DNA from: Bacteroides sp.
Lineage (GTDB): Bacteria; Bacteroidota; Bacteroidia; Bacteroidales; Bacteroidaceae
NCBI GenBank assembly: GCA_017472925.1
Contig: JAFUNS010000043.1
Coordinates: forward strand, 1-46,443
DNA length: 46,443 nucleotides
Direction of reading: 5' to 3'
Every line of letters starts with the position of its first letter. The stretch's first letter is position 1. Both the position numbers and the translations under genes were made by a program. Under the pieces are notes generated by a model, which worked only from the letters and a program-made list of their open reading frames with translations, was not told the origin of the DNA and made no database searches. Of this stretch, positions 1-46,443 are shown piece after piece.

Positions 1-201
1 CCTTGCAATAGCGATAATCATATATTTGTGTCCATTGCTTGTTGTGTAATATGTCGGCATTGGAAAATATGGATATTTGGCTGCTTTCAACACGTCTCTT
101 CTAAAGCGTTCAGTTCCCTTATCCTTTAGATACAAAATGATGTTTTTTAAGTCCTTAGAAAAATCTTGTTTTACTTGAGCGATTATTATTTTATCTTCCA
201 T
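1..201 (-). CDS. Unknown protein, N-terminal 67 codons only (cut by window edge)
   Basis: A minus-strand reading frame opens with ATG at 199-201 and runs open to the window edge. The 67 residues seen begin MEDKIIIAQVKQDF and include many charged residues (KDLKNIILYLKDKGTERFRRD), followed by PYFPMPTYYTTSNGHKYMIIAIAR. The upstream sequence is A/T-rich, as is usual before Bacteroidales starts. I do not recognise the family. It lies upstream of, and on the same strand as, the two small genes at 294-840, with a gap of about 90 bases. Coding quality looks good because the frame is uninterrupted and codon use is similar to its neighbours, but the product is truncated here. Confidence 0.55.
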   Translation of the reverse strand, partial: MEDKIIIAQVKQDFSKDLKNIILYLKDKGTERFRRDVLKAAKYPYFPMPTYYTTSNGHKYMIIAIAR

Positions 202-293
202 AATTTTTATAAAGGTTGACCCATCCACCAGTAGGTTAAAGTTAGCAATAATGGTGGCACAATTAAGGGAGTGCCGACCCCAAACCAACTGCA

Positions 294-671
294 TTATGCA
301 CGTTGGTTGCTCATACCGATGGTATGTTGTTCCATCTCAATCAGCTTGGCTTTTGCAGCTCTGTGACGTTCAATCATCATAGCTCTTGCAACCTCTCTTT
401 TATGAGCAATTCGGTTCCAATAGTTCTTGAACGATTCTGTTTGTTCAATACGTTCCACTTCGAGAATTTTGTACAGTTTCATTCTTGGAGCTGTTGCATA
501 ATGTGGGTTAGTGACTTCCAATGATGGTGTCGGATAAAACAAACTAATCATCTTGTTAGTCCAACCTCTACCACGCTTCAGAGAGCATTTAGCACAATAC
601 TTTTCTTTTTTGTTTACAACCATATTTACTTCGTTAAATTGGCATACTGTTAAAATGTTATTCTTGTTCAT
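294..671 (-). CDS. Small unknown protein with a CxxC pair
   Basis: A 125-residue protein, start ATG at 669-671. The N-terminal part holds Cys10 and a CAKC pair near residue 27, possibly a small metal-binding site. The C-terminal half is strongly basic and likely helical (HKREVARAMMIERHRAAKAK). No family recognised. It overlaps the stop of the gene before it (658-840, same strand) by 14 bases, so the two are very probably cotranscribed and translationally coupled. The AT-rich composition matches the accessory region. Function unknown; a nucleic-acid-binding role would be only a guess from the basic helix. Confidence 0.5.
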   Translation of the reverse strand: MNKNNILTVCQFNEVNMVVNKKEKYCAKCSLKRGRGWTNKMISLFYPTPSLEVTNPHYATAPRMKLYKILEVERIEQTESFKNYWNRIAHKREVARAMMIERHRAAKAKLIEMEQHTIGMSNQRA

Positions 672-840
672 ATTCTTTTATTTTAATATTAAAAACTACT
701 TGATACATCCTTATTAGACTTTGCACCACAAAGGCGACATTATCAACTTTAATTTCTCTCAATTCTCCGATAACTGCATCATCAGCTCTGATGGTTACAC
801 GTTCATTTTCGGAATCGTAATGGCAAATTATATTTTTCAT
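658..840 (-). CDS. Small unknown protein, 60 aa
   Basis: A 60-residue acidic/neutral protein beginning MKNIICHYDSENERVTIRAD. The frame can be extended to an ATG at 864 (eight more residues, MLIFNNIK), but the start at 840 is preceded by an A-rich stretch and gives a more natural beginning, so I chose it. The sequence alternates short beta-like stretches with charged turns. No family recognised. Its stop overlaps the start of the 294-671 gene by 14 bases, indicating a two-gene operon transcribed leftwards. The hairpin-rich stretch at 884-1047 would be its untranslated leader. Confidence 0.45.
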   Translation of the reverse strand: MKNIICHYDSENERVTIRADDAVIGELREIKVDNVAFVVQSLIRMYQVVFNIKIKEYEQE

Positions 841-883
841 TTTTATATTATTAAAAATCAGCATTTTGAAAATTTTTGACTAT

Positions 884-1047
884 GGTACATTAAGGGTGTA
901 CCTTCCCTGTTCTGATACTGTTGGGTATCAGTCAAGACATACTTATCCTGTATGATGAACTCTTCTGTATTGAACCAAGAAACGGAACTTATCGACTGAG
1001 AATCGATACCCTACAGTTCCCAATAGCTTAGTAGGGATATGCTATTG
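884..1047. ncRNA. Hairpin-rich intergenic stretch, candidate leader or structured RNA
   Basis: Five successive inverted repeats sit between the divergent genes at 840 and 1263: GGTACA (884-889)/TGTACC (897-902); CTGATAC (912-918)/GTATCAG (925-931); CATAC (938-942)/GTATG (950-954); GGAACT (984-989)/AGTTCC (1015-1020) enclosing ATCGA (991-995)/TCGAT (1003-1007); and CAATAGC (1021-1027)/GCTATTG (1041-1047). All arms are perfect. The strand is unknown. On the minus strand it would be the leader of the 658-840 gene. That so many perfect arms occur in 165 bases suggests a folded RNA or a cluster of binding sites rather than chance, but I recognise no known RNA family. Confidence 0.35.
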
Positions 1048-1175
1048 CAAATCTTCTTGAAGACCTCTCATTTTCTTCTTGTTGATTTGATTTCTTGTTT
1101 TCAGTAAGTTAAGAACGATGTTATTTTGATGATGCAAAAATATAATAAAAAAATGGGATAACCCCAATTTATTGG

Positions 1176-1205
1176 TTGTTGAATATTCAACTGAATGTTC
1201 AACAA
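1176..1205. promoter_or_regulatory. 30-base near-palindrome, possible operator
   Basis: Positions 1176-1205 form an imperfect palindrome with 26 of 30 positions symmetric; its outer arms TTGTTGAA and TTCAACAA are perfect. It lies about 60 bases before the start of the unknown gene at 1263, where a repressor could act. The site contains the repeated half-motif TTCAA. Confidence 0.3.
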
Positions 1206-1262
1206 TTACTTAATAAATCAAATAATATAACTACATTTGTGGTATCTTTAATAATATTGAAT

Positions 1263-2555
1263 ATGACTAAAGTAATAACAGATACCGATTTCATAACATA
1301 TACTCATTTGGACAGTGATGAGTACCAGCTTGTGTATTCCATATTATATATTTATGGCAAATACGATTATGTAGATTATATTGATGAATGTGCTGACAAG
1401 TGTATCTACAATCATCTATTAGAATTATGCGAGCATCAATTTGATGGTTTAATTAAAATGGTCAAGGTGAAGCAATGGGTAATGTTATTGGATGGTATTA
1501 TTGAAAAACTTAAAGGTTATGACCAGACTACAGAAATTGTTGTACCCTTTTGTTCTTATGCGTCAAATATCGGAAGAACAATAAAACAATACCAATTTGT
1601 ACGCTTGCTCCTTTTGGAAATGTTGCAAAGGCAATTCCAAGATTTGAATCCAATTGAAGGTGATGGTCTCGATAAAACAAATGAAATACCCTCAATTGAA
1701 GAATTGTTTGAGGAGTTTTTCAATTTACAAAAGGAACTTCAATTACCAGTCTACATATATAGCTTCTTGTATAATGAAATAATGCACTTCTATACATCTG
1801 AATCAGAATCCGTTGAAACATTATATAAAAGGGTTCTTGAACACATTGAAACCTTATATGAGAAAGAACTAAATGGTGAAGATAAGGAAGCAAGAGATTT
1901 TCTAAAAGGGATGTACTCTGAGAAGTTCATAAATAGGATACCTCCTGAAGCGAGAAGTCAAATTACCATTACCTTTGCAGAATGGGTAAAAGACCGTTTT
2001 GAATGTTGGGTGTTACCTTTTAGTAAATATGTGACCGAAGAAACCAATGGATATTTTGATTTGGAAGAGATGATGCAAAATGAGCTGGAAAGAAGATATG
2101 ATAATTTCACGGATTCTGATACGTTACATAAACTATATATGGAACTATATGTTGAAAATACATTAACTTTGCCCTCATACAAAACTGAGGTTTATGGTAA
2201 TATACAAGATTATATAGTTGAGGATGAAAATTGTGAGGATAATGAAGAAAATATAGGCAAGGAAAAGAAACACGGTGATGATGCCAAGAATGTCGGATTG
2301 CTATATTATTTATTATGTGATTATGTCAATGAGAACAGAGCTTTTATGACAAGATTCATAAGTTGTATATTGGGTAAAGAATTGCCTTCCGATGGGAAAA
2401 TTGCAAAAAGTTCCATATATACATATTTGGGAGACCCGACAAAGTCATTTAGTAATTCAAGAAATTATATTAAGGATGAACTTGAAAAGTATAAGCTTAA
2501 AGTTCCTGATGCCTTATTAAAATTGTTCCCTAAAAAAATAGAAAAATTCAAATGA
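1263..2555 (+). CDS. Unknown protein, 430 aa, acidic and helical
   Basis: The open frame reaches back to a TTG at 1176, but that codon lies inside a palindrome. The first ATG is at 1263 (MTKVITDTDFITYTHLDSDE), so I use it; the protein is then 430 residues. It is rich in acidic residues and aromatic residues, with a highly acidic linker near residue 320 (EDENCEDNEENIGKEKKHGD). The last ~70 residues (SSIYTYLGDPTKSFSNSRN) look like a conserved C-terminal motif found at the end of several Bacteroidetes mobile-element proteins, though I cannot name it. No signal peptide or membrane segment. Single gene, followed by a weak hairpin terminator at 2565-2585. Confidence 0.6.
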   Translation: MTKVITDTDFITYTHLDSDEYQLVYSILYIYGKYDYVDYIDECADKCIYNHLLELCEHQFDGLIKMVKVKQWVMLLDGIIEKLKGYDQTTEIVVPFCSYASNIGRTIKQYQFVRLLLLEMLQRQFQDLNPIEGDGLDKTNEIPSIEELFEEFFNLQKELQLPVYIYSFLYNEIMHFYTSESESVETLYKRVLEHIETLYEKELNGEDKEARDFLKGMYSEKFINRIPPEARSQITITFAEWVKDRFECWVLPFSKYVTEETNGYFDLEEMMQNELERRYDNFTDSDTLHKLYMELYVENTLTLPSYKTEVYGNIQDYIVEDENCEDNEENIGKEKKHGDDAKNVGLLYYLLCDYVNENRAFMTRFISCILGKELPSDGKIAKSSIYTYLGDPTKSFSNSRNYIKDELEKYKLKVPDALLKLFPKKIEKFK

Positions 2556-2564
2556 CAATGATAT

Positions 2565-2590
2565 GGTCCTCCCTATGGGGGACCTTTCTG
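2565..2590 (+). terminator. Probable terminator of the 1263-2555 gene
   Basis: GGTCC-T-CCC, loop TAT, GGGGGACC forms a compact GC-rich hairpin with one bulge, nine bases after the stop codon, followed by TTTCTGT. The T run is short, so termination may be incomplete. Confidence 0.4.
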
Positions 2591-2654
2591 TAACCGTACC
2601 CCCTCCACCCAATAAAGGGCATTGTTTATATGCGAAGGGTTCATCGAAAATTTT

Positions 2655-2813
2655 TCCTGAAAATCCTGAGCGTAAAATGATGGCCACTTTATTCCTTATG
2701 ATATATAAGAGGCTATTTAAAGCGAAATCCTGAGCCGTTATCAATTGTTAGTATAAATCTACATTTCGGGAATATTAATTTCTGACAAGCGTTTAAAACG
2801 GCATTTCCTGAGC
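2655..2813 (+). repeat. Three copies of TCCTGAGC in intergenic DNA
   Basis: TCCTGAGC occurs at 2664-2671, 2728-2735 and 2806-2813, each preceded by an AAA or TTT run, and a shorter TCCTGA is at 2655-2660. Spacing is about 64 and 78 bases. The stretch 2590-2840 holds no gene. The copies lie beside the primase gene and could be binding sites for a replication protein or a regulator; no such role is shown. Confidence 0.3.
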
Positions 2814-2840
2814 AAATATCACAATGAATGGAATGAGACA

Positions 2841-2884
2841 AAAAAATAATCGTGATATAAAATGTAACGGATTATATCACGATT
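2841..2884 (-). terminator. Terminator downstream of the primase gene
   Basis: Perfect 13-base arms at 2848-2860 and 2872-2884 with an 11-base loop. On the minus strand the hairpin is followed by ATTATTTTTTTG, giving a standard intrinsic terminator for the leftward primase gene that ends at 2979. The 9-base repeat array lies between the stop codon and this hairpin. Confidence 0.75.
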
Positions 2885-2915
2885 AAAACACTGAATTATT
2901 CTTTGAATTTTAGAA

Positions 2916-2975
2916 GTGCGAATATGCGAATACTTCGGATGGTGCGAACACTGCGAAGTATGCGAACAGTGCGAA
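2916..2975 (-). repeat. 9-base tandem repeat array A
   Basis: Seven units with core TGCGAA (on the plus strand) start at 2917, 2925, 2934 (variant TTCGGA), 2943, 2952, 2961 and 2970, so the period is 9 with one step of 8. The three spacer bases vary. The array begins three bases after the primase stop codon (2979-2981, minus strand), in its 3' untranslated region. Related arrays are at 6304-6362, 6421-6462, 6507-6574 and 19218-19267. Confidence 0.75.
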
Positions 2976-3204
2976 CACTTATGATGCTTTCAATAGAAAT
3001 CTTTTTTTGAACAGTTCAATAAGTTTTTCATTTGAATATGAGCAATCGGTATCAGACTTGACCCTTTTAATGAAATATTTAAACATTCCCCTGACTGAAC
3101 TTGCATCATCAATATCATAGAAACCTTCATTGAGATAATCTTCCAATTCATCCAAGATAATCTCACATTGATAATCAAAATAAGCGGAGTTGTCAACTTC
3201 CAAT

Positions 3205-3270
3205 TGAATTGGACTTTCTAACTCTATAATGTTTTCTTTCTCTTCTCTTATATAATTAGAATGTCCATTT
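3205..3270 (-). repeat. Direct repeat inside the primase gene, copy 1 of 2
   Basis: A 66-base segment nearly identical to 3964-4029, in the same frame of the same gene. It encodes NGHSNYIREEKENIIELESP followed by IQ. Differences are concentrated in a pyrimidine-rich middle of about 20 bases. The copies are about 760 bases apart. Confidence 0.8.
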
Positions 3271-3963
3271 CCAGTAGTATTGTACTTGGTTATTCCCATC
3301 TCATTCCTGAACCTTTGAAGAGTCTTGGTTGATATGTTCAATCCATATTCTTTGAACTGTTCAACATTCTGTTTGTCGGTTAGATTGAAGTCATACAGTT
3401 CACCAATCTGATTGTATGTAATGAGCTTTCGACTGATGTTCCTGACTTGTTTCCTATTCAGATTATGCTTGATGCAATACTTGTCATTGACAATGAACTT
3501 TCTCTTATCCCTTTTGATTAAACCATTATAATTATCAATGTCCGATTTATATATATTTACAGAAATATCAAATAAATCTTTCTTGTTAATTTTATCCTTT
3601 GAGTTATCAATATAATGATAAAGTTCATAAGCCATATTATTCAATAAATGCTCAAATGATAATTCTTGAATCATCATTCTTCTCAATATACCATTGAGGA
3701 AGAGTTTCTTTCTACGGTGTTCACCATCCTTTATTTTCTTGACTCTTGATACGGAATATCGTTTATCACCATTCTCATCATATACAGCTTCCATAAACCA
3801 ATATCTCTTTATCTCAATGTAATCAGACGGTAGCATAATGAACGGTGTATCATCATCAACTTCTCCCAGTGGTGTATGTTCAAATATCGGATAGGTATCG
3901 GAATATTTCAATAATAAATCACCATAAGACATATTCCAAAAATCATTGATATAGTCATTATCC

Positions 3964-4029
3964 TGAATTGGACTTTCTAACTCTATAATGTTTCTCTCTT
4001 TTTCTTTTATAGAATTAGAATGTCCATTT
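3964..4029 (-). repeat. Direct repeat inside the primase gene, copy 2 of 2
   Basis: The partner of 3205-3270. It encodes NGHSNSIKEKERNIIELESP followed by IQ, just after the N-terminal primase-like domain. Two in-frame copies of a 22-residue peptide flank the middle domain; they may be linkers or a peptide that binds a partner protein, or the trace of a recombination event. Confidence 0.8.
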
Positions 4030-4750
4030 TGAATTTTATCCGATATATCAAAATCTGATATGGAATAGATATTTTCAGTTAGTATGATTTGACAATTCTC
4101 GTTTGTTCCATAGATTGCTTGGGTTACATTGCCACCGCAATTGTCGTTCAATTTAAAACCCAAATTTTCAATCAAAATCTGATATATTGATTTATATATG
4201 TCTGTATCAGAAATTGGAACACGGAATAAATAAAGCAGTCTGTAACGGTTCCCCTTTCCCTCTTGTTGGTGACTGTATGTTGTGTAGGCGATTGATGGTT
4301 TATATCTTAATCCTGATACCAGTTCATCAAGACCACATTCCACATCATCGTCCAAGTCAAACATTATGATATGGGTATCAATGAAGTTTGAATAAGTTCT
4401 TTGTTTCTGTGTGATAATGGTTGAATCATCTTCCGTAAAGTTGGCGGAAAGGATATGACCGCTTCTTTATATGCTCAACCAATTCCCCATATTCAATGTT
4501 TCTTCTTTGGTACTTAATCTTTCCCATTTCCTCTTTAAGAGGCTTTCTACTGTAGTTTTCTAATGATAACGTTAATCTCATAATATTTAATTTTTATGTA
4601 TTTTTATTCTTATGCTTCAAAAATATAAAAAATAATTTCAAAAAACAAAATTATTTACAAAGTATTTGATATTTATATATGTAACTTGATAATGTTACTT
4701 CAATTATAAATATAATGTGGATGATAAAAATGATAATGAAATGAATAACT

Positions 4751-5317
4751 ATGTATGGAGAACGTTACGGAGCAAGCAACCATAGTTCTTATGAAAGGGA
4801 AGAATATGATTACTATGCGACAGAACCCTATGCAGCTCAACTTCTAATGGAGGTGGAACAATTCAATACTGATATATGGGAATGTGCTTGTCGGTGAGAA
4901 GCATCTATCCAATGAGTTTGAGAGGAACGGATATAAGGTAAGAAGCAGTGATATTGTGGATAGATGTGGGAATGAAATATATGATTTCCTTTCGAATGAT
5001 AACAAGGAATGGCACGGTGATATAATAACCAACCCACCGTTCAAGTATGCAACGGAGTTTGTAAGAAAGGCATTGGATATAATACCTGAACGGAAACAAG
5101 GTTGCTATGTTCTTGAAAGTCCAATTCCTTGAAGGCAAGGAACGAAGAAAACTATTTGAAGAATATCCACCTAAGACAGTATATGTAAGTTCATCAAGAC
5201 TTAACTGTGCAAGGAACGGTGATTTTGACACTTATCCCAGGTCTGCAATGGCATACGCTTGGTATGTTTGGGAGAAAGGTTTCAAACGGTGATACGGTAA
5301 TCAAGTGGATAAACTGA
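4751..5317 (+). pseudogene. SAM-dependent DNA methyltransferase with three +1 frameshifts
   Basis: Three overlapping open pieces together encode one 187-residue methyltransferase if three single bases are skipped. Start ATG 4751 (MYGERYGASNHSSYEREEYD); SAM motif I reads ECAC-GEKHLS, interrupted by an extra C at 4892; motif IV is TNPPF, as in N6-adenine or related amino-methyltransferases; an extra C at 5091 separates IIPE from GNKVAMFLKVQFLEG; a further extra C at 5287 separates WEKGFK from the end GDTVIKWIN and stop 5315-5317. After removal of the three bases the length is exactly 188 codons, and the joins fall within conserved motifs. Each extra C precedes a GGN glycine codon, as in the primase. 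Either decayed or recoded. It is divergent from the primase gene across about 170 bases of AT-rich DNA. Confidence 0.7.
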
Positions 5318-5377
5318 TATGCCATACTTATAAAAGTACCTAATAATAAAATAAGATATAAGCTACATTAATAATAT

Positions 5378-5767
5378 ATGGAGAATAATATAAAGAAAGT
5401 GGGCAGACCTCAAACACCTGAAACGAGGGAGAAAATAAGCAATTCCCAGCGAATGAGGTTTGCAAAATTGAACAGAGCATTGAAAGAGAATGAAATCAGA
5501 AAGTTGGAATTGAAGAACCCGAATGATAATGTGCCATTGGATGACTATGAATTATTCCTTGAACTGAGATTCCAAGTCACGGATGAGGTAAATCTCCTCA
5601 TTGATGCTTTGTTCCAACTATTCAGACACCAATTGAAAATGGAAGCAATGGAATTGAAAAAAGAATCAATGCGTAAAATGTTGGCAAAGGTCAATACTGA
5701 AGCTATAGTTGACACCGCCATTAAAGATTATTTTGATAAAAACCTGATTAAGAATGAGAACAATTGA
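5378..5767 (+). CDS. Unknown protein with basic N-terminal motif
   Basis: A 129-residue protein beginning MENNIKKVGRPQTPETREKI. The N-terminal GRP-x-TPETREKIS segment resembles the NUMOD3-type DNA-binding helix found in homing endonucleases and mobile-element proteins, but the rest (acidic DDYELFLELRFQVTDEVNLL, then amphipathic helices to the end) has no nuclease motif I recognise. It is intact and overlaps the next gene by 14 bases, so the pair form an operon. DNA-binding regulator or replication accessory protein would fit the setting; this is inference only. Confidence 0.55.
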   Translation: MENNIKKVGRPQTPETREKISNSQRMRFAKLNRALKENEIRKLELKNPNDNVPLDDYELFLELRFQVTDEVNLLIDALFQLFRHQLKMEAMELKKESMRKMLAKVNTEAIVDTAIKDYFDKNLIKNENN

Positions 5768-6302
5768 TTTGAATGAACTAAAAGCATTGTATCAAGCGGA
5801 AGTTGATGATGCCAATATTCGTAATGTTGAGATGTTGGATGGCAAGGATTATTCCAACAAGCCAATGGATGATGCACATAAGGCAGCAATGGAATGGAAC
5901 AACAGCATCAATGAACAATTGGACGGATTTGATAAATGGACTGACAAAGCAAATGAGCAAATGGAATTGGAGGATGTAATCATAAGACATAAAACCCAAG
6001 ACAAGGATTTTTGGAATATCGCTTGTTCTGATATGAACTCATTGAGAAATAAAAAGTCCAACAAGAAACACAATAAAAGAGAACGTGAAATCAGAAAGAT
6101 TATGCGTGATGACGCAAGAAACCAATTATCTATTGGTTATCCATTCTATAACTTGAACGATGATGAAGAGGTCAAACATATATGGTTGGATTGTAAGGTG
6201 CAAGTAAGGAATGACATTAATACTCTTATGGAAAATATCAATATGCTTCGTGAGGTTGAAAAGTATATCCAACTGAGCAACAACTATAACCGATTCAAGT
6301 AA
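5754..6302 (+). CDS. Unknown hydrophilic protein, 182 aa
   Basis: Start ATG 5754 overlaps the end of the preceding gene by 14 bases. The product is hydrophilic, with a strongly basic stretch near residues 100-120 (NKKSNKKHNKREREIRKIMR) and predicted helices throughout. No signal peptide, membrane segment or recognised domain. The stop codon TAA at 6300-6302 is followed directly by a 9-base repeat array, the same arrangement seen after the primase gene. Confidence 0.55.
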   Translation: MRTIDLNELKALYQAEVDDANIRNVEMLDGKDYSNKPMDDAHKAAMEWNNSINEQLDGFDKWTDKANEQMELEDVIIRHKTQDKDFWNIACSDMNSLRNKKSNKKHNKREREIRKIMRDDARNQLSIGYPFYNLNDDEEVKHIWLDCKVQVRNDINTLMENINMLREVEKYIQLSNNYNRFK

Positions 6303-6303
6303 G

Positions 6304-6362
6304 TGCGAACTGCGAACACTTCGAACACCTCGAATGGTTCGTACACATTCGCACCATTCACA
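6304..6362 (+). repeat. 9-base repeat array B, forming a hairpin
   Basis: Units start at 6304 (TGCGAA), 6311 (TGCGAA), 6320 (TTCGAA), 6329 (CTCGAA), 6338 (TTCGTA), 6348 (TTCGCA) and 6357 (TTCACA), so steps are 7, 9, 9, 9, 10, 9. It begins one base after the stop at 6302. The first half carries GTGCGAA and the second TTCGCAC, so the array as a whole can fold on itself. Its step pattern matches array E at 19218. Confidence 0.7.
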
Positions 6363-6418
6363 TTAAAGAGAACAACGTTTTTTAATGATGTAATAAAACA
6401 AGAAATGATAACGGCAAG

Positions 6419-6462
6419 TGTTCGCACTATTCGCACTATTCGAAGTATTCGCACCATTCGCA
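6419..6462 (+). repeat. 9-base repeat array C
   Basis: Five units start at 6421, 6430, 6439, 6448 and 6457 with exact 9-base spacing: TTCGCA, TTCGCA, TTCGAA, TTCGCA, TTCGCA. The array is preceded by AAGTG, as is array D. The orientation is opposite to array A on the plus strand. Confidence 0.75.
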
Positions 6463-6503
6463 TTGATAGAAAAGAATGAGCAAGAAAAAGAAATCATAAC
6501 CAA

Positions 6504-6574
6504 GTGTTCGCACTATTCGCACCATTCGAAGTATTCGCACTATCCGAAGTATTCGCATTGTTCGCATATTCGCA
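6504..6574 (+). repeat. 9-base repeat array D
   Basis: Eight units start at 6507, 6516, 6525, 6534, 6543 (TCCGAA), 6552, 6561 and 6569, with steps 9 x 6 then 8. Arrays C and D share the first five units almost base for base and are separated by about 40 bases of A-rich DNA, so one probably arose from the other. Confidence 0.75.
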
Positions 6575-6729
6575 CCTATTTTTAATGTAAAACGTCAAGG
6601 GTGGTATAGATGATTTTTGGTGAATCCTTGCTACAGATACTTCTGAATAGGGAAATAACTGTTTATCGTGTTTTTCAATGATATAAAATCTTTTTACGTT
6701 AATCTTAATTTCAATTTACATTCAATTAT

Positions 6730-6760
6730 GGGAGTCCACTTGGATTCCCTTTTTTATTTT
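6730..6760 (+). terminator. Intrinsic terminator
   Basis: Arms GGGAGTCC (6730-6737) and GGATTCCC (6742-6749, one G-T pair) with a four-base loop, followed by TTTTTTATTTTT. It would end transcripts crossing the repeat arrays. Confidence 0.65.
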
Positions 6761-6790
6761 TGGATTCAATTATTAACAACCTGACATTCT

Positions 6791-6810
6791 GGGTCTTAAA
6801 CCCAGTTAAA
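6791..6810 (+). repeat. 20-base direct repeat with internal dyad, copy 1
   Basis: GGGTCTTAAACCCAGTTAAA, repeated exactly at 6994-7013. The first 13 bases are an inverted repeat (GGGT/ACCC). The intervening 6811-6993 has no gene; it carries overlapping stems GGATTCTC (6838-6845)/GAGAATCC (6877-6884) and TCTCCC (6842-6847)/GGGAGA (6862-6867), which exclude each other. Confidence 0.6.
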
Positions 6811-6933
6811 AGATTTTCAGGAATTTGCAGGAACGCTGGATTCTCCCGATATTTGTGGTGTGGGAGATGCATCCAAGAGAATCCATTTCGTTTCCCATTC
6901 GACACCCATTTACCCGACTACATTATATAATAT

Positions 6934-6960
6934 AAGGTGACTCCAAAGGTCACTTTTCTT
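6934..6960 (+). terminator. Weak hairpin with T run
   Basis: GTGAC (6937-6941) and GTCAC (6949-6953) with A/T-extended ends, followed by TTTTCTT. Short stem, so only a possible terminator. Confidence 0.3.
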
Positions 6961-6993
6961 GTCTTATCAGGTTTCTTTAACACCTGATTATCA

Positions 6994-7013
6994 GGGTCTT
7001 AAACCCAGTTAAA
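6994..7013 (+). promoter_or_regulatory. 20-base direct repeat, copy 2, just upstream of a promoter
   Basis: An exact copy of 6791-6810. It ends 13 bases before the -33 box of the promoter at 7027-7058, a usual position for an activator or repressor site. Confidence 0.45.
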
Positions 7014-7026
7014 CTTCCGTTGAATC

Positions 7027-7058
7027 TTTGCTAAAGTCCTGATTTTCAGGTATCTTTG
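7027..7058 (+). promoter_or_regulatory. Bacteroidales-type promoter for the 7098 gene
   Basis: TTTG (7027-7030), 20 bases, TATCTTTG (7051-7058), an exact match to the TTTG-N19/21-TAnnTTTG consensus. The start codon at 7098 follows with a leader of about 30 bases. Confidence 0.7.
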
Positions 7059-7097
7059 TATCAAGAAAAGGAAATAATAACATAAAATTCAAAGGAT

Positions 7098-7436
7098 ATG
7101 AAAGCAACCCAAGTAAATCAGACCAATGTCATAGCAAAGGCTGTTCAGTTCGTGAACAAGTTCAAGATGGATATTAACGATGCTGTAAGAAAAGGTATAA
7201 TGTTGGAGCAATTGAGAAATCGTATGGTCAATGGCGAAATGGTCAAGTTCAAGTATATGAAAGTGGATGGTTCAATCCGTAGTGCTATCGGTACATTGCA
7301 AGCTGACGTTGTTGCAGCCAATACCAAGGCAAACGGAACATATCATAAACCGATGGGTACATTCTGCTACATTGATTTGGAAAGTTTCGGTTGGAGAAGT
7401 TTCAAGGAAGAAAGACTGATTGAAATTCTCAATTGA
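7098..7436 (+). CDS. DUF2693/WYL_2-like SH3-fold protein
   Basis: A 112-residue protein. The central and C-terminal part matches the pattern of the DUF2693 (Sm-like SH3 beta-barrel) family common on Bacteroidales mobile elements: VKFKYMKVDGSIRSAIGTLQ followed by GTFCYIDLESFGWRSFKEER. The N-terminal third is a helical segment. It has its own promoter (7027-7058) and is followed within 55 bases by the ASCH-like gene, so the two are probably cotranscribed. The molecular function of this family is not established; small SH3-fold proteins of this kind are thought to bind nucleic acid. Confidence 0.65.
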   Translation: MKATQVNQTNVIAKAVQFVNKFKMDINDAVRKGIMLEQLRNRMVNGEMVKFKYMKVDGSIRSAIGTLQADVVAANTKANGTYHKPMGTFCYIDLESFGWRSFKEERLIEILN

Positions 7437-7487
7437 TAGGTTATATTGAATGGAATATAAATTGAATGTCTATTATATAAAGGAAGT

Positions 7488-7832
7488 ATGAATATCAATT
7501 ATAAAAAGGAAATGGAAAGAGCATTGGCAAATGGTGTGAAATTGCACACCATCCGCCAAAAGCCCATTGCAGTCGGAACAATGATGAACCATATCGTTTA
7601 TCCATACCACAAGGAAAGAAGATGTGTACTTTCCAATTTTTGTACCTCAACTCAAATGATAACCATTGAACCATCTTTAAGAACTATCAAGGTTGATGGA
7701 ATGGAACTATCAAAAGTTAATATGGAAAGACTATCTAAAAATGACGGTTTTGAAACAATGGAAGATTTTTGGACTTTCTTCAATGAACCCTATCAAGGTA
7801 TGATTATCCATTGGACTGATACAAGGTACTGA
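7488..7832 (+). CDS. ASCH/PUA-like small protein
   Basis: A 114-residue protein with the ASCH-type signature KLHTIRQ near residue 20 (the conserved K-x-H-T-I-R loop lining the binding cleft in this fold), then beta-strand-like segments CVLSNFCTSTQMITIE, and the conserved end DGFETMEDFWTFFNEPYQG with a terminal IIHWTDTRY. Similar short proteins are frequent in Bacteroidales phages and plasmids. ASCH domains bind RNA or modified nucleosides, but no substrate can be assigned here. Start ATG 7488 is preceded by AAAGGAAGT, a purine-rich stretch. Confidence 0.6.
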   Translation: MNINYKKEMERALANGVKLHTIRQKPIAVGTMMNHIVYPYHKERRCVLSNFCTSTQMITIEPSLRTIKVDGMELSKVNMERLSKNDGFETMEDFWTFFNEPYQGMIIHWTDTRY

Positions 7833-7950
7833 CCCAAGAAAATGTGTTCAAAAAATAGATGTGTTCAAATAATGATTTTCTGAATACGAATACCCAGAAT
7901 CAAGTGTAACCACCCAATCCAAAGGATTTAATGAACATAAATGTGAAGAT

Positions 7951-8589
7951 ATGAAAAAGGCAGTTATATACGCAAGAGTGAGTTCAACCATTGAACGGAA
8001 CAGACAGAATACGGAACGTCAAGTATTGGATTTAAAAGCCTATGCCGAATATGCTAACTTGGAAGTGGTTGAGGTATTTGAGGAATATATTAGTGGTGGA
8101 AAGCGGAATGATGAAAGAGTCATTCTCCAAGATGCTATTGATTACTGCATTGACAACAAAGTTGATATTTTGCTCACAAGTGAGCTTTCAAGAATTGGAA
8201 GAAGTACATTTGAGGTATTGGAGACGGTGAAAACACTCATTGACCATAAGATTAACTTGTATATGCAAAAGGAGCAATTGACCCTATTGGATGATAATGG
8301 TAAACCATCAATGTTTGCTCCGATAATGTTGGCTACACTTGCTACCTGTGCCCAAATTGAAAGGGATAACATTCAGTTCCGCTTGTCAAGTGGTTACAAG
8401 AACTACAAAGCGAATGGTGGTAAAGTAGGCAGAAAGAAAGGCAGCATCAAGACCACCGAACAAAAGAAAGAAGAATACAAAGAGATTATCCAATTGCTCA
8501 AAAAAGGGTATTCAGTCCGCAATGTGGCAAAGATTTCAAACCGTGGAATTAGTACCGTTCAGAGAATAAAGACGGATTTTTGCCTTTAA
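7951..8589 (+). CDS. Small serine recombinase (resolvase/invertase type)
   Basis: A 212-residue serine recombinase. The N-terminal catalytic domain begins MKKAVIYARVSS with the nucleophilic serine in RVSS, continues with RQNTERQ, and has the second active-site arginine cluster in LTSELSRIGRST near residue 75. A long helix (AQIERDNIQFRLSSGYKNYK) leads to a basic linker and a C-terminal helix-turn-helix (LLKKGYSVRNVAKISNRGIS). Length fits resolvases/DNA invertases rather than large serine integrases. It could resolve multimers or invert DNA; the strongly inverted-repeated stretch just downstream (8620-8895) is a possible site, or an unrelated RNA. The gene reads two CGG codons in frame, relevant to the frameshift question in its neighbours. 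Confidence 0.85.
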   Translation: MKKAVIYARVSSTIERNRQNTERQVLDLKAYAEYANLEVVEVFEEYISGGKRNDERVILQDAIDYCIDNKVDILLTSELSRIGRSTFEVLETVKTLIDHKINLYMQKEQLTLLDDNGKPSMFAPIMLATLATCAQIERDNIQFRLSSGYKNYKANGGKVGRKKGSIKTTEQKKEEYKEIIQLLKKGYSVRNVAKISNRGISTVQRIKTDFCL

Positions 8590-8619
8590 AGAGCATTAAA
8601 TTGACTATTTTTGCAAAGT

Positions 8620-8905
8620 AACAGCTCACAGAGAACGTCCTTTTGCTAAATTATTCCTATATTTGCGATGCTACAAGTGTAGCGGACATATTTAGGAAAG
8701 CGTTTAGCTTTTTCCCTGATAGTGAATCTGGACAATTCATTTAATGTGTGGAAAAAAGTAAGGACGTTCTTCCTTTGGTTTCGTATATATGTATCTCATT
8801 ACATATACAGCCAAAGGTGTGAGCTGTTTTTTCTTATCTACACATTAGGGCAAGTCCAGAGCCTACTATCAAGATAAGAGCTTACAGGCTCACACTTTTC
8901 TTTTT
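8620..8905 (+). ncRNA. Candidate pseudoknotted structured RNA
   Basis: A gene-free stretch packed with perfect inverted repeats. Set 1: AACAGCTCACA (8620-8630) with TGTGAGCTGTT (8818-8828), and GAACGTCC (8633-8640) with GGACGTTC (8762-8769). Set 2: GATAGT (8718-8723) with ACTATC (8865-8870), TCTGGAC (8727-8733) with GTCCAGA (8854-8860), TAATGTGT (8742-8749) with ACACATTA (8840-8847). Sets 1 and 2 cross, giving a pseudoknot or alternative folds. Local hairpins: GCTAAA (8645-8650)/TTTAGC (8703-8708) enclosing GCTAC (8670)/GTAGC; CCTTTGG (8772-8778)/CCAAAGG (8811-8817) enclosing TATATGTA/TACATATA. GCTCACAC (8888-8895) could also pair with 8818-8825 and is followed by TTTTCTTTTT, a terminator-like end. 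No known family recognised. Confidence 0.5.
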
Positions 8906-8961
8906 ATGCCTTTGTCTTAAATCTTAATCTACCATTTCTGAGTCTGATGGAATTATGAAAT

Positions 8962-9573
8962 ATGTGTAGTTCATCAAATTGCAATACTCTTTGTTTTAAC
9001 AAGAAAAGACCTTATTTAAATATGTTTATGAAGGCTCTAAGTAATGTTAAAGACATTTATATGGAATATGAAACATACCAAGTTATTGGTGATGAGTTGC
9101 AAATTATTACCAAACGTGCAGAAAAAGTTTTTGCCTATGAGCTATATCATCAATTTCGTAAGCTAATGCCTGAAGATTGTGGCTATTATATAAATGGCGA
9201 GATATGGAAGGACAAGAAAATAATAGATAAAGAAAATGTTAGTAGCTGTTATCCTGATTTGGTTCTACACGGTAGTCTTGGATGTGTAGACGTAGATACT
9301 CAGTATTTTTTGTGTGAAATCAAGATGTCTACAAATCAAAATTTATTAGACGATTTAGATAAACTCACAAAGCTTTCAGAATCAGGACTGCATTTTAAAT
9401 CATATATATTTCTTTGTGTCGGAAAATCAAAACAAGAATTATCAGATGAGATTATGAAAAAAAATCCAACTGAATTATATAATGGGGAAATAGTATGTAT
9501 TTGCAAGACCAAAGAGTGTACCGATATATTTGAATTAAATGAAATACTAAATAAACAAAAACAGGTTATATGA
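8962..9573 (+). CDS. PD-(D/E)xK-nuclease-like protein, first gene of the operon
   Basis: A 203-residue protein. The central pattern YPDLVLHG, then about 14 residues, then FLCEIKM fits a PD-...-ExK metal-dependent nuclease core, with a preceding helix (AEKVFAYELYHQFRKLMP) typical of that fold. The N-terminus has an odd Cys-rich start (MCSSSNCNTLCF). It begins about 55 bases after the structured stretch and its stop overlaps the start of the next gene (ATGA at 9570-9573), so it belongs to the secretion-like operon. It could be an inactive or structural member of the fold; the nuclease assignment rests on the motif alone. Confidence 0.5.
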   Translation: MCSSSNCNTLCFNKKRPYLNMFMKALSNVKDIYMEYETYQVIGDELQIITKRAEKVFAYELYHQFRKLMPEDCGYYINGEIWKDKKIIDKENVSSCYPDLVLHGSLGCVDVDTQYFLCEIKMSTNQNLLDDLDKLTKLSESGLHFKSYIFLCVGKSKQELSDEIMKKNPTELYNGEIVCICKTKECTDIFELNEILNKQKQVI

Positions 9574-10466
9574 TTTGTCCAAAATGTAATTCCGAAATAA
9601 AAGATGGTTCAAAGTTCTGTACCAATTGTGGTGAACCATTACCAAAAACAAAGAAGTGTGTTCAGTGTAGTGCTTTCATTAAAGAAGAAGCATTATTCTG
9701 TACTAATTGTGGCACTAAGCAACCTGTAAAGGAAGAAAAGCCAAAGGTTGAAGAAGTTCAGCCAAAGAATGAGGTTAAGACTGAAAATCCTACTCCAAAG
9801 AAAGAGGAAACACCAGTTGTTATAGAAACTCCTAAAACGGAGGAAAAGAAAACTGTGTCTGAACCAAAGGTTAAAAAAGAACAAGTAAAAGTTGAAGCTG
9901 ATAGTGTACCAACGGAAAAGATACCGCAAGAAAAAACAGCATCAACAGCTAAAGAAGAATCAAAGAAACCTAAACCTCGCAAACGTAAAAAGGTTAATTG
10001 GATTGGTATCCTATTATGTATCGGTATGATGGTTGTAGGTTATTGGAAAGCACAAAAAAGTTCCAACAAAGAAGAATATCAACAGCAATATATGGAGTTT
10101 GAAAATACTTCTTCAAACGAACAAGGAAACTATATGAGTCTGTCCGACTTCTATAATGATTATGTGTTTGGTAACAAAGACTTTTCATCTATAGCCCAAA
10201 CAACTTGTACACCCCGACTTTTACAACAATTGAAGGACGCTTATGAATATGAGTGTGAAAGCGGAGATTGTTATGCAATGTGGCTTTTCCGCTCAGGTAA
10301 TCAAGATGGAGTTAGTGATGTCTCAAAGGTTACAAACGTAACTGATGAGGGTGACGGTTGGTTTAAAGTTTCATACATTGATATGGGCATTGAAGGTACT
10401 ACATACATTCGTTTGATTCAATATGGTGAAGTTCAATTAATTGATGAAATACGGAGAGCAAATTAA
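9570..10466 (+). CDS. Double zinc-ribbon, membrane-anchored protein with DUF3828-like domain
   Basis: 298 residues. Two zinc ribbons at the N-terminus (CPKC...CTNC at 3-20 and CVQC...CTNC at 30-48), then a charged low-complexity linker rich in Pro, Glu, Lys and Val (50-145), one membrane segment near residues 147-163 (VNWIGILLCIGMMVVGYW), then a C-terminal domain of about 110 residues that resembles DUF3828/NTF2-like folds (LSDFYNDYVFGNKDFSSIAQ ... VQLIDEIRRAN). Predicted topology: ribbons in the cytoplasm, C-terminal domain outside the inner membrane. Start ATG overlaps the preceding stop. In its operon it is a good candidate for the membrane component of the ATPase machine. Confidence 0.65.
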   Translation: MICPKCNSEIKDGSKFCTNCGEPLPKTKKCVQCSAFIKEEALFCTNCGTKQPVKEEKPKVEEVQPKNEVKTENPTPKKEETPVVIETPKTEEKKTVSEPKVKKEQVKVEADSVPTEKIPQEKTASTAKEESKKPKPRKRKKVNWIGILLCIGMMVVGYWKAQKSSNKEEYQQQYMEFENTSSNEQGNYMSLSDFYNDYVFGNKDFSSIAQTTCTPRLLQQLKDAYEYECESGDCYAMWLFRSGNQDGVSDVSKVTNVTDEGDGWFKVSYIDMGIEGTTYIRLIQYGEVQLIDEIRRAN

Positions 10467-10494
10467 CGGATTGGTTTACTTAAATTGCTGATTT

Positions 10495-11463
10495 ATGTTT
10501 TGTGCGAATTGTGGAACTAAGCAGAATGAGGGTGAAAAGTTTTGTCCTAACTGTGGCACAAAGTTTGAAGAACCATTAAAGGCTGAGGTGACTAAGGTTG
10601 AAGAAGTTTCAAAGCCTGAATCATCTGAACCTATAGAAAGTGTACACCCCCAAAAAGATACAACAGTACAACCCCCAAAAGTGACTTCTAAAGTTACAAT
10701 GACTGTTGATAAAGTTGAAACTTCTGAAGCAAACATAGATGTTGATATTGTTTTAAGTTCAACAGAAGATGCTACTACAAAAGTTGCCACAATGAATGAC
10801 AACAATATAGCAACAGTAAATAAAAAAGACAAGAGTGAAAATACATTCCCTCAACAAAAAGATGACGATAATGGATTAAACAAATTGAAAGAAGAAGCTG
10901 ATAAAGGGAATAAAGAAGCTCAAATGAGTTTAGCCATAAAGTATGAGTTTGGGTTAGGAGTTGCTATTAATATGGATATGGCTAAAAAGTATTATTCAAT
11001 GATTGGCTGCAACAGAAGTCAACCTCAATCATTTTTGATTAACATAGACAACAATAAACAGTCTGGTATTATCTCTGATAAATATCAGATAGAATCGACT
11101 GTTGTATTTGATTCAGAAATAGAAAGACCTAAAATCAAATCTAAATCTATAAAAGAAGGTGAAATTATTTTTAATTGTCTTATTAAATCTGAAGATTTAT
11201 CCGACCAATTGTTAGAACTTATCAATAAATATAATAAACGTAAAGATAAATATTGTCCTATTGAACACTTGAGTGCTCTAGGGCACATCTTTGTCAAATA
11301 TGTGAAACGCTTTGGTTGTTATAAAATAGAGGGTAAGTTTACCGAATTAAAAGATACTAGTTATCTTGGCTTCTTTACATCTAGGTCATACCACAAGGAA
11401 ATAGATGACATAAAAGCAGACTTCTTGAATATTTATGAATTGTGCAATTCTCTAAGAATGTAA
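10495..11463 (+). CDS. Zinc-ribbon and Sel1-like repeat protein
   Basis: 322 residues. One N-terminal zinc ribbon (CANC...CPNC, residues 3-20) closely like the second ribbon of the gene before it, a low-complexity linker to about residue 125, one Sel1-like repeat (EADKGNKEAQMSLAIKYEFG), then a C-terminal domain of about 170 residues with no recognised family. No membrane segment. Base composition falls sharply in AT content terms from about position 10860, where the Sel1 and C-terminal parts are much more AT-rich than the ribbon and linker. This change continues into the next gene, ATPase, which starts 7 bases later. That fits replacement of a variable module. Confidence 0.6.
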   Translation: MFCANCGTKQNEGEKFCPNCGTKFEEPLKAEVTKVEEVSKPESSEPIESVHPQKDTTVQPPKVTSKVTMTVDKVETSEANIDVDIVLSSTEDATTKVATMNDNNIATVNKKDKSENTFPQQKDDDNGLNKLKEEADKGNKEAQMSLAIKYEFGLGVAINMDMAKKYYSMIGCNRSQPQSFLINIDNNKQSGIISDKYQIESTVVFDSEIERPKIKSKSIKEGEIIFNCLIKSEDLSDQLLELINKYNKRKDKYCPIEHLSALGHIFVKYVKRFGCYKIEGKFTELKDTSYLGFFTSRSYHKEIDDIKADFLNIYELCNSLRM

Positions 11464-11469
11464 AACAAA

Positions 11470-14454
11470 ATGAAGACATTGATTCATTTAAAAGAATTGT
11501 TGCGTTATTTTGCTAGCAACAATAACTATTCATCAACAGAGCTTGTTGCTGATGTTAGGAAATTGGTCTATCAATATCCTTTGCTGCTACACGTTTTATG
11601 TGATAAAAATATCAGTTTAGAGGAAGCCATAAATCTTGTTGAAAGGCTAAAAGATGCCGCTATTGATAATTATATACCATACTTCCCTTCAACATCAAGA
11701 TTCATAGATGTTATAGGAAACGATATTATAGAGACTCCTGCAATTAGAGCAGCTGAGTTTAACAATCTTTCCGTTTCTAAAGATGATTTAACTCCTTATT
11801 TGTTAAGTGTAGTTCTTTCATTGCCAATAAAAAAGTTAAACTTAACTTTTATTGATTTGGATTCCACATATAGTTATGATTTCATTTTAAAGAATATTTC
11901 TCCCGTATTATATAATAAGGCACCTATAACAACCAAATCCGACTTAAATAAATATATAGATAAAGTATCTAAAAGATTTTTGAAGTTTCAGCAGCAGTAT
12001 AGGGATTATTCTATCTATTGTACTGAAAATAAAACAATCCCAACACCTTATGAGATTATTGTGGTTATAGGAAATCTAGAAAAAGAATATCAAAAGAAAA
12101 TAGAAATATTAAAAAACAGAGGTCATGAAGCTGGCATTTATGTTATATTTCAAAAAGAATATGGTGGTCTTCAACTGTTAAATCAATTTAATTTAAATCA
12201 ATTTGATTGGATTATAAATGGCAGTATAAGAGATATTATAAATCAAAATAGAAACAAATATATTTTTGATAATGTAAAAGTAGATGAATGGCTGTATTAC
12301 AAAGGGAAAATATCGTATGAAGTTCTTAGGGAAGCATTCGTTTTATATCCTAATGATGGAAGCCTTGTTGTCAACAATGTATTAAAGAGAAAAGCACCAT
12401 TTTGTTTTTACCAAAGACAATGCAATTGCAATAAAAATGATTCTCACAAGTATTCTGTTGAGTGTTTTGAAGATTATGACAATGAAACAGGAAAGTGTGG
12501 ATATAATTATGGATATACAGAAGGGTTTGAATATAAAATAGAACATTTAGAAATAAAAGATGTTTCTGTACATAACCAATCGAGATTGTTAGAGTGTATT
12601 CCAATTACTGAAAATAAGAATCTATTGAAAGTCTGTTTGGAATACATAAACAATGAAGCTGAGAAGAAAGAGTCGATTGTAATTAAACAAGATTTCAACA
12701 AATCAGCTTCAAACACTTACGAAAAGAATCTTGAAACTATAACTATACCAATCGGTAAATCTTCCAAAGCGGAAGTAAACTTCACGATGGATATGGTCAG
12801 CCACGTCCATTCATTCATTATCGGTCAGTCAGGTTCAGGTAAGTCTGTATTCTTACATAATATCATTGGTTCTTCCATATTGAAATATGCTCCCGAAGAC
12901 CTGCAATTGTATTTGCTTGACTTTAAATTGGGTGGTGTTGAATTTAACCGATATAAGGGTATCAAGCACGTGAAATCCCTTTTGGTGGACAATTCCGACC
13001 AACAAATCACACTTGAAATATTGAGAGAACTTCGTGAACGTATGGTTGAACGAGGAAGACAGCTTCGTGATTGTGGTGTAAATAACCTTGTGGAATACAA
13101 CAAGCAAAATCCCAACGCAACAATGCCACAAATTTTGTTGGTGGTGGATGAATGTCACGAAATGTTCAGAGTGGGCAGCGATATTCCAAGAACGGTAAGC
13201 AACGAGATTTCAGAAATCATCACCAAGATAGCCAAAGAAGGTCGTAGCCAAGGTGTTCACCTTATACTAGCTACCCAAACATTATCAGGTACGGAAATAA
13301 GCAATGAAATCCTCAACAATGTTTCCGACCATTACCTCTTGAAATGTGCAACGGCAGATTCTGAACGGATGGTTGAAAGGAGTTCTGAAATTACAAGCCA
13401 ACTTTCTACAGGACAAATCTACTATCACCACGTGGACAGTCAGGTACAGTTCCAGGCATACTACACCGATAAGGAAAATGCAGAGAAACTGATTGACCTT
13501 GCAAAGAAAAAGGCTGAAAACCACCAAAGCAATGGTGAGTTCTATTTCAACGGTTCACAATTGTTCAAGCTGGATGAAACGGTTATGGAGCAAGGAAAGA
13601 AACGTGCAAAATATCCTGTAGCCTATATGGGTAAGAATATCAGCATCAGTCAGAATGACCTGAGCATTACATTAAGAAAGGACTACAGTGAGAATATACT
13701 CTTGTTCGGTTTGAATGATGTGGAACAAGTAACAAGAACAACGATGAATCTGTTCATTTCCCTGATGTCATATACCAAACGCAAGGGATTGGATTATCAG
13801 TTCAAGGTGTTCAATTGCCTATCCAATGAGGATAGCATCTATACCGAGCAATTGGATATGTTGGAAGAAGAGGGATATTGTGAAATCATTGAAGGTAGAA
13901 AAGATAGAGGTAAGTTCTTGAAACAACTGGCAGAAGACATATCCAATGAAACGGTTGGAAATACCATTCTTCTAATATTGGGTCAGGAACGTTTCCGTGA
14001 ATTGAAGATGGATATGGAAATAGCCCAAGAGCAAAGCAAACCAAGTGAAGATGATGCTTTCGGTTTCGGTGGTTTCAGCTTCAGCAATGAGGGTACATCC
14101 TCTTCATCCATAAAGACTTTTAAGCAAGCATTGGAGTTGATTTTAGATAAGGGGCCAGAGTTTGGTGTGCATACTATTATGCAGTTGGATAAACCATCCA
14201 ATTTCCTATTCAGTGATTACATTTCACCAAAGATGGTCTATCAGAAGTTCAAGCATCTGATTATGTTGAAATCTGATGAAGCAGCATCGGCCCAATTGCA
14301 TTTGAATGACAATATCCGTTTGGAAACATTGAGCAAGGATTTGGAACGTTTGCGTGCCTATTACTATTCGGAAGAAAGTGATACGTTCACCTTGTTCACA
14401 CCTTATATGGAATTGAGTAACGAAGAAATAATGAACCTTTTAAAAACAGAATAA
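11470..14454 (+). CDS. FtsK/SpoIIIE (EssC-like) secretion-type ATPase
   Basis: 994 residues. The central motor domain has Walker A GQSGSGKS (452-459), Walker B LLVVDE (556-561) and the FtsK-type LILATQTLSGTEIS loop. The C-terminal third looks like a second, degenerate FtsK domain: NILLFGLNDVEQ lacks the GKS/T lysine, and LILGQERF lacks the acidic pair, as in the inactive domains of EssC. The N-terminal 430 residues contain another degenerate P-loop-like segment (YEIIVVIGNLEKEYQKKIEI ... HEAGIYVIFQ). No membrane segment, so it must dock on a membrane partner, possibly the zinc-ribbon protein at 9570. Positions 11470 to about 12735 are very AT-rich compared with the rest of the gene. It is followed three bases later by a WXG100-like gene, which argues for a type VII-like role rather than DNA translocation. 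Confidence 0.8.
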   Translation: MKTLIHLKELLRYFASNNNYSSTELVADVRKLVYQYPLLLHVLCDKNISLEEAINLVERLKDAAIDNYIPYFPSTSRFIDVIGNDIIETPAIRAAEFNNLSVSKDDLTPYLLSVVLSLPIKKLNLTFIDLDSTYSYDFILKNISPVLYNKAPITTKSDLNKYIDKVSKRFLKFQQQYRDYSIYCTENKTIPTPYEIIVVIGNLEKEYQKKIEILKNRGHEAGIYVIFQKEYGGLQLLNQFNLNQFDWIINGSIRDIINQNRNKYIFDNVKVDEWLYYKGKISYEVLREAFVLYPNDGSLVVNNVLKRKAPFCFYQRQCNCNKNDSHKYSVECFEDYDNETGKCGYNYGYTEGFEYKIEHLEIKDVSVHNQSRLLECIPITENKNLLKVCLEYINNEAEKKESIVIKQDFNKSASNTYEKNLETITIPIGKSSKAEVNFTMDMVSHVHSFIIGQSGSGKSVFLHNIIGSSILKYAPEDLQLYLLDFKLGGVEFNRYKGIKHVKSLLVDNSDQQITLEILRELRERMVERGRQLRDCGVNNLVEYNKQNPNATMPQILLVVDECHEMFRVGSDIPRTVSNEISEIITKIAKEGRSQGVHLILATQTLSGTEISNEILNNVSDHYLLKCATADSERMVERSSEITSQLSTGQIYYHHVDSQVQFQAYYTDKENAEKLIDLAKKKAENHQSNGEFYFNGSQLFKLDETVMEQGKKRAKYPVAYMGKNISISQNDLSITLRKDYSENILLFGLNDVEQVTRTTMNLFISLMSYTKRKGLDYQFKVFNCLSNEDSIYTEQLDMLEEEGYCEIIEGRKDRGKFLKQLAEDISNETVGNTILLILGQERFRELKMDMEIAQEQSKPSEDDAFGFGGFSFSNEGTSSSSIKTFKQALELILDKGPEFGVHTIMQLDKPSNFLFSDYISPKMVYQKFKHLIMLKSDEAASAQLHLNDNIRLETLSKDLERLRAYYYSEESDTFTLFTPYMELSNEEIMNLLKTE

Positions 14455-14456
14455 CT

Positions 14457-14738
14457 ATGGCACAGGAAGTAGGAGTAAGAAATATTGCAGAATTGAAACA
14501 ATTCGGCAGTGATTTGAAAAGATTGAGCGAACAGCTTGCAAGTGCATTTCACGCTGCGGAAAACAAGATGCATCACGTTTGCGATGGTTGGAACGACAAT
14601 GTGAATATCAAGTTTATGAACGAGTTCCAAAAGAACGTGAAGGAAATTGATAAAATTGCAGCCAATATGCAAGACTTTTCCAAGTTCATTGGAAAGAGCT
14701 GCGATTTGTTGGAAATGTATCAGAACAACCGTTTTTAA
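14457..14738 (+). CDS. WXG100-like helical protein (WND motif), first copy
   Basis: 93 residues, all helical: a first helix (ELKQFGSDLKRLSEQLASAF), a turn with CDGWNDN at residue 43-49, then a second helix (VNIKFMNEFQKNVKEIDKIA). Size, hairpin layout and the Trp-x-Asp turn agree with WXG100 (ESAT-6-like) proteins, where W-x-G/D sits between two helices. Starts two bases after the ATPase stop; that pairing is the hallmark of type VII secretion loci. No signal peptide. It is likely a substrate or substrate-adaptor of the ATPase. The C-terminus MYQNNRF lacks a clear YxxxD/E export signal. Confidence 0.65.
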   Translation: MAQEVGVRNIAELKQFGSDLKRLSEQLASAFHAAENKMHHVCDGWNDNVNIKFMNEFQKNVKEIDKIAANMQDFSKFIGKSCDLLEMYQNNRF

Positions 14739-14749
14739 GCACTTAGATT

Positions 14750-15226
14750 ATGGCAGCAGATGCTAAGATACAGAGGGTTGAAGAATTGGCTGCATATTCC
14801 AACCATTTGGGTGGATTTATAGAGTCAATGTCCAAGAACTTCACTTCATTCAACAATGTGATGATGCAGAAACTTGAAGTTCTCCGTCAGAAATTGAGAA
14901 AGGTTGAAGAAATGGAAGCCGAAGCAATTGCTGAATGGAAACAGATTGAGAATGAATTGGCATACTGTTCTTCTGAGAATGTTGAAGAAAGACGTAAATT
15001 GTTGGTTGAGTTGAAAGAAGCCGAACATAAAAAGGGAGCAGCCCAACGAATGAAAAGCGAGGTGTTTTCACAATACAATGTGGCACAAGGAGCGGTACGT
15101 TGTATGTTGGATAATACTCAAATGATTCAGAAGAAGCTGCGTGAAGATATAGCGAAAGGTCGGCAGTTATTGAAGAATGCATCAGTACAATTAGAACAAT
15201 ACAAAGATAATTCAAAGAAAGTATGA
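14750..15226 (+). CDS. Coiled-coil protein within the WXG100-like set
   Basis: 158 residues, almost entirely helical and charged. Residues 40-85 form a likely coiled coil (QKLRKVEEMEAEAIAEWKQI), followed by a second helical pair (ELKEAEHKKGAAQRMKSEVF). The N-terminal 40 residues (VEELAAYSNHLGGFIESMSK) resemble the first helix of WXG/LXG-type proteins. No signal peptide or membrane segment. Lies between the two WND proteins, 11 bases after one and overlapping the next by four bases (ATGA, 15223-15226). Probably binds its neighbours, as a chaperone or spacer of the exported complex; that is inference. Confidence 0.6.
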   Translation: MAADAKIQRVEELAAYSNHLGGFIESMSKNFTSFNNVMMQKLEVLRQKLRKVEEMEAEAIAEWKQIENELAYCSSENVEERRKLLVELKEAEHKKGAAQRMKSEVFSQYNVAQGAVRCMLDNTQMIQKKLREDIAKGRQLLKNASVQLEQYKDNSKKV

Positions 15227-15459
15227 ATCCGTTACAGTTGATGAACAATGATATAGCAACCTTGATGATGAGTTCCCAAAAAGTATTTGAGCATTGGAAC
15301 GACAAGGTGGCTGATGGTATGAAGAATAATTGCATTGCAAACATTCAACGTGATTGGAAAGCCTATATAGATGAAATGAACACGAGAATGAACATCTATA
15401 TGCGTGCTGAAAAGGAAATTGATGATGCAATTGCAGATTATGAACGAAAGACAAGATAA
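15223..15459 (+). CDS. WXG100-like helical protein (WND motif), second copy
   Basis: 78 residues: helix, turn FEHWNDKVADG at residues 23-33, helix to the C-terminus with Tyr at positions 59 and 74 (NIYMRAEKEIDDAIADYERK). The Trp-Asn-Asp turn is shared with the 93-residue protein encoded 700 bases upstream, supporting a pair of distant paralogues that may form a heterodimer like EsxA/EsxB. Overlaps the coiled-coil gene stop by four bases, so translation is coupled. Shorter than the usual 95-100 residues. Confidence 0.6.
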   Translation: MNPLQLMNNDIATLMMSSQKVFEHWNDKVADGMKNNCIANIQRDWKAYIDEMNTRMNIYMRAEKEIDDAIADYERKTR

Positions 15460-15494
15460 GTTCAAACAGTTCCTATTTGACCACCATTATCATT

Positions 15495-16205
15495 ATGGAA
15501 TACAATGAACTGAAACATATATCAAGGGAACTTATCAATGAGTTTATGGAATATGAATCAATGCTTGTCCACGACAATAAGATGAGCATTGATGATTATT
15601 CTGAAATGAAGGACAAACTGATTTTCCGTTTATGCCATTATCAGCACATTGATATTGACAACACCCTTTTTACCGAAAACGGGAAGATGGGTATGAAGAA
15701 CAATGTGTTCGGTACAGTTCTTATTCCACCAATCTATGATGAGATACCCCATATTGTAGCCAAAGGATATTATTCGGTTGCAATTAATAAAAACAAATAT
15801 GGTATTGTAAAGGCAGATGGCAAAGGAACAATCATATTCCCATTTATCTATGACCTTGCTTATGAACTGAGCGAGGATTATTATGTAGGTGTATATTGCG
15901 TAACATTGAACGGAAAGCAAGGCATTGTTTCAGTTTGTCGTGATATTACAAGAACGGAAGTGGAACCTGAATATGACTTGATAGAACATATTTGGGATAG
16001 CCATTTCACATTGCTCAAAAAGGATAATAAATGTGGTTTATGGAGTTATGACCATTTCATTACACCCATTTATGATGATGTGTTCGTTCCTGAAGTGTTG
16101 GGTTGGATAATGGTTAAGAAAGATGGTGAATGGGGTTACATTGATGAAAACAATAATTACACCAAGGATATGGACAAGGCATTTCTATATCATTTCAGAG
16201 GGTGA
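15495..16205 (+). CDS. WG-repeat protein 1
   Basis: 236 residues. The frame extends back to a TTG at 15477, but the ATG at 15495 (MEYNELKHISRELINEFMEY) is the likelier start. After an N-terminal helical segment of about 60 residues come about five WG-type beta repeats: NGKMGMKNN...IPPIYDEI, NKYGIVKADGKG...FIYD, GKQGIVSV, NKCGLWSYDHFITPIYDDVF and DGEWGYIDENNNYTKDM. Such WG_beta_rep domains are thought to be binding scaffolds. No signal peptide is visible. Two paralogues follow at 16290 and 17385 and share the same closing motif (W-G-Y-x-D-x-x-N-x-x-T-x-D). Confidence 0.7.
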   Translation: MEYNELKHISRELINEFMEYESMLVHDNKMSIDDYSEMKDKLIFRLCHYQHIDIDNTLFTENGKMGMKNNVFGTVLIPPIYDEIPHIVAKGYYSVAINKNKYGIVKADGKGTIIFPFIYDLAYELSEDYYVGVYCVTLNGKQGIVSVCRDITRTEVEPEYDLIEHIWDSHFTLLKKDNKCGLWSYDHFITPIYDDVFVPEVLGWIMVKKDGEWGYIDENNNYTKDMDKAFLYHFRG

Positions 16206-16289
16206 TATTTTTGTACCGACCAAATTAAAGCGTTATATTTGAAGTCAAATTATGATATGATTTATCCATTATTATATATCAAATAATAT

Positions 16290-16994
16290 ATGTGTGATTT
16301 TGATGAAGATAGAGAAATGAAACCATTGACCCGTGAAGTGTTGGAGGACTTTTCAAACAGATGTGCAACCTTGAAGATATTCAATGAGGGTACACCTGAT
16401 TATGATGGTTTATGGAGTGATATTTGGTGTGAAGCGGAAGAATATCAACCAATGAAGGACTTTATCCATACCGTACAGGAAAACGGAAAGGAAGGGGTAA
16501 AGAATGATTTCTTTAATCATTGGATTGTTCCACCGATATTTGACAAGATTGTAGATGAAACGAATGCAAGTCTCAACTATATTGTAATGGATAACGGCAA
16601 ATACGGTATCATCCAATCAGATGGAAAAGGAACATTGGTATGCCCTTGCATTTATGATAACATTGAACCATTAAGCAATTTCGGTGATTTGGTCAAGATA
16701 ACAGTGAACGGCAAATATGGTATCATTGAATTATATAGCGGTGATTTTGCAAAGGTAAAGGCTGAACCAATCTATGATGATATTCAGGAAACCGATGGCG
16801 GTTATGTAATCCTGAAAAAGAATGGTAAATGTGGTTTGTTCAAATATGGATATGTATTGCCAACCGAATATGAACGTATTTTCATTCCTACCGTGATGGG
16901 GTGGATAAAGGTAATGAAAAATGGTGTTTGGGGATATGTTGATACCAAAAATGAGTTTACCGAAGATATGAATAAGGCATTTTTACATTTATAA
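16290..16994 (+). CDS. WG-repeat protein 2
   Basis: 234 residues; start ATG 16290. An N-terminal region without repeats (residues 1-65) is followed by WG-type repeats: NGKEGVKNDFFNHWIVPPIF, NGKYGIIQSDGKGTLVCPCI, NGKYGIIELYSGDF, NGKCGLFKYGYVLPTEYERI and NGVWGYVDTKNEFTEDMNKA. Clearly a paralogue of the 15495 gene over the repeat part, with a different N-terminus. The 84-base gap before it is AT-rich. No signal or membrane segment. It could be an immunity protein, adaptor or surface-binding partner of the ATPase system; nothing in the sequence decides. Confidence 0.7.
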   Translation: MCDFDEDREMKPLTREVLEDFSNRCATLKIFNEGTPDYDGLWSDIWCEAEEYQPMKDFIHTVQENGKEGVKNDFFNHWIVPPIFDKIVDETNASLNYIVMDNGKYGIIQSDGKGTLVCPCIYDNIEPLSNFGDLVKITVNGKYGIIELYSGDFAKVKAEPIYDDIQETDGGYVILKKNGKCGLFKYGYVLPTEYERIFIPTVMGWIKVMKNGVWGYVDTKNEFTEDMNKAFLHL

Positions 16995-16998
16995 TACT

Positions 16999-17373
16999 AT
17001 GGATAAGGTTAAGTTTGCTGAGTTCTTGGATTATGTCCTGAACTACAATTTCAAGGAAGATGTAAAGTGTATCAGACCAAGAGTCCTGATAAAGAATACA
17101 CTAATATCAATCATTCTATATACCAAAGATTATGATGTAATAGAATACGGTGATTTTACTCATAAGGAGTTTAAAAAGGAGTTTGTCAATACTTTGATTA
17201 AGGATGAATACATTGACAAGGACAAGAATCCGTTGGATTTGGTTGATGAAATTTCCAAATGGGAGTTCTATTTGAACCTGACTGATGGATATGATGTATA
17301 TTCAACCGTACATCTTTTTGATTACACGAATGACGGATTGAAGTTTGTAGGTGAAGCGTCAATGACTATATAA
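16999..17373 (+). CDS. Unknown small acidic protein
   Basis: 124 residues, start ATG 16999, only four bases after the previous stop. Mixed helix and strand (KFAEFLDYVLNYNFKEDVKC ... VHLFDYTNDGLKFVGEASMT). No recognised family, no signal peptide. Its position between two WG-repeat genes, with tight spacing on each side (12 bases to the next start), makes it part of the operon. Size and acidity would suit an immunity or adaptor protein, but this is a guess. Confidence 0.55.
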   Translation: MDKVKFAEFLDYVLNYNFKEDVKCIRPRVLIKNTLISIILYTKDYDVIEYGDFTHKEFKKEFVNTLIKDEYIDKDKNPLDLVDEISKWEFYLNLTDGYDVYSTVHLFDYTNDGLKFVGEASMTI

Positions 17374-17384
17374 ATGGATATGTT

Positions 17385-18038
17385 ATGACCAAGTTGTCGC
17401 CAAGTTCTACAAGAGATTTCTTGTTTGATGATAGAGTACCTATCCTGATTGAAGAAAACGGCAGGAAAGGGCTTAAAATGAGTGACGGTAAGATTGTCAT
17501 TCCACCGATATATGATACCATTGAACAATTGAGGTCATTTACTACAAGTAGCTATCTGTATAAGGTGGTAAAGGATGGTAAATATGGTATGATTGATGTG
17601 GAACACGATAAAGTGGTCAAAAGGTTGGACGTTGAGTATAGTTCATTCCATTGGCTTCCTAATGATGACCTCTTATTGTGCAAGAACGGCAAGTATGGTG
17701 TTTGGGATTGGCATATCTATGTCCCTTGTGAATATGATGAAATCACCTTTGTTGAATATGAGAAGAAACAAAAGATTGGAGAGCTTGAATGGGATTATCA
17801 GGACAATTACCTGTTGTTGAGGAAAGGCAACAAGTATGGTTTGTGGTCGATTGATACCAAACTATTGCCTCCCATATATGATGAGATTGCACCACCGATT
17901 GACGATTGGGGTATTAGAGTAAAAAAGGATGGTGAATGGGGTTACTTGGATAAGAACAACAATTTTACCACTGACATTTCAGAAGTTCCATTGAAATGGG
18001 AGAACTTGAATGATGTGGGTGGTGGTATCAGTTTTTGA
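17385..18038 (+). CDS. WG-repeat protein 3
   Basis: 217 residues, start ATG 17385. Repeats begin almost at once: NGRKGLKMSDGKIVIPPIYD, DGKYGMIDVEHDKV, NGKYGVWDWHIYVPCEYDEI, GNKYGLWSIDTKLLPPIYDE and DGEWGYLDKNNNFTTDISEV. It is the repeat part of the two preceding paralogues with a much shorter N-terminus, and a different last 20 residues ending GGGISF. Last gene of the operon; the terminator at 18053-18084 follows 14 bases after the stop. Confidence 0.7.
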   Translation: MTKLSPSSTRDFLFDDRVPILIEENGRKGLKMSDGKIVIPPIYDTIEQLRSFTTSSYLYKVVKDGKYGMIDVEHDKVVKRLDVEYSSFHWLPNDDLLLCKNGKYGVWDWHIYVPCEYDEITFVEYEKKQKIGELEWDYQDNYLLLRKGNKYGLWSIDTKLLPPIYDEIAPPIDDWGIRVKKDGEWGYLDKNNNFTTDISEVPLKWENLNDVGGGISF

Positions 18039-18052
18039 TATAAAACGAAAGG

Positions 18053-18084
18053 GGATAATGACAATAATGGTTCATTATCCTTTT
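18053..18084 (+). terminator. Terminator of the ATPase/WG operon
   Basis: Perfect nine-base arms GGATAATGA (18053-18061) and TCATTATCC (18072-18080) followed by TTTT. It also lies just after the end of the convergent Abi gene (stop at 18102), which it could serve on the other strand. Confidence 0.7.
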
Positions 18085-18101
18085 GGCAAATTGTTGACAT
18101 T

Positions 18102-18998
18102 TTAGTTCCATAATGGTTCGGATTGCCAATTTTCAGGAAAACCCATTGCTTTCAACGTTTGCTTTGGTTTATCGTTCAACAAATCAACAATTTCCTTTCT
18201 GAAAGCACTATTTGGATTTATACTTTGTTCTAAATATGCCAAATAACAGAATTGGGCATATAGTTTAATGGGACGGACATATTGAACATTTTGCATCCAA
18301 TTAAGAGGCATTTTTTGTGGAAGTTGTGGTTTCCAAGCAAAGCGTCTATTCCAAAGACGTGAATGATGGGCACATAGATTTCTTAATACAGTAGCACATT
18401 TCAACCAACTTTCCAAATAAATATATTGGGGTATAGCAAGACTTTTTGCGACTTGTTTTTTAACCTCAGTGTCTTTAAAATTACAATACAGTTTGGACAA
18501 AGTTCCAAAAGAAGCAACTTCCAATGTTTTCCAAACAGGCGGTAAAGACGGTTCGTCATATTTGGCGAAATGTTCAGTCAAGAACTCTTCCTTAGAACGT
18601 AAAACTTCTTTTTCTATATTTTTCAAACAGGCATCGTGTATGGTAGTATCCTTAAACAAGTTGGCATCCATAAACCAAAACGAACCATACTTCAATGAAA
18701 AGAATTGGATAATTCTTGTTCTAAGTGCTATTTCTATATCTTGTATGGAAGTAAAAACCAAGGTTCTCAGTTTTTTATCGAATGTATATGTAGTAATAAT
18801 ATCCTCAAAATTACTATCAGGTAAAAACTGATGCTTGTCTGCTTGATTTTCCATAGAACTCCAATAACTAGCCAATCTGAAATAACTGATGGAATGTAGT
18901 TGCTCCAATGCCATTTCTTCATTGGCAATGGTCAAACCTCTTTGCTTCAAATTTTCAAGTTGCTGAGGTAAATCTATTGGACGTTTATCATATTTCAT
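18102..18998 (-). CDS. Abi_2-family abortive infection protein with HEPN-type motif
   Basis: 298 residues from ATG 18998 (MKYDKRPIDLPQQLENLKQR). The frame reaches back to 19037, but that ATG lies inside the upstream hairpin and the family normally begins like the chosen start. The Abi_2 features are present: the N-terminal P-x-x-x-Q-Q-L-x-x-L-x-x-R-G segment, ISYFRLASYW, the FDKKLRTLVFTSIQDIEIAL region, and the HEPN RNase-like motif RNLCAHHSRLWNR near residue 213 (R-x4-H). Family members (AbiD/AbiF) abort phage infection. It stands alone, convergent to the secretion-like operon and near the tRNA end of the element. Probable cargo defence gene. Confidence 0.85.
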   Translation of the reverse strand: MKYDKRPIDLPQQLENLKQRGLTIANEEMALEQLHSISYFRLASYWSSMENQADKHQFLPDSNFEDIITTYTFDKKLRTLVFTSIQDIEIALRTRIIQFFSLKYGSFWFMDANLFKDTTIHDACLKNIEKEVLRSKEEFLTEHFAKYDEPSLPPVWKTLEVASFGTLSKLYCNFKDTEVKKQVAKSLAIPQYIYLESWLKCATVLRNLCAHHSRLWNRRFAWKPQLPQKMPLNWMQNVQYVRPIKLYAQFCYLAYLEQSINPNSAFRKEIVDLLNDKPKQTLKAMGFPENWQSEPLWN

Positions 18999-19009
18999 AT
19001 ACCCATATA

Positions 19010-19060
19010 AAAAGCGAAGTCCCACCGTGGTACGCATCGTTGAGAGGCGTGGTGGGAATT
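19010..19060 (-). ncRNA. Strong hairpin upstream of the Abi gene, abiF-RNA-like
   Basis: CCCACC (19021-19026) pairs with GGTGGG (19051-19056) and ACGC (19032-19035) with GCGT (19047-19050), leaving an asymmetric inner loop. On the minus strand the hairpin is followed by ACTTCGCTTTTTA and, 12 bases further on, by the Abi start codon. A structured RNA motif named abiF has been described next to genes of this family; the position fits, but I cannot align it to the model by eye. Confidence 0.45.
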
Positions 19061-19065
19061 GTTAG

Positions 19066-19212
19066 TGCAAATATACAACTTTTCTTTTATACTCAAAGAA
19101 TAGACAGTTATTTTTTTCAGATAAAGAAAAGAAATGGTATTTGAAGAATGAGTATATCTCAAAGCAATATACTACCAATCTTGATGATGTGATTGTGGTG
19201 AAAGCTAAGTAA
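19066..19212 (+). pseudogene. Possible C-terminal remnant of a lost gene
   Basis: An open frame without any start codon runs from after a stop at 19063 to TAA at 19210-19212. It would encode 48 residues, the last part reading KKWYLKNEYISKQYTTNLDD then VIVVKAK. Composition looks protein-like, and the stop is followed after five bases by a 9-base repeat array, exactly as after two intact genes of this element. I read it as the tail of a gene whose front was replaced by the Abi/operon cargo. Could also be chance. Confidence 0.3.
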
Positions 19213-19217
19213 TGGGG

Positions 19218-19267
19218 TGCGAACTGCGAACAGTGCGAATACTTGGAACACTTCGAATAGGTTCGCA
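19218..19267 (+). repeat. 9-base repeat array E
   Basis: Units start at 19218, 19225, 19234 (TGCGAA), 19243 (TTGGAA), 19252 (TTCGAA) and 19262 (TTCGCA), with steps 7, 9, 9, 9, 10. The outer units form perfect arms GTGCGAAC (19217-19224) and GTTCGCAC (19261-19268). The step pattern is that of array B at 6304, 12.9 kb away. Confidence 0.65.
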
Positions 19268-19667
19268 CATCTACAGAAACAACAAATGACTATACTGTAA
19301 AAGAATGGTCTGAATATTCAAAAATAGACCTTTATTTAGATTCAAAACAAATTTCAGGAATCAGATTTTAATTTGTTGAAAAATTGGATTTTTAGGGAAA
19401 CATCCTTACTTTTGTATCGTTCAATTCTGAGTGCCTAAAGAACAATTTTAAAGAACAATTGCTGTAAGTTATTGATTTTCAAGACGAGTATAATTTTGCG
19501 AGAATTTGAGAGATAAAGATAATTTCAATAACACCTTTTCAATAATAAAATCAATCCCAATTACCACTATAATAAGGAATTGTTGCAAATATATCGAAAA
19601 GATTTGAAATGTCTGTCATTCCATTGTATTTTTGCGCTTGCCAAACTAAAATAGCAGACTGAATTAA
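19268..19667. other. Gene-free AT-rich stretch between array E and the tRNA terminator
   Basis: No convincing gene. A promoter-like pair ATTG (19383-19386) with 20 bases and TACTTTTG (19407-19414) points rightwards. AAAGAACAATT is repeated at 19437-19447 and 19450-19460 (period 13). The element boundary may lie in this stretch or at the tRNA 3' end; I cannot place it without the other end. Confidence 0.35.
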
Positions 19668-19701
19668 TAAAAAAAGCAGTTACGAAATTTCGCAACTGCT
19701 T
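19668..19701 (-). terminator. Terminator of the tRNA gene
   Basis: AAGCAGTT (19674-19681) pairs with AACTGCTT (19694-19701), extended by an inner CGAAATTTCG palindrome across one mismatch. On the minus strand it is followed by TTTTTTT, 12 bases beyond the tRNA 3' end. Confidence 0.85.
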
Positions 19702-19712
19702 GATTTTTTGAG

Positions 19713-19786
19713 TGGACCAGCCTGGGCTTGAACCAGGGACCTCCAGATTATGAGTCTGTTGCTCTAACCAACTGAGCTACAAGTCC
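19713..19786 (-). tRNA. tRNA with CAT anticodon (probably elongator tRNA-Met)
   Basis: On the minus strand: acceptor GGACTTG/CTGGTCC with discriminator A, D arm GCTC-AGTTGGTTA-GAGC, anticodon loop CTCATAA with CAT, variable AGGTC, T arm CCTGG-TTCAAGC-CCAGG. No CCA is encoded. The anticodon stem lacks the three G-C pairs of initiator tRNA, so it is the elongator Met tRNA, or the isoleucine tRNA whose C34 is modified to lysidine. Its 3' end faces the accessory DNA to the left, a common integration target. Confidence 0.9.
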
Positions 19787-19815
19787 GGTAAAGGCTTTGT
19801 TTCCTTTAGCGAGTG

Positions 19816-19847
19816 CAAAAGTAGAACAAATCTGCGACATCTGCAAA
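19816..19847 (-). promoter_or_regulatory. Promoter of the tRNA gene
   Basis: On the minus strand TTTG (19847-19844), 20 bases, TACTTTTG (19823-19816), an exact match to the Bacteroidales consensus, about 30 bases before the tRNA 5' end. Confidence 0.75.
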
Positions 19848-19908
19848 AGATAAAGCGCTTTTTTTGATAAAAAGACTTAATTCAACCAACTATCATGGAA
19901 TTTAATTG

Positions 19909-19916
19909 TAACTTTG
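19909..19916 (+). promoter_or_regulatory. -7 box upstream of the P-type ATPase gene
   Basis: TAACTTTG matches TAnnTTTG, 19 bases before the ATG at 19935. No clear -33 box is seen, and the short leader supports a start at 19935 or 19944. Confidence 0.45.
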
Positions 19917-19934
19917 CAAAACCATTTATCATTC

Positions 19935-22568
19935 ATGGCAACTATGAATTTAACAAAACTAACAAACTACTCTATAGGTTTGACCGACAAGGAAGTACTG
20001 GAAAGCAGGGAAAAACATGGCATGAACTTGCTTACACCCCCCAAAAAGGCTTCCATGTGGAAACTTTACCTCGAAAAATTCAACGACCCCGTTATACGAA
20101 TCCTGCTGGTAGCAGCCTTTTTCTCGCTCGTCATCTCCATTATCGAGGGGGAATATGCAGAAACCATCGGTATCTTTTTCGCCATCTTCCTGGCTACAGG
20201 CATCGGCTTCTATTTTGAATATGATGCCAACAAGAAGTTCGAATTGCTGAATGCGGTGGGCGAAGAAACCCCTGTAACTGTACGCAGAAACGGGAAAATA
20301 CAAGAGATTCCACGCAAGGAAGTGGTGGTGGGTGACATTGTCATTCTGAATACCGGCGAGGAAGTGCCGGCCGATGGAGTACTGACAGAGGCCATCTCCC
20401 TGCAAATAAACGAATCAAACCTTACCGGAGAGTTGATGGTGAACAAGACTACTGACGAGGCTTCGTTCGACGAAGAAGCGACCTACCCCAGCAATGAGGT
20501 GATGAGAGGTACCACCGTGACCGATGGTCATGGCACGATGCAAGTAGTGAGAGTGGGCGATGCAACGGAAATTGGCAAGGTAGCCCAGCAAGCCACCGAG
20601 CAGAACCTGGAGGAAACTCCACTCAACATTCAGTTGGGCAAGTTGGCCAAATTCATCGAGAAGGTGGGATTCACCATTGCCGGACTTACCTTTATTATAT
20701 TTACAGGAAAGGACTTGTACCAATATCTGTCGGTGACCGACATCACCGGTTGGCACGAATGGTTGCACATAGCACGCATTGTCTTGAAATACTTCATGAT
20801 GGCCGTAACACTGATTGTGGTAGCAGTGCCCGAAGGTCTCCCCATGAGTGTAACCTTGAGCTTGGCATTGAACATGCGCCGAATGTTGAAGACCAACAAC
20901 TTGGTGCGCAAGATGCATGCCTGCGAAACCATGGGAGCCATCACCGTTATCTGTACCGACAAGACGGGTACACTTACCCAAAACCTGATGCAGGTGCACG
21001 AAGCCAAAGTGGATGAAAGTCAGATGGATGTGGTAGCCGAAGGCATCAGCGCCAACTCTACGGCCTTCCTCGAAGAACCCGAAGAAGGCAAGAAACCATC
21101 TGGTGTAGGAAACCCCACCGAAGTGGCTTTACTCTTGTGGCTGAACTCACAAGGCAAGAACTATGCCGAGTTGCGCGAAAAGGCCCAAGTGGTAAACCAA
21201 TTGACTTTCTCTACCGAACGGAAGTACATGGCCACCCTGGTCAACTCTCCCATCAAGCAACAGAGAGTATTGTATGTAAAGGGAGCTCCCGAAATTGTGA
21301 TGGGCAAATGCAACCTCCCAGCTGAAACCATCGCCCAATACAATGCCCAACTTTTGGCCTACCAGAACATGGCCATGCGTACCTTAGGCATTGCTTATAA
21401 AGTGGTTCCGGAAGGAGCAAGCAACGATTGCGCCGAGTTGGTGAACGAAGGTGGCATGACATTCTTGGGTATTTTTGCCATCAGCGATCCTATCCGCCTG
21501 GATGTTCCCGAAGCCGTAGGAAAATGTCAGAGTGCAGGTATTGGTATTAAAATTGTAACAGGTGACACCCCAGGTACAGCTACAGAGATAGCCCGTCAGA
21601 TTGGTTTGTGGAAGTCTGAAGATACGGAGCGTAATCGTATTACAGGGGTGGAATTTGCCGCACTGAGCGATGAAGAAGCACTCGACAGAGTACTCGATAT
21701 CAAGGTGATGAGTCGTGCTCGCCCCATGGACAAGCAACGCCTGGTACAATTGTTACAAAAGAAAGGGGCTGTAGTAGCGGTTACCGGCGATGGTACCAAC
21801 GATGCCCCTGCCTTGAACCATGCCCAAGTAGGTCTTTCGATGGGGACAGGTACTTCTGTAGCCAAGGAGGCCAGCGATATTACACTGCTGGACGATTCCT
21901 TCCATAGCATTGCTACAGCTGTGATGTGGGGACGTTCACTTTACAAAAATATCCAGCGTTTCATTGTATTCCAACTCACCATCAACGTGGTGGCCTTGGC
22001 CAGTGTATTGCTGGGCGCTTTCCTCGGTACCGAGCTTCCGCTTACCGTTACACAGATGTTGTGGGTGAACCTTATTATGGATACCTTTGCCGCTATGGCT
22101 TTGGCTTCCATTCCGCCCAGCGCCGATGTAATGAATGAAAAGCCCCGCAAGACCAGCGATTTCATCATCAGTCGCCCCATGCGCTATAATATATTAGGTG
22201 TTGCAGCTTGCTTCCTGGTGATATTAATGGCTATGATTATGGGCATCAAGCAACTTCCAACGGAACAAGTACCTACCGCCCTCACCATCTTCTTTACGGT
22301 GTTTGTGATGCTTCAGTTCTGGAACTTGTTCAATGCCAGTGTATTCGGCACCAATCACTCGGTATTTAAGGATGGTCGACATGCGGCAGGTATGATCAGT
22401 GTAGCAGCTATTATCCTGATAGGACAAATCATCATAGTAGAGTTTGGTGGCAAGGTATTCCGTACCGTACCGCTCTCGCTCACAGAATGGTTGTACATTA
22501 TAGGATCTACCTCTATCGTGTTATGGATAGGCGAAGTATGGCGTATGATTAAACGAATTAAAAAATAA
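19935..22568 (+). CDS. P-type cation-transporting ATPase (calcium-type, P2)
   Basis: 877 residues from ATG 19935 (MATMNLTKL); the TTG further up lies in the promoter, and ATG 19944 is also possible. Pumps a cation, probably Ca2+, across the inner membrane using ATP. Seen: N-terminal cation-ATPase domain, membrane pairs, the phosphorylation motif DKTGTLT with Asp at 342, PEGLPMSV in transmembrane helix 4 (ion site), KGAPE in the nucleotide domain, and TGDGTNDAPAL from 617. The actuator loop reads TGEL (164-167) rather than the usual TGES. C-terminal membrane helices follow to the end. First gene of an operon; its stop overlaps the next start (TAATG). Confidence 0.9.
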   Translation: MATMNLTKLTNYSIGLTDKEVLESREKHGMNLLTPPKKASMWKLYLEKFNDPVIRILLVAAFFSLVISIIEGEYAETIGIFFAIFLATGIGFYFEYDANKKFELLNAVGEETPVTVRRNGKIQEIPRKEVVVGDIVILNTGEEVPADGVLTEAISLQINESNLTGELMVNKTTDEASFDEEATYPSNEVMRGTTVTDGHGTMQVVRVGDATEIGKVAQQATEQNLEETPLNIQLGKLAKFIEKVGFTIAGLTFIIFTGKDLYQYLSVTDITGWHEWLHIARIVLKYFMMAVTLIVVAVPEGLPMSVTLSLALNMRRMLKTNNLVRKMHACETMGAITVICTDKTGTLTQNLMQVHEAKVDESQMDVVAEGISANSTAFLEEPEEGKKPSGVGNPTEVALLLWLNSQGKNYAELREKAQVVNQLTFSTERKYMATLVNSPIKQQRVLYVKGAPEIVMGKCNLPAETIAQYNAQLLAYQNMAMRTLGIAYKVVPEGASNDCAELVNEGGMTFLGIFAISDPIRLDVPEAVGKCQSAGIGIKIVTGDTPGTATEIARQIGLWKSEDTERNRITGVEFAALSDEEALDRVLDIKVMSRARPMDKQRLVQLLQKKGAVVAVTGDGTNDAPALNHAQVGLSMGTGTSVAKEASDITLLDDSFHSIATAVMWGRSLYKNIQRFIVFQLTINVVALASVLLGAFLGTELPLTVTQMLWVNLIMDTFAAMALASIPPSADVMNEKPRKTSDFIISRPMRYNILGVAACFLVILMAMIMGIKQLPTEQVPTALTIFFTVFVMLQFWNLFNASVFGTNHSVFKDGRHAAGMISVAAIILIGQIIIVEFGGKVFRTVPLSLTEWLYIIGSTSIVLWIGEVWRMIKRIKK

Positions 22569-23182
22569 TGAAGAAAGGAATAAAGACCATCGTATTTGAT
22601 TTGGGAGGAGTACTGATTGACCTCAACTTCCAACGGGCGCTTGATGCTTTTGCTGAGGCAGGGCTGAAGGATATGGCCCACGAAGTACAATCATTCAGTC
22701 GTGAAGGTATTTTTATGGACTTGGAATTGGGGAATATCTGTACGGCGGATTTCTTTAGAGCCATCCAAAAGAAAGCCAATGGTTCGCTGAGTTTGGAGCA
22801 GATACCTGCTTATTGGAACTTGATTCTTCTCGATATCCCTCAGGAGAAATTGGAGTTGGTGCGAGAACTTCGCAAACACTATACTGTGCATTTGTTGAGC
22901 AATACCAATGAGCCCCATTGGGAATACATCTGCCAGACTTGTTTCAATAAGGATGGATATACCGTAAACGATTACTTTGAAAAGATATTCCTTTCGTACG
23001 AAATGCATCTGGCTAAGCCCGACAAGGCCATTTTTGAGCAGATGTTATGCGAAGCTCAGTTAGTGCCCGAGGAGACCTTGTTTATTGACGATTCGGAAGC
23101 CAACTGTCAGTCTGCTTCTGAATTGGGCATACAAGTACACCGTTATCTGATAGGAGAAAACTTGAAAAAGATTTTCGAATAA
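22568..23182 (+). CDS. HAD-family phosphatase (IA subfamily)
   Basis: 204 residues. Motif I is FDLGGVLIDL (nucleophile Asp10, with Gly in place of the usual catalytic second Asp, as in a subgroup that includes epoxide-hydrolase-type and YihX-type HADs); motif II LLSNTN; motif III Lys in HLAKPDK; motif IV FIDDSEAN. A helical cap lies between motifs I and II. Starts on the stop of the P-type ATPase gene and ends on the start of ribF (TAATG at both joins), so the three are translated in a chain. It may dephosphorylate a sugar phosphate or FMN-like compound; next to ribF, a flavin-related role is possible but not shown. Confidence 0.85.
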   Translation: MKKGIKTIVFDLGGVLIDLNFQRALDAFAEAGLKDMAHEVQSFSREGIFMDLELGNICTADFFRAIQKKANGSLSLEQIPAYWNLILLDIPQEKLELVRELRKHYTVHLLSNTNEPHWEYICQTCFNKDGYTVNDYFEKIFLSYEMHLAKPDKAIFEQMLCEAQLVPEETLFIDDSEANCQSASELGIQVHRYLIGENLKKIFE

Positions 23183-24102
23183 TGAACATGATGGACGAAC
23201 ATAACAAGCAGAACAACTGTCCCTCAGTAGCTACCATTGGTTTCTTCGATGGGGTTCATCAGGGGCATCGCTTCCTCATCAATCAAGTAAAGGAAGTGGC
23301 TGATGCATATGGTTTGTGTTCGTCGGTCATTACTTTTCCTACACATCCCAGAAAGGTGCTTCAACCCGAATTCTGTCCGTTATTACTCTCTACTCCCGAT
23401 GAGAAACTCCGCTTGTTGGAAGAAACAGGTATAGACCATTGCATCCTGTTGCCCTTTACCCTTGAGCTATCTCGCCTTTCGGCCTACGAGTTTATGCATC
23501 TGCTTCGCGAAGAGTATAATATCCGTGCATTGGTAATAGGATATGATCATCGTTTTGGTCATAACCGTTCAGAAACATTCGAGGATTATCAACGTTACGG
23601 CAAGGAGTTGGGTATACACATTGTACGTGCCGATGCCTATACGGAAGGCGAGGATAAGGTCAGTTCTTCGGTTGTGCGAAGATTGCTGGCACAAGGTGAT
23701 GTTACATCTGCGTCCACTTTACTGGGTTACCCCTACCCATTGGAAGGAAGGGTAACCGATGGTTATAAAGTGGGACGCAAGATAGGATTCCCAACTGCTA
23801 ATTTAGCCATTTCGCATCCTGACAAACTCATCCCTTGTGAAGGGGTATATGCCGTATCGGTATATGTAGAGGGAGAAAAATATGCAGGAATGTTGAACAT
23901 CGGGCATCGTCCTACATTGAACAATGGTACCAACTTGAGTATTGAGGTGCATATTTTAGGTTTTGCGGGTAATATTTACCACCAACCTATCCGCTTGGAA
24001 CTTCTCCATTTCCTTCGTCACGAAATGAAATTTGAATCTGTTGATGAATTGGTTCTACAAATGCAGAAAGACAAGGAAAGTATTCTTCAAATGCTTGGAT
24101 AG
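23182..24102 (+). CDS. ribF: Bifunctional riboflavin kinase/FAD synthetase
   Basis: 306 residues. Converts riboflavin to FMN and then to FAD. The N-terminal adenylyltransferase half shows GFFDGVHQGH (nucleotide-binding HxGH) and the SSSVVRRLLAQGDV segment; the C-terminal flavokinase half shows GRVTDGYKVGRKIGFPTANL and the GVYAVSVYVEGEKYAGMLNIG region. Length is standard. The start codon overlaps the stop of the HAD gene. M3/M4 (MNMMDEH) give alternative starts within 12 bases. Ends the three-gene operon; the convergent gene at 24110 begins its stop eight bases later. Confidence 0.93.
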   Translation: MNMMDEHNKQNNCPSVATIGFFDGVHQGHRFLINQVKEVADAYGLCSSVITFPTHPRKVLQPEFCPLLLSTPDEKLRLLEETGIDHCILLPFTLELSRLSAYEFMHLLREEYNIRALVIGYDHRFGHNRSETFEDYQRYGKELGIHIVRADAYTEGEDKVSSSVVRRLLAQGDVTSASTLLGYPYPLEGRVTDGYKVGRKIGFPTANLAISHPDKLIPCEGVYAVSVYVEGEKYAGMLNIGHRPTLNNGTNLSIEVHILGFAGNIYHQPIRLELLHFLRHEMKFESVDELVLQMQKDKESILQMLG

Positions 24103-24109
24103 GTTTTCT

Positions 24110-25198
24110 TTATTTTATCTGTATCATCTCTATGGGTTGTTGTTTGGTTGCATCCAATGGATGTGATTGATAGGTGGTATTCTCAAAATCGATATCCTTT
24201 AAATCAATGCATCGGATATTGCTATTATACATGGTACGATAATATAGCAAACATTTTTGAGTATCCGATATTGCCGTAAATTGAGTGGCACTAGGCACAT
24301 CAGCAGGAGCCTCGCCCATAGGGAACTGTATACCTACAGGTATATCGAAATTATTCAAGAGATGAAAGGCTTGTAAAACCGTTTGTTGGTTGGTCTCTTG
24401 TTGTGGTGCCGTTATTTGATAGAAAGTTGCCCGTACAAATCGAGAGGGAGATGTCACGTCACCTGGTAGTCCCAATAATCCGCTACCACCACCAAAAGGA
24501 GGAATGGTTAATGCCCCGAAAGAATGTTCGGGTGATGTGCCTGGATTCAGATTCAAATAATTATTTAAATTAGTCCAATGCCATTCCAAGCCTGGCGAAT
24601 TGGTAAGTACACCCAGTTTGTTTTCATAAAAATGAAGGCCTTCGTCAACTATTTCGAGTACTATTTGTCGACCTGAAGGTTCAGTAAATCGCCAATGTAC
24701 GGTAGATGAGCGTGGATCAATATTAATGATTCGTACTTTTCTTAGGGCATCTTTTACTTCGTCAACCGTACTACATTCTCCTAATACATATGATACTACT
24801 TGGAAATCGGCCAACGAATGTTTTTTGTCTGTTTCATCGAAGGGTTGGTATTTACCATAATTGGGGAAATAGAACAAGCCAGCAGCCAGTCCTTTTTCAT
24901 TCATCCCTTCTACTATAAATTCCTTTTGTTCTACCGCAAGACCTATGTATCCATGCTTGGTTGTGAATTTCAAACCATCTTCTCCTTGGGGAGTCAGTGA
25001 TTGGAGTTTTTGATTGCGAGGGACTACTATATAAAATGTATTCATGGTGGATGCCGCCCACTCTATAGTGCGTGCTGTAATGGTTGCTCCTTCTTTACTT
25101 TTCAAGGTAATACCAGTACAGGCATCTATCGGACTTTGGGTGGTAGACAAACTAATTGTGGCGAGTAAGAAAGCGTACAGTTTGGTATTCATATTCAT
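24110..25198 (-). CDS. Secreted choloylglycine hydrolase-family (Ntn) amidase
   Basis: 362 residues with an N-terminal signal sequence ending ...PIDA and Cys27 as the first residue after the predicted cut, the nucleophile of this N-terminal-nucleophile family. Conserved active-site parts seen: ACTGITLKS, the Arg in TARTIEW, LTNSPGLEWHWTNLNNYLNL (Asn of the TNSP motif) and the Arg in SRFVRATF. Members hydrolyse linear amides: conjugated bile salts, penicillin V or acyl-homoserine lactones. In a gut Bacteroidales, bile salt hydrolase is the leading idea, but the Glu in RTIEW where bile salt hydrolases have Asp leaves the substrate open. Exported to the periplasm. Stands alone between ribF (convergent) and an EamA transporter (divergent). 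Confidence 0.82.
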   Translation of the reverse strand: MNMNTKLYAFLLATISLSTTQSPIDACTGITLKSKEGATITARTIEWAASTMNTFYIVVPRNQKLQSLTPQGEDGLKFTTKHGYIGLAVEQKEFIVEGMNEKGLAAGLFYFPNYGKYQPFDETDKKHSLADFQVVSYVLGECSTVDEVKDALRKVRIINIDPRSSTVHWRFTEPSGRQIVLEIVDEGLHFYENKLGVLTNSPGLEWHWTNLNNYLNLNPGTSPEHSFGALTIPPFGGGSGLLGLPGDVTSPSRFVRATFYQITAPQQETNQQTVLQAFHLLNNFDIPVGIQFPMGEAPADVPSATQFTAISDTQKCLLYYRTMYNSNIRCIDLKDIDFENTTYQSHPLDATKQQPIEMIQIK

Positions 25199-25272
25199 TT
25201 GTTTTGGTGAAAACTTTCAACAAATGATATAAGAATATGTTTGCATATGAAAGTTAATCTTTGGAAAAGAAT

Positions 25273-25280
25273 TATCTTTG
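25273..25280 (+). promoter_or_regulatory. -7 box upstream of the EamA transporter
   Basis: TATCTTTG matches TAnnTTTG, 22 bases before the ATG at 25302. No good -33 box. Confidence 0.4.
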
Positions 25281-25301
25281 TGCCCTATAAAGGTATAACG
25301 G

Positions 25302-26177
25302 ATGGAACAGAATAAATCGCTTGTATTTTATCATATATTGGCTGTGTTAACCATTATTATATGGGGAACCACTTTTGTATCTACCAAAGTATTGTTGCAA
25401 AATGGGCTTGACCCGGTAGAAATCATGTTCTATCGTTTTGCCATTGCTTATGTATGTATACTCTTCATTTCTCACAATCGATTGTGGGCTAATAGCTGGA
25501 AGGATGAAGGACTGTTATTCTTGTTGGGAATAACAGGTGGCTCACTTTATTTTATAGCCGAGAATACGGCATTACAATACACACAAGCATCGAATGTGGC
25601 CTTATTGGTGTGCACAGCTCCTCTTTTTACGGCATTAGTAAGTCATTGGTTTGGTAAGGAACCTCTGCACAAGAATACGTTGAAAGGGGGCTTTGTAGGT
25701 CTTATTGGGGTGGCTTTGGTAGTGTTCAATGGGAGTGTATTGCTCGAGATTAATCCGCTAGGCGATTTCTTGAGTTTGGCATCGGCAGCTATGTGGGCAT
25801 TCTATTGTTTGATTTTGAAACGTCTGGAAGGGCGTTATCCTACTCTTTACATTACCCGCAAAGTGTTTGCATACGGCATACTATCGTTGGTTTTCTATTT
25901 CCTTTTTTACCCATTGGAAATTAAGACCGATATTTTGCTTAGACCTGTAGTAAGTTATAACTTGTTATTTTTGGGGATTGTGGCCTCTATGGTTTGTTTC
26001 TTCACCTATAACATAGCGGTGAAGCACATAGGAGCTATCAAGGCGATTAATTATGGATATATCCAACCACTTGTTACCATGGTTACATCGGCTATTGTCC
26101 TTTCGGAAACAATCACGGTCGCTTCGCTGATAGGGGCCGTATTTATTATAGGAGGAGTATATTGGGCTGAGAAATAA
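25302..26177 (+). CDS. EamA/DMT-family transporter
   Basis: 291 residues with about ten hydrophobic segments in two homologous halves (EamA repeats). Typical features: the first helix with IIWGTTFVSTKVLLQNG, FYRFAIAYVCILF in helix 2, TQASNVALLVCTAPLFTALV near helix 4, and the second-half GAIKAINYGYIQPLVTMVTS. Exports small metabolites such as amino acids or nucleosides across the inner membrane; substrate not predictable. Own promoter, and a strong bidirectional terminator follows at 26178. Confidence 0.85.
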   Translation: MEQNKSLVFYHILAVLTIIIWGTTFVSTKVLLQNGLDPVEIMFYRFAIAYVCILFISHNRLWANSWKDEGLLFLLGITGGSLYFIAENTALQYTQASNVALLVCTAPLFTALVSHWFGKEPLHKNTLKGGFVGLIGVALVVFNGSVLLEINPLGDFLSLASAAMWAFYCLILKRLEGRYPTLYITRKVFAYGILSLVFYFLFYPLEIKTDILLRPVVSYNLLFLGIVASMVCFFTYNIAVKHIGAIKAINYGYIQPLVTMVTSAIVLSETITVASLIGAVFIIGGVYWAEK

Positions 26178-26216
26178 AAAGAAGTGGGTGTGTAGAGATA
26201 CACACCCACTTCTTTT
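26178..26216. terminator. Bidirectional terminator
   Basis: AAAGAAGTGGGTGTGTA, loop GAGA, TACACACCCACTTCTTT: perfect 17-base arms flanked by A and T runs on both sides. Serves the EamA gene (plus) and the leuS-yitT operon (minus). Confidence 0.9.
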
Positions 26217-26223
26217 TTTATAG

Positions 26224-27123
26224 TTATTTTACTTTAAGCTTATCGAATCCTTCGCCATATACACCCACTACATTACTTTGTGAGATGAAGGCGTCGGGAT
26301 CTATATCTTTAACCAATCGGAAGATATCAAGCGACTGACTCTTTTTAGCCAATACTACGACCACTTTCACATCTTGCTTACTGTACCAACCTGTACCATT
26401 CAATAAGGTTACACCGCGCTTGATTTGTTGGTTGATACCTTCGGCTATTTCTTCGTACTTGCGCGAGAAGATAAGGAACTGAACAGATTGGCGGGCGCTG
26501 TTCACCACATAGTCAATCACAAAACTAAGGATAAACAATACGGTAAATCCGAACAATACACGCTTCCAGTCATGGAATACAAAATAACAGGATGAAATGA
26601 TGATGATGTCCAAATACATAATCAATCGGCCCAAAGTAACATCCTTGTACTTGTTGATAATCCATGCGATGATATCGGTACCTCCGGTACTACCATTATT
26701 GATAAAAACAAACCCCATACCAAAACCCAGTATGCCGGCACCAATGATACAAGCCATAAATTCTTGACCGGGTCCTAACAAAAGTGGCAAATTACCATTT
26801 TCGTCTCTCAATATCTGTTGCACGGCCCACAAAAAGAAGGTCAGTGCAAAGATGGCGTAGATAGTCTTGATACAAAACTTGAAACCCAATATTTTCAAGG
26901 CAAATAGCATGAACAAGGCATTGATAAAGAAGTAGGATACCTGAATCTCTATGCCTGTTGCATAATAGATAATAGCCGAAATACCGGTTACACCCCCAGT
27001 GGTGATTTCATAGGGAAGCATAAATGCGCCCCAACCTACTGCATAGCAGATAAGTCCAAAGGTAATGGCCAGATAGTCCTTGATTTCTCTGGCCCAGTTT
27101 GTTTTTAGAATTACTTGTTTCAT
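26224..27123 (-). CDS. YitT-family membrane protein with DUF2179 domain
   Basis: 299 residues. Five to six membrane segments form the YitT domain (GLICYAVGWGAFMLPYEITT, GGVTGISAIIYYATG, GILGFGMGFVFINNGSTGGT, DIIAWIINKYKDVTLGRLIM). The C-terminal ~85 residues are the soluble DUF2179 domain (QSVQFLIFSRKYEEIAEGIN, GTGWYSKQDVKVVVVLAKKS, ending DPDAFISQSNVVGVYGEGFD). Transport function unproven. Begins two bases after the leuS stop, so it is expressed from the leuS transcript; this gene order is common in Bacteroidales. Confidence 0.88.
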   Translation of the reverse strand: MKQVILKTNWAREIKDYLAITFGLICYAVGWGAFMLPYEITTGGVTGISAIIYYATGIEIQVSYFFINALFMLFALKILGFKFCIKTIYAIFALTFFLWAVQQILRDENGNLPLLLGPGQEFMACIIGAGILGFGMGFVFINNGSTGGTDIIAWIINKYKDVTLGRLIMYLDIIIISSCYFVFHDWKRVLFGFTVLFILSFVIDYVVNSARQSVQFLIFSRKYEEIAEGINQQIKRGVTLLNGTGWYSKQDVKVVVVLAKKSQSLDIFRLVKDIDPDAFISQSNVVGVYGEGFDKLKVK

Positions 27124-27125
27124 AA

Positions 27126-29960
27126 TTATAGAACGACGTTAACGATCTTCTTTGGAACAATGATGACTTTCTTCGGAGTCTTGCCTTCAATCCACTTTTG
27201 AGCTTGTTCGTTAGAGAGAACAGCAGCTTCGATAGTGGCATTGTCGGCATCAGCAGCAAATTCCAAGTTGAAACGCGCCTTACCGTTGAACGAAATGGTA
27301 TACTTCACGGTGTCTTCCTTCAAATAGTCTTCATTGTATACAGGCCATTGGGCATCGCAAACGGTAGTTGTGCTACCCAAAAGTTCCCACAACTCTTCGG
27401 CCAAGTGAGGAGCGAACGGAGCGAGAAGCACGGTGAGGAATTTCAATACTTCCTTGTTGTGGCACTTCAAAGCACCCAATTCATTCACACAAATCATAAA
27501 GGCACTGATGCTGGTATTGTAAGAGAAGGTTTCAATATCACCTGTTACCTTCTTGATAAGCTTGTGGATAGCCTTGAGCTCTTCCTTGGTGGGTTCGCCA
27601 TCTACAGGAAGGAATTCGTCGTTACGGCTATAGAACAAAGCCCAAAGTTTCTTTAAGAAACGGTGTACACCATCAATACCGTTGGTATCCCAAGGCTTAC
27701 TTTGTTCTACAGGGCCGAGGAACATTTCGTACATACGGAGCGTATCGGCACCGTACTTTTCAACAATCATATCCGGATTTACTACGTTGTACATGGACTT
27801 AGACATCTTTTCTACTGCCCAACCACAAATGTACTTACCATCTTCGAGGATGAATTCAGCATTGTTGTATTCCGGACGCCATGCCTTGAATGCTTCTACA
27901 TCGAGGATATCGTTTGATACAATGTTTACATCCACGTGAAGCGGAGTCACATCGTATTGGTCTTTCAAGCCGAGAGAAACGAAGGTATTGGTATCCTTGA
28001 TACGATATACAAAGTTGCTTCGACCTTGAATCATACCTTGGTTAACGAGCTTTTGGAATGGTTCTTCCTTCACACTCACGCCAAGGTCGTGCAAGAACTT
28101 GTTCCAGAAACGAGAGTAAATCAAGTGACCGGTAGCATGTTCAGTACCACCTACATAAAGGTCAACGTTCTGCCAGTAGTTGTCCGCTTTTTCCGATACC
28201 AAGGCTTCGGTGTTGTGTGGGTCCATATAGCGGATGTAGTAAGCCGATGAACCGGCAAAGCCCGGCATGGTATTGAGTTCGAGTGGGAATACATTTACGT
28301 TGTCGATGAGAGTATTGTCCACTACTTCACCCTTCTGAACGTCCCAAGCCCACTTGGTTGCATTACCCAATGGAGGTTCGCCTGTTTCTGTAGGGAGAAA
28401 CTTGCTTACTTCCGGCAATTCGAGCGGCAACTTGGCCGAGTCAATCATATAAGGCATACCATCCTTGTAGTATACAGGGAACGGTTCACCCCAATAGCGT
28501 TGACGACTGAAGATAGCGTCACGGAGACGGAAGTTTACCTTCACACGACCGAGGTTGTGTTCCTTTACATATTTCTTGGTAGCGGCAATCGCTTCCTTGA
28601 TAGTCAAGCCATTCAAAGAGAGGTCACAATACGGAGTAACACCTGCTTTAGGTGAGTTGGTTACAATACCTTCCTTGGCATCGAAGCTTTCTTCGCTTAC
28701 ATCGCAACCTTCTACCAACGGAACGATAGGCAAACCGAAGTGCTTAGCGAAAGCGTAGTCACGGCTATCGTGAGCAGGAACGGCCATGATGGCACCTGTA
28801 CCATAACCTGCCAATACATAATCGCTGATCCAAATGGGTACAGCATCGCCGGTAAACGGATTGATGGCATACGAACCACTGAACACACCGGTTACCTTGC
28901 GGTCGGCAATACGTTCACGTTCGGTACGCTTCTTGGTTCTATCCAAATAAGCTTCCACTTCTTCCTTCTGGTCAGCAGTAGTCAATTGGGCTACTAATTC
29001 ACTTTCCGGAGCCAATACCATGAAGGTTACCCCGAACATAGTATCTGCACGAGTGGTGAAGATGGTAAATTCCATGTCGCTGTCCTTTACCTTGAATTGT
29101 ACTTCGGCACCTTCCGAACGACCAATCCAGTTCTTTTGAGTTTCCTTCAACGATTCTGTCCAGTCGATGTTATCTAATCCGTCGAGCAGGCGTTGTGCGT
29201 ATGCCGATACACGCAAGCACCATTGACGCATCTTCTTCTGAACCACCGGGTGACCACCACGTTCAGATACACCGTCTACTACTTCGTCGTTAGCCAATAC
29301 GGTACCCAGAGCCGGACACCAGTTCACCATGGTTTCACCCAAGTAAGCAATACGATAGTTCATCAAGATTTCCTGTTGTTCCTTTTCGCTCTTGGCATTC
29401 CATTCTTCGGCAGTGAATTTCAGTTCTTCGCTACAAGCAGCATCGATTCCTTCAGTACCCTTCTGTGCAAAATGTTCTTCGAGTTTGCTGATAGGCATAG
29501 CCTTGCCGCAAGTGTTGCAATAGAAGTGGTTGAACATTTGTTGGAAAGCCCATTGAGTCCAATGGTAGTAACCCGGTTCGCAAGTGCGTACTTCACGATC
29601 CCAGTCAAAGCAGAAACCAATCTTGTCTAACTGTTCGCGGTAGCGGTTGATGTTGGCTTCGGTTGTTACGGCCGGATGCTGACCGGTTTGGATAGCATAT
29701 TGTTCAGCAGGAAGGCCATACGCATCGTAACCCATCGGGTTCAATACGTTGAAACCTTGCAAGCGCTTGTAACGTGCATAAATATCACTGGCGATATAGC
29801 CAAGTGGGTGACCTACGTGCAAGCCGGCTCCCGATGGATAAGGGAACATGTTCAGCACATAGAACTTTTTCTTCGATTCGTCTTCCACAACTTTGTAGGT
29901 CTTGTTGTCCACCCAACGTTGTTGCCATTTCTTCTCAATCTCTCTGAAATTGTATTCCAT
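27126..29960 (-). CDS. leuS: Leucyl-tRNA synthetase
   Basis: 944 residues, the expected length for Bacteroidetes. Charges tRNA-Leu. Class I signatures: [16 protein letters not shown] (HIGH motif as HVGH) near residue 40 and EKMSKSMYN (KMSKS) near residue 710. The CP1 editing domain is present between them (threonine-rich [15 protein letters not shown] and [20 protein letters not shown]), and a zinc-like knuckle CNTCGKAMP lies near residue 150. A Bacteroidetes-type insert follows the KMSKS-proximal region. Start ATG 29960 is preceded by an AT-rich leader and the -7 box at 29998-30005. Cotranscribed with yitT. Confidence 0.97.
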
Positions 29961-29997
29961 GATTTTATAATTGTTTTATTGTTTTCAAATTAATGCG

Positions 29998-30005
29998 CAA
30001 AGATA
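29998..30005 (-). promoter_or_regulatory. -7 box of leuS
   Basis: On the minus strand TATCTTTG (TAnnTTTG), 38 bases before the leuS start. No -33 TTTG at the usual distance. Confidence 0.55.
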
Positions 30006-30063
30006 CAAAGACTTCCGCAATAAATACGTGAAGTTTCGGGTGAAAGTTACTATCCGGATGCGA

Positions 30064-30687
30064 CTATTTCAATGTTTCGGCCTTGTCAATGTAAAGTGTA
30101 CCGCTCAAATGGTCTATTTCGTGTTGGAAGATGATGGCGGTAAAGCCTTCAATCGTATCACATTGTAGCTCGAAAGTGGTAGGATGATTGAACGTTACCA
30201 CCACCTGTTTGCTACGCATGACCTCCCCTCTTTGGTTGGGCACCGACAGACATCCTTCCCATCCTTTTTGCTTTTCGTCCGACAGGTATGTGAGGCATGG
30301 ATTGACATAGAATTCAAAGGGTTGTTCGGGTTTGTCAAAGCGTTGCACGGCCACTACTTGTCGGCCTATCCCTACTTGTGGAGCGGCTATCCCTACTCCT
30401 TCGTTTCCTGGGTCAGTAACAGTGAGCAACATCCGTTCTTTCAACAATTGGAATGCAGGATGTTGGATGTCGGCTTGTGTCAAGGGTTGGCTGGGTTGAC
30501 GGAGGAATATGGAATCTTCCGCGTTGTCGATGGTCCATAGACGCATCTTGGTACCGGGAGCATCGTTTATCAAAGCTTCTTCATTGGGAGTCCATGTATG
30601 GCTGGTACTACAACTTTGGGTACTTATGGTTATTAGTAAAAGGGCCGTTGCAAGGAAGGCCAATCCTTTCAGAGTTGTTCTTTTCAT
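30064..30687 (-). CDS. Lipoprotein-type peptide deformylase homologue
   Basis: 207 residues. All three deformylase motifs are intact: GIAAPQVG (99-106), EGCLS with metal ligand Cys146, and QHEIDH with His189, Glu190 and His193. Deformylases normally remove the formyl group from nascent proteins in the cytoplasm. This one has a typical N-terminal lipoprotein signal: MKRTTLKG, a hydrophobic core LAFLATALLLITIS, and TQSC with Cys26. It should be exported and anchored to a membrane. About 60 residues separate the lipid anchor from the catalytic core. A periplasmic deformylase would need another substrate, for instance formylated peptides. It is a second, specialised copy if a normal def exists elsewhere. 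Confidence 0.85.
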   Translation of the reverse strand: MKRTTLKGLAFLATALLLITISTQSCSTSHTWTPNEEALINDAPGTKMRLWTIDNAEDSIFLRQPSQPLTQADIQHPAFQLLKERMLLTVTDPGNEGVGIAAPQVGIGRQVVAVQRFDKPEQPFEFYVNPCLTYLSDEKQKGWEGCLSVPNQRGEVMRSKQVVVTFNHPTTFELQCDTIEGFTAIIFQHEIDHLSGTLYIDKAETLK

Positions 30688-30737
30688 GTGTTTCGTTATT
30701 TATGGATTCAATCAAGCACAAAGATAATTTAAATTCC

Positions 30738-30745
30738 TATTTTTG
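30738..30745 (+). promoter_or_regulatory. -7 box of the TfoX-like gene
   Basis: TATTTTTG matches TAnnTTTG, 41 bases before the start codon at 30787, in the divergent gap between def-like and TfoX-like genes. Confidence 0.5.
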
Positions 30746-30786
30746 CAGAAAGAAATTTTGAATAAATAATCCTATGAAGAAGGAAA

Positions 30787-31104
30787 ATGGCAAGCAATCC
30801 CGATTTAGTACAATACATTGCCGACCAGATGAATCGGGCCGGCGAAATCACATCCAAGAAAATGTTTGGTGAGTATGGACTCTATTGCAACGGAAAGTTC
30901 TTTGCGATGGTGTGTGATGACCGATTGCTTTTTAAACCTACAGAAGGTGGCCGGGCTCTATTGGGTACTCCTGTTCTCCAATTGCCCTATCCCGGTGCTA
31001 AACCTTGTTTCTACATAGAGAATGTAGATGACCATGAGTTGCTTGTGGCGTTGGCTCAAGTTACTTGCAAGGAACTTCCTGAACCGAAAGTCAAGAAGAA
31101 ATGA
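30787..31104 (+). CDS. TfoX N-terminal domain protein
   Basis: 105 residues: the TfoX_N domain only. Seen: ITSKKMFGEYGLYCNGKFFA, DRLLFKPTEGGRALL, and PGAKPCFYIENVDDHELLV. In gamma-proteobacteria TfoX/Sxy regulates competence; single-domain members in Bacteroidetes have no established role. ATG at 30774 upstream is out of frame. Ends with a basic tail (EPKVKKK), and the stop codon lies in the arm of the hairpin at 31101. Confidence 0.85.
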   Translation: MASNPDLVQYIADQMNRAGEITSKKMFGEYGLYCNGKFFAMVCDDRLLFKPTEGGRALLGTPVLQLPYPGAKPCFYIENVDDHELLVALAQVTCKELPEPKVKKK

Positions 31105-31136
31105 GTGGATGTTTGTTCCCACTCCCATCCACTCAT
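31101..31136. terminator. Hairpin between convergent genes
   Basis: Perfect 11-base arms ATGAGTGGATG (31101-31111) and CATCCACTCAT (31126-31136) between the TfoX-like gene and the methyltransferase gene. There is no T run, so it may act as a weak or Rho-assisted terminator for either strand. Confidence 0.5.
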
Positions 31137-31144
31137 ATGATAAA

Positions 31145-31915
31145 TCACTTTTGGCCTATATAGAATACATATCCATAATATTCCCTGTATTTTTGATATA
31201 ATTTTGCTTCATAACGCTGATTGGTTATCAAAGCTTGTGCCGTTGGATTATCCATATATTTCTGTAAGAAGATTTCTTGTGCTTTCTGTTGAGGAATATA
31301 ATACTCTTTCGTCCAACAATCTTCTGGTAATACGAAAGTGATGATATTCTTATATCCAGCTTCTTCCATCTGTCTTACTTTATTGGGTAATGTGTCTATT
31401 TCCGGATAAGCATCTGTCCAAAAGTCTTCTATTTCTTTCGGACGATTGTTGGTAAGCCAGGTTGCTTCGGTTACGGCAATATATCCATAGGTCTTAATGA
31501 AATGATACCATTCTTTTATTCCCCGTTGAAAACCAATGTTATAAATGGCTCCTTCTGACCATATCGCGTCGAATGATTCTTTTTCAAAAGGAAGCTTTCC
31601 CATGTCGCCAACCATTGTGTCTATCTTTCCTAATAAAATAGTTTGATTAGTACGAACACTCAGTTTTTCAATGAATTGCGGGAATAGATCGATGGCTGTA
31701 ATTTGTACCTTGTTATGTTTTGCTATGGCAAGTGAAGATGACCCGGTTCCACATCCCAAATCGGCTATATGAGGATTATTCGGTAAGTCTTTTAAATAGG
31801 AAAAAGCTTTTAAAGTACATGCTTCACTACCCGGTCCTTGTCGGTCGGTGCTGGAGAAGTATTCACAAATTAATTGGAAATCGAATTCGTTGATGGAATG
31901 ATTATCATTACTCAT
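31145..31915 (-). CDS. Class I SAM-dependent methyltransferase
   Basis: 256 residues. SAM motif I is IADLGCGTGSSSLAIA near residue 57, motif II acidic residue in ITAIDLFPQF, and the post-motif region FDAIWSEGAIYNIGFQRGI with the Bacteroides-type EATWLTNNRPKEIEDFW. Methyl acceptor unknown; such stand-alone enzymes usually act on small molecules. Divergent from the PanE-like gene over about 250 bases, in which ATAACCGT (31994-32001) and ACGGTTAT (32018-32025) form an inverted repeat. Confidence 0.85.
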   Translation of the reverse strand: MSNDNHSINEFDFQLICEYFSSTDRQGPGSEACTLKAFSYLKDLPNNPHIADLGCGTGSSSLAIAKHNKVQITAIDLFPQFIEKLSVRTNQTILLGKIDTMVGDMGKLPFEKESFDAIWSEGAIYNIGFQRGIKEWYHFIKTYGYIAVTEATWLTNNRPKEIEDFWTDAYPEIDTLPNKVRQMEEAGYKNIITFVLPEDCWTKEYYIPQQKAQEIFLQKYMDNPTAQALITNQRYEAKLYQKYREYYGYVFYIGQK

Positions 31916-32136
31916 AATTGTTCATTTTTAGGGTTAATATTGAGATATAAATTTTAGCTCAGAAAGGAAATGCCTGTCTGAGAAATCCAAAGGATAACCG
32001 TCAACCATTTGGCCGAAACGGTTATTTATATCACAATATCCGAATTCGTATTAATCATCCGAGGGCAAAGATAAGAACTTTTTGCCTTTTAGCTAATATT
32101 CTTTTGTAATATTAAATTTGATTGCCAAAGAATAAT

Positions 32137-32144
32137 TACCTTTG
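32137..32144 (+). promoter_or_regulatory. -7 box of the PanE-like gene
   Basis: TACCTTTG matches TAnnTTTG, 29 bases before the ATG. TTTG at 32117-32120 is only 16 bases away, shorter than usual. Confidence 0.45.
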
Positions 32145-32172
32145 CCGCTGTTTTAATAGAAAATAGATTCTT

Positions 32173-33084
32173 ATGAAATATGCAATTATAGGCACAGGAG
32201 CCGTAGGTAGTTATTATGGCGGGAAGCTGGCCCACTCCGGATGCGATGTGCATTTCCTGCTTCATAGCGATTATGAATATGTAAAGCAACATGGGTTGCA
32301 AGTCGATTCGTGTGACGGTTCTTTTCATCTTGACCATCCCCATGTTTATAGCAATACGGCAGATATGCCCAAGGCCGATGTTGTTATCGTGGCACTGAAG
32401 ACTACACGTAATCATTTGTTGGCCACTCTTCTTCCTCCTTTATTTCATAAGGATACGCTTGTGTTGCTCATTCAGAATGGCATAGGTCCCGAGGCCGAAC
32501 TTCAAAAGCAATTTCCCGACCTTTATTTGGCCGCAGGATTGGCATTTATCTGTTCATCGAAAACAGAGCCGGGACGAGTAAACCATCAGTGTTATGGTAG
32601 CATCAACATTGGCAATTATTCTTGTAAGGATACCCGGATAATGGATCAGTTGATAGCCGATTTCAATCAGGCAGGTGTCAAGGCGTTAGAGGTGGAATAT
32701 CGGGAAGCACGATGGAAAAAAGCCGTTTGGAACATGCCGTTCAATGGAATGACGGTGGTGATGAATGCCCAAACTAACCAGTTGTTGGCTAACCCCGCAA
32801 CGCGCGAACTCATTCATCGCCAAATGATGGAGGTGATTGGGGCGGCACAAGCACTTGGAGTTCAGAATATCGATGCGTCGTTTGCCGATAAGATGATTGA
32901 TATGACCCTTACCATGACTCCTTATTCGCCTTCCATGAAATTGGATTACGATTTCCATCGCCCCATGGAAATAGCCTATTTGTATAGTCATGCCATTGCC
33001 GAGGCACATACAGTGGGTTATTCCATGCCTTGTTTGGAGATGCTTGAAGCGCAACTCAAATTTTTGGATGTGTCCAATTCTTAA
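32173..33084 (+). CDS. 2-dehydropantoate 2-reductase-family (PanE/ApbA) protein
   Basis: 303 residues. NAD(P)H-binding Rossmann start MKYAIIGTGAVGSYYGGKLA (GxGxxG), then the VALKTT and LLIQNGIG segments typical of ketopantoate reductases; C-terminal domain with the catalytic Lys in the REARWKKAVWNMPFNGMTVV stretch and the SMKLDYDFHRPMEI motif. The family supplies pantoate for coenzyme A synthesis; many paralogues have other keto-acid substrates. Whether this is the true panE cannot be told here. No neighbour supports a pathway. Divergent from the methyltransferase. Confidence 0.82.
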   Translation: MKYAIIGTGAVGSYYGGKLAHSGCDVHFLLHSDYEYVKQHGLQVDSCDGSFHLDHPHVYSNTADMPKADVVIVALKTTRNHLLATLLPPLFHKDTLVLLIQNGIGPEAELQKQFPDLYLAAGLAFICSSKTEPGRVNHQCYGSINIGNYSCKDTRIMDQLIADFNQAGVKALEVEYREARWKKAVWNMPFNGMTVVMNAQTNQLLANPATRELIHRQMMEVIGAAQALGVQNIDASFADKMIDMTLTMTPYSPSMKLDYDFHRPMEIAYLYSHAIAEAHTVGYSMPCLEMLEAQLKFLDVSNS

Positions 33085-33125
33085 AATAAAAAGAGGGTGT
33101 ATCAAAATAGAAATCACCTATCAAT

Positions 33126-33209
33126 ATGTCATTCTGAGCATTGCGAAGAATCTGATTACGCCCACTTTATGTAAACAGATTCTTCACTTCGTTCAGAATG
33201 AAACGACAT
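33126..33209. repeat. REP-like palindrome, copy 1
   Basis: ATGTCATTCTGA...GAAGAATCTG pairs with CAGATTCTTC...TTCAGAATG...GACAT around a loop containing CCCACTTTATGT, the reverse complement of the ACATAAA-GTGGG loop found in copies 2 and 3 (36592 and 43594). Intergenic, between convergent genes. Confidence 0.75.
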
Positions 33210-33261
33210 TTTAATAGTGGTTTCGTGTTTTGCACACTTTCTTCTGTAATCCTTATATCTA

Positions 33262-33636
33262 TTAAAGTTCAGTTTTCCACAATCCGTGTAAGTTGCAATA
33301 TTCGTATACGGCAATGGGCTTTTCTGTGCATACGCAAACCACTGCTTCGGGCTTATCCTTCAAATTGATTCTAATACCTCCATTTTCGGTTTCTACATAT
33401 ACAAAGGCGATGTGGTGTTCGGGTGTCATGGGATGAGGCACACTGCCCACTTCTACTTTGATTCTGCAATCGTCCAGACGGGTTACTACCGGTACATGCT
33501 TTTCGTTGCTTGCATCTACTGTATTAGGGATAAGCTCTTCCATCTTTTCTCCGCAGCATACTACCGGAACCTTGCTGTCTACTACTTTTTCTATCACGTT
33601 ACCACAATGGTTGCACTTATAAAACTTTGTTGCCAT
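33262..33636 (-). CDS. dfx: Desulfoferrodoxin / superoxide reductase
   Basis: 124 residues from ATG 33636 (MATKFYKCNHCG); the longer open frame upstream lacks family similarity. Reduces superoxide to peroxide in the cytoplasm of anaerobes. N-terminal iron centre: CNHCG at 8-12 and the paired Cys in VVCCGEKM. The catalytic iron site is supplied by His in EKHVPVV, by PHPMTPEHHIAFV, and by Cys and His near the end (YCNLHGLWKTEL). The classic Glu-Lys loop is read as NEKHVP. Full family length. Monocistronic. Confidence 0.92.
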   Translation of the reverse strand: MATKFYKCNHCGNVIEKVVDSKVPVVCCGEKMEELIPNTVDASNEKHVPVVTRLDDCRIKVEVGSVPHPMTPEHHIAFVYVETENGGIRINLKDKPEAVVCVCTEKPIAVYEYCNLHGLWKTEL

Positions 33637-33744
33637 AATTTTTCTTTTTAATGAGTTAGTTATTTTTTCTGTTGCAAATATATATACTCTAACAAAACTT
33701 ACCAACAGATTGTTTCTATGGGGTAATAGATAATATTTATCTGA

Positions 33745-34383
33745 TTATAGAATAGTCAGTATCTCTTGAAAATCGTCAATCAGAAAATCGGCTTTAGCAT
33801 CTTGCAATTCTTGACGAGTACCATTGCCGTAAGTCACTCCACAAGTATGTGCACCGGCACGGCGTCCCATTTCAATGTCGTAAATGGTATCGCCTACAAC
33901 GAGTGCTTCTTCAGGCGGGCAATGGAAAGCTTCGAGTGTTCGCAATACAGGTTCCGGATGAGGCTTGGCATGAGTCACATCATCGGCTCCCAATATATAG
34001 GTAAAGGTGTCTTCCAGATGCATGGAGTGGACAAAATCCACTAGGCTCTTACGAATTCTGCTACTGGCCAGGGTCATGGTATAGCCTTTGGAGGAAAGCT
34101 CTTGTAACGTTTCGATTACGTGTGGAAAAGTGGGGATGGAATAGGCCGCATTGTTGGCAAAGAAAATACGACGATACGTGTCCACGCACTTGTCGCCCAT
34201 TTCGTTGGTCATCGGAATCAAGTCGGTAAAGGCTTGTTTGAGCGGGAGGCCAATCATCGATGCACATTGCTCGTCGGTGCGTGGAGCCAGTTTTAGTTCC
34301 TGGATAGTTTGTTGCATGGTTTCCACAATGAGTTGGCGTGTATCGCCCAATGTCCCGTCGAAATCGATAATAATCAGTTTCAT
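33745..34383 (-). CDS. HAD-family phosphatase (phosphoglycolate phosphatase-like)
   Basis: 212 residues. Motif I IDFDGTLGDT (Asp8 nucleophile and Asp10), cap domain with LPLKQAFTDLIP, motif II TLASSRIRKS, motif III Lys in THAKPHPEPVL, motif IV VGDTIYDIEMGRRAGAHTCG. Closest in pattern to Gph/beta-phosphoglucomutase-type HADs. Substrate unknown. Its start is 18 bases after the stop of the GH43 gene (34402), same strand, so it may be expressed with it. Confidence 0.87.
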   Translation of the reverse strand: MKLIIIDFDGTLGDTRQLIVETMQQTIQELKLAPRTDEQCASMIGLPLKQAFTDLIPMTNEMGDKCVDTYRRIFFANNAAYSIPTFPHVIETLQELSSKGYTMTLASSRIRKSLVDFVHSMHLEDTFTYILGADDVTHAKPHPEPVLRTLEAFHCPPEEALVVGDTIYDIEMGRRAGAHTCGVTYGNGTRQELQDAKADFLIDDFQEILTIL

Positions 34384-34401
34384 CTTTTGTATATCAATTC
34401 C

Positions 34402-35880
34402 TTATTTCATAATCCATTTGTCGAACTGGAAGTCGCCTTCCGAAGTAATGAAGAACAAATCGTGCTGCCCCGATACAGGTATGGTAATCTTTTCGCTCAC
34501 TTCCTTCCATTCATCGCCTTCAAATGCGAGGGTAGCAAGTACCTGACCATCTTTCGGATGGCCCAATCGTACAGTCAGTTTACCTGGACCTCTTACTACT
34601 ACCGTCACTTCTTGTGGTTGGGTAGAGAAATCCACTCCACGTACTTTCAGTATCTGTCCGTCTGTATGACATGCCGCAGCGGTATCACCTAGTCGGCCTG
34701 TAGGGACAAAACGGAGGTTATGTGTGGCGGCAACGGTTTCGGCTTGCACCCAAACAAACGGATTGAGAGGTTTCAGTTGCGTTACTCCTGTGCGGGTAGC
34801 CTCGCCCATGTGAATGGTCAGGTTTTCTTCGTCAACCTTTATCTTATCTATGCATACCGAACGGAATCCTCCTTTACCCTGTTGGTGTTCTTCCAAGGAA
34901 AGGGTATGGTACAACAAGTAATATTCGCCTTGATACTTGTGTAAATGCGTATGATTGTTGCTGGGCAGAAAACCATAATCCATGGGATTCTTGAAGTAAT
35001 TGGCCTGATAAGTCCAACTGTCAGTATCTAATGGCGTTTGGCTGGTCATGTAGCTCATGCAACAAATGCTTGGCTTTTCTGTATCCAAAGGCCATTCCTT
35101 CCGTTCTACCCAACTGGTATTATAGGTATATATCCATGTGCCGTTGATGTAGTTCAGCTCGTTGGCTTCGAAATGGTAAGGTGCTTTTATTTCTGTAATG
35201 GGACTATCCAGGTTCATCATGTCATCGGCCAGGCGAACAATTCTTGCATTACCAGGGATGTATTCAGAACCGTATTGGTTAGAGCCTCCGCCGAACGAGA
35301 GCCATCCTCTTCCTTCATCATCTACCACCACACCAGGGTCGAAGGGTGCTCCACAATTACCCAATCCTTCTGATTGCTTGTCTACCACATTCTTTCCTAA
35401 CGGGTCTGTCCATGGGCCGATGGGCGAGGTAGCTGTAAGCATACCCACTCCTACACCGCAATTGGAATAATACAGATAGAAATGTGTTTTTCCGTCGGTT
35501 TCTACCCGTTTGGTGATGGAAGGTGCCCATGAGGCAATTCCCCAAGGCGACAAGGCCTTTACATCGATGTATCCATGAAATGTCCAGTTCACCATATCAT
35601 CTGTCGACATCATGACCAGCGAATGGATATGCTGATATCCGTTATTCCCCTTAGGTCCTACCACATCCAGTTGCTGATGGTCGTTGGTGGCATACACATA
35701 CAGTCGGCCCTCATATTCCACCGCTGTAGGGTCGGCATTGAAATTATGGTCGAGCAATGGATTTGCATAGTCGCTCAATAGTTTGGGCGATGAATATTCT
35801 GGAAGGATGGACGAAGGTTCCTGATTTCCGCAAGATGCCATCAATAGCATCGAAGCAAGCATACACATGTATTTTTTCAT
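34402..35880 (-). CDS. GH43-family lipoprotein glycosidase with C-terminal CBM6-like domain
   Basis: 492 residues. Lipoprotein signal with LMASC and Cys17, so membrane-anchored, probably at the cell surface or in the periplasm. The five-bladed GH43 catalytic domain follows: NADPTAVEYEGRLYVYATND (base Asp), GIASWAPSITKRV (middle Asp region), GAPFDPGVVVDDEGRGWLSF, and PYHFEANELNYINGTW (acid Glu). From about residue 365 to the end lies a beta-sandwich (WVQAETVAATHNLRFVP ... QHDLFFITSEGDFQFDKWIM) of CBM6 type. Likely alpha-L-arabinofuranosidase or beta-xylosidase acting on arabinoxylan. The -7 box is at 35915-35922. Confidence 0.88.
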   Translation of the reverse strand: MKKYMCMLASMLLMASCGNQEPSSILPEYSSPKLLSDYANPLLDHNFNADPTAVEYEGRLYVYATNDHQQLDVVGPKGNNGYQHIHSLVMMSTDDMVNWTFHGYIDVKALSPWGIASWAPSITKRVETDGKTHFYLYYSNCGVGVGMLTATSPIGPWTDPLGKNVVDKQSEGLGNCGAPFDPGVVVDDEGRGWLSFGGGSNQYGSEYIPGNARIVRLADDMMNLDSPITEIKAPYHFEANELNYINGTWIYTYNTSWVERKEWPLDTEKPSICCMSYMTSQTPLDTDSWTYQANYFKNPMDYGFLPSNNHTHLHKYQGEYYLLYHTLSLEEHQQGKGGFRSVCIDKIKVDEENLTIHMGEATRTGVTQLKPLNPFVWVQAETVAATHNLRFVPTGRLGDTAAACHTDGQILKVRGVDFSTQPQEVTVVVRGPGKLTVRLGHPKDGQVLATLAFEGDEWKEVSEKITIPVSGQHDLFFITSEGDFQFDKWIMK

Positions 35881-35914
35881 TATCGATAGATGTTTGGATA
35901 ATTGTCTTTAGTGG

Positions 35915-35922
35915 CAAAGATA
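35915..35922 (-). promoter_or_regulatory. -7 box of the GH43 gene
   Basis: TATCTTTG on the minus strand, 35 bases before the start codon at 35880. Confidence 0.5.
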
Positions 35923-35997
35923 ATGAATTATTAACTACATCTATAATCCGATAATTATTTTCTATCAAGAAAATGAATAAAACTATTAAAATTTCAC

Positions 35998-36005
35998 TAA
36001 ATTTG
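35998..36005 (+). promoter_or_regulatory. -7 box of the ferritin gene
   Basis: TAAATTTG matches TAnnTTTG, 34 bases before the ATG at 36040, in a very AT-rich upstream region. Confidence 0.5.
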
Positions 36006-36039
36006 CATTACCGAAAATAACCATTAAAACTTGAAGATT

Positions 36040-36561
36040 ATGTTAAGCAAGAATTTACATGATGCAATCAATGCACAGATCAATGCCGAATTGTGGTCAG
36101 CTTACCTTTACTTGGCCATGTCACTCGATGCCGAAACAAAGGGATATAAAGGAGTAGCTAATTGGTTCTATGTTCAGTTCCAGGAAGAGCAAGACCATGC
36201 ACGCATCTTCATGAACTATTTGAACTCACGCGATGTCAAGGTTACTTTGCTCCCAATTGAAGAAGTTCCTGCTACTTGGGATAGTGTACTCGATATGTTC
36301 AAGCAAACCCTTGAACATGAAAAGAAGGTTACATCCCTTATCAACAATTTGGCTTACATTGCTAACGAAGACCGCGATTTTGCCTCTATCAACCGTTTGG
36401 TTTGGTTCATCGACGAACAAGTGGAAGAAGAAGAATCAGCACGCGATATGATTGCTGCTGTTGAGGCGGTAGAAGACAACAAGTACGGCATGTACATGCT
36501 CGATAAGGAATTGGCTGCACGTACTTATACTACACCATCGCCATTGGCTACAGCTGAATAA
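36040..36561 (+). CDS. ftnA: Ferritin (iron storage)
   Basis: 173 residues from ATG 36040 (MLSKNLHDAINAQINAELWS); a TTG nine bases earlier is in frame but unlikely. Oxidises and stores iron in a 24-subunit shell. Ferroxidase ligands are present: Glu17 in AELWSAYLY, Glu49/Glu50 and His53 in FQEEQDHARIF, Glu94 in LEHEKKVT, and Gln127 with the EQVEEEES helix. Non-haem bacterial ferritin, normal length. In a redox-stress group with desulfoferrodoxin 2.4 kb away but not an operon with it. A REP-like hairpin follows the stop. Confidence 0.93.
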   Translation: MLSKNLHDAINAQINAELWSAYLYLAMSLDAETKGYKGVANWFYVQFQEEQDHARIFMNYLNSRDVKVTLLPIEEVPATWDSVLDMFKQTLEHEKKVTSLINNLAYIANEDRDFASINRLVWFIDEQVEEEESARDMIAAVEAVEDNKYGMYMLDKELAARTYTTPSPLATAE

Positions 36562-36591
36562 GGATTGAGCATTCTATTTACATAGTATAAA

Positions 36592-36647
36592 GTGAAGAAT
36601 CTGTATACATAAACGTGGATGTATTCAGATTCTTCTTTCTTTCTTCA
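36592..36647. repeat. REP-like palindrome, copy 2 (short form)
   Basis: GAAGAATCTG (36594-36603) pairs with CAGATTCTTC (36626-36635) around a loop with ACATAAACGTGG, shared with copies at 33126 and 43594. It sits between the convergent ferritin and trkA genes and may end both transcripts. Confidence 0.7.
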
Positions 36648-36660
36648 CAAAAAGAATACA

Positions 36661-37080
36661 TTAAACCATATCCTCTATCGTTTTGTTGGATAATTTATCG
36701 GCAAACACCCGTGCGGCATAGCATTCGGGTATAAATATCTTTTGAATATTCATGGCACGGAGGATAGACTGATGTACCGGGTCGATGGCTCGGGCATAAA
36801 TCTTTGCCATGCCCAATTCTTTTAAAGCAGCTACCACTCGCAATGAATGATCCATTTCCTGACCGATGGATACTATGGCACAATCCATTTCGTCCAACGG
36901 AAGTGCTTTAAGTGCCAATCGTTCGGTAGCATCCATGATGTAAGCTACAGAAATACGATCCTTTAATTCGTTTACCCGATGCTCATTAGCATCTACACCT
37001 ATCACTTCATGACCTTTGTCGGTCAGTTCTTCAGCTAATGTCTTGCCGAAATTTCCCAAACCTATAATCAAACATTTCAT
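36661..37080 (-). CDS. trkA: TrkA-N domain protein without RCK_C
   Basis: 139 residues: one nucleotide-binding RCK_N domain (MKCLIIGLGNFGKTLAEELT with GxGxxG, acidic VIGVDANEHRV, then YIMDATERLAL and KIYARAIDPVHQSILRAMNI). It gates the TrkH channel by binding NAD or ATP. Related proteins are usually near 220 residues with a C-terminal RCK_C domain; here the frame stops at KTIEDMV, so the C-terminal domain is absent. The stop lies about 15 bases from the edge of the REP-like element, which might have caused the loss. Follows trkH in the same operon with a 14-base gap. Confidence 0.85.
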   Translation of the reverse strand: MKCLIIGLGNFGKTLAEELTDKGHEVIGVDANEHRVNELKDRISVAYIMDATERLALKALPLDEMDCAIVSIGQEMDHSLRVVAALKELGMAKIYARAIDPVHQSILRAMNIQKIFIPECYAARVFADKLSNKTIEDMV

Positions 37081-37094
37081 AATCTGTCGTATAG

Positions 37095-38882
37095 TTAGTT
37101 GATAATTACATCGTCTTGCGGTAACCGGTAAGGAGGTGAATCATTTGAGTGTACCAAACTCATCAGTAGGGTAATCAATCCCACACGGCCTACAAACATG
37201 AGTATAGAAACGAGTATTTTGCTATTATCTCCCAATAGCGGAGTGACATTCAGACTTGCTCCTACCGTGGCATAAGCCGATATGGTTTCGAATAACAATT
37301 CTTTCGGTGCTATGTCGGGTTCCATCACGACTAATGCTATGAAAAATGCAAAGATGGCAAGCAACGATCCAAATACTTTGGCCAATGCCCTTCGGATAGA
37401 TACGGGCGACAATTCACGATGGAAGAGTGTCACTCGTTCGCGTCCTTTTACTACGGCTACAAAATTGGCGAATGCTACGGCTATTGTATTTACCTTGATA
37501 CCCCCTGCAGTAGATTGTGAAGCACCCCCTATCCACATCAGTACCATATAAATAAGCAAGGTGAGGAAGGAGAGTTGAGGCATGTCCACACTATTGAATC
37601 CGGCGGTACGGGGAGCTACGGCATTGAAGAGTGATTGCACTATTTTATCTTTTACAGGCATATGGGCAAAGGCATGATTCCATTCCAATAGGCCGATACA
37701 TATGCTTCCTCCTACTATCAAAATGCTTGTAGTGACCAATACTAATTTTGTATTGATGTTTGCCAAATGAACATATCGCTTTTTCCGGTTGAACCACAAT
37801 TTGCCCAATCCATAGGCTATCATTCTGCGGAAGTTTACCAGTAAAGGGAAGCCTATACCTCCTAAAACAATCAATACGGTAATAATCAGATAAAAACCGT
37901 TATGCCCTATCAATATGTCAGGGTTACTCAGATTGTCTGTCAGTGTGGAGAACCCGGCATTGCAGAAAGCCGATACCGCATGAAAAACGGAAAAGAACAC
38001 TTCTTCTTGAATGGTCATGCCCATCGTAGCATGGATGTTTGTCCAGATGGCAAAAGCCCCTATCAGTTCGATGGTGAAAGTGAATCCCAAGATATAAAGC
38101 AATGTTGAAATCAACGAGCTGAATGTGTCAGAGCCTATCATGTCCCTCAAGGCAAACTGGTTGTATAATCCTGTACTTCCCATAAAAAACATGGCAAAGA
38201 AACTGGTGATTGTCATAACTCCCAATCCACCAATTTGTATCAATAACATTAGGATAATCTGTCCTTCCAAAGAAAACGTTTGTGCTATGTCAACGGTAGA
38301 AAGCCCTGTTACACATACCGCACTGGTCGATACAAAGAGGGCGTCCACAATAGGCAGACGAATATGTTCATGTGTAGAACGGGGAAGCAGGAGCAGTAAC
38401 GCACCTAAGGCTATGATTACAGCAAAGCAAGCCGCCATAAGCAAGGCGGGATTGGTTTTCTTGTTTATGAAGGCCACCACACCCTTTGAGACCTCGAGCA
38501 AGGCAAACATTCCTAAAAGAGCTACTGTATAATATTTGCTTCCGAAGATGTTCATCCATTCGGGTAGAGAGGAAGAAAAATATTTGGACAGGGCAGAAAC
38601 AAGGAGAAGTAAACCGATGACTACGGTCATGAAAACGGTTTTCTGAGTAATGGTTCTCCATTGGAAAATGAGTTGTGAAATGTATAGAAGAAGGTAAATC
38701 CACCATCCATAATGATAAATGTGGAGGATTACGGACATTTCACGGGCATCCAGCACGAAACCGTAATCCACCACAATGGCCCCCATTACTATGGCGGAAA
38801 CAAGGAACATAAACAGCTGTACTCCCAAGCCTATCCGGTTTTGGAGGGAAGGAGAAATCATATCAGAAAGCCATTGTATCAT
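37095..38882 (-). CDS. trkH: TrkH-family potassium uptake channel subunit
   Basis: 595 residues, inner membrane. Four repeated membrane-pore-membrane units show selectivity filters TSAVCVTGLST, SAFCNAGFST, APRTAGFNS and AYATVGASLN, the glycine lining the K+ path in each. An additional N-terminal set of about four membrane segments (residues 15-140) precedes the channel, as is usual in Bacteroidetes. Works with the TrkA protein encoded next. Ends with a polar tail (SPPYRLPQDDVIIN). Confidence 0.9.
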   Translation of the reverse strand: MIQWLSDMISPSLQNRIGLGVQLFMFLVSAIVMGAIVVDYGFVLDAREMSVILHIYHYGWWIYLLLYISQLIFQWRTITQKTVFMTVVIGLLLLVSALSKYFSSSLPEWMNIFGSKYYTVALLGMFALLEVSKGVVAFINKKTNPALLMAACFAVIIALGALLLLLPRSTHEHIRLPIVDALFVSTSAVCVTGLSTVDIAQTFSLEGQIILMLLIQIGGLGVMTITSFFAMFFMGSTGLYNQFALRDMIGSDTFSSLISTLLYILGFTFTIELIGAFAIWTNIHATMGMTIQEEVFFSVFHAVSAFCNAGFSTLTDNLSNPDILIGHNGFYLIITVLIVLGGIGFPLLVNFRRMIAYGLGKLWFNRKKRYVHLANINTKLVLVTTSILIVGGSICIGLLEWNHAFAHMPVKDKIVQSLFNAVAPRTAGFNSVDMPQLSFLTLLIYMVLMWIGGASQSTAGGIKVNTIAVAFANFVAVVKGRERVTLFHRELSPVSIRRALAKVFGSLLAIFAFFIALVVMEPDIAPKELLFETISAYATVGASLNVTPLLGDNSKILVSILMFVGRVGLITLLMSLVHSNDSPPYRLPQDDVIIN

Positions 38883-39000
38883 ATCATCAACAACTAAAGA
38901 GGTTGTAACAATACGTAAAAGTAACTATAAAATGAAAGACTTTCTTTTATGTTGACTATTATATGTTTTTTTTAAGAAATCCCAACAATCCTTTATGGTA

Positions 39001-40107
39001 TTATTCCAAAAAAGCGTCCATAATCTTTGTAGGTCGTCCGTCTTCTGTAAAGGCTCCCAATTTGTATTGGGTGGGTTTGCATTCAGGTTCCCAGTAGAAT
39101 ACCCCTTTACAGCGTCCGTTGGTATTTTCCTTGCACTCGCGGATGATGCGGCTCAGTTGGGCATATCCTTCTTCGGGTTTCAAGGCTTCCATACCTGTCT
39201 CTACAATCATCACATCGCAACCATATTTTTCGCTCACCTTCTTGATGTTGGCAATACAATCGGTAATGGTGGTTTCGGCATCATCCCGATGGCCGGCATC
39301 CATGGCCCAATACGGATAGAGTGACATGCCAATCATATCAAACTTGGCACCGTTGTTCTTCAGTATATCGAGGTTCCAATTATACAGGTTTTCATCAAAT
39401 CCGTTGTCCAGATGCACCATGGCAATGGCTTCGGGGAATATTTCTTTTACCGCATCGTATCCGGCTGCAAACAGACCGGCATATTGTTCAGGATTGTTTT
39501 GGGCATGTCCCATCGATTCGGTAATGGTGGTGCGTCCTTCTTCATCCTTTATCTCCCAACCTCTTTCATTTCTCTTTACACTCCAAAGAAATCCGTTGGA
39601 TGTTTCGTTACCCACCTGTACCCACTTGGGTGTAATGCCGTTGTCTTTCAGGTATTGCAGCACTTCGCGTGTATGGTTGGCCACATCCTGTTTCATTTCT
39701 TCATAGGTATGTCCGCTCCATGCCTCGGGTATGTTTTGCTTGGCTGGGTCGGCCCACCAGTCGCTATAATGGAAGTTCACCATCACTTCCATACCTAGTT
39801 CCTTTGCGCGTAGAGCTTTGACCAACATGTCTTCCTTATTGCACCAATTATTGTGCTTTGCAGGATTTACCCACACACGCAGGCGTACGGCATTCATTCC
39901 ATATTCCTTCATCAAGGCTGTACATTCGCGTTCTTCGCCTTTGGCATTGTAAAATTTGTGCCCTTTCGATTCCATTTCGGTCACCCAACTGATGTCGGCA
40001 CCCTTATAAAATACTTCCTCTTCCGATGTTTGTTTGGTCGAAGAGCAACTCATCCACAAACAAGTGCCCACACATAATGTCAGCACGCTTAAAACGATAT
40101 TTTTCAT
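39001..40107 (-). CDS. GH53 arabinogalactan endo-beta-1,4-galactanase, lipoprotein
   Basis: 368 residues. Lipoprotein signal ending LWMSC with Cys21. The GH53 (beta/alpha)8 fold shows GADISWVTEMESKG, NAVRLRVWVNP, MVNFHYSDWWADPAKQNIPE, WVQVGNETSNG (acid/base Glu) and VMIVETGME (nucleophile Glu). Cuts beta-1,4-galactan side chains of type I arabinogalactan and pectin. Divergent from the large GH43 at 40245, with which it likely shares regulation. The -7 box TATCTTTG lies at 40131-40138 (minus). Confidence 0.93.
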   Translation of the reverse strand: MKNIVLSVLTLCVGTCLWMSCSSTKQTSEEEVFYKGADISWVTEMESKGHKFYNAKGEERECTALMKEYGMNAVRLRVWVNPAKHNNWCNKEDMLVKALRAKELGMEVMVNFHYSDWWADPAKQNIPEAWSGHTYEEMKQDVANHTREVLQYLKDNGITPKWVQVGNETSNGFLWSVKRNERGWEIKDEEGRTTITESMGHAQNNPEQYAGLFAAGYDAVKEIFPEAIAMVHLDNGFDENLYNWNLDILKNNGAKFDMIGMSLYPYWAMDAGHRDDAETTITDCIANIKKVSEKYGCDVMIVETGMEALKPEEGYAQLSRIIRECKENTNGRCKGVFYWEPECKPTQYKLGAFTEDGRPTKIMDAFLE

Positions 40108-40130
40108 AAGTAATAATTATTTGTTTTGCA

Positions 40131-40138
40131 CAAAGATA
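40131..40138 (-). promoter_or_regulatory. -7 box of the GH53 gene
   Basis: TATCTTTG on the minus strand, 24 bases before the start codon. Confidence 0.5.
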
Positions 40139-40189
40139 AATATTTTAATGAAACAATCGTCCAATTTGCAATAAATTAGTCTTTCTTGT

Positions 40190-40220
40190 TTTGATTTTCA
40201 GGACAAGAAATGTACTTTTG
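40190..40220 (+). promoter_or_regulatory. Promoter of the large GH43 gene
   Basis: TTTG (40190-40193), 19 bases, TACTTTTG (40213-40220), matching the Bacteroidales consensus, 25 bases before the ATG. Confidence 0.7.
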
Positions 40221-40244
40221 TAGTCATTAAACGTTTAAAATATT

Positions 40245-43200
40245 ATGAAATTATTCTCTAAAGCAGCTGCCATGCTCATGTTATTGGCGGCAACCTCGTG
40301 CACTACTACAGTGAAAGAAGACACCTCGGTCAAATGGAATACACCGGGTGCCGGTAATCCTCTCCTCCCCGGCTATTTTGCCGACCCCACCATCAAGAAG
40401 TTTGGCGATACCTATTACATCTACGCCACCACCGATGGTACCGGTAACGGTTATGGCCCTGCCCAGGTATGGATGTCGAAAGACTTTGTCAACTGGAAGA
40501 ATGTAACCATGAATTGGCCCACTACCGAAGTGGTTTGGGCACCCGATGTGGTTCAGCAACCCGATGGCACTTACCGTTATTATTATTGTACTCCTTGTGT
40601 GATTTATGTAGGCGAAAGCGATTCCCCCATCGGCCCATGGAAGAACCGTCTGGGTGCTCCCGATGCCATTCTCGTGGAAGACCGCTTTGTACACAATGCC
40701 ATCACCCTCGACCCTCAGCTTTTCCGTGATGACGATGGCTCGGAATACCTCTATTTCGGTACTTGGGGTATTTACGAAGGCTTTGGTTGCGGTGTAGCCA
40801 AGTTGGCCGAAGATGGCAAGAGCTTTACCGACAAGAAGCTCATTCTGAACACCGAAATCAAGGACTTCTTCGAAGCACCTTTTGTGTTCAAGCGCAACGG
40901 AATCTATTACTTCACCTACTCTTCGGGTTCTTGCCACGACCATACCTACCGTGTGCAATATGCTACCAGCACCGAAGGCCCTATGGGACCTTATGAATAC
41001 AAGGGCTGTATCTTGGAATATACCGAAGATATGACCATCCAGGGCACTGGCCACCACTCTATGTTGGTCGATGGCGACAACTATTACATTGTATACCACC
41101 GCCACGGTTTGCCCAAGTCACTCCACGGATTCAACCGTCAGGTATGTATCGACGAAATGAAGTTCGACGAAAACGGAGCCATCCTGAAGATTGACCCTAC
41201 TCACGAAGGTCTGCTCCCTGCCTCATTGGTGCAGAATGCCCAAACCGCCAAGTTCGAGAACTTAGCTTTTGGTGCCAAGGTAACCGCCTCGTCGGTGTAT
41301 AGCGACTGGTTCAAGCCCGAATATGCCGTAGACGACAACAACGCTACCTTGTGGCGTGCCAAGAATTGCCACGGTGCCGAAAGCATTACCATCGATTTGG
41401 GTGAAGCCAAGGAATTCAACCAAATCTGGACACAATTTGAATATACCGTATTCTTCTACCAATACATGATTGAGACTTCGGAAGATGGAAAGACCTGGAA
41501 TATGTATGCCGACAAGCGCGACAATGTATACCAAGGCTCGCCGATGATTGATGAAGGCGATGTAAAGGCCCGCTACATCCGCATCACCATTACCGATACC
41601 CAGAAGAACGGTCACTTCCCCGCCATTTGGAATGTGAAGGTATATAAGGCTACTGAAGGAGCCGACCCGAAGACTCTCCTCCCCGATGGTGCCGTAGACG
41701 AAGAAGCCTTGTTGGCCGGTTATCCATGGATTCACAAGAAGGACATCGAGCCCGAAGAACACGAAAAGACCGCTAAGGTGGGCAATAAGATTGTCGATAT
41801 CAATGCCGACGATTATGCCCAGGGTAAGTCCATCAAGATTAAAGAGATTGAAAACCGCACCGGTGGCGTCTTTACCGGCGATAAGGAAGTGATTGTCGAA
41901 GTGAAGAACGGCAAATACGGCTTCTATTTCAACGGTCAGCAAAACATGAAGAGCGATTTCGGCTTGCCCAAGACCATTACTTACAATGCTCCTCACACTC
42001 TGGTGGCTTGGACATTGAACCCCTCGGTAGGAGGCATTGAAACCGTGGCCGAGTTCTCTACCATCCGTCACGATTTCTCTACCTTGGAATTCCGTCAAGG
42101 CCTTGACCCGAAGGAAGGATTGATTTCACACATCGGTTGGTTTGAAAATGCCGGTGCCGAAAAGGAAATCAAGGAAGGCGAAGGCAAGTGGCAACATTGG
42201 GTGATCACCTTCGACGGATACACCGAACGTGTTTACCTCAATGGCAAGCAGATACTGGAAAGAAACATGTTCCTCACCCTTCGTCCGGCTCAATACATCA
42301 CCTTGGGTGCATCGATGGATGGTGGCAATCCGTTCAGTGGTTACATCCACTCACTCGAATTCTATGACAAGGCCTTCAGTGCAGCCGATGTCAGAGCTGC
42401 TTACGAGGAGAAATCGGATACCGACGACAAGATTTCTTTCGATAGCGAACTGGCCATTAAGACACGCGTTCTCTCTCCTTCGCTTGTTGAGGTAACGGTA
42501 GTTGATGAAAAGGGCGATAAAGTTGAATCGGGCTTGCTTACTTACGAATATGGAGTATTCTCTACTAAACCTGCTCCTCCTTGTGAGTTTAGTGAAGGAA
42601 CCAACAATTCTTCTCTATTACTTTCAACCGATGGTAAGGCTGAACAGACTTTCTTAGTTCGTGTTACAGACGATAACAAAACCTTTGAGAAATTGCTTTC
42701 AGCCGAAATCAATATTCCCGAAGGTATGTTTACCCACTTTGCCGACGATTTCTCGGGCAACACCCACAATTGGGATGGTGTGAACATGCCCAAGAAAGGC
42801 ACTGTTTCAGTTGAAAACGGCATGTTGAAACTTACCTCAGCCGGTACCAACTTCAACTTCAACAAGGCCGAAAACGGTGTACTTCAATACAAGGAAGTGA
42901 AGGGCGACTTTATCGTACAGGGTAAGATTGCCGCATTGGCCGGACAAGAAGAAAAGAAATCGCCCTCTTACAACGAAGGTGGTATCCTGGTATTGGACGA
43001 TTCGGATGCCCAGGCACAGACCATCCTTCAGATTGGTGCTTTCCCCAGCTACAATTGCGGTAACATGCTCACCGTGGTAGCTCCTCGCATGGGTCGTCCT
43101 CAGTTCCCTTCGGCCAACGGTTGGGACTATCATCCATACGTACAGATAGAGCGTATAGGCGATATGTTCTACATCCGCACCAGTGCCGATGGCAAGACTT

Positions 43201-43340
43201 GGGTAGATAAGGCCGGTTCGCCAGTTGAGCTCAAGCATTTGGCCGACAAGACCTTGAAGGTAGGTTGCTATCACACTACCTACTCCGACAACGAAGGTTG
43301 GGCTGCTTTCGACGATTTCAACCTCTGGCAGAAGAAGTGA
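40245..43340 (+). CDS. Large multidomain GH43 glycosidase, lipoprotein
   Basis: 1031 residues. Lipoprotein signal with AATSC and Cys19. Domains in order: GH43 catalytic domain (about 30-330; FADPTIKKFGDTYYIYATTD base Asp, VVWAPDVV, DFFEAPFVF acid Glu); F5/8-type C/CBM32-like galactose-binding sandwich (about 345-475; TASSVYSDWFKPEYAVDDNN); LamG/concanavalin-like domain (about 560-720; WQHWVITFDGYTERVYLNGK); a short Ig-like part (about 725-820); and a C-terminal beta-sandwich of DUF1349 or GH43_C type (about 825-1031; NEGGILVLDDSDAQAQTILQ). Likely releases arabinose, xylose or galactose from plant polysaccharide. Followed by the terminator at 43382. Confidence 0.88.
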   Translation: MKLFSKAAAMLMLLAATSCTTTVKEDTSVKWNTPGAGNPLLPGYFADPTIKKFGDTYYIYATTDGTGNGYGPAQVWMSKDFVNWKNVTMNWPTTEVVWAPDVVQQPDGTYRYYYCTPCVIYVGESDSPIGPWKNRLGAPDAILVEDRFVHNAITLDPQLFRDDDGSEYLYFGTWGIYEGFGCGVAKLAEDGKSFTDKKLILNTEIKDFFEAPFVFKRNGIYYFTYSSGSCHDHTYRVQYATSTEGPMGPYEYKGCILEYTEDMTIQGTGHHSMLVDGDNYYIVYHRHGLPKSLHGFNRQVCIDEMKFDENGAILKIDPTHEGLLPASLVQNAQTAKFENLAFGAKVTASSVYSDWFKPEYAVDDNNATLWRAKNCHGAESITIDLGEAKEFNQIWTQFEYTVFFYQYMIETSEDGKTWNMYADKRDNVYQGSPMIDEGDVKARYIRITITDTQKNGHFPAIWNVKVYKATEGADPKTLLPDGAVDEEALLAGYPWIHKKDIEPEEHEKTAKVGNKIVDINADDYAQGKSIKIKEIENRTGGVFTGDKEVIVEVKNGKYGFYFNGQQNMKSDFGLPKTITYNAPHTLVAWTLNPSVGGIETVAEFSTIRHDFSTLEFRQGLDPKEGLISHIGWFENAGAEKEIKEGEGKWQHWVITFDGYTERVYLNGKQILERNMFLTLRPAQYITLGASMDGGNPFSGYIHSLEFYDKAFSAADVRAAYEEKSDTDDKISFDSELAIKTRVLSPSLVEVTVVDEKGDKVESGLLTYEYGVFSTKPAPPCEFSEGTNNSSLLLSTDGKAEQTFLVRVTDDNKTFEKLLSAEINIPEGMFTHFADDFSGNTHNWDGVNMPKKGTVSVENGMLKLTSAGTNFNFNKAENGVLQYKEVKGDFIVQGKIAALAGQEEKKSPSYNEGGILVLDDSDAQAQTILQIGAFPSYNCGNMLTVVAPRMGRPQFPSANGWDYHPYVQIERIGDMFYIRTSADGKTWVDKAGSPVELKHLADKTLKVGCYHTTYSDNEGWAAFDDFNLWQKK

Positions 43341-43381
43341 TTCCATTTCCCTACTATAAGTGGGAGTGTACTTGAAATAAT

Positions 43382-43416
43382 AAGTGGATGTGTTGGTTAG
43401 CACATCCACTTTTTTT
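43382..43416 (+). terminator. Terminator of the large GH43 gene
   Basis: Perfect 11-base arms AAGTGGATGTG (43382-43392) and CACATCCACTT (43401-43411) followed by seven T. Confidence 0.9.
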
Positions 43417-43446
43417 ACATGAAGACTTAACTTTTCTTTTCTTTGT

Positions 43447-43554
43447 CTACAACCCCATGCACGATGTCACCCCGAAGGTGGTTGCGATGGCGGTGAGAAT
43501 GGTGATTACTACGTGGAGAATCTTGCCCCACATGCTTTTGTTTTTGTTTCCCAT
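43447..43554 (-). CDS. Smalltalk-type small protein
   Basis: 35 residues on the minus strand from ATG 43554 to TAG 43447-43449: MGNKNKSMWGKILHVVITIL, then TAIATTFGVTSCMGL. This matches the smalltalk protein family of Bacteroides: a W-x-K-I-L start, one hydrophobic helix, T-A-I-A-T-T and a C-terminal SCMG. Function unknown; probably a membrane-associated microprotein. Too short for many gene callers. Its 5' side abuts a REP-like element. Confidence 0.8.
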   Translation of the reverse strand: MGNKNKSMWGKILHVVITILTAIATTFGVTSCMGL

Positions 43555-43593
43555 AATTGTTTAAGTTTTTAGTTTAGTTTTAGTTGATGTTTC

Positions 43594-43737
43594 TTTTGTC
43601 ATCCTGACGACTCCATCCTCCTTGTCATCCTGAGCGAAGCGAAGGATCTGAAGACATAAACGTGGGTATACACAGATCCATTCGTCACTCCGTTCCTCAG
43701 GATGACATGGATGGAGGATTTCCTCAAGATGACAAAA
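43594..43737. repeat. REP-like nested palindrome, copy 3 (long form)
   Basis: Outer arms TTTTGTCATC (43594-43603)/GATGACAAAA (43728-43737), then CCATCC/GGATGG, then TGTCATCCTGAG/CTCAGGATGACA, then GGATCTG/CAGATCC around a loop with ACATAAACGTGGG. The nested arms suggest one element inserted into another or tandem growth of the stem. Confidence 0.8.
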
Positions 43738-43810
43738 TAGGGGGACACCCACAGGATAACAAGAATGTGGTATGGGATGAATATTGGGATTGGTCACCTA
43801 AAGCGTATGG

Positions 43811-43851
43811 GGAATAAAAAGAAAGGGTATGCCAAAACATGACATACCCTT
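43811..43851 (-). terminator. Terminator of the GH3 gene
   Basis: AAGGGTATG (43823-43831) pairs with CATACCCTT (43843-43851); on the minus strand it is followed by TCTTTTTATT. Lies about 20 bases beyond the GH3 stop. Confidence 0.8.
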
Positions 43852-43869
43852 CTCTCTCTCTAACTTATA

Positions 43870-46443
43870 TTATTGTAACGCAATGGTCTTGACTTTCAAA
43901 TCTTGTGAATTACCACCCACCATAATGTCGAAGTTACCCGCTACACCGCATACGGTGTTGGTTTCGGGGTTCCACCATTCCAATTGCTTGGGGGTGAGTT
44001 CCAGTTCCACCTGAACGGTTTCGCCTGCCGGGATGTGTACACGCTTGAAAGCGCGGAGGGTCTTGATAGGACCTTCGGCATCGCCTTGCTTCTTGAGGTA
44101 GAGCTGAACCACTTCGTCGCCACACATCTTGCCGCTATTGGTTACAGGAACCACTACCTTAACTGCTTCGCCTACCTTGGCCGATGCTGGTATCTGGATG
44201 TCGCCGTAAGTAAATGTGGTGTAGCTCAAACCATAACCGAACGGATAGAGCGGTTGGCCCTGGAAGTAACGGTAGGTGCGTCCTGCCATGTTATAGTCTT
44301 CGAAATCGGGCAACTGGTCAACATTCTTGTAGAAAGTAACAGGGAGCTTGCCCGAGGGGTTATAGGCACCGAACAAGACATCGGCCACGGCCTTACCACC
44401 GGCTTGACCGGGATACCATGCCTGAACGATGGCTTGACAAGACTTGGTTTCGGGTACCAAACCGATAGGTGAACCCGAGCAGTTGATGAATACCACCTTC
44501 TTACCGGCAGCTGCCAGTGCCTGAAGCAATTCGCGCTGAACGGTCGGGAGTTCGATATCGGTACGGTCGCCACCACGGAAGCCCGGCAACTTCACGCCCA
44601 TTTCTTCGCCTTCCAAGCGAGGAGAAATACCTCCGGCAAAGACAATGACATCGGCATCTTTCACCTGAGCCACTACCTTCGGGATGTCTACGGTTTCCTT
44701 GAAGCCCATATCGAAATTGAGCTGGGCAGCACCCGCGTTGTACTTGAACTGGAGTTCGATGTTATACGACTTGCCTGCTTCGGCCTTCATGGTGTAGTTG
44801 GTGGTGCGTCCGCCGTGGTTGTTCTTGAATCCCTTCACCTTTTCGCCATCAATCAGGAGGTCGCCGGCACCGCAAGTATACATTTCGAATACTACATCGC
44901 CCGATTCTTTCGGAGTATAGACACTCTTATAGGTGGCCGAGAAGTCGGTGAGGTTCACACCCGGAGCAAACACGGTAGCACCCATGGTGCAAAGGCTGAA
45001 CGGACTTTCCATCTGCATGGTGGCCACGGGTTCGCCTTCGAAGTTGGTATTGTTCCAATAAGTAGCGGTAAAGCCTTGTCCGCTTTTCGATTTACATTGG
45101 TTATACACGCTACGTGTAAGGGTTCTTTCCACCCAACTGCAACCGGGGATGTATACCACCTTATCGTCCTTGCCGGCAGCTTGCTGGATGCCTTGGAGGA
45201 TGGTTGTGGTGTGGGCAGGAGTACCGTTGTAGTTACCCCATTGCATCACCGAGTCGTTGGCATTGGGACCCATTACGGCGATGGTCTTGCCACCCTTTTG
45301 CAACGGAAGGATTTGGTTCTTGTTCTGTAACAAGGTGATGGACTTGCGGGCGATGTCGAGGGCCAATGAATCGTGCTTGGCCGAGGCTACTACCGAGTAA
45401 GGAATCTTGCTCCACGATACGTCTTCAAGATTGTCCATTTCACCCAATTCGAAGCGGGCTTTCAACAGACGCTTTACGGATACGTCGATGTCTTCTTCCT
45501 TAATCAAACCTTGCTTGACACCTTCCATCAAGGCCTTGTAGCTGGAGCCACATTCCAAGTCGGTACCGCTCAATACAGCAGCAGCCGAGGCGCTGGCGGC
45601 ATCGGGGTGAGTCTTGTGTCCGCCCTTTTCCTTATAGAAGTCGTTGATGGCACCACAATCCGATACCACAATGCCTTCGTATCCCCATTCTTCGCGGAGG
45701 ATGTGCATCAGCAACTGGTCGCTACCGCAACAAGGATCGCCTTCAAAGCGGTTGTAGGCACACATCACTTCCTTTACCTTTCCTTCCTTGACCAGGACTT
45801 CGAAAGCAGGGAGGTATGTTTCGTACAAATCGCGCGGACTGATGTTTTCGGCATTGAATTCGTGGCGGTTCCATTCAGGACCCGAGTGTACGGCAAAGTG
45901 CTTGGCACATGCGTGGAGCTTGTCGTACTTTTCGCCGGCATCCGAGCATTGCAATCCGTTTACCACGCTCAAACCGAGGACAGATGAGAGGTAAGGGTCT
46001 TCGCCATAGGTTTCGATACCTCTACCCCAACGTGGGTCGCGGAAGATGTTTACATTAGGAGTCCACATGGTAAGGCCTTCGTAACGGTCTACTTCGCCTT
46101 CCTGTACGGCCTTGGTATTCTTGGCACGGGCTTCGTCCGAAGCAGCGATGAACACTTCTTCCAACGCCTTTTCGTCGAAGGCAGCTGCCATACCGATAGG
46201 TTCGGGGAATACGGTAGCCAATCCGCTACGGGCAATGCCGTGCAAGGCTTCGTTCCACCAGTTGTATGTCTTGATGCCCAGTCGGTCGATAGCGGCTGAG
46301 CGGTCCATCATCAATGTAATTTTTTCTTCAAGTGTGAGCTGTTTTACCAAATCTTCGGCACGCTCTTCCGGGCTTAGGCTGTTGTCTTTGTAGGCAGGCT
46401 GGTTAGTGCAGGCACTGAGCATGGCTACAGAAGCAAACAAATA
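43870..46443 (-). CDS. GH3-family beta-glycosidase with PA14 domain (5' end outside window)
   Basis: At least 857 residues; the true start lies beyond the window edge, since the first codons read into LFASVAMLSACTNQP, the second half of a lipoprotein signal with LSAC. Domains: GH3 N-terminal barrel (LTLEEKITLMMDRSAAIDRL, WNEALHGIARSG, MWTPNVNIFRDPRWGRGIET, KHFAVHSGPEWNRH; nucleophile Asp in GIVVSDCGAI); GH3 C-terminal domain (AVMGPNANDSVMQWGNYNGT) interrupted by a PA14-like insert (GFTATYWNNTNFEGEPVATM); and a fibronectin-III-like end. Most like beta-xylosidase/arabinofuranosidase GH3 enzymes. Fits with the neighbouring GH43 and GH53 enzymes. Confidence 0.9.
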   Translation of the reverse strand, partial: YLFASVAMLSACTNQPAYKDNSLSPEERAEDLVKQLTLEEKITLMMDRSAAIDRLGIKTYNWWNEALHGIARSGLATVFPEPIGMAAAFDEKALEEVFIAASDEARAKNTKAVQEGEVDRYEGLTMWTPNVNIFRDPRWGRGIETYGEDPYLSSVLGLSVVNGLQCSDAGEKYDKLHACAKHFAVHSGPEWNRHEFNAENISPRDLYETYLPAFEVLVKEGKVKEVMCAYNRFEGDPCCGSDQLLMHILREEWGYEGIVVSDCGAINDFYKEKGGHKTHPDAASASAAAVLSGTDLECGSSYKALMEGVKQGLIKEEDIDVSVKRLLKARFELGEMDNLEDVSWSKIPYSVVASAKHDSLALDIARKSITLLQNKNQILPLQKGGKTIAVMGPNANDSVMQWGNYNGTPAHTTTILQGIQQAAGKDDKVVYIPGCSWVERTLTRSVYNQCKSKSGQGFTATYWNNTNFEGEPVATMQMESPFSLCTMGATVFAPGVNLTDFSATYKSVYTPKESGDVVFEMYTCGAGDLLIDGEKVKGFKNNHGGRTTNYTMKAEAGKSYNIELQFKYNAGAAQLNFDMGFKETVDIPKVVAQVKDADVIVFAGGISPRLEGEEMGVKLPGFRGGDRTDIELPTVQRELLQALAAAGKKVVFINCSGSPIGLVPETKSCQAIVQAWYPGQAGGKAVADVLFGAYNPSGKLPVTFYKNVDQLPDFEDYNMAGRTYRYFQGQPLYPFGYGLSYTTFTYGDIQIPASAKVGEAVKVVVPVTNSGKMCGDEVVQLYLKKQGDAEGPIKTLRAFKRVHIPAGETVQVELELTPKQLEWWNPETNTVCGVAGNFDIMVGGNSQDLKVKTIALQ

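Follow-up and report, generated by a model that had tools for sequence, protein, structure and literature searches.

Type VII secretion systems (T7SSs) have been divided into subtypes T7SSa to T7SSj which, according to the sections of the classification drawn on here (PMC11217815), possess membrane-bound ATPases and originate from Bacillota and Actinomycetota only. Gene clusters of the kind described below are known in brief from print. Zhang et al. 2012 list "Mobile versions of T7SS" with a YueA-like ATPase (PMC3482391, Table 1, footnote 6), and the 2024 CoCoNuT paper (PMC11090510), in its passages on Type III-A loci, describes a module composed of an EssC-like ATPase and WXG100 proteins, for stand-alone copies of which it cites Anantharaman 2012. 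As described there, the ATPase of this module carries a long N-terminal coiled coil and three ATPase domains, of which the central one alone is active, and lacks transmembrane (TM) helices; moreover, it is encoded together with two WXG100-type proteins and near a restriction-endonuclease-like D-ExK protein. In Helicobacter pylori, the WXG100-like protein HP0062 has "WRD" in its bend, and HP0066 is an FtsK-type protein (passages in PMC3397514 and PMC4978471).

The locus considered here lies in the window, i.e., the whole 46,443-nucleotide stretch of a Bacteroides sp. contig (JAFUNS010000043.1), in which genes A to K are encoded on the + strand; a check of open reading frames agreed with the coordinates given in an earlier note on this DNA. 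That note had called the gene set undescribed, a description that has to be withdrawn, since the few sentences of PMC3482391 and PMC11090510 already treat such modules; for the same reason, the notion of a categorically new system was rejected. The cluster resembles the mobile modules mentioned in these two sources in its active-then-degenerate ATPase domains, its TM-less ATPase, and its patchy, mobile spread, and the CoCoNuT module also in its pair of small helical proteins and its nuclease-like neighbor. However, the footnote of Zhang et al. includes neither the gene set nor the W-x-D turn, proteins F and G, or adaptors, all of which are present here, and none of the CoCoNuT genes (McrB/CnuB GTPase, CnuC, TerY-P) was recognized among the proteins scanned (without a dedicated library); zinc-ribbon/TM, Sel1-TM, or TerB/SPFH partners are found instead. 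The approx. 1300-aa ATPases of three related loci (L038, L040, and L054) carry N-terminal extensions, which may or may not correspond to the long coiled coil of the CoCoNuT ATPase.

The type VII-like core proposed in the earlier note was borne out, as an EccC/EssC-type ATPase (D, 994 aa; 11470..14454) and a WXG100-profile protein (E) are encoded together. The assignment of D is strongly supported and holds by sequence and by fold: residues 402-994 align with the tandem EccC/EssC domains in a structure comparison. Among the matches listed, all 25 D proteins contain exactly one GxxxxGK[S/T] motif, and G457, K458, S459, D560, and E561 are invariant in 25/25. Thus, catalytic motifs are kept by one domain alone, as had been expected; of the two inactive domains postulated alongside it, the C-terminal-side one agrees with the structure, and the N-terminal-side one (residues ~71-230) is a reading of the α/β secondary structure in the predicted model. 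No membrane helix is evident near the N-terminus in any of the 25 D proteins, whose hydropathy peaks range from 0.91 to 1.71 (hydropathy only, without a dedicated TM predictor); the D protein of the window reaches its peak of 1.39 at residue 110, inside a helix-strand of the modeled first α/β domain. By this hydropathy measure, D differs from the membrane-bound ATPases described for T7SSa-j. It is unlikely that a mobile element employs D as a DNA translocase of the FtsK/TcpA type; in that case, B would be a periplasmic component similar to those of conjugation systems, and the likeness of the small helical proteins to WXG100 would be superficial. A weak TcpC match at L033 (4e-4, below the cut-off) would fit such a role, but a plain translocase is disfavored because the tandem EccC/EssC alignment is approximately twice as long; moreover, E displays an invariant W-x-D and profile matches, and Pfam reports no relaxase in the window operon.

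Three small helical proteins follow D. The earlier note had placed a pair of WND proteins and then a coiled-coil protein behind the ATPase; the genes are indeed there, but the order is D-E-F-G, with the coiled-coil protein F (158 aa; 14750..15226) between E (93 aa; 14457..14738) and G (78 aa; 15223..15459). As judged from its sequence profile, E is, with strong support, a WXG100-superfamily hairpin. The Pfam WXG100 model is weak by itself in the same genome (E-value 0.008), which is why a family profile was used for E; at E-values up to 1, that Pfam model also matches in 13 of 14 control genomes, in one of them above the cut-off. G is a confidently predicted hairpin (AF2 pLDDT 95.3) with a W-x-D turn like that of E. 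A WXG100-type profile matches only 4 of 16 G proteins, Pfam yields no match for G of the window, and a Foldseek search of its model against the PDB gives nothing significant (best E-value 2.4). The proposed WXG100 fold of the small proteins therefore stands for E by profile, and G remains a predicted hairpin. The first helix of F is E-like, and its Pfam matches are weak and below the cut-off. Among the matches listed, W-x-D takes the place of the W-x-G of T7SS WXG100 proteins at the turn of every E (25/25) and every G (16/16). HP0062 is alike in having a W-x-D rather than a W-x-G hairpin and, according to the passages cited above, in coming from a Gram-negative cluster with an FtsK/SpoIIIE gene; its own profile match is weak (E-value 0.009). 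This solved but unexplained protein may join a larger W-x-D family.

Upstream of D, two zinc-ribbon proteins are encoded, in line with the earlier note: B (298 aa; 9570..10466; Pfam DZR 4e-11) and C (322 aa; 10495..11463; Zn_Ribbon_1 3e-6), the latter with a weak Sel1-like stretch (0.18, below the cut-off). B comprises a double zinc ribbon (cytoplasmic), one hydrophobic segment (hydropathy peak 1.49 at 142), and a C-terminal domain predicted to be periplasmic. That domain had been called DUF3828-like, for which Pfam gives no support in the window; what stands, with strong support, is that it recurs in related operons (L018, L033, and L041), in one case on a protein whose start resembles a signal sequence. 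The latter signal, at L041, was judged by eye, and the lipobox pattern did not flag the protein, a point against the reading favored below. Envelope proteins are added in 18 of 26 loci among the matches listed (the segments of window B and of L033 escaped the hydropathy threshold), and the partners in other operons are of zinc-ribbon/TM, Sel1-TM, or TerB/SPFH type, with TerB-like, SPFH-like, and Lcl_C-like assignments made by eye outside the Pfam-scanned subset of proteins.

The explanation we prefer, with a probability of roughly 45%, is that the cluster carries a relative of the T7SS core that is free of membrane helices and has been moved horizontally, and in which an adaptor-held ring of D moves or inserts E-G, or their partner, at the envelope. 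D would assemble into a cytoplasmic hexamer next to the inner membrane and may be anchored there by an adaptor that varies from locus to locus; the adaptor of the window would be B, with its zinc ribbons inside and its globular domain in the periplasm. By analogy with the contact between EsxB-type proteins and EccC, E may bind D, either by itself or in hairpin bundles together with F and G, and hydrolysis of ATP would move or insert the helical proteins, or a carried partner, across the envelope or into it. Conflict with other bacteria or phages would be the most likely use, and the variable genes A, C, and H-K around the core may encode adaptors or cargo. Several observations speak against this explanation: D, unlike EccC/EssC, is without an evident membrane helix; E is without a YxxxD/E-type tail (25/25); L040 has no envelope protein on its strand within 4 kb, and in L038 and L054 one is found only beyond other genes. 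Furthermore, no toxin-plus-immunity pair was recognized in the operons (a reading without a dedicated library), and EssB/YukC gave no match in the draft genome of the window (79.7% complete), in line with the earlier note, which had seen none of the usual EccB, EccD, YukD, or EsaA parts.

An intracellular conflict or defense machine is possible, with a lower probability; here a TM-less D ring would act on nucleic acid or protein complexes, the W-x-D hairpins would regulate it, and nuclease-like A would be the effector, with no export. Such a machine is at odds with the envelope proteins of most loci and with the closest structural match of D, which is EccC/EssC and not HerA. It is unlikely that the cluster belongs to a complete T7SS-type channel with membrane subunits encoded elsewhere in the genome: the core does match the T7SS ATPase and WXG100, and L038, L040, and L054 would need unlinked parts, yet EssB/YukC was not found in the draft genome, and a patchy, horizontally moved pattern fits a self-contained cassette better. 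Extending the envelope reading we favor, one may tentatively propose, as a rather doubtful generalization, that double-membraned bacteria possess an envelope machine of type VII-like character that forms a class of its own. In it, a soluble EssC-type ring and W-x-D hairpins would be mounted on membrane adaptors that can be exchanged for one another (zinc-ribbon-TM-periplasmic domain, Sel1-TM, or TerB-zinc-ribbon-TM with an SPFH partner), the cassette would be swapped among gut Bacteroidales, and W-x-D would mark a Gram-negative branch including HP0062.

A (203 aa; 8962..9573) had been described as PD-(D/E)xK-like. The "P-D...E-x-K" pattern is kept in 3/3 homologues, and "YPDLVLH...CEIK" is common to the homologues of L033 and L035, which lie upstream of D (at L035 together with a Sel1-TM gene); neither Pfam nor PADLOC matches A. 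Downstream of G, the three expected WG-repeat proteins were confirmed by Pfam WG_beta_rep: H (15495..16205, or from an alternative TTG start at 15477; 1e-12), I (16290..16994; 1e-12), and K (17385..18038; 1e-9). Between I and K lies J (124 aa; 16999..17373), to which Pfam assigns no family. In a distant relative (L032), the hairpin pair is followed by a 520-aa protein, for which no effector role is claimed because its Pfam result is a below-cut-off coiled-coil match only.

Neighborhoods of related loci were sampled for defense genes by comparing 110 of 147 flank proteins of 24 loci with a control set of equal size, drawn from the 221 proteins of 20 stretches in three genomes of the family. At 1e-15, PADLOC reports 78 families in flanks and 11 in controls, figures in which many near-identical models fall on the same proteins, so that the distinct-protein count is unreadable. 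The commonest family has 4 members in flanks and 1 in controls, mostly by PD-T4-6/mad6 models, which we take to be kinase-type. A kinase-motif script, which missed some PADLOC-matched proteins, found 2 at L037 and 1 at L045 among 40 sources and 0 in the 20 control stretches. One locus, L037, combines partners of the kinase, PP2C, and FHA types, as known from T7SSa-j.

The earlier note expected the gene set to be conserved together on a likely mobile element, and both expectations are supported. Among the matches listed, the D-E order is kept in 24/24 related loci, so the association exceeds chance; the loci are patchily distributed and horizontally moved. Locus counts are lower bounds (at most two candidates scored per genome, best 80 matches kept). 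In plasmid and phage collections, 664 and 208 records, respectively, match D, none covering 80% of it. Whereas the T7SS classification, in the sections cited above, stops at Bacillota and Actinomycetota, the conserved core described here is found in gut Bacteroidales. Members that may be grown include L043 (D-E type), from a Segatella copri strain, and L052 (D-E-F-G type), from isolate SW299; they could show whether a WXG100/EssC pair can work without membrane helices and in two-membrane cells. In Campylobacterota (L057 and L058), E, F, and G profiles give weak matches only (best 0.011, at L058), and the D-like ATPases are shorter, at 571 and 575 aa.

The window is contig C39 of the draft genome G000 (2.8 Mb, 79.7% complete), in which positions 8962-18038 of the forward strand hold eleven genes, A to K, in a single orientation with small intergenic gaps. 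Protein D (994 aa) is an ATPase of the EccC/EssC motor family with a single ATP-binding motif, and E (93 aa) is a helical hairpin that carries W-x-D at its turn, where classical WXG100 proteins carry W-x-G. As a single sequence, the window's E matches the Pfam WXG100 models at 0.0011 to 0.0019, below the cut-off; at ≤0.01, 22 of the 25 members of the E family match, the best at 1.5e-8. A profile built from 15 E proteins retrieves S. aureus EsxA (7e-7), GBS EsxA (1e-5), EsxB (1e-4) and H. pylori HP0062 (0.009), and its top matches also include one designed protein. W-x-D is found at the turn in all 25 E proteins and in 15 of 15 alignment rows of E-type proteins, including the two-copy variants at the related loci L028 and L029, and a YxxxD/E tail is found in none of the 25. 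Judged by sequence, E is a WXG100-superfamily protein with an altered motif. The L028 variant has two tandem E-like proteins, at 7811-8408.

The second short hairpin, G (78 aa), shares this signature, since W-x-D occurs in 16 of 16 G proteins, four of which match Pfam WXG100. In the predicted structure of G (pLDDT 95.3), helices 3-24 and 28-77 are joined by the turn W25-N-D27; a Foldseek search with the model gave no significant solved structure. Profile alignment pairs G with E at the turn (94% probability), and the N-terminus of the coiled-coil protein F (158 aa) corresponds to an E-like helix (82% probability).

The order of these genes is conserved. A survey of 84,980 species genomes was ranked and the best 80 loci were retained; the first 24 (L033-L056) are assigned by title or kinship to Bacteroidales or Bacteroidia, among them Prevotella, Bacteroides, Alistipes, Segatella copri and MAGs, two come from Campylobacterota, and the others are actinobacterial. 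Gene content was inspected in L033-L058. E lies downstream of D in all 24 of the first group, adjacent in 23 and with one gene between in L056; one gene also separates D and E in L020, found in a separate genome search. The full D-E-F-G order is present in 15 of the 24, and D-E alone in nine. The distant ATPases of L003 and L004 (1057 and 1080 aa) have hydrophobic segments near the N-terminus that are visible in their sequences.

Protein B consists of zinc ribbons, a hydrophobic segment (VNWIGILLCIGMMVVGYWK, hydropathy peak 1.49) and a C-terminal domain, which recurs in B of the related locus L018, in a 176-aa protein of L041 (E-value 7e-9) and in a 450-aa protein of L033, whose copy matches the conjugation protein family TcpC of Pfam at 4e-4, below the cut-off. 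The L041 protein starts with a hydrophobic stretch followed by LMSC, lipoprotein-signal-like by eye and negative in a lipobox pattern search. The L033 protein, encoded directly 3' of G (14531-15883), is a fusion of zinc ribbon, TM segment, B domain and a terminal TonB_C (5e-23), and might provide a connection to the outer membrane. Of 26 loci, 18 encode a protein with a TM segment or a signal within or adjoining the operon (16 identified by script, the window and L033 by eye); of the remaining loci, L036, L042, L047, L051 and L056 are truncated or ambiguous. In L038 and L054, envelope proteins occur only past intervening genes, and L040 has none within 4 kb on the same strand.

Other partners recur as sets. 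Of the nine D-E-only loci, six encode an SPFH-type protein (L043, L046, L049, L050, L051, L053) and five a TerB-like/zinc-ribbon/TM protein (L043, L046, L049, L050, L053; the contig of L051 ends), assignments made mostly by eye, with Pfam for L043. The partners do not separate the two groups of loci strictly: the D-E-F-G locus L041 has both kinds and L048 the SPFH-type. Among 78 co-operonic proteins, with the window and L018 counted in, recurring families are Zn_Ribbon_1 (8), GYF_2 (7), Band_7_1 (7), WG repeats (6), LRR_5 (5) and Sel1 (5). The window has WG repeats, as does L018 (by similarity), and in L034 they lie past a TM segment. Immediately 3' of D-E-F-G, L037 carries FHA, PP2C and Ser/Thr kinase genes (5135-9431), a set resembling that of some T7SS subtypes, and in L036 and L039 a SprT-like protein directly follows G. 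The operon of the distant L029 begins with an ATPase and two W-x-D hairpins and also encodes a JAB peptidase (1e-10) and an E1-like ThiF protein (2e-22), at 4723-6866, as well as a TonB_C protein (3e-11); ubiquitin-like conjugation may be linked there to the ATPase/W-x-D module.

In the proposed mechanism, D would assemble as a hexamer, dock via an adaptor and bind E, and the helical proteins would be moved into or across the envelope. A role in intracellular defence remains a serious rival, because some loci lack nearby envelope proteins and because of the parallel with CoCoNuT. In type III-A CoCoNuT loci, according to passages of PMC11090510, EssC homologues that lack TM helices occur together with a D-ExK nuclease and a pair of WXG100 proteins; defensive secretion through 'a different mechanism' is inferred there for the EssC/WXG100 module, and stand-alone copies are credited to Anantharaman 2012.

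Mobile versions of T7SS with a YueA-like ATPase are mentioned in a table footnote by Zhang et al. 2012 (PMC3482391). T7SSa-j have been described from Bacillota and Actinomycetota (PMC11217815). HP0062 has a WRD motif, and its gene cluster includes an FtsK/SpoIIIE gene (excerpts of PMC3397514); HP0062 and HP0066 are both named in sections of PMC4978471. The available portions of PMC1779556 and PMC5555719 hold nothing on Bacteroidales copies, and the terms searched are absent from the text of PMC3935865. Among the literature matches listed, a coverage mostly outside subscription papers and preprints, there is no study of the Bacteroidales version. The four-gene core D-E-F-G, the partner sets, the recurrent B domain and the island setting are added here, together with the W-x-D signature of E and G and the likeness to HP0062.

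As to this setting, G+C content is 32.5-35.7% in the operon and the adjoining left-hand block, 44.8% in the right flank, and 40-44% in nine readable stretches of the genome. The window's D is 63% identical to D of G414, a genome of another genus, and 29% identical to D of G258, assigned to the window's genus in the genome search. Counting the source genome, E is found in two of 61 genomes of the genus, and across the phylum in two of 395, both of the same genus; D (1e-20) is found in at least 13 of 399 genomes of the family and at least four of 295 of the order, own genome included. Compared with L018, E is 94% identical and the active domain of D 87%, against 36-41% for D residues 1-240; the N-terminal part of D is therefore the fastest changing. 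To the left of the operon, on the forward strand, lie genes for a WYL_2 protein (7098-7436) and a serine recombinase (7951-8589; Resolvase 3e-28). A tRNA-Met gene (19712-19786, reverse strand) lies near the end of the block. In a relative (G371, contig C2), the 3' part of tRNA-Met recurs as an exact 51-base copy at a distance of about 16 kb, so the gene looks like an insertion hot spot, in line with a hot spot for tRNA islands; in the window, which is bounded on the left by the contig end, a copy of this kind was not found. Just beyond the operon end, an AbiD-type protein is encoded on the reverse strand (18102-19056; PADLOC AbiD 3e-75, Pfam Abi_2 2e-55). An abiF RNA (RF03085, 19020-19056) overlaps the listed start of this ORF, and the real start may lie further inside. 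Arrays of 9-base units (TTCGCACTA-like), some inverted, lie in spacers on either side of the operon, at 2916-2980, 6303-6575 and 19217-19268.
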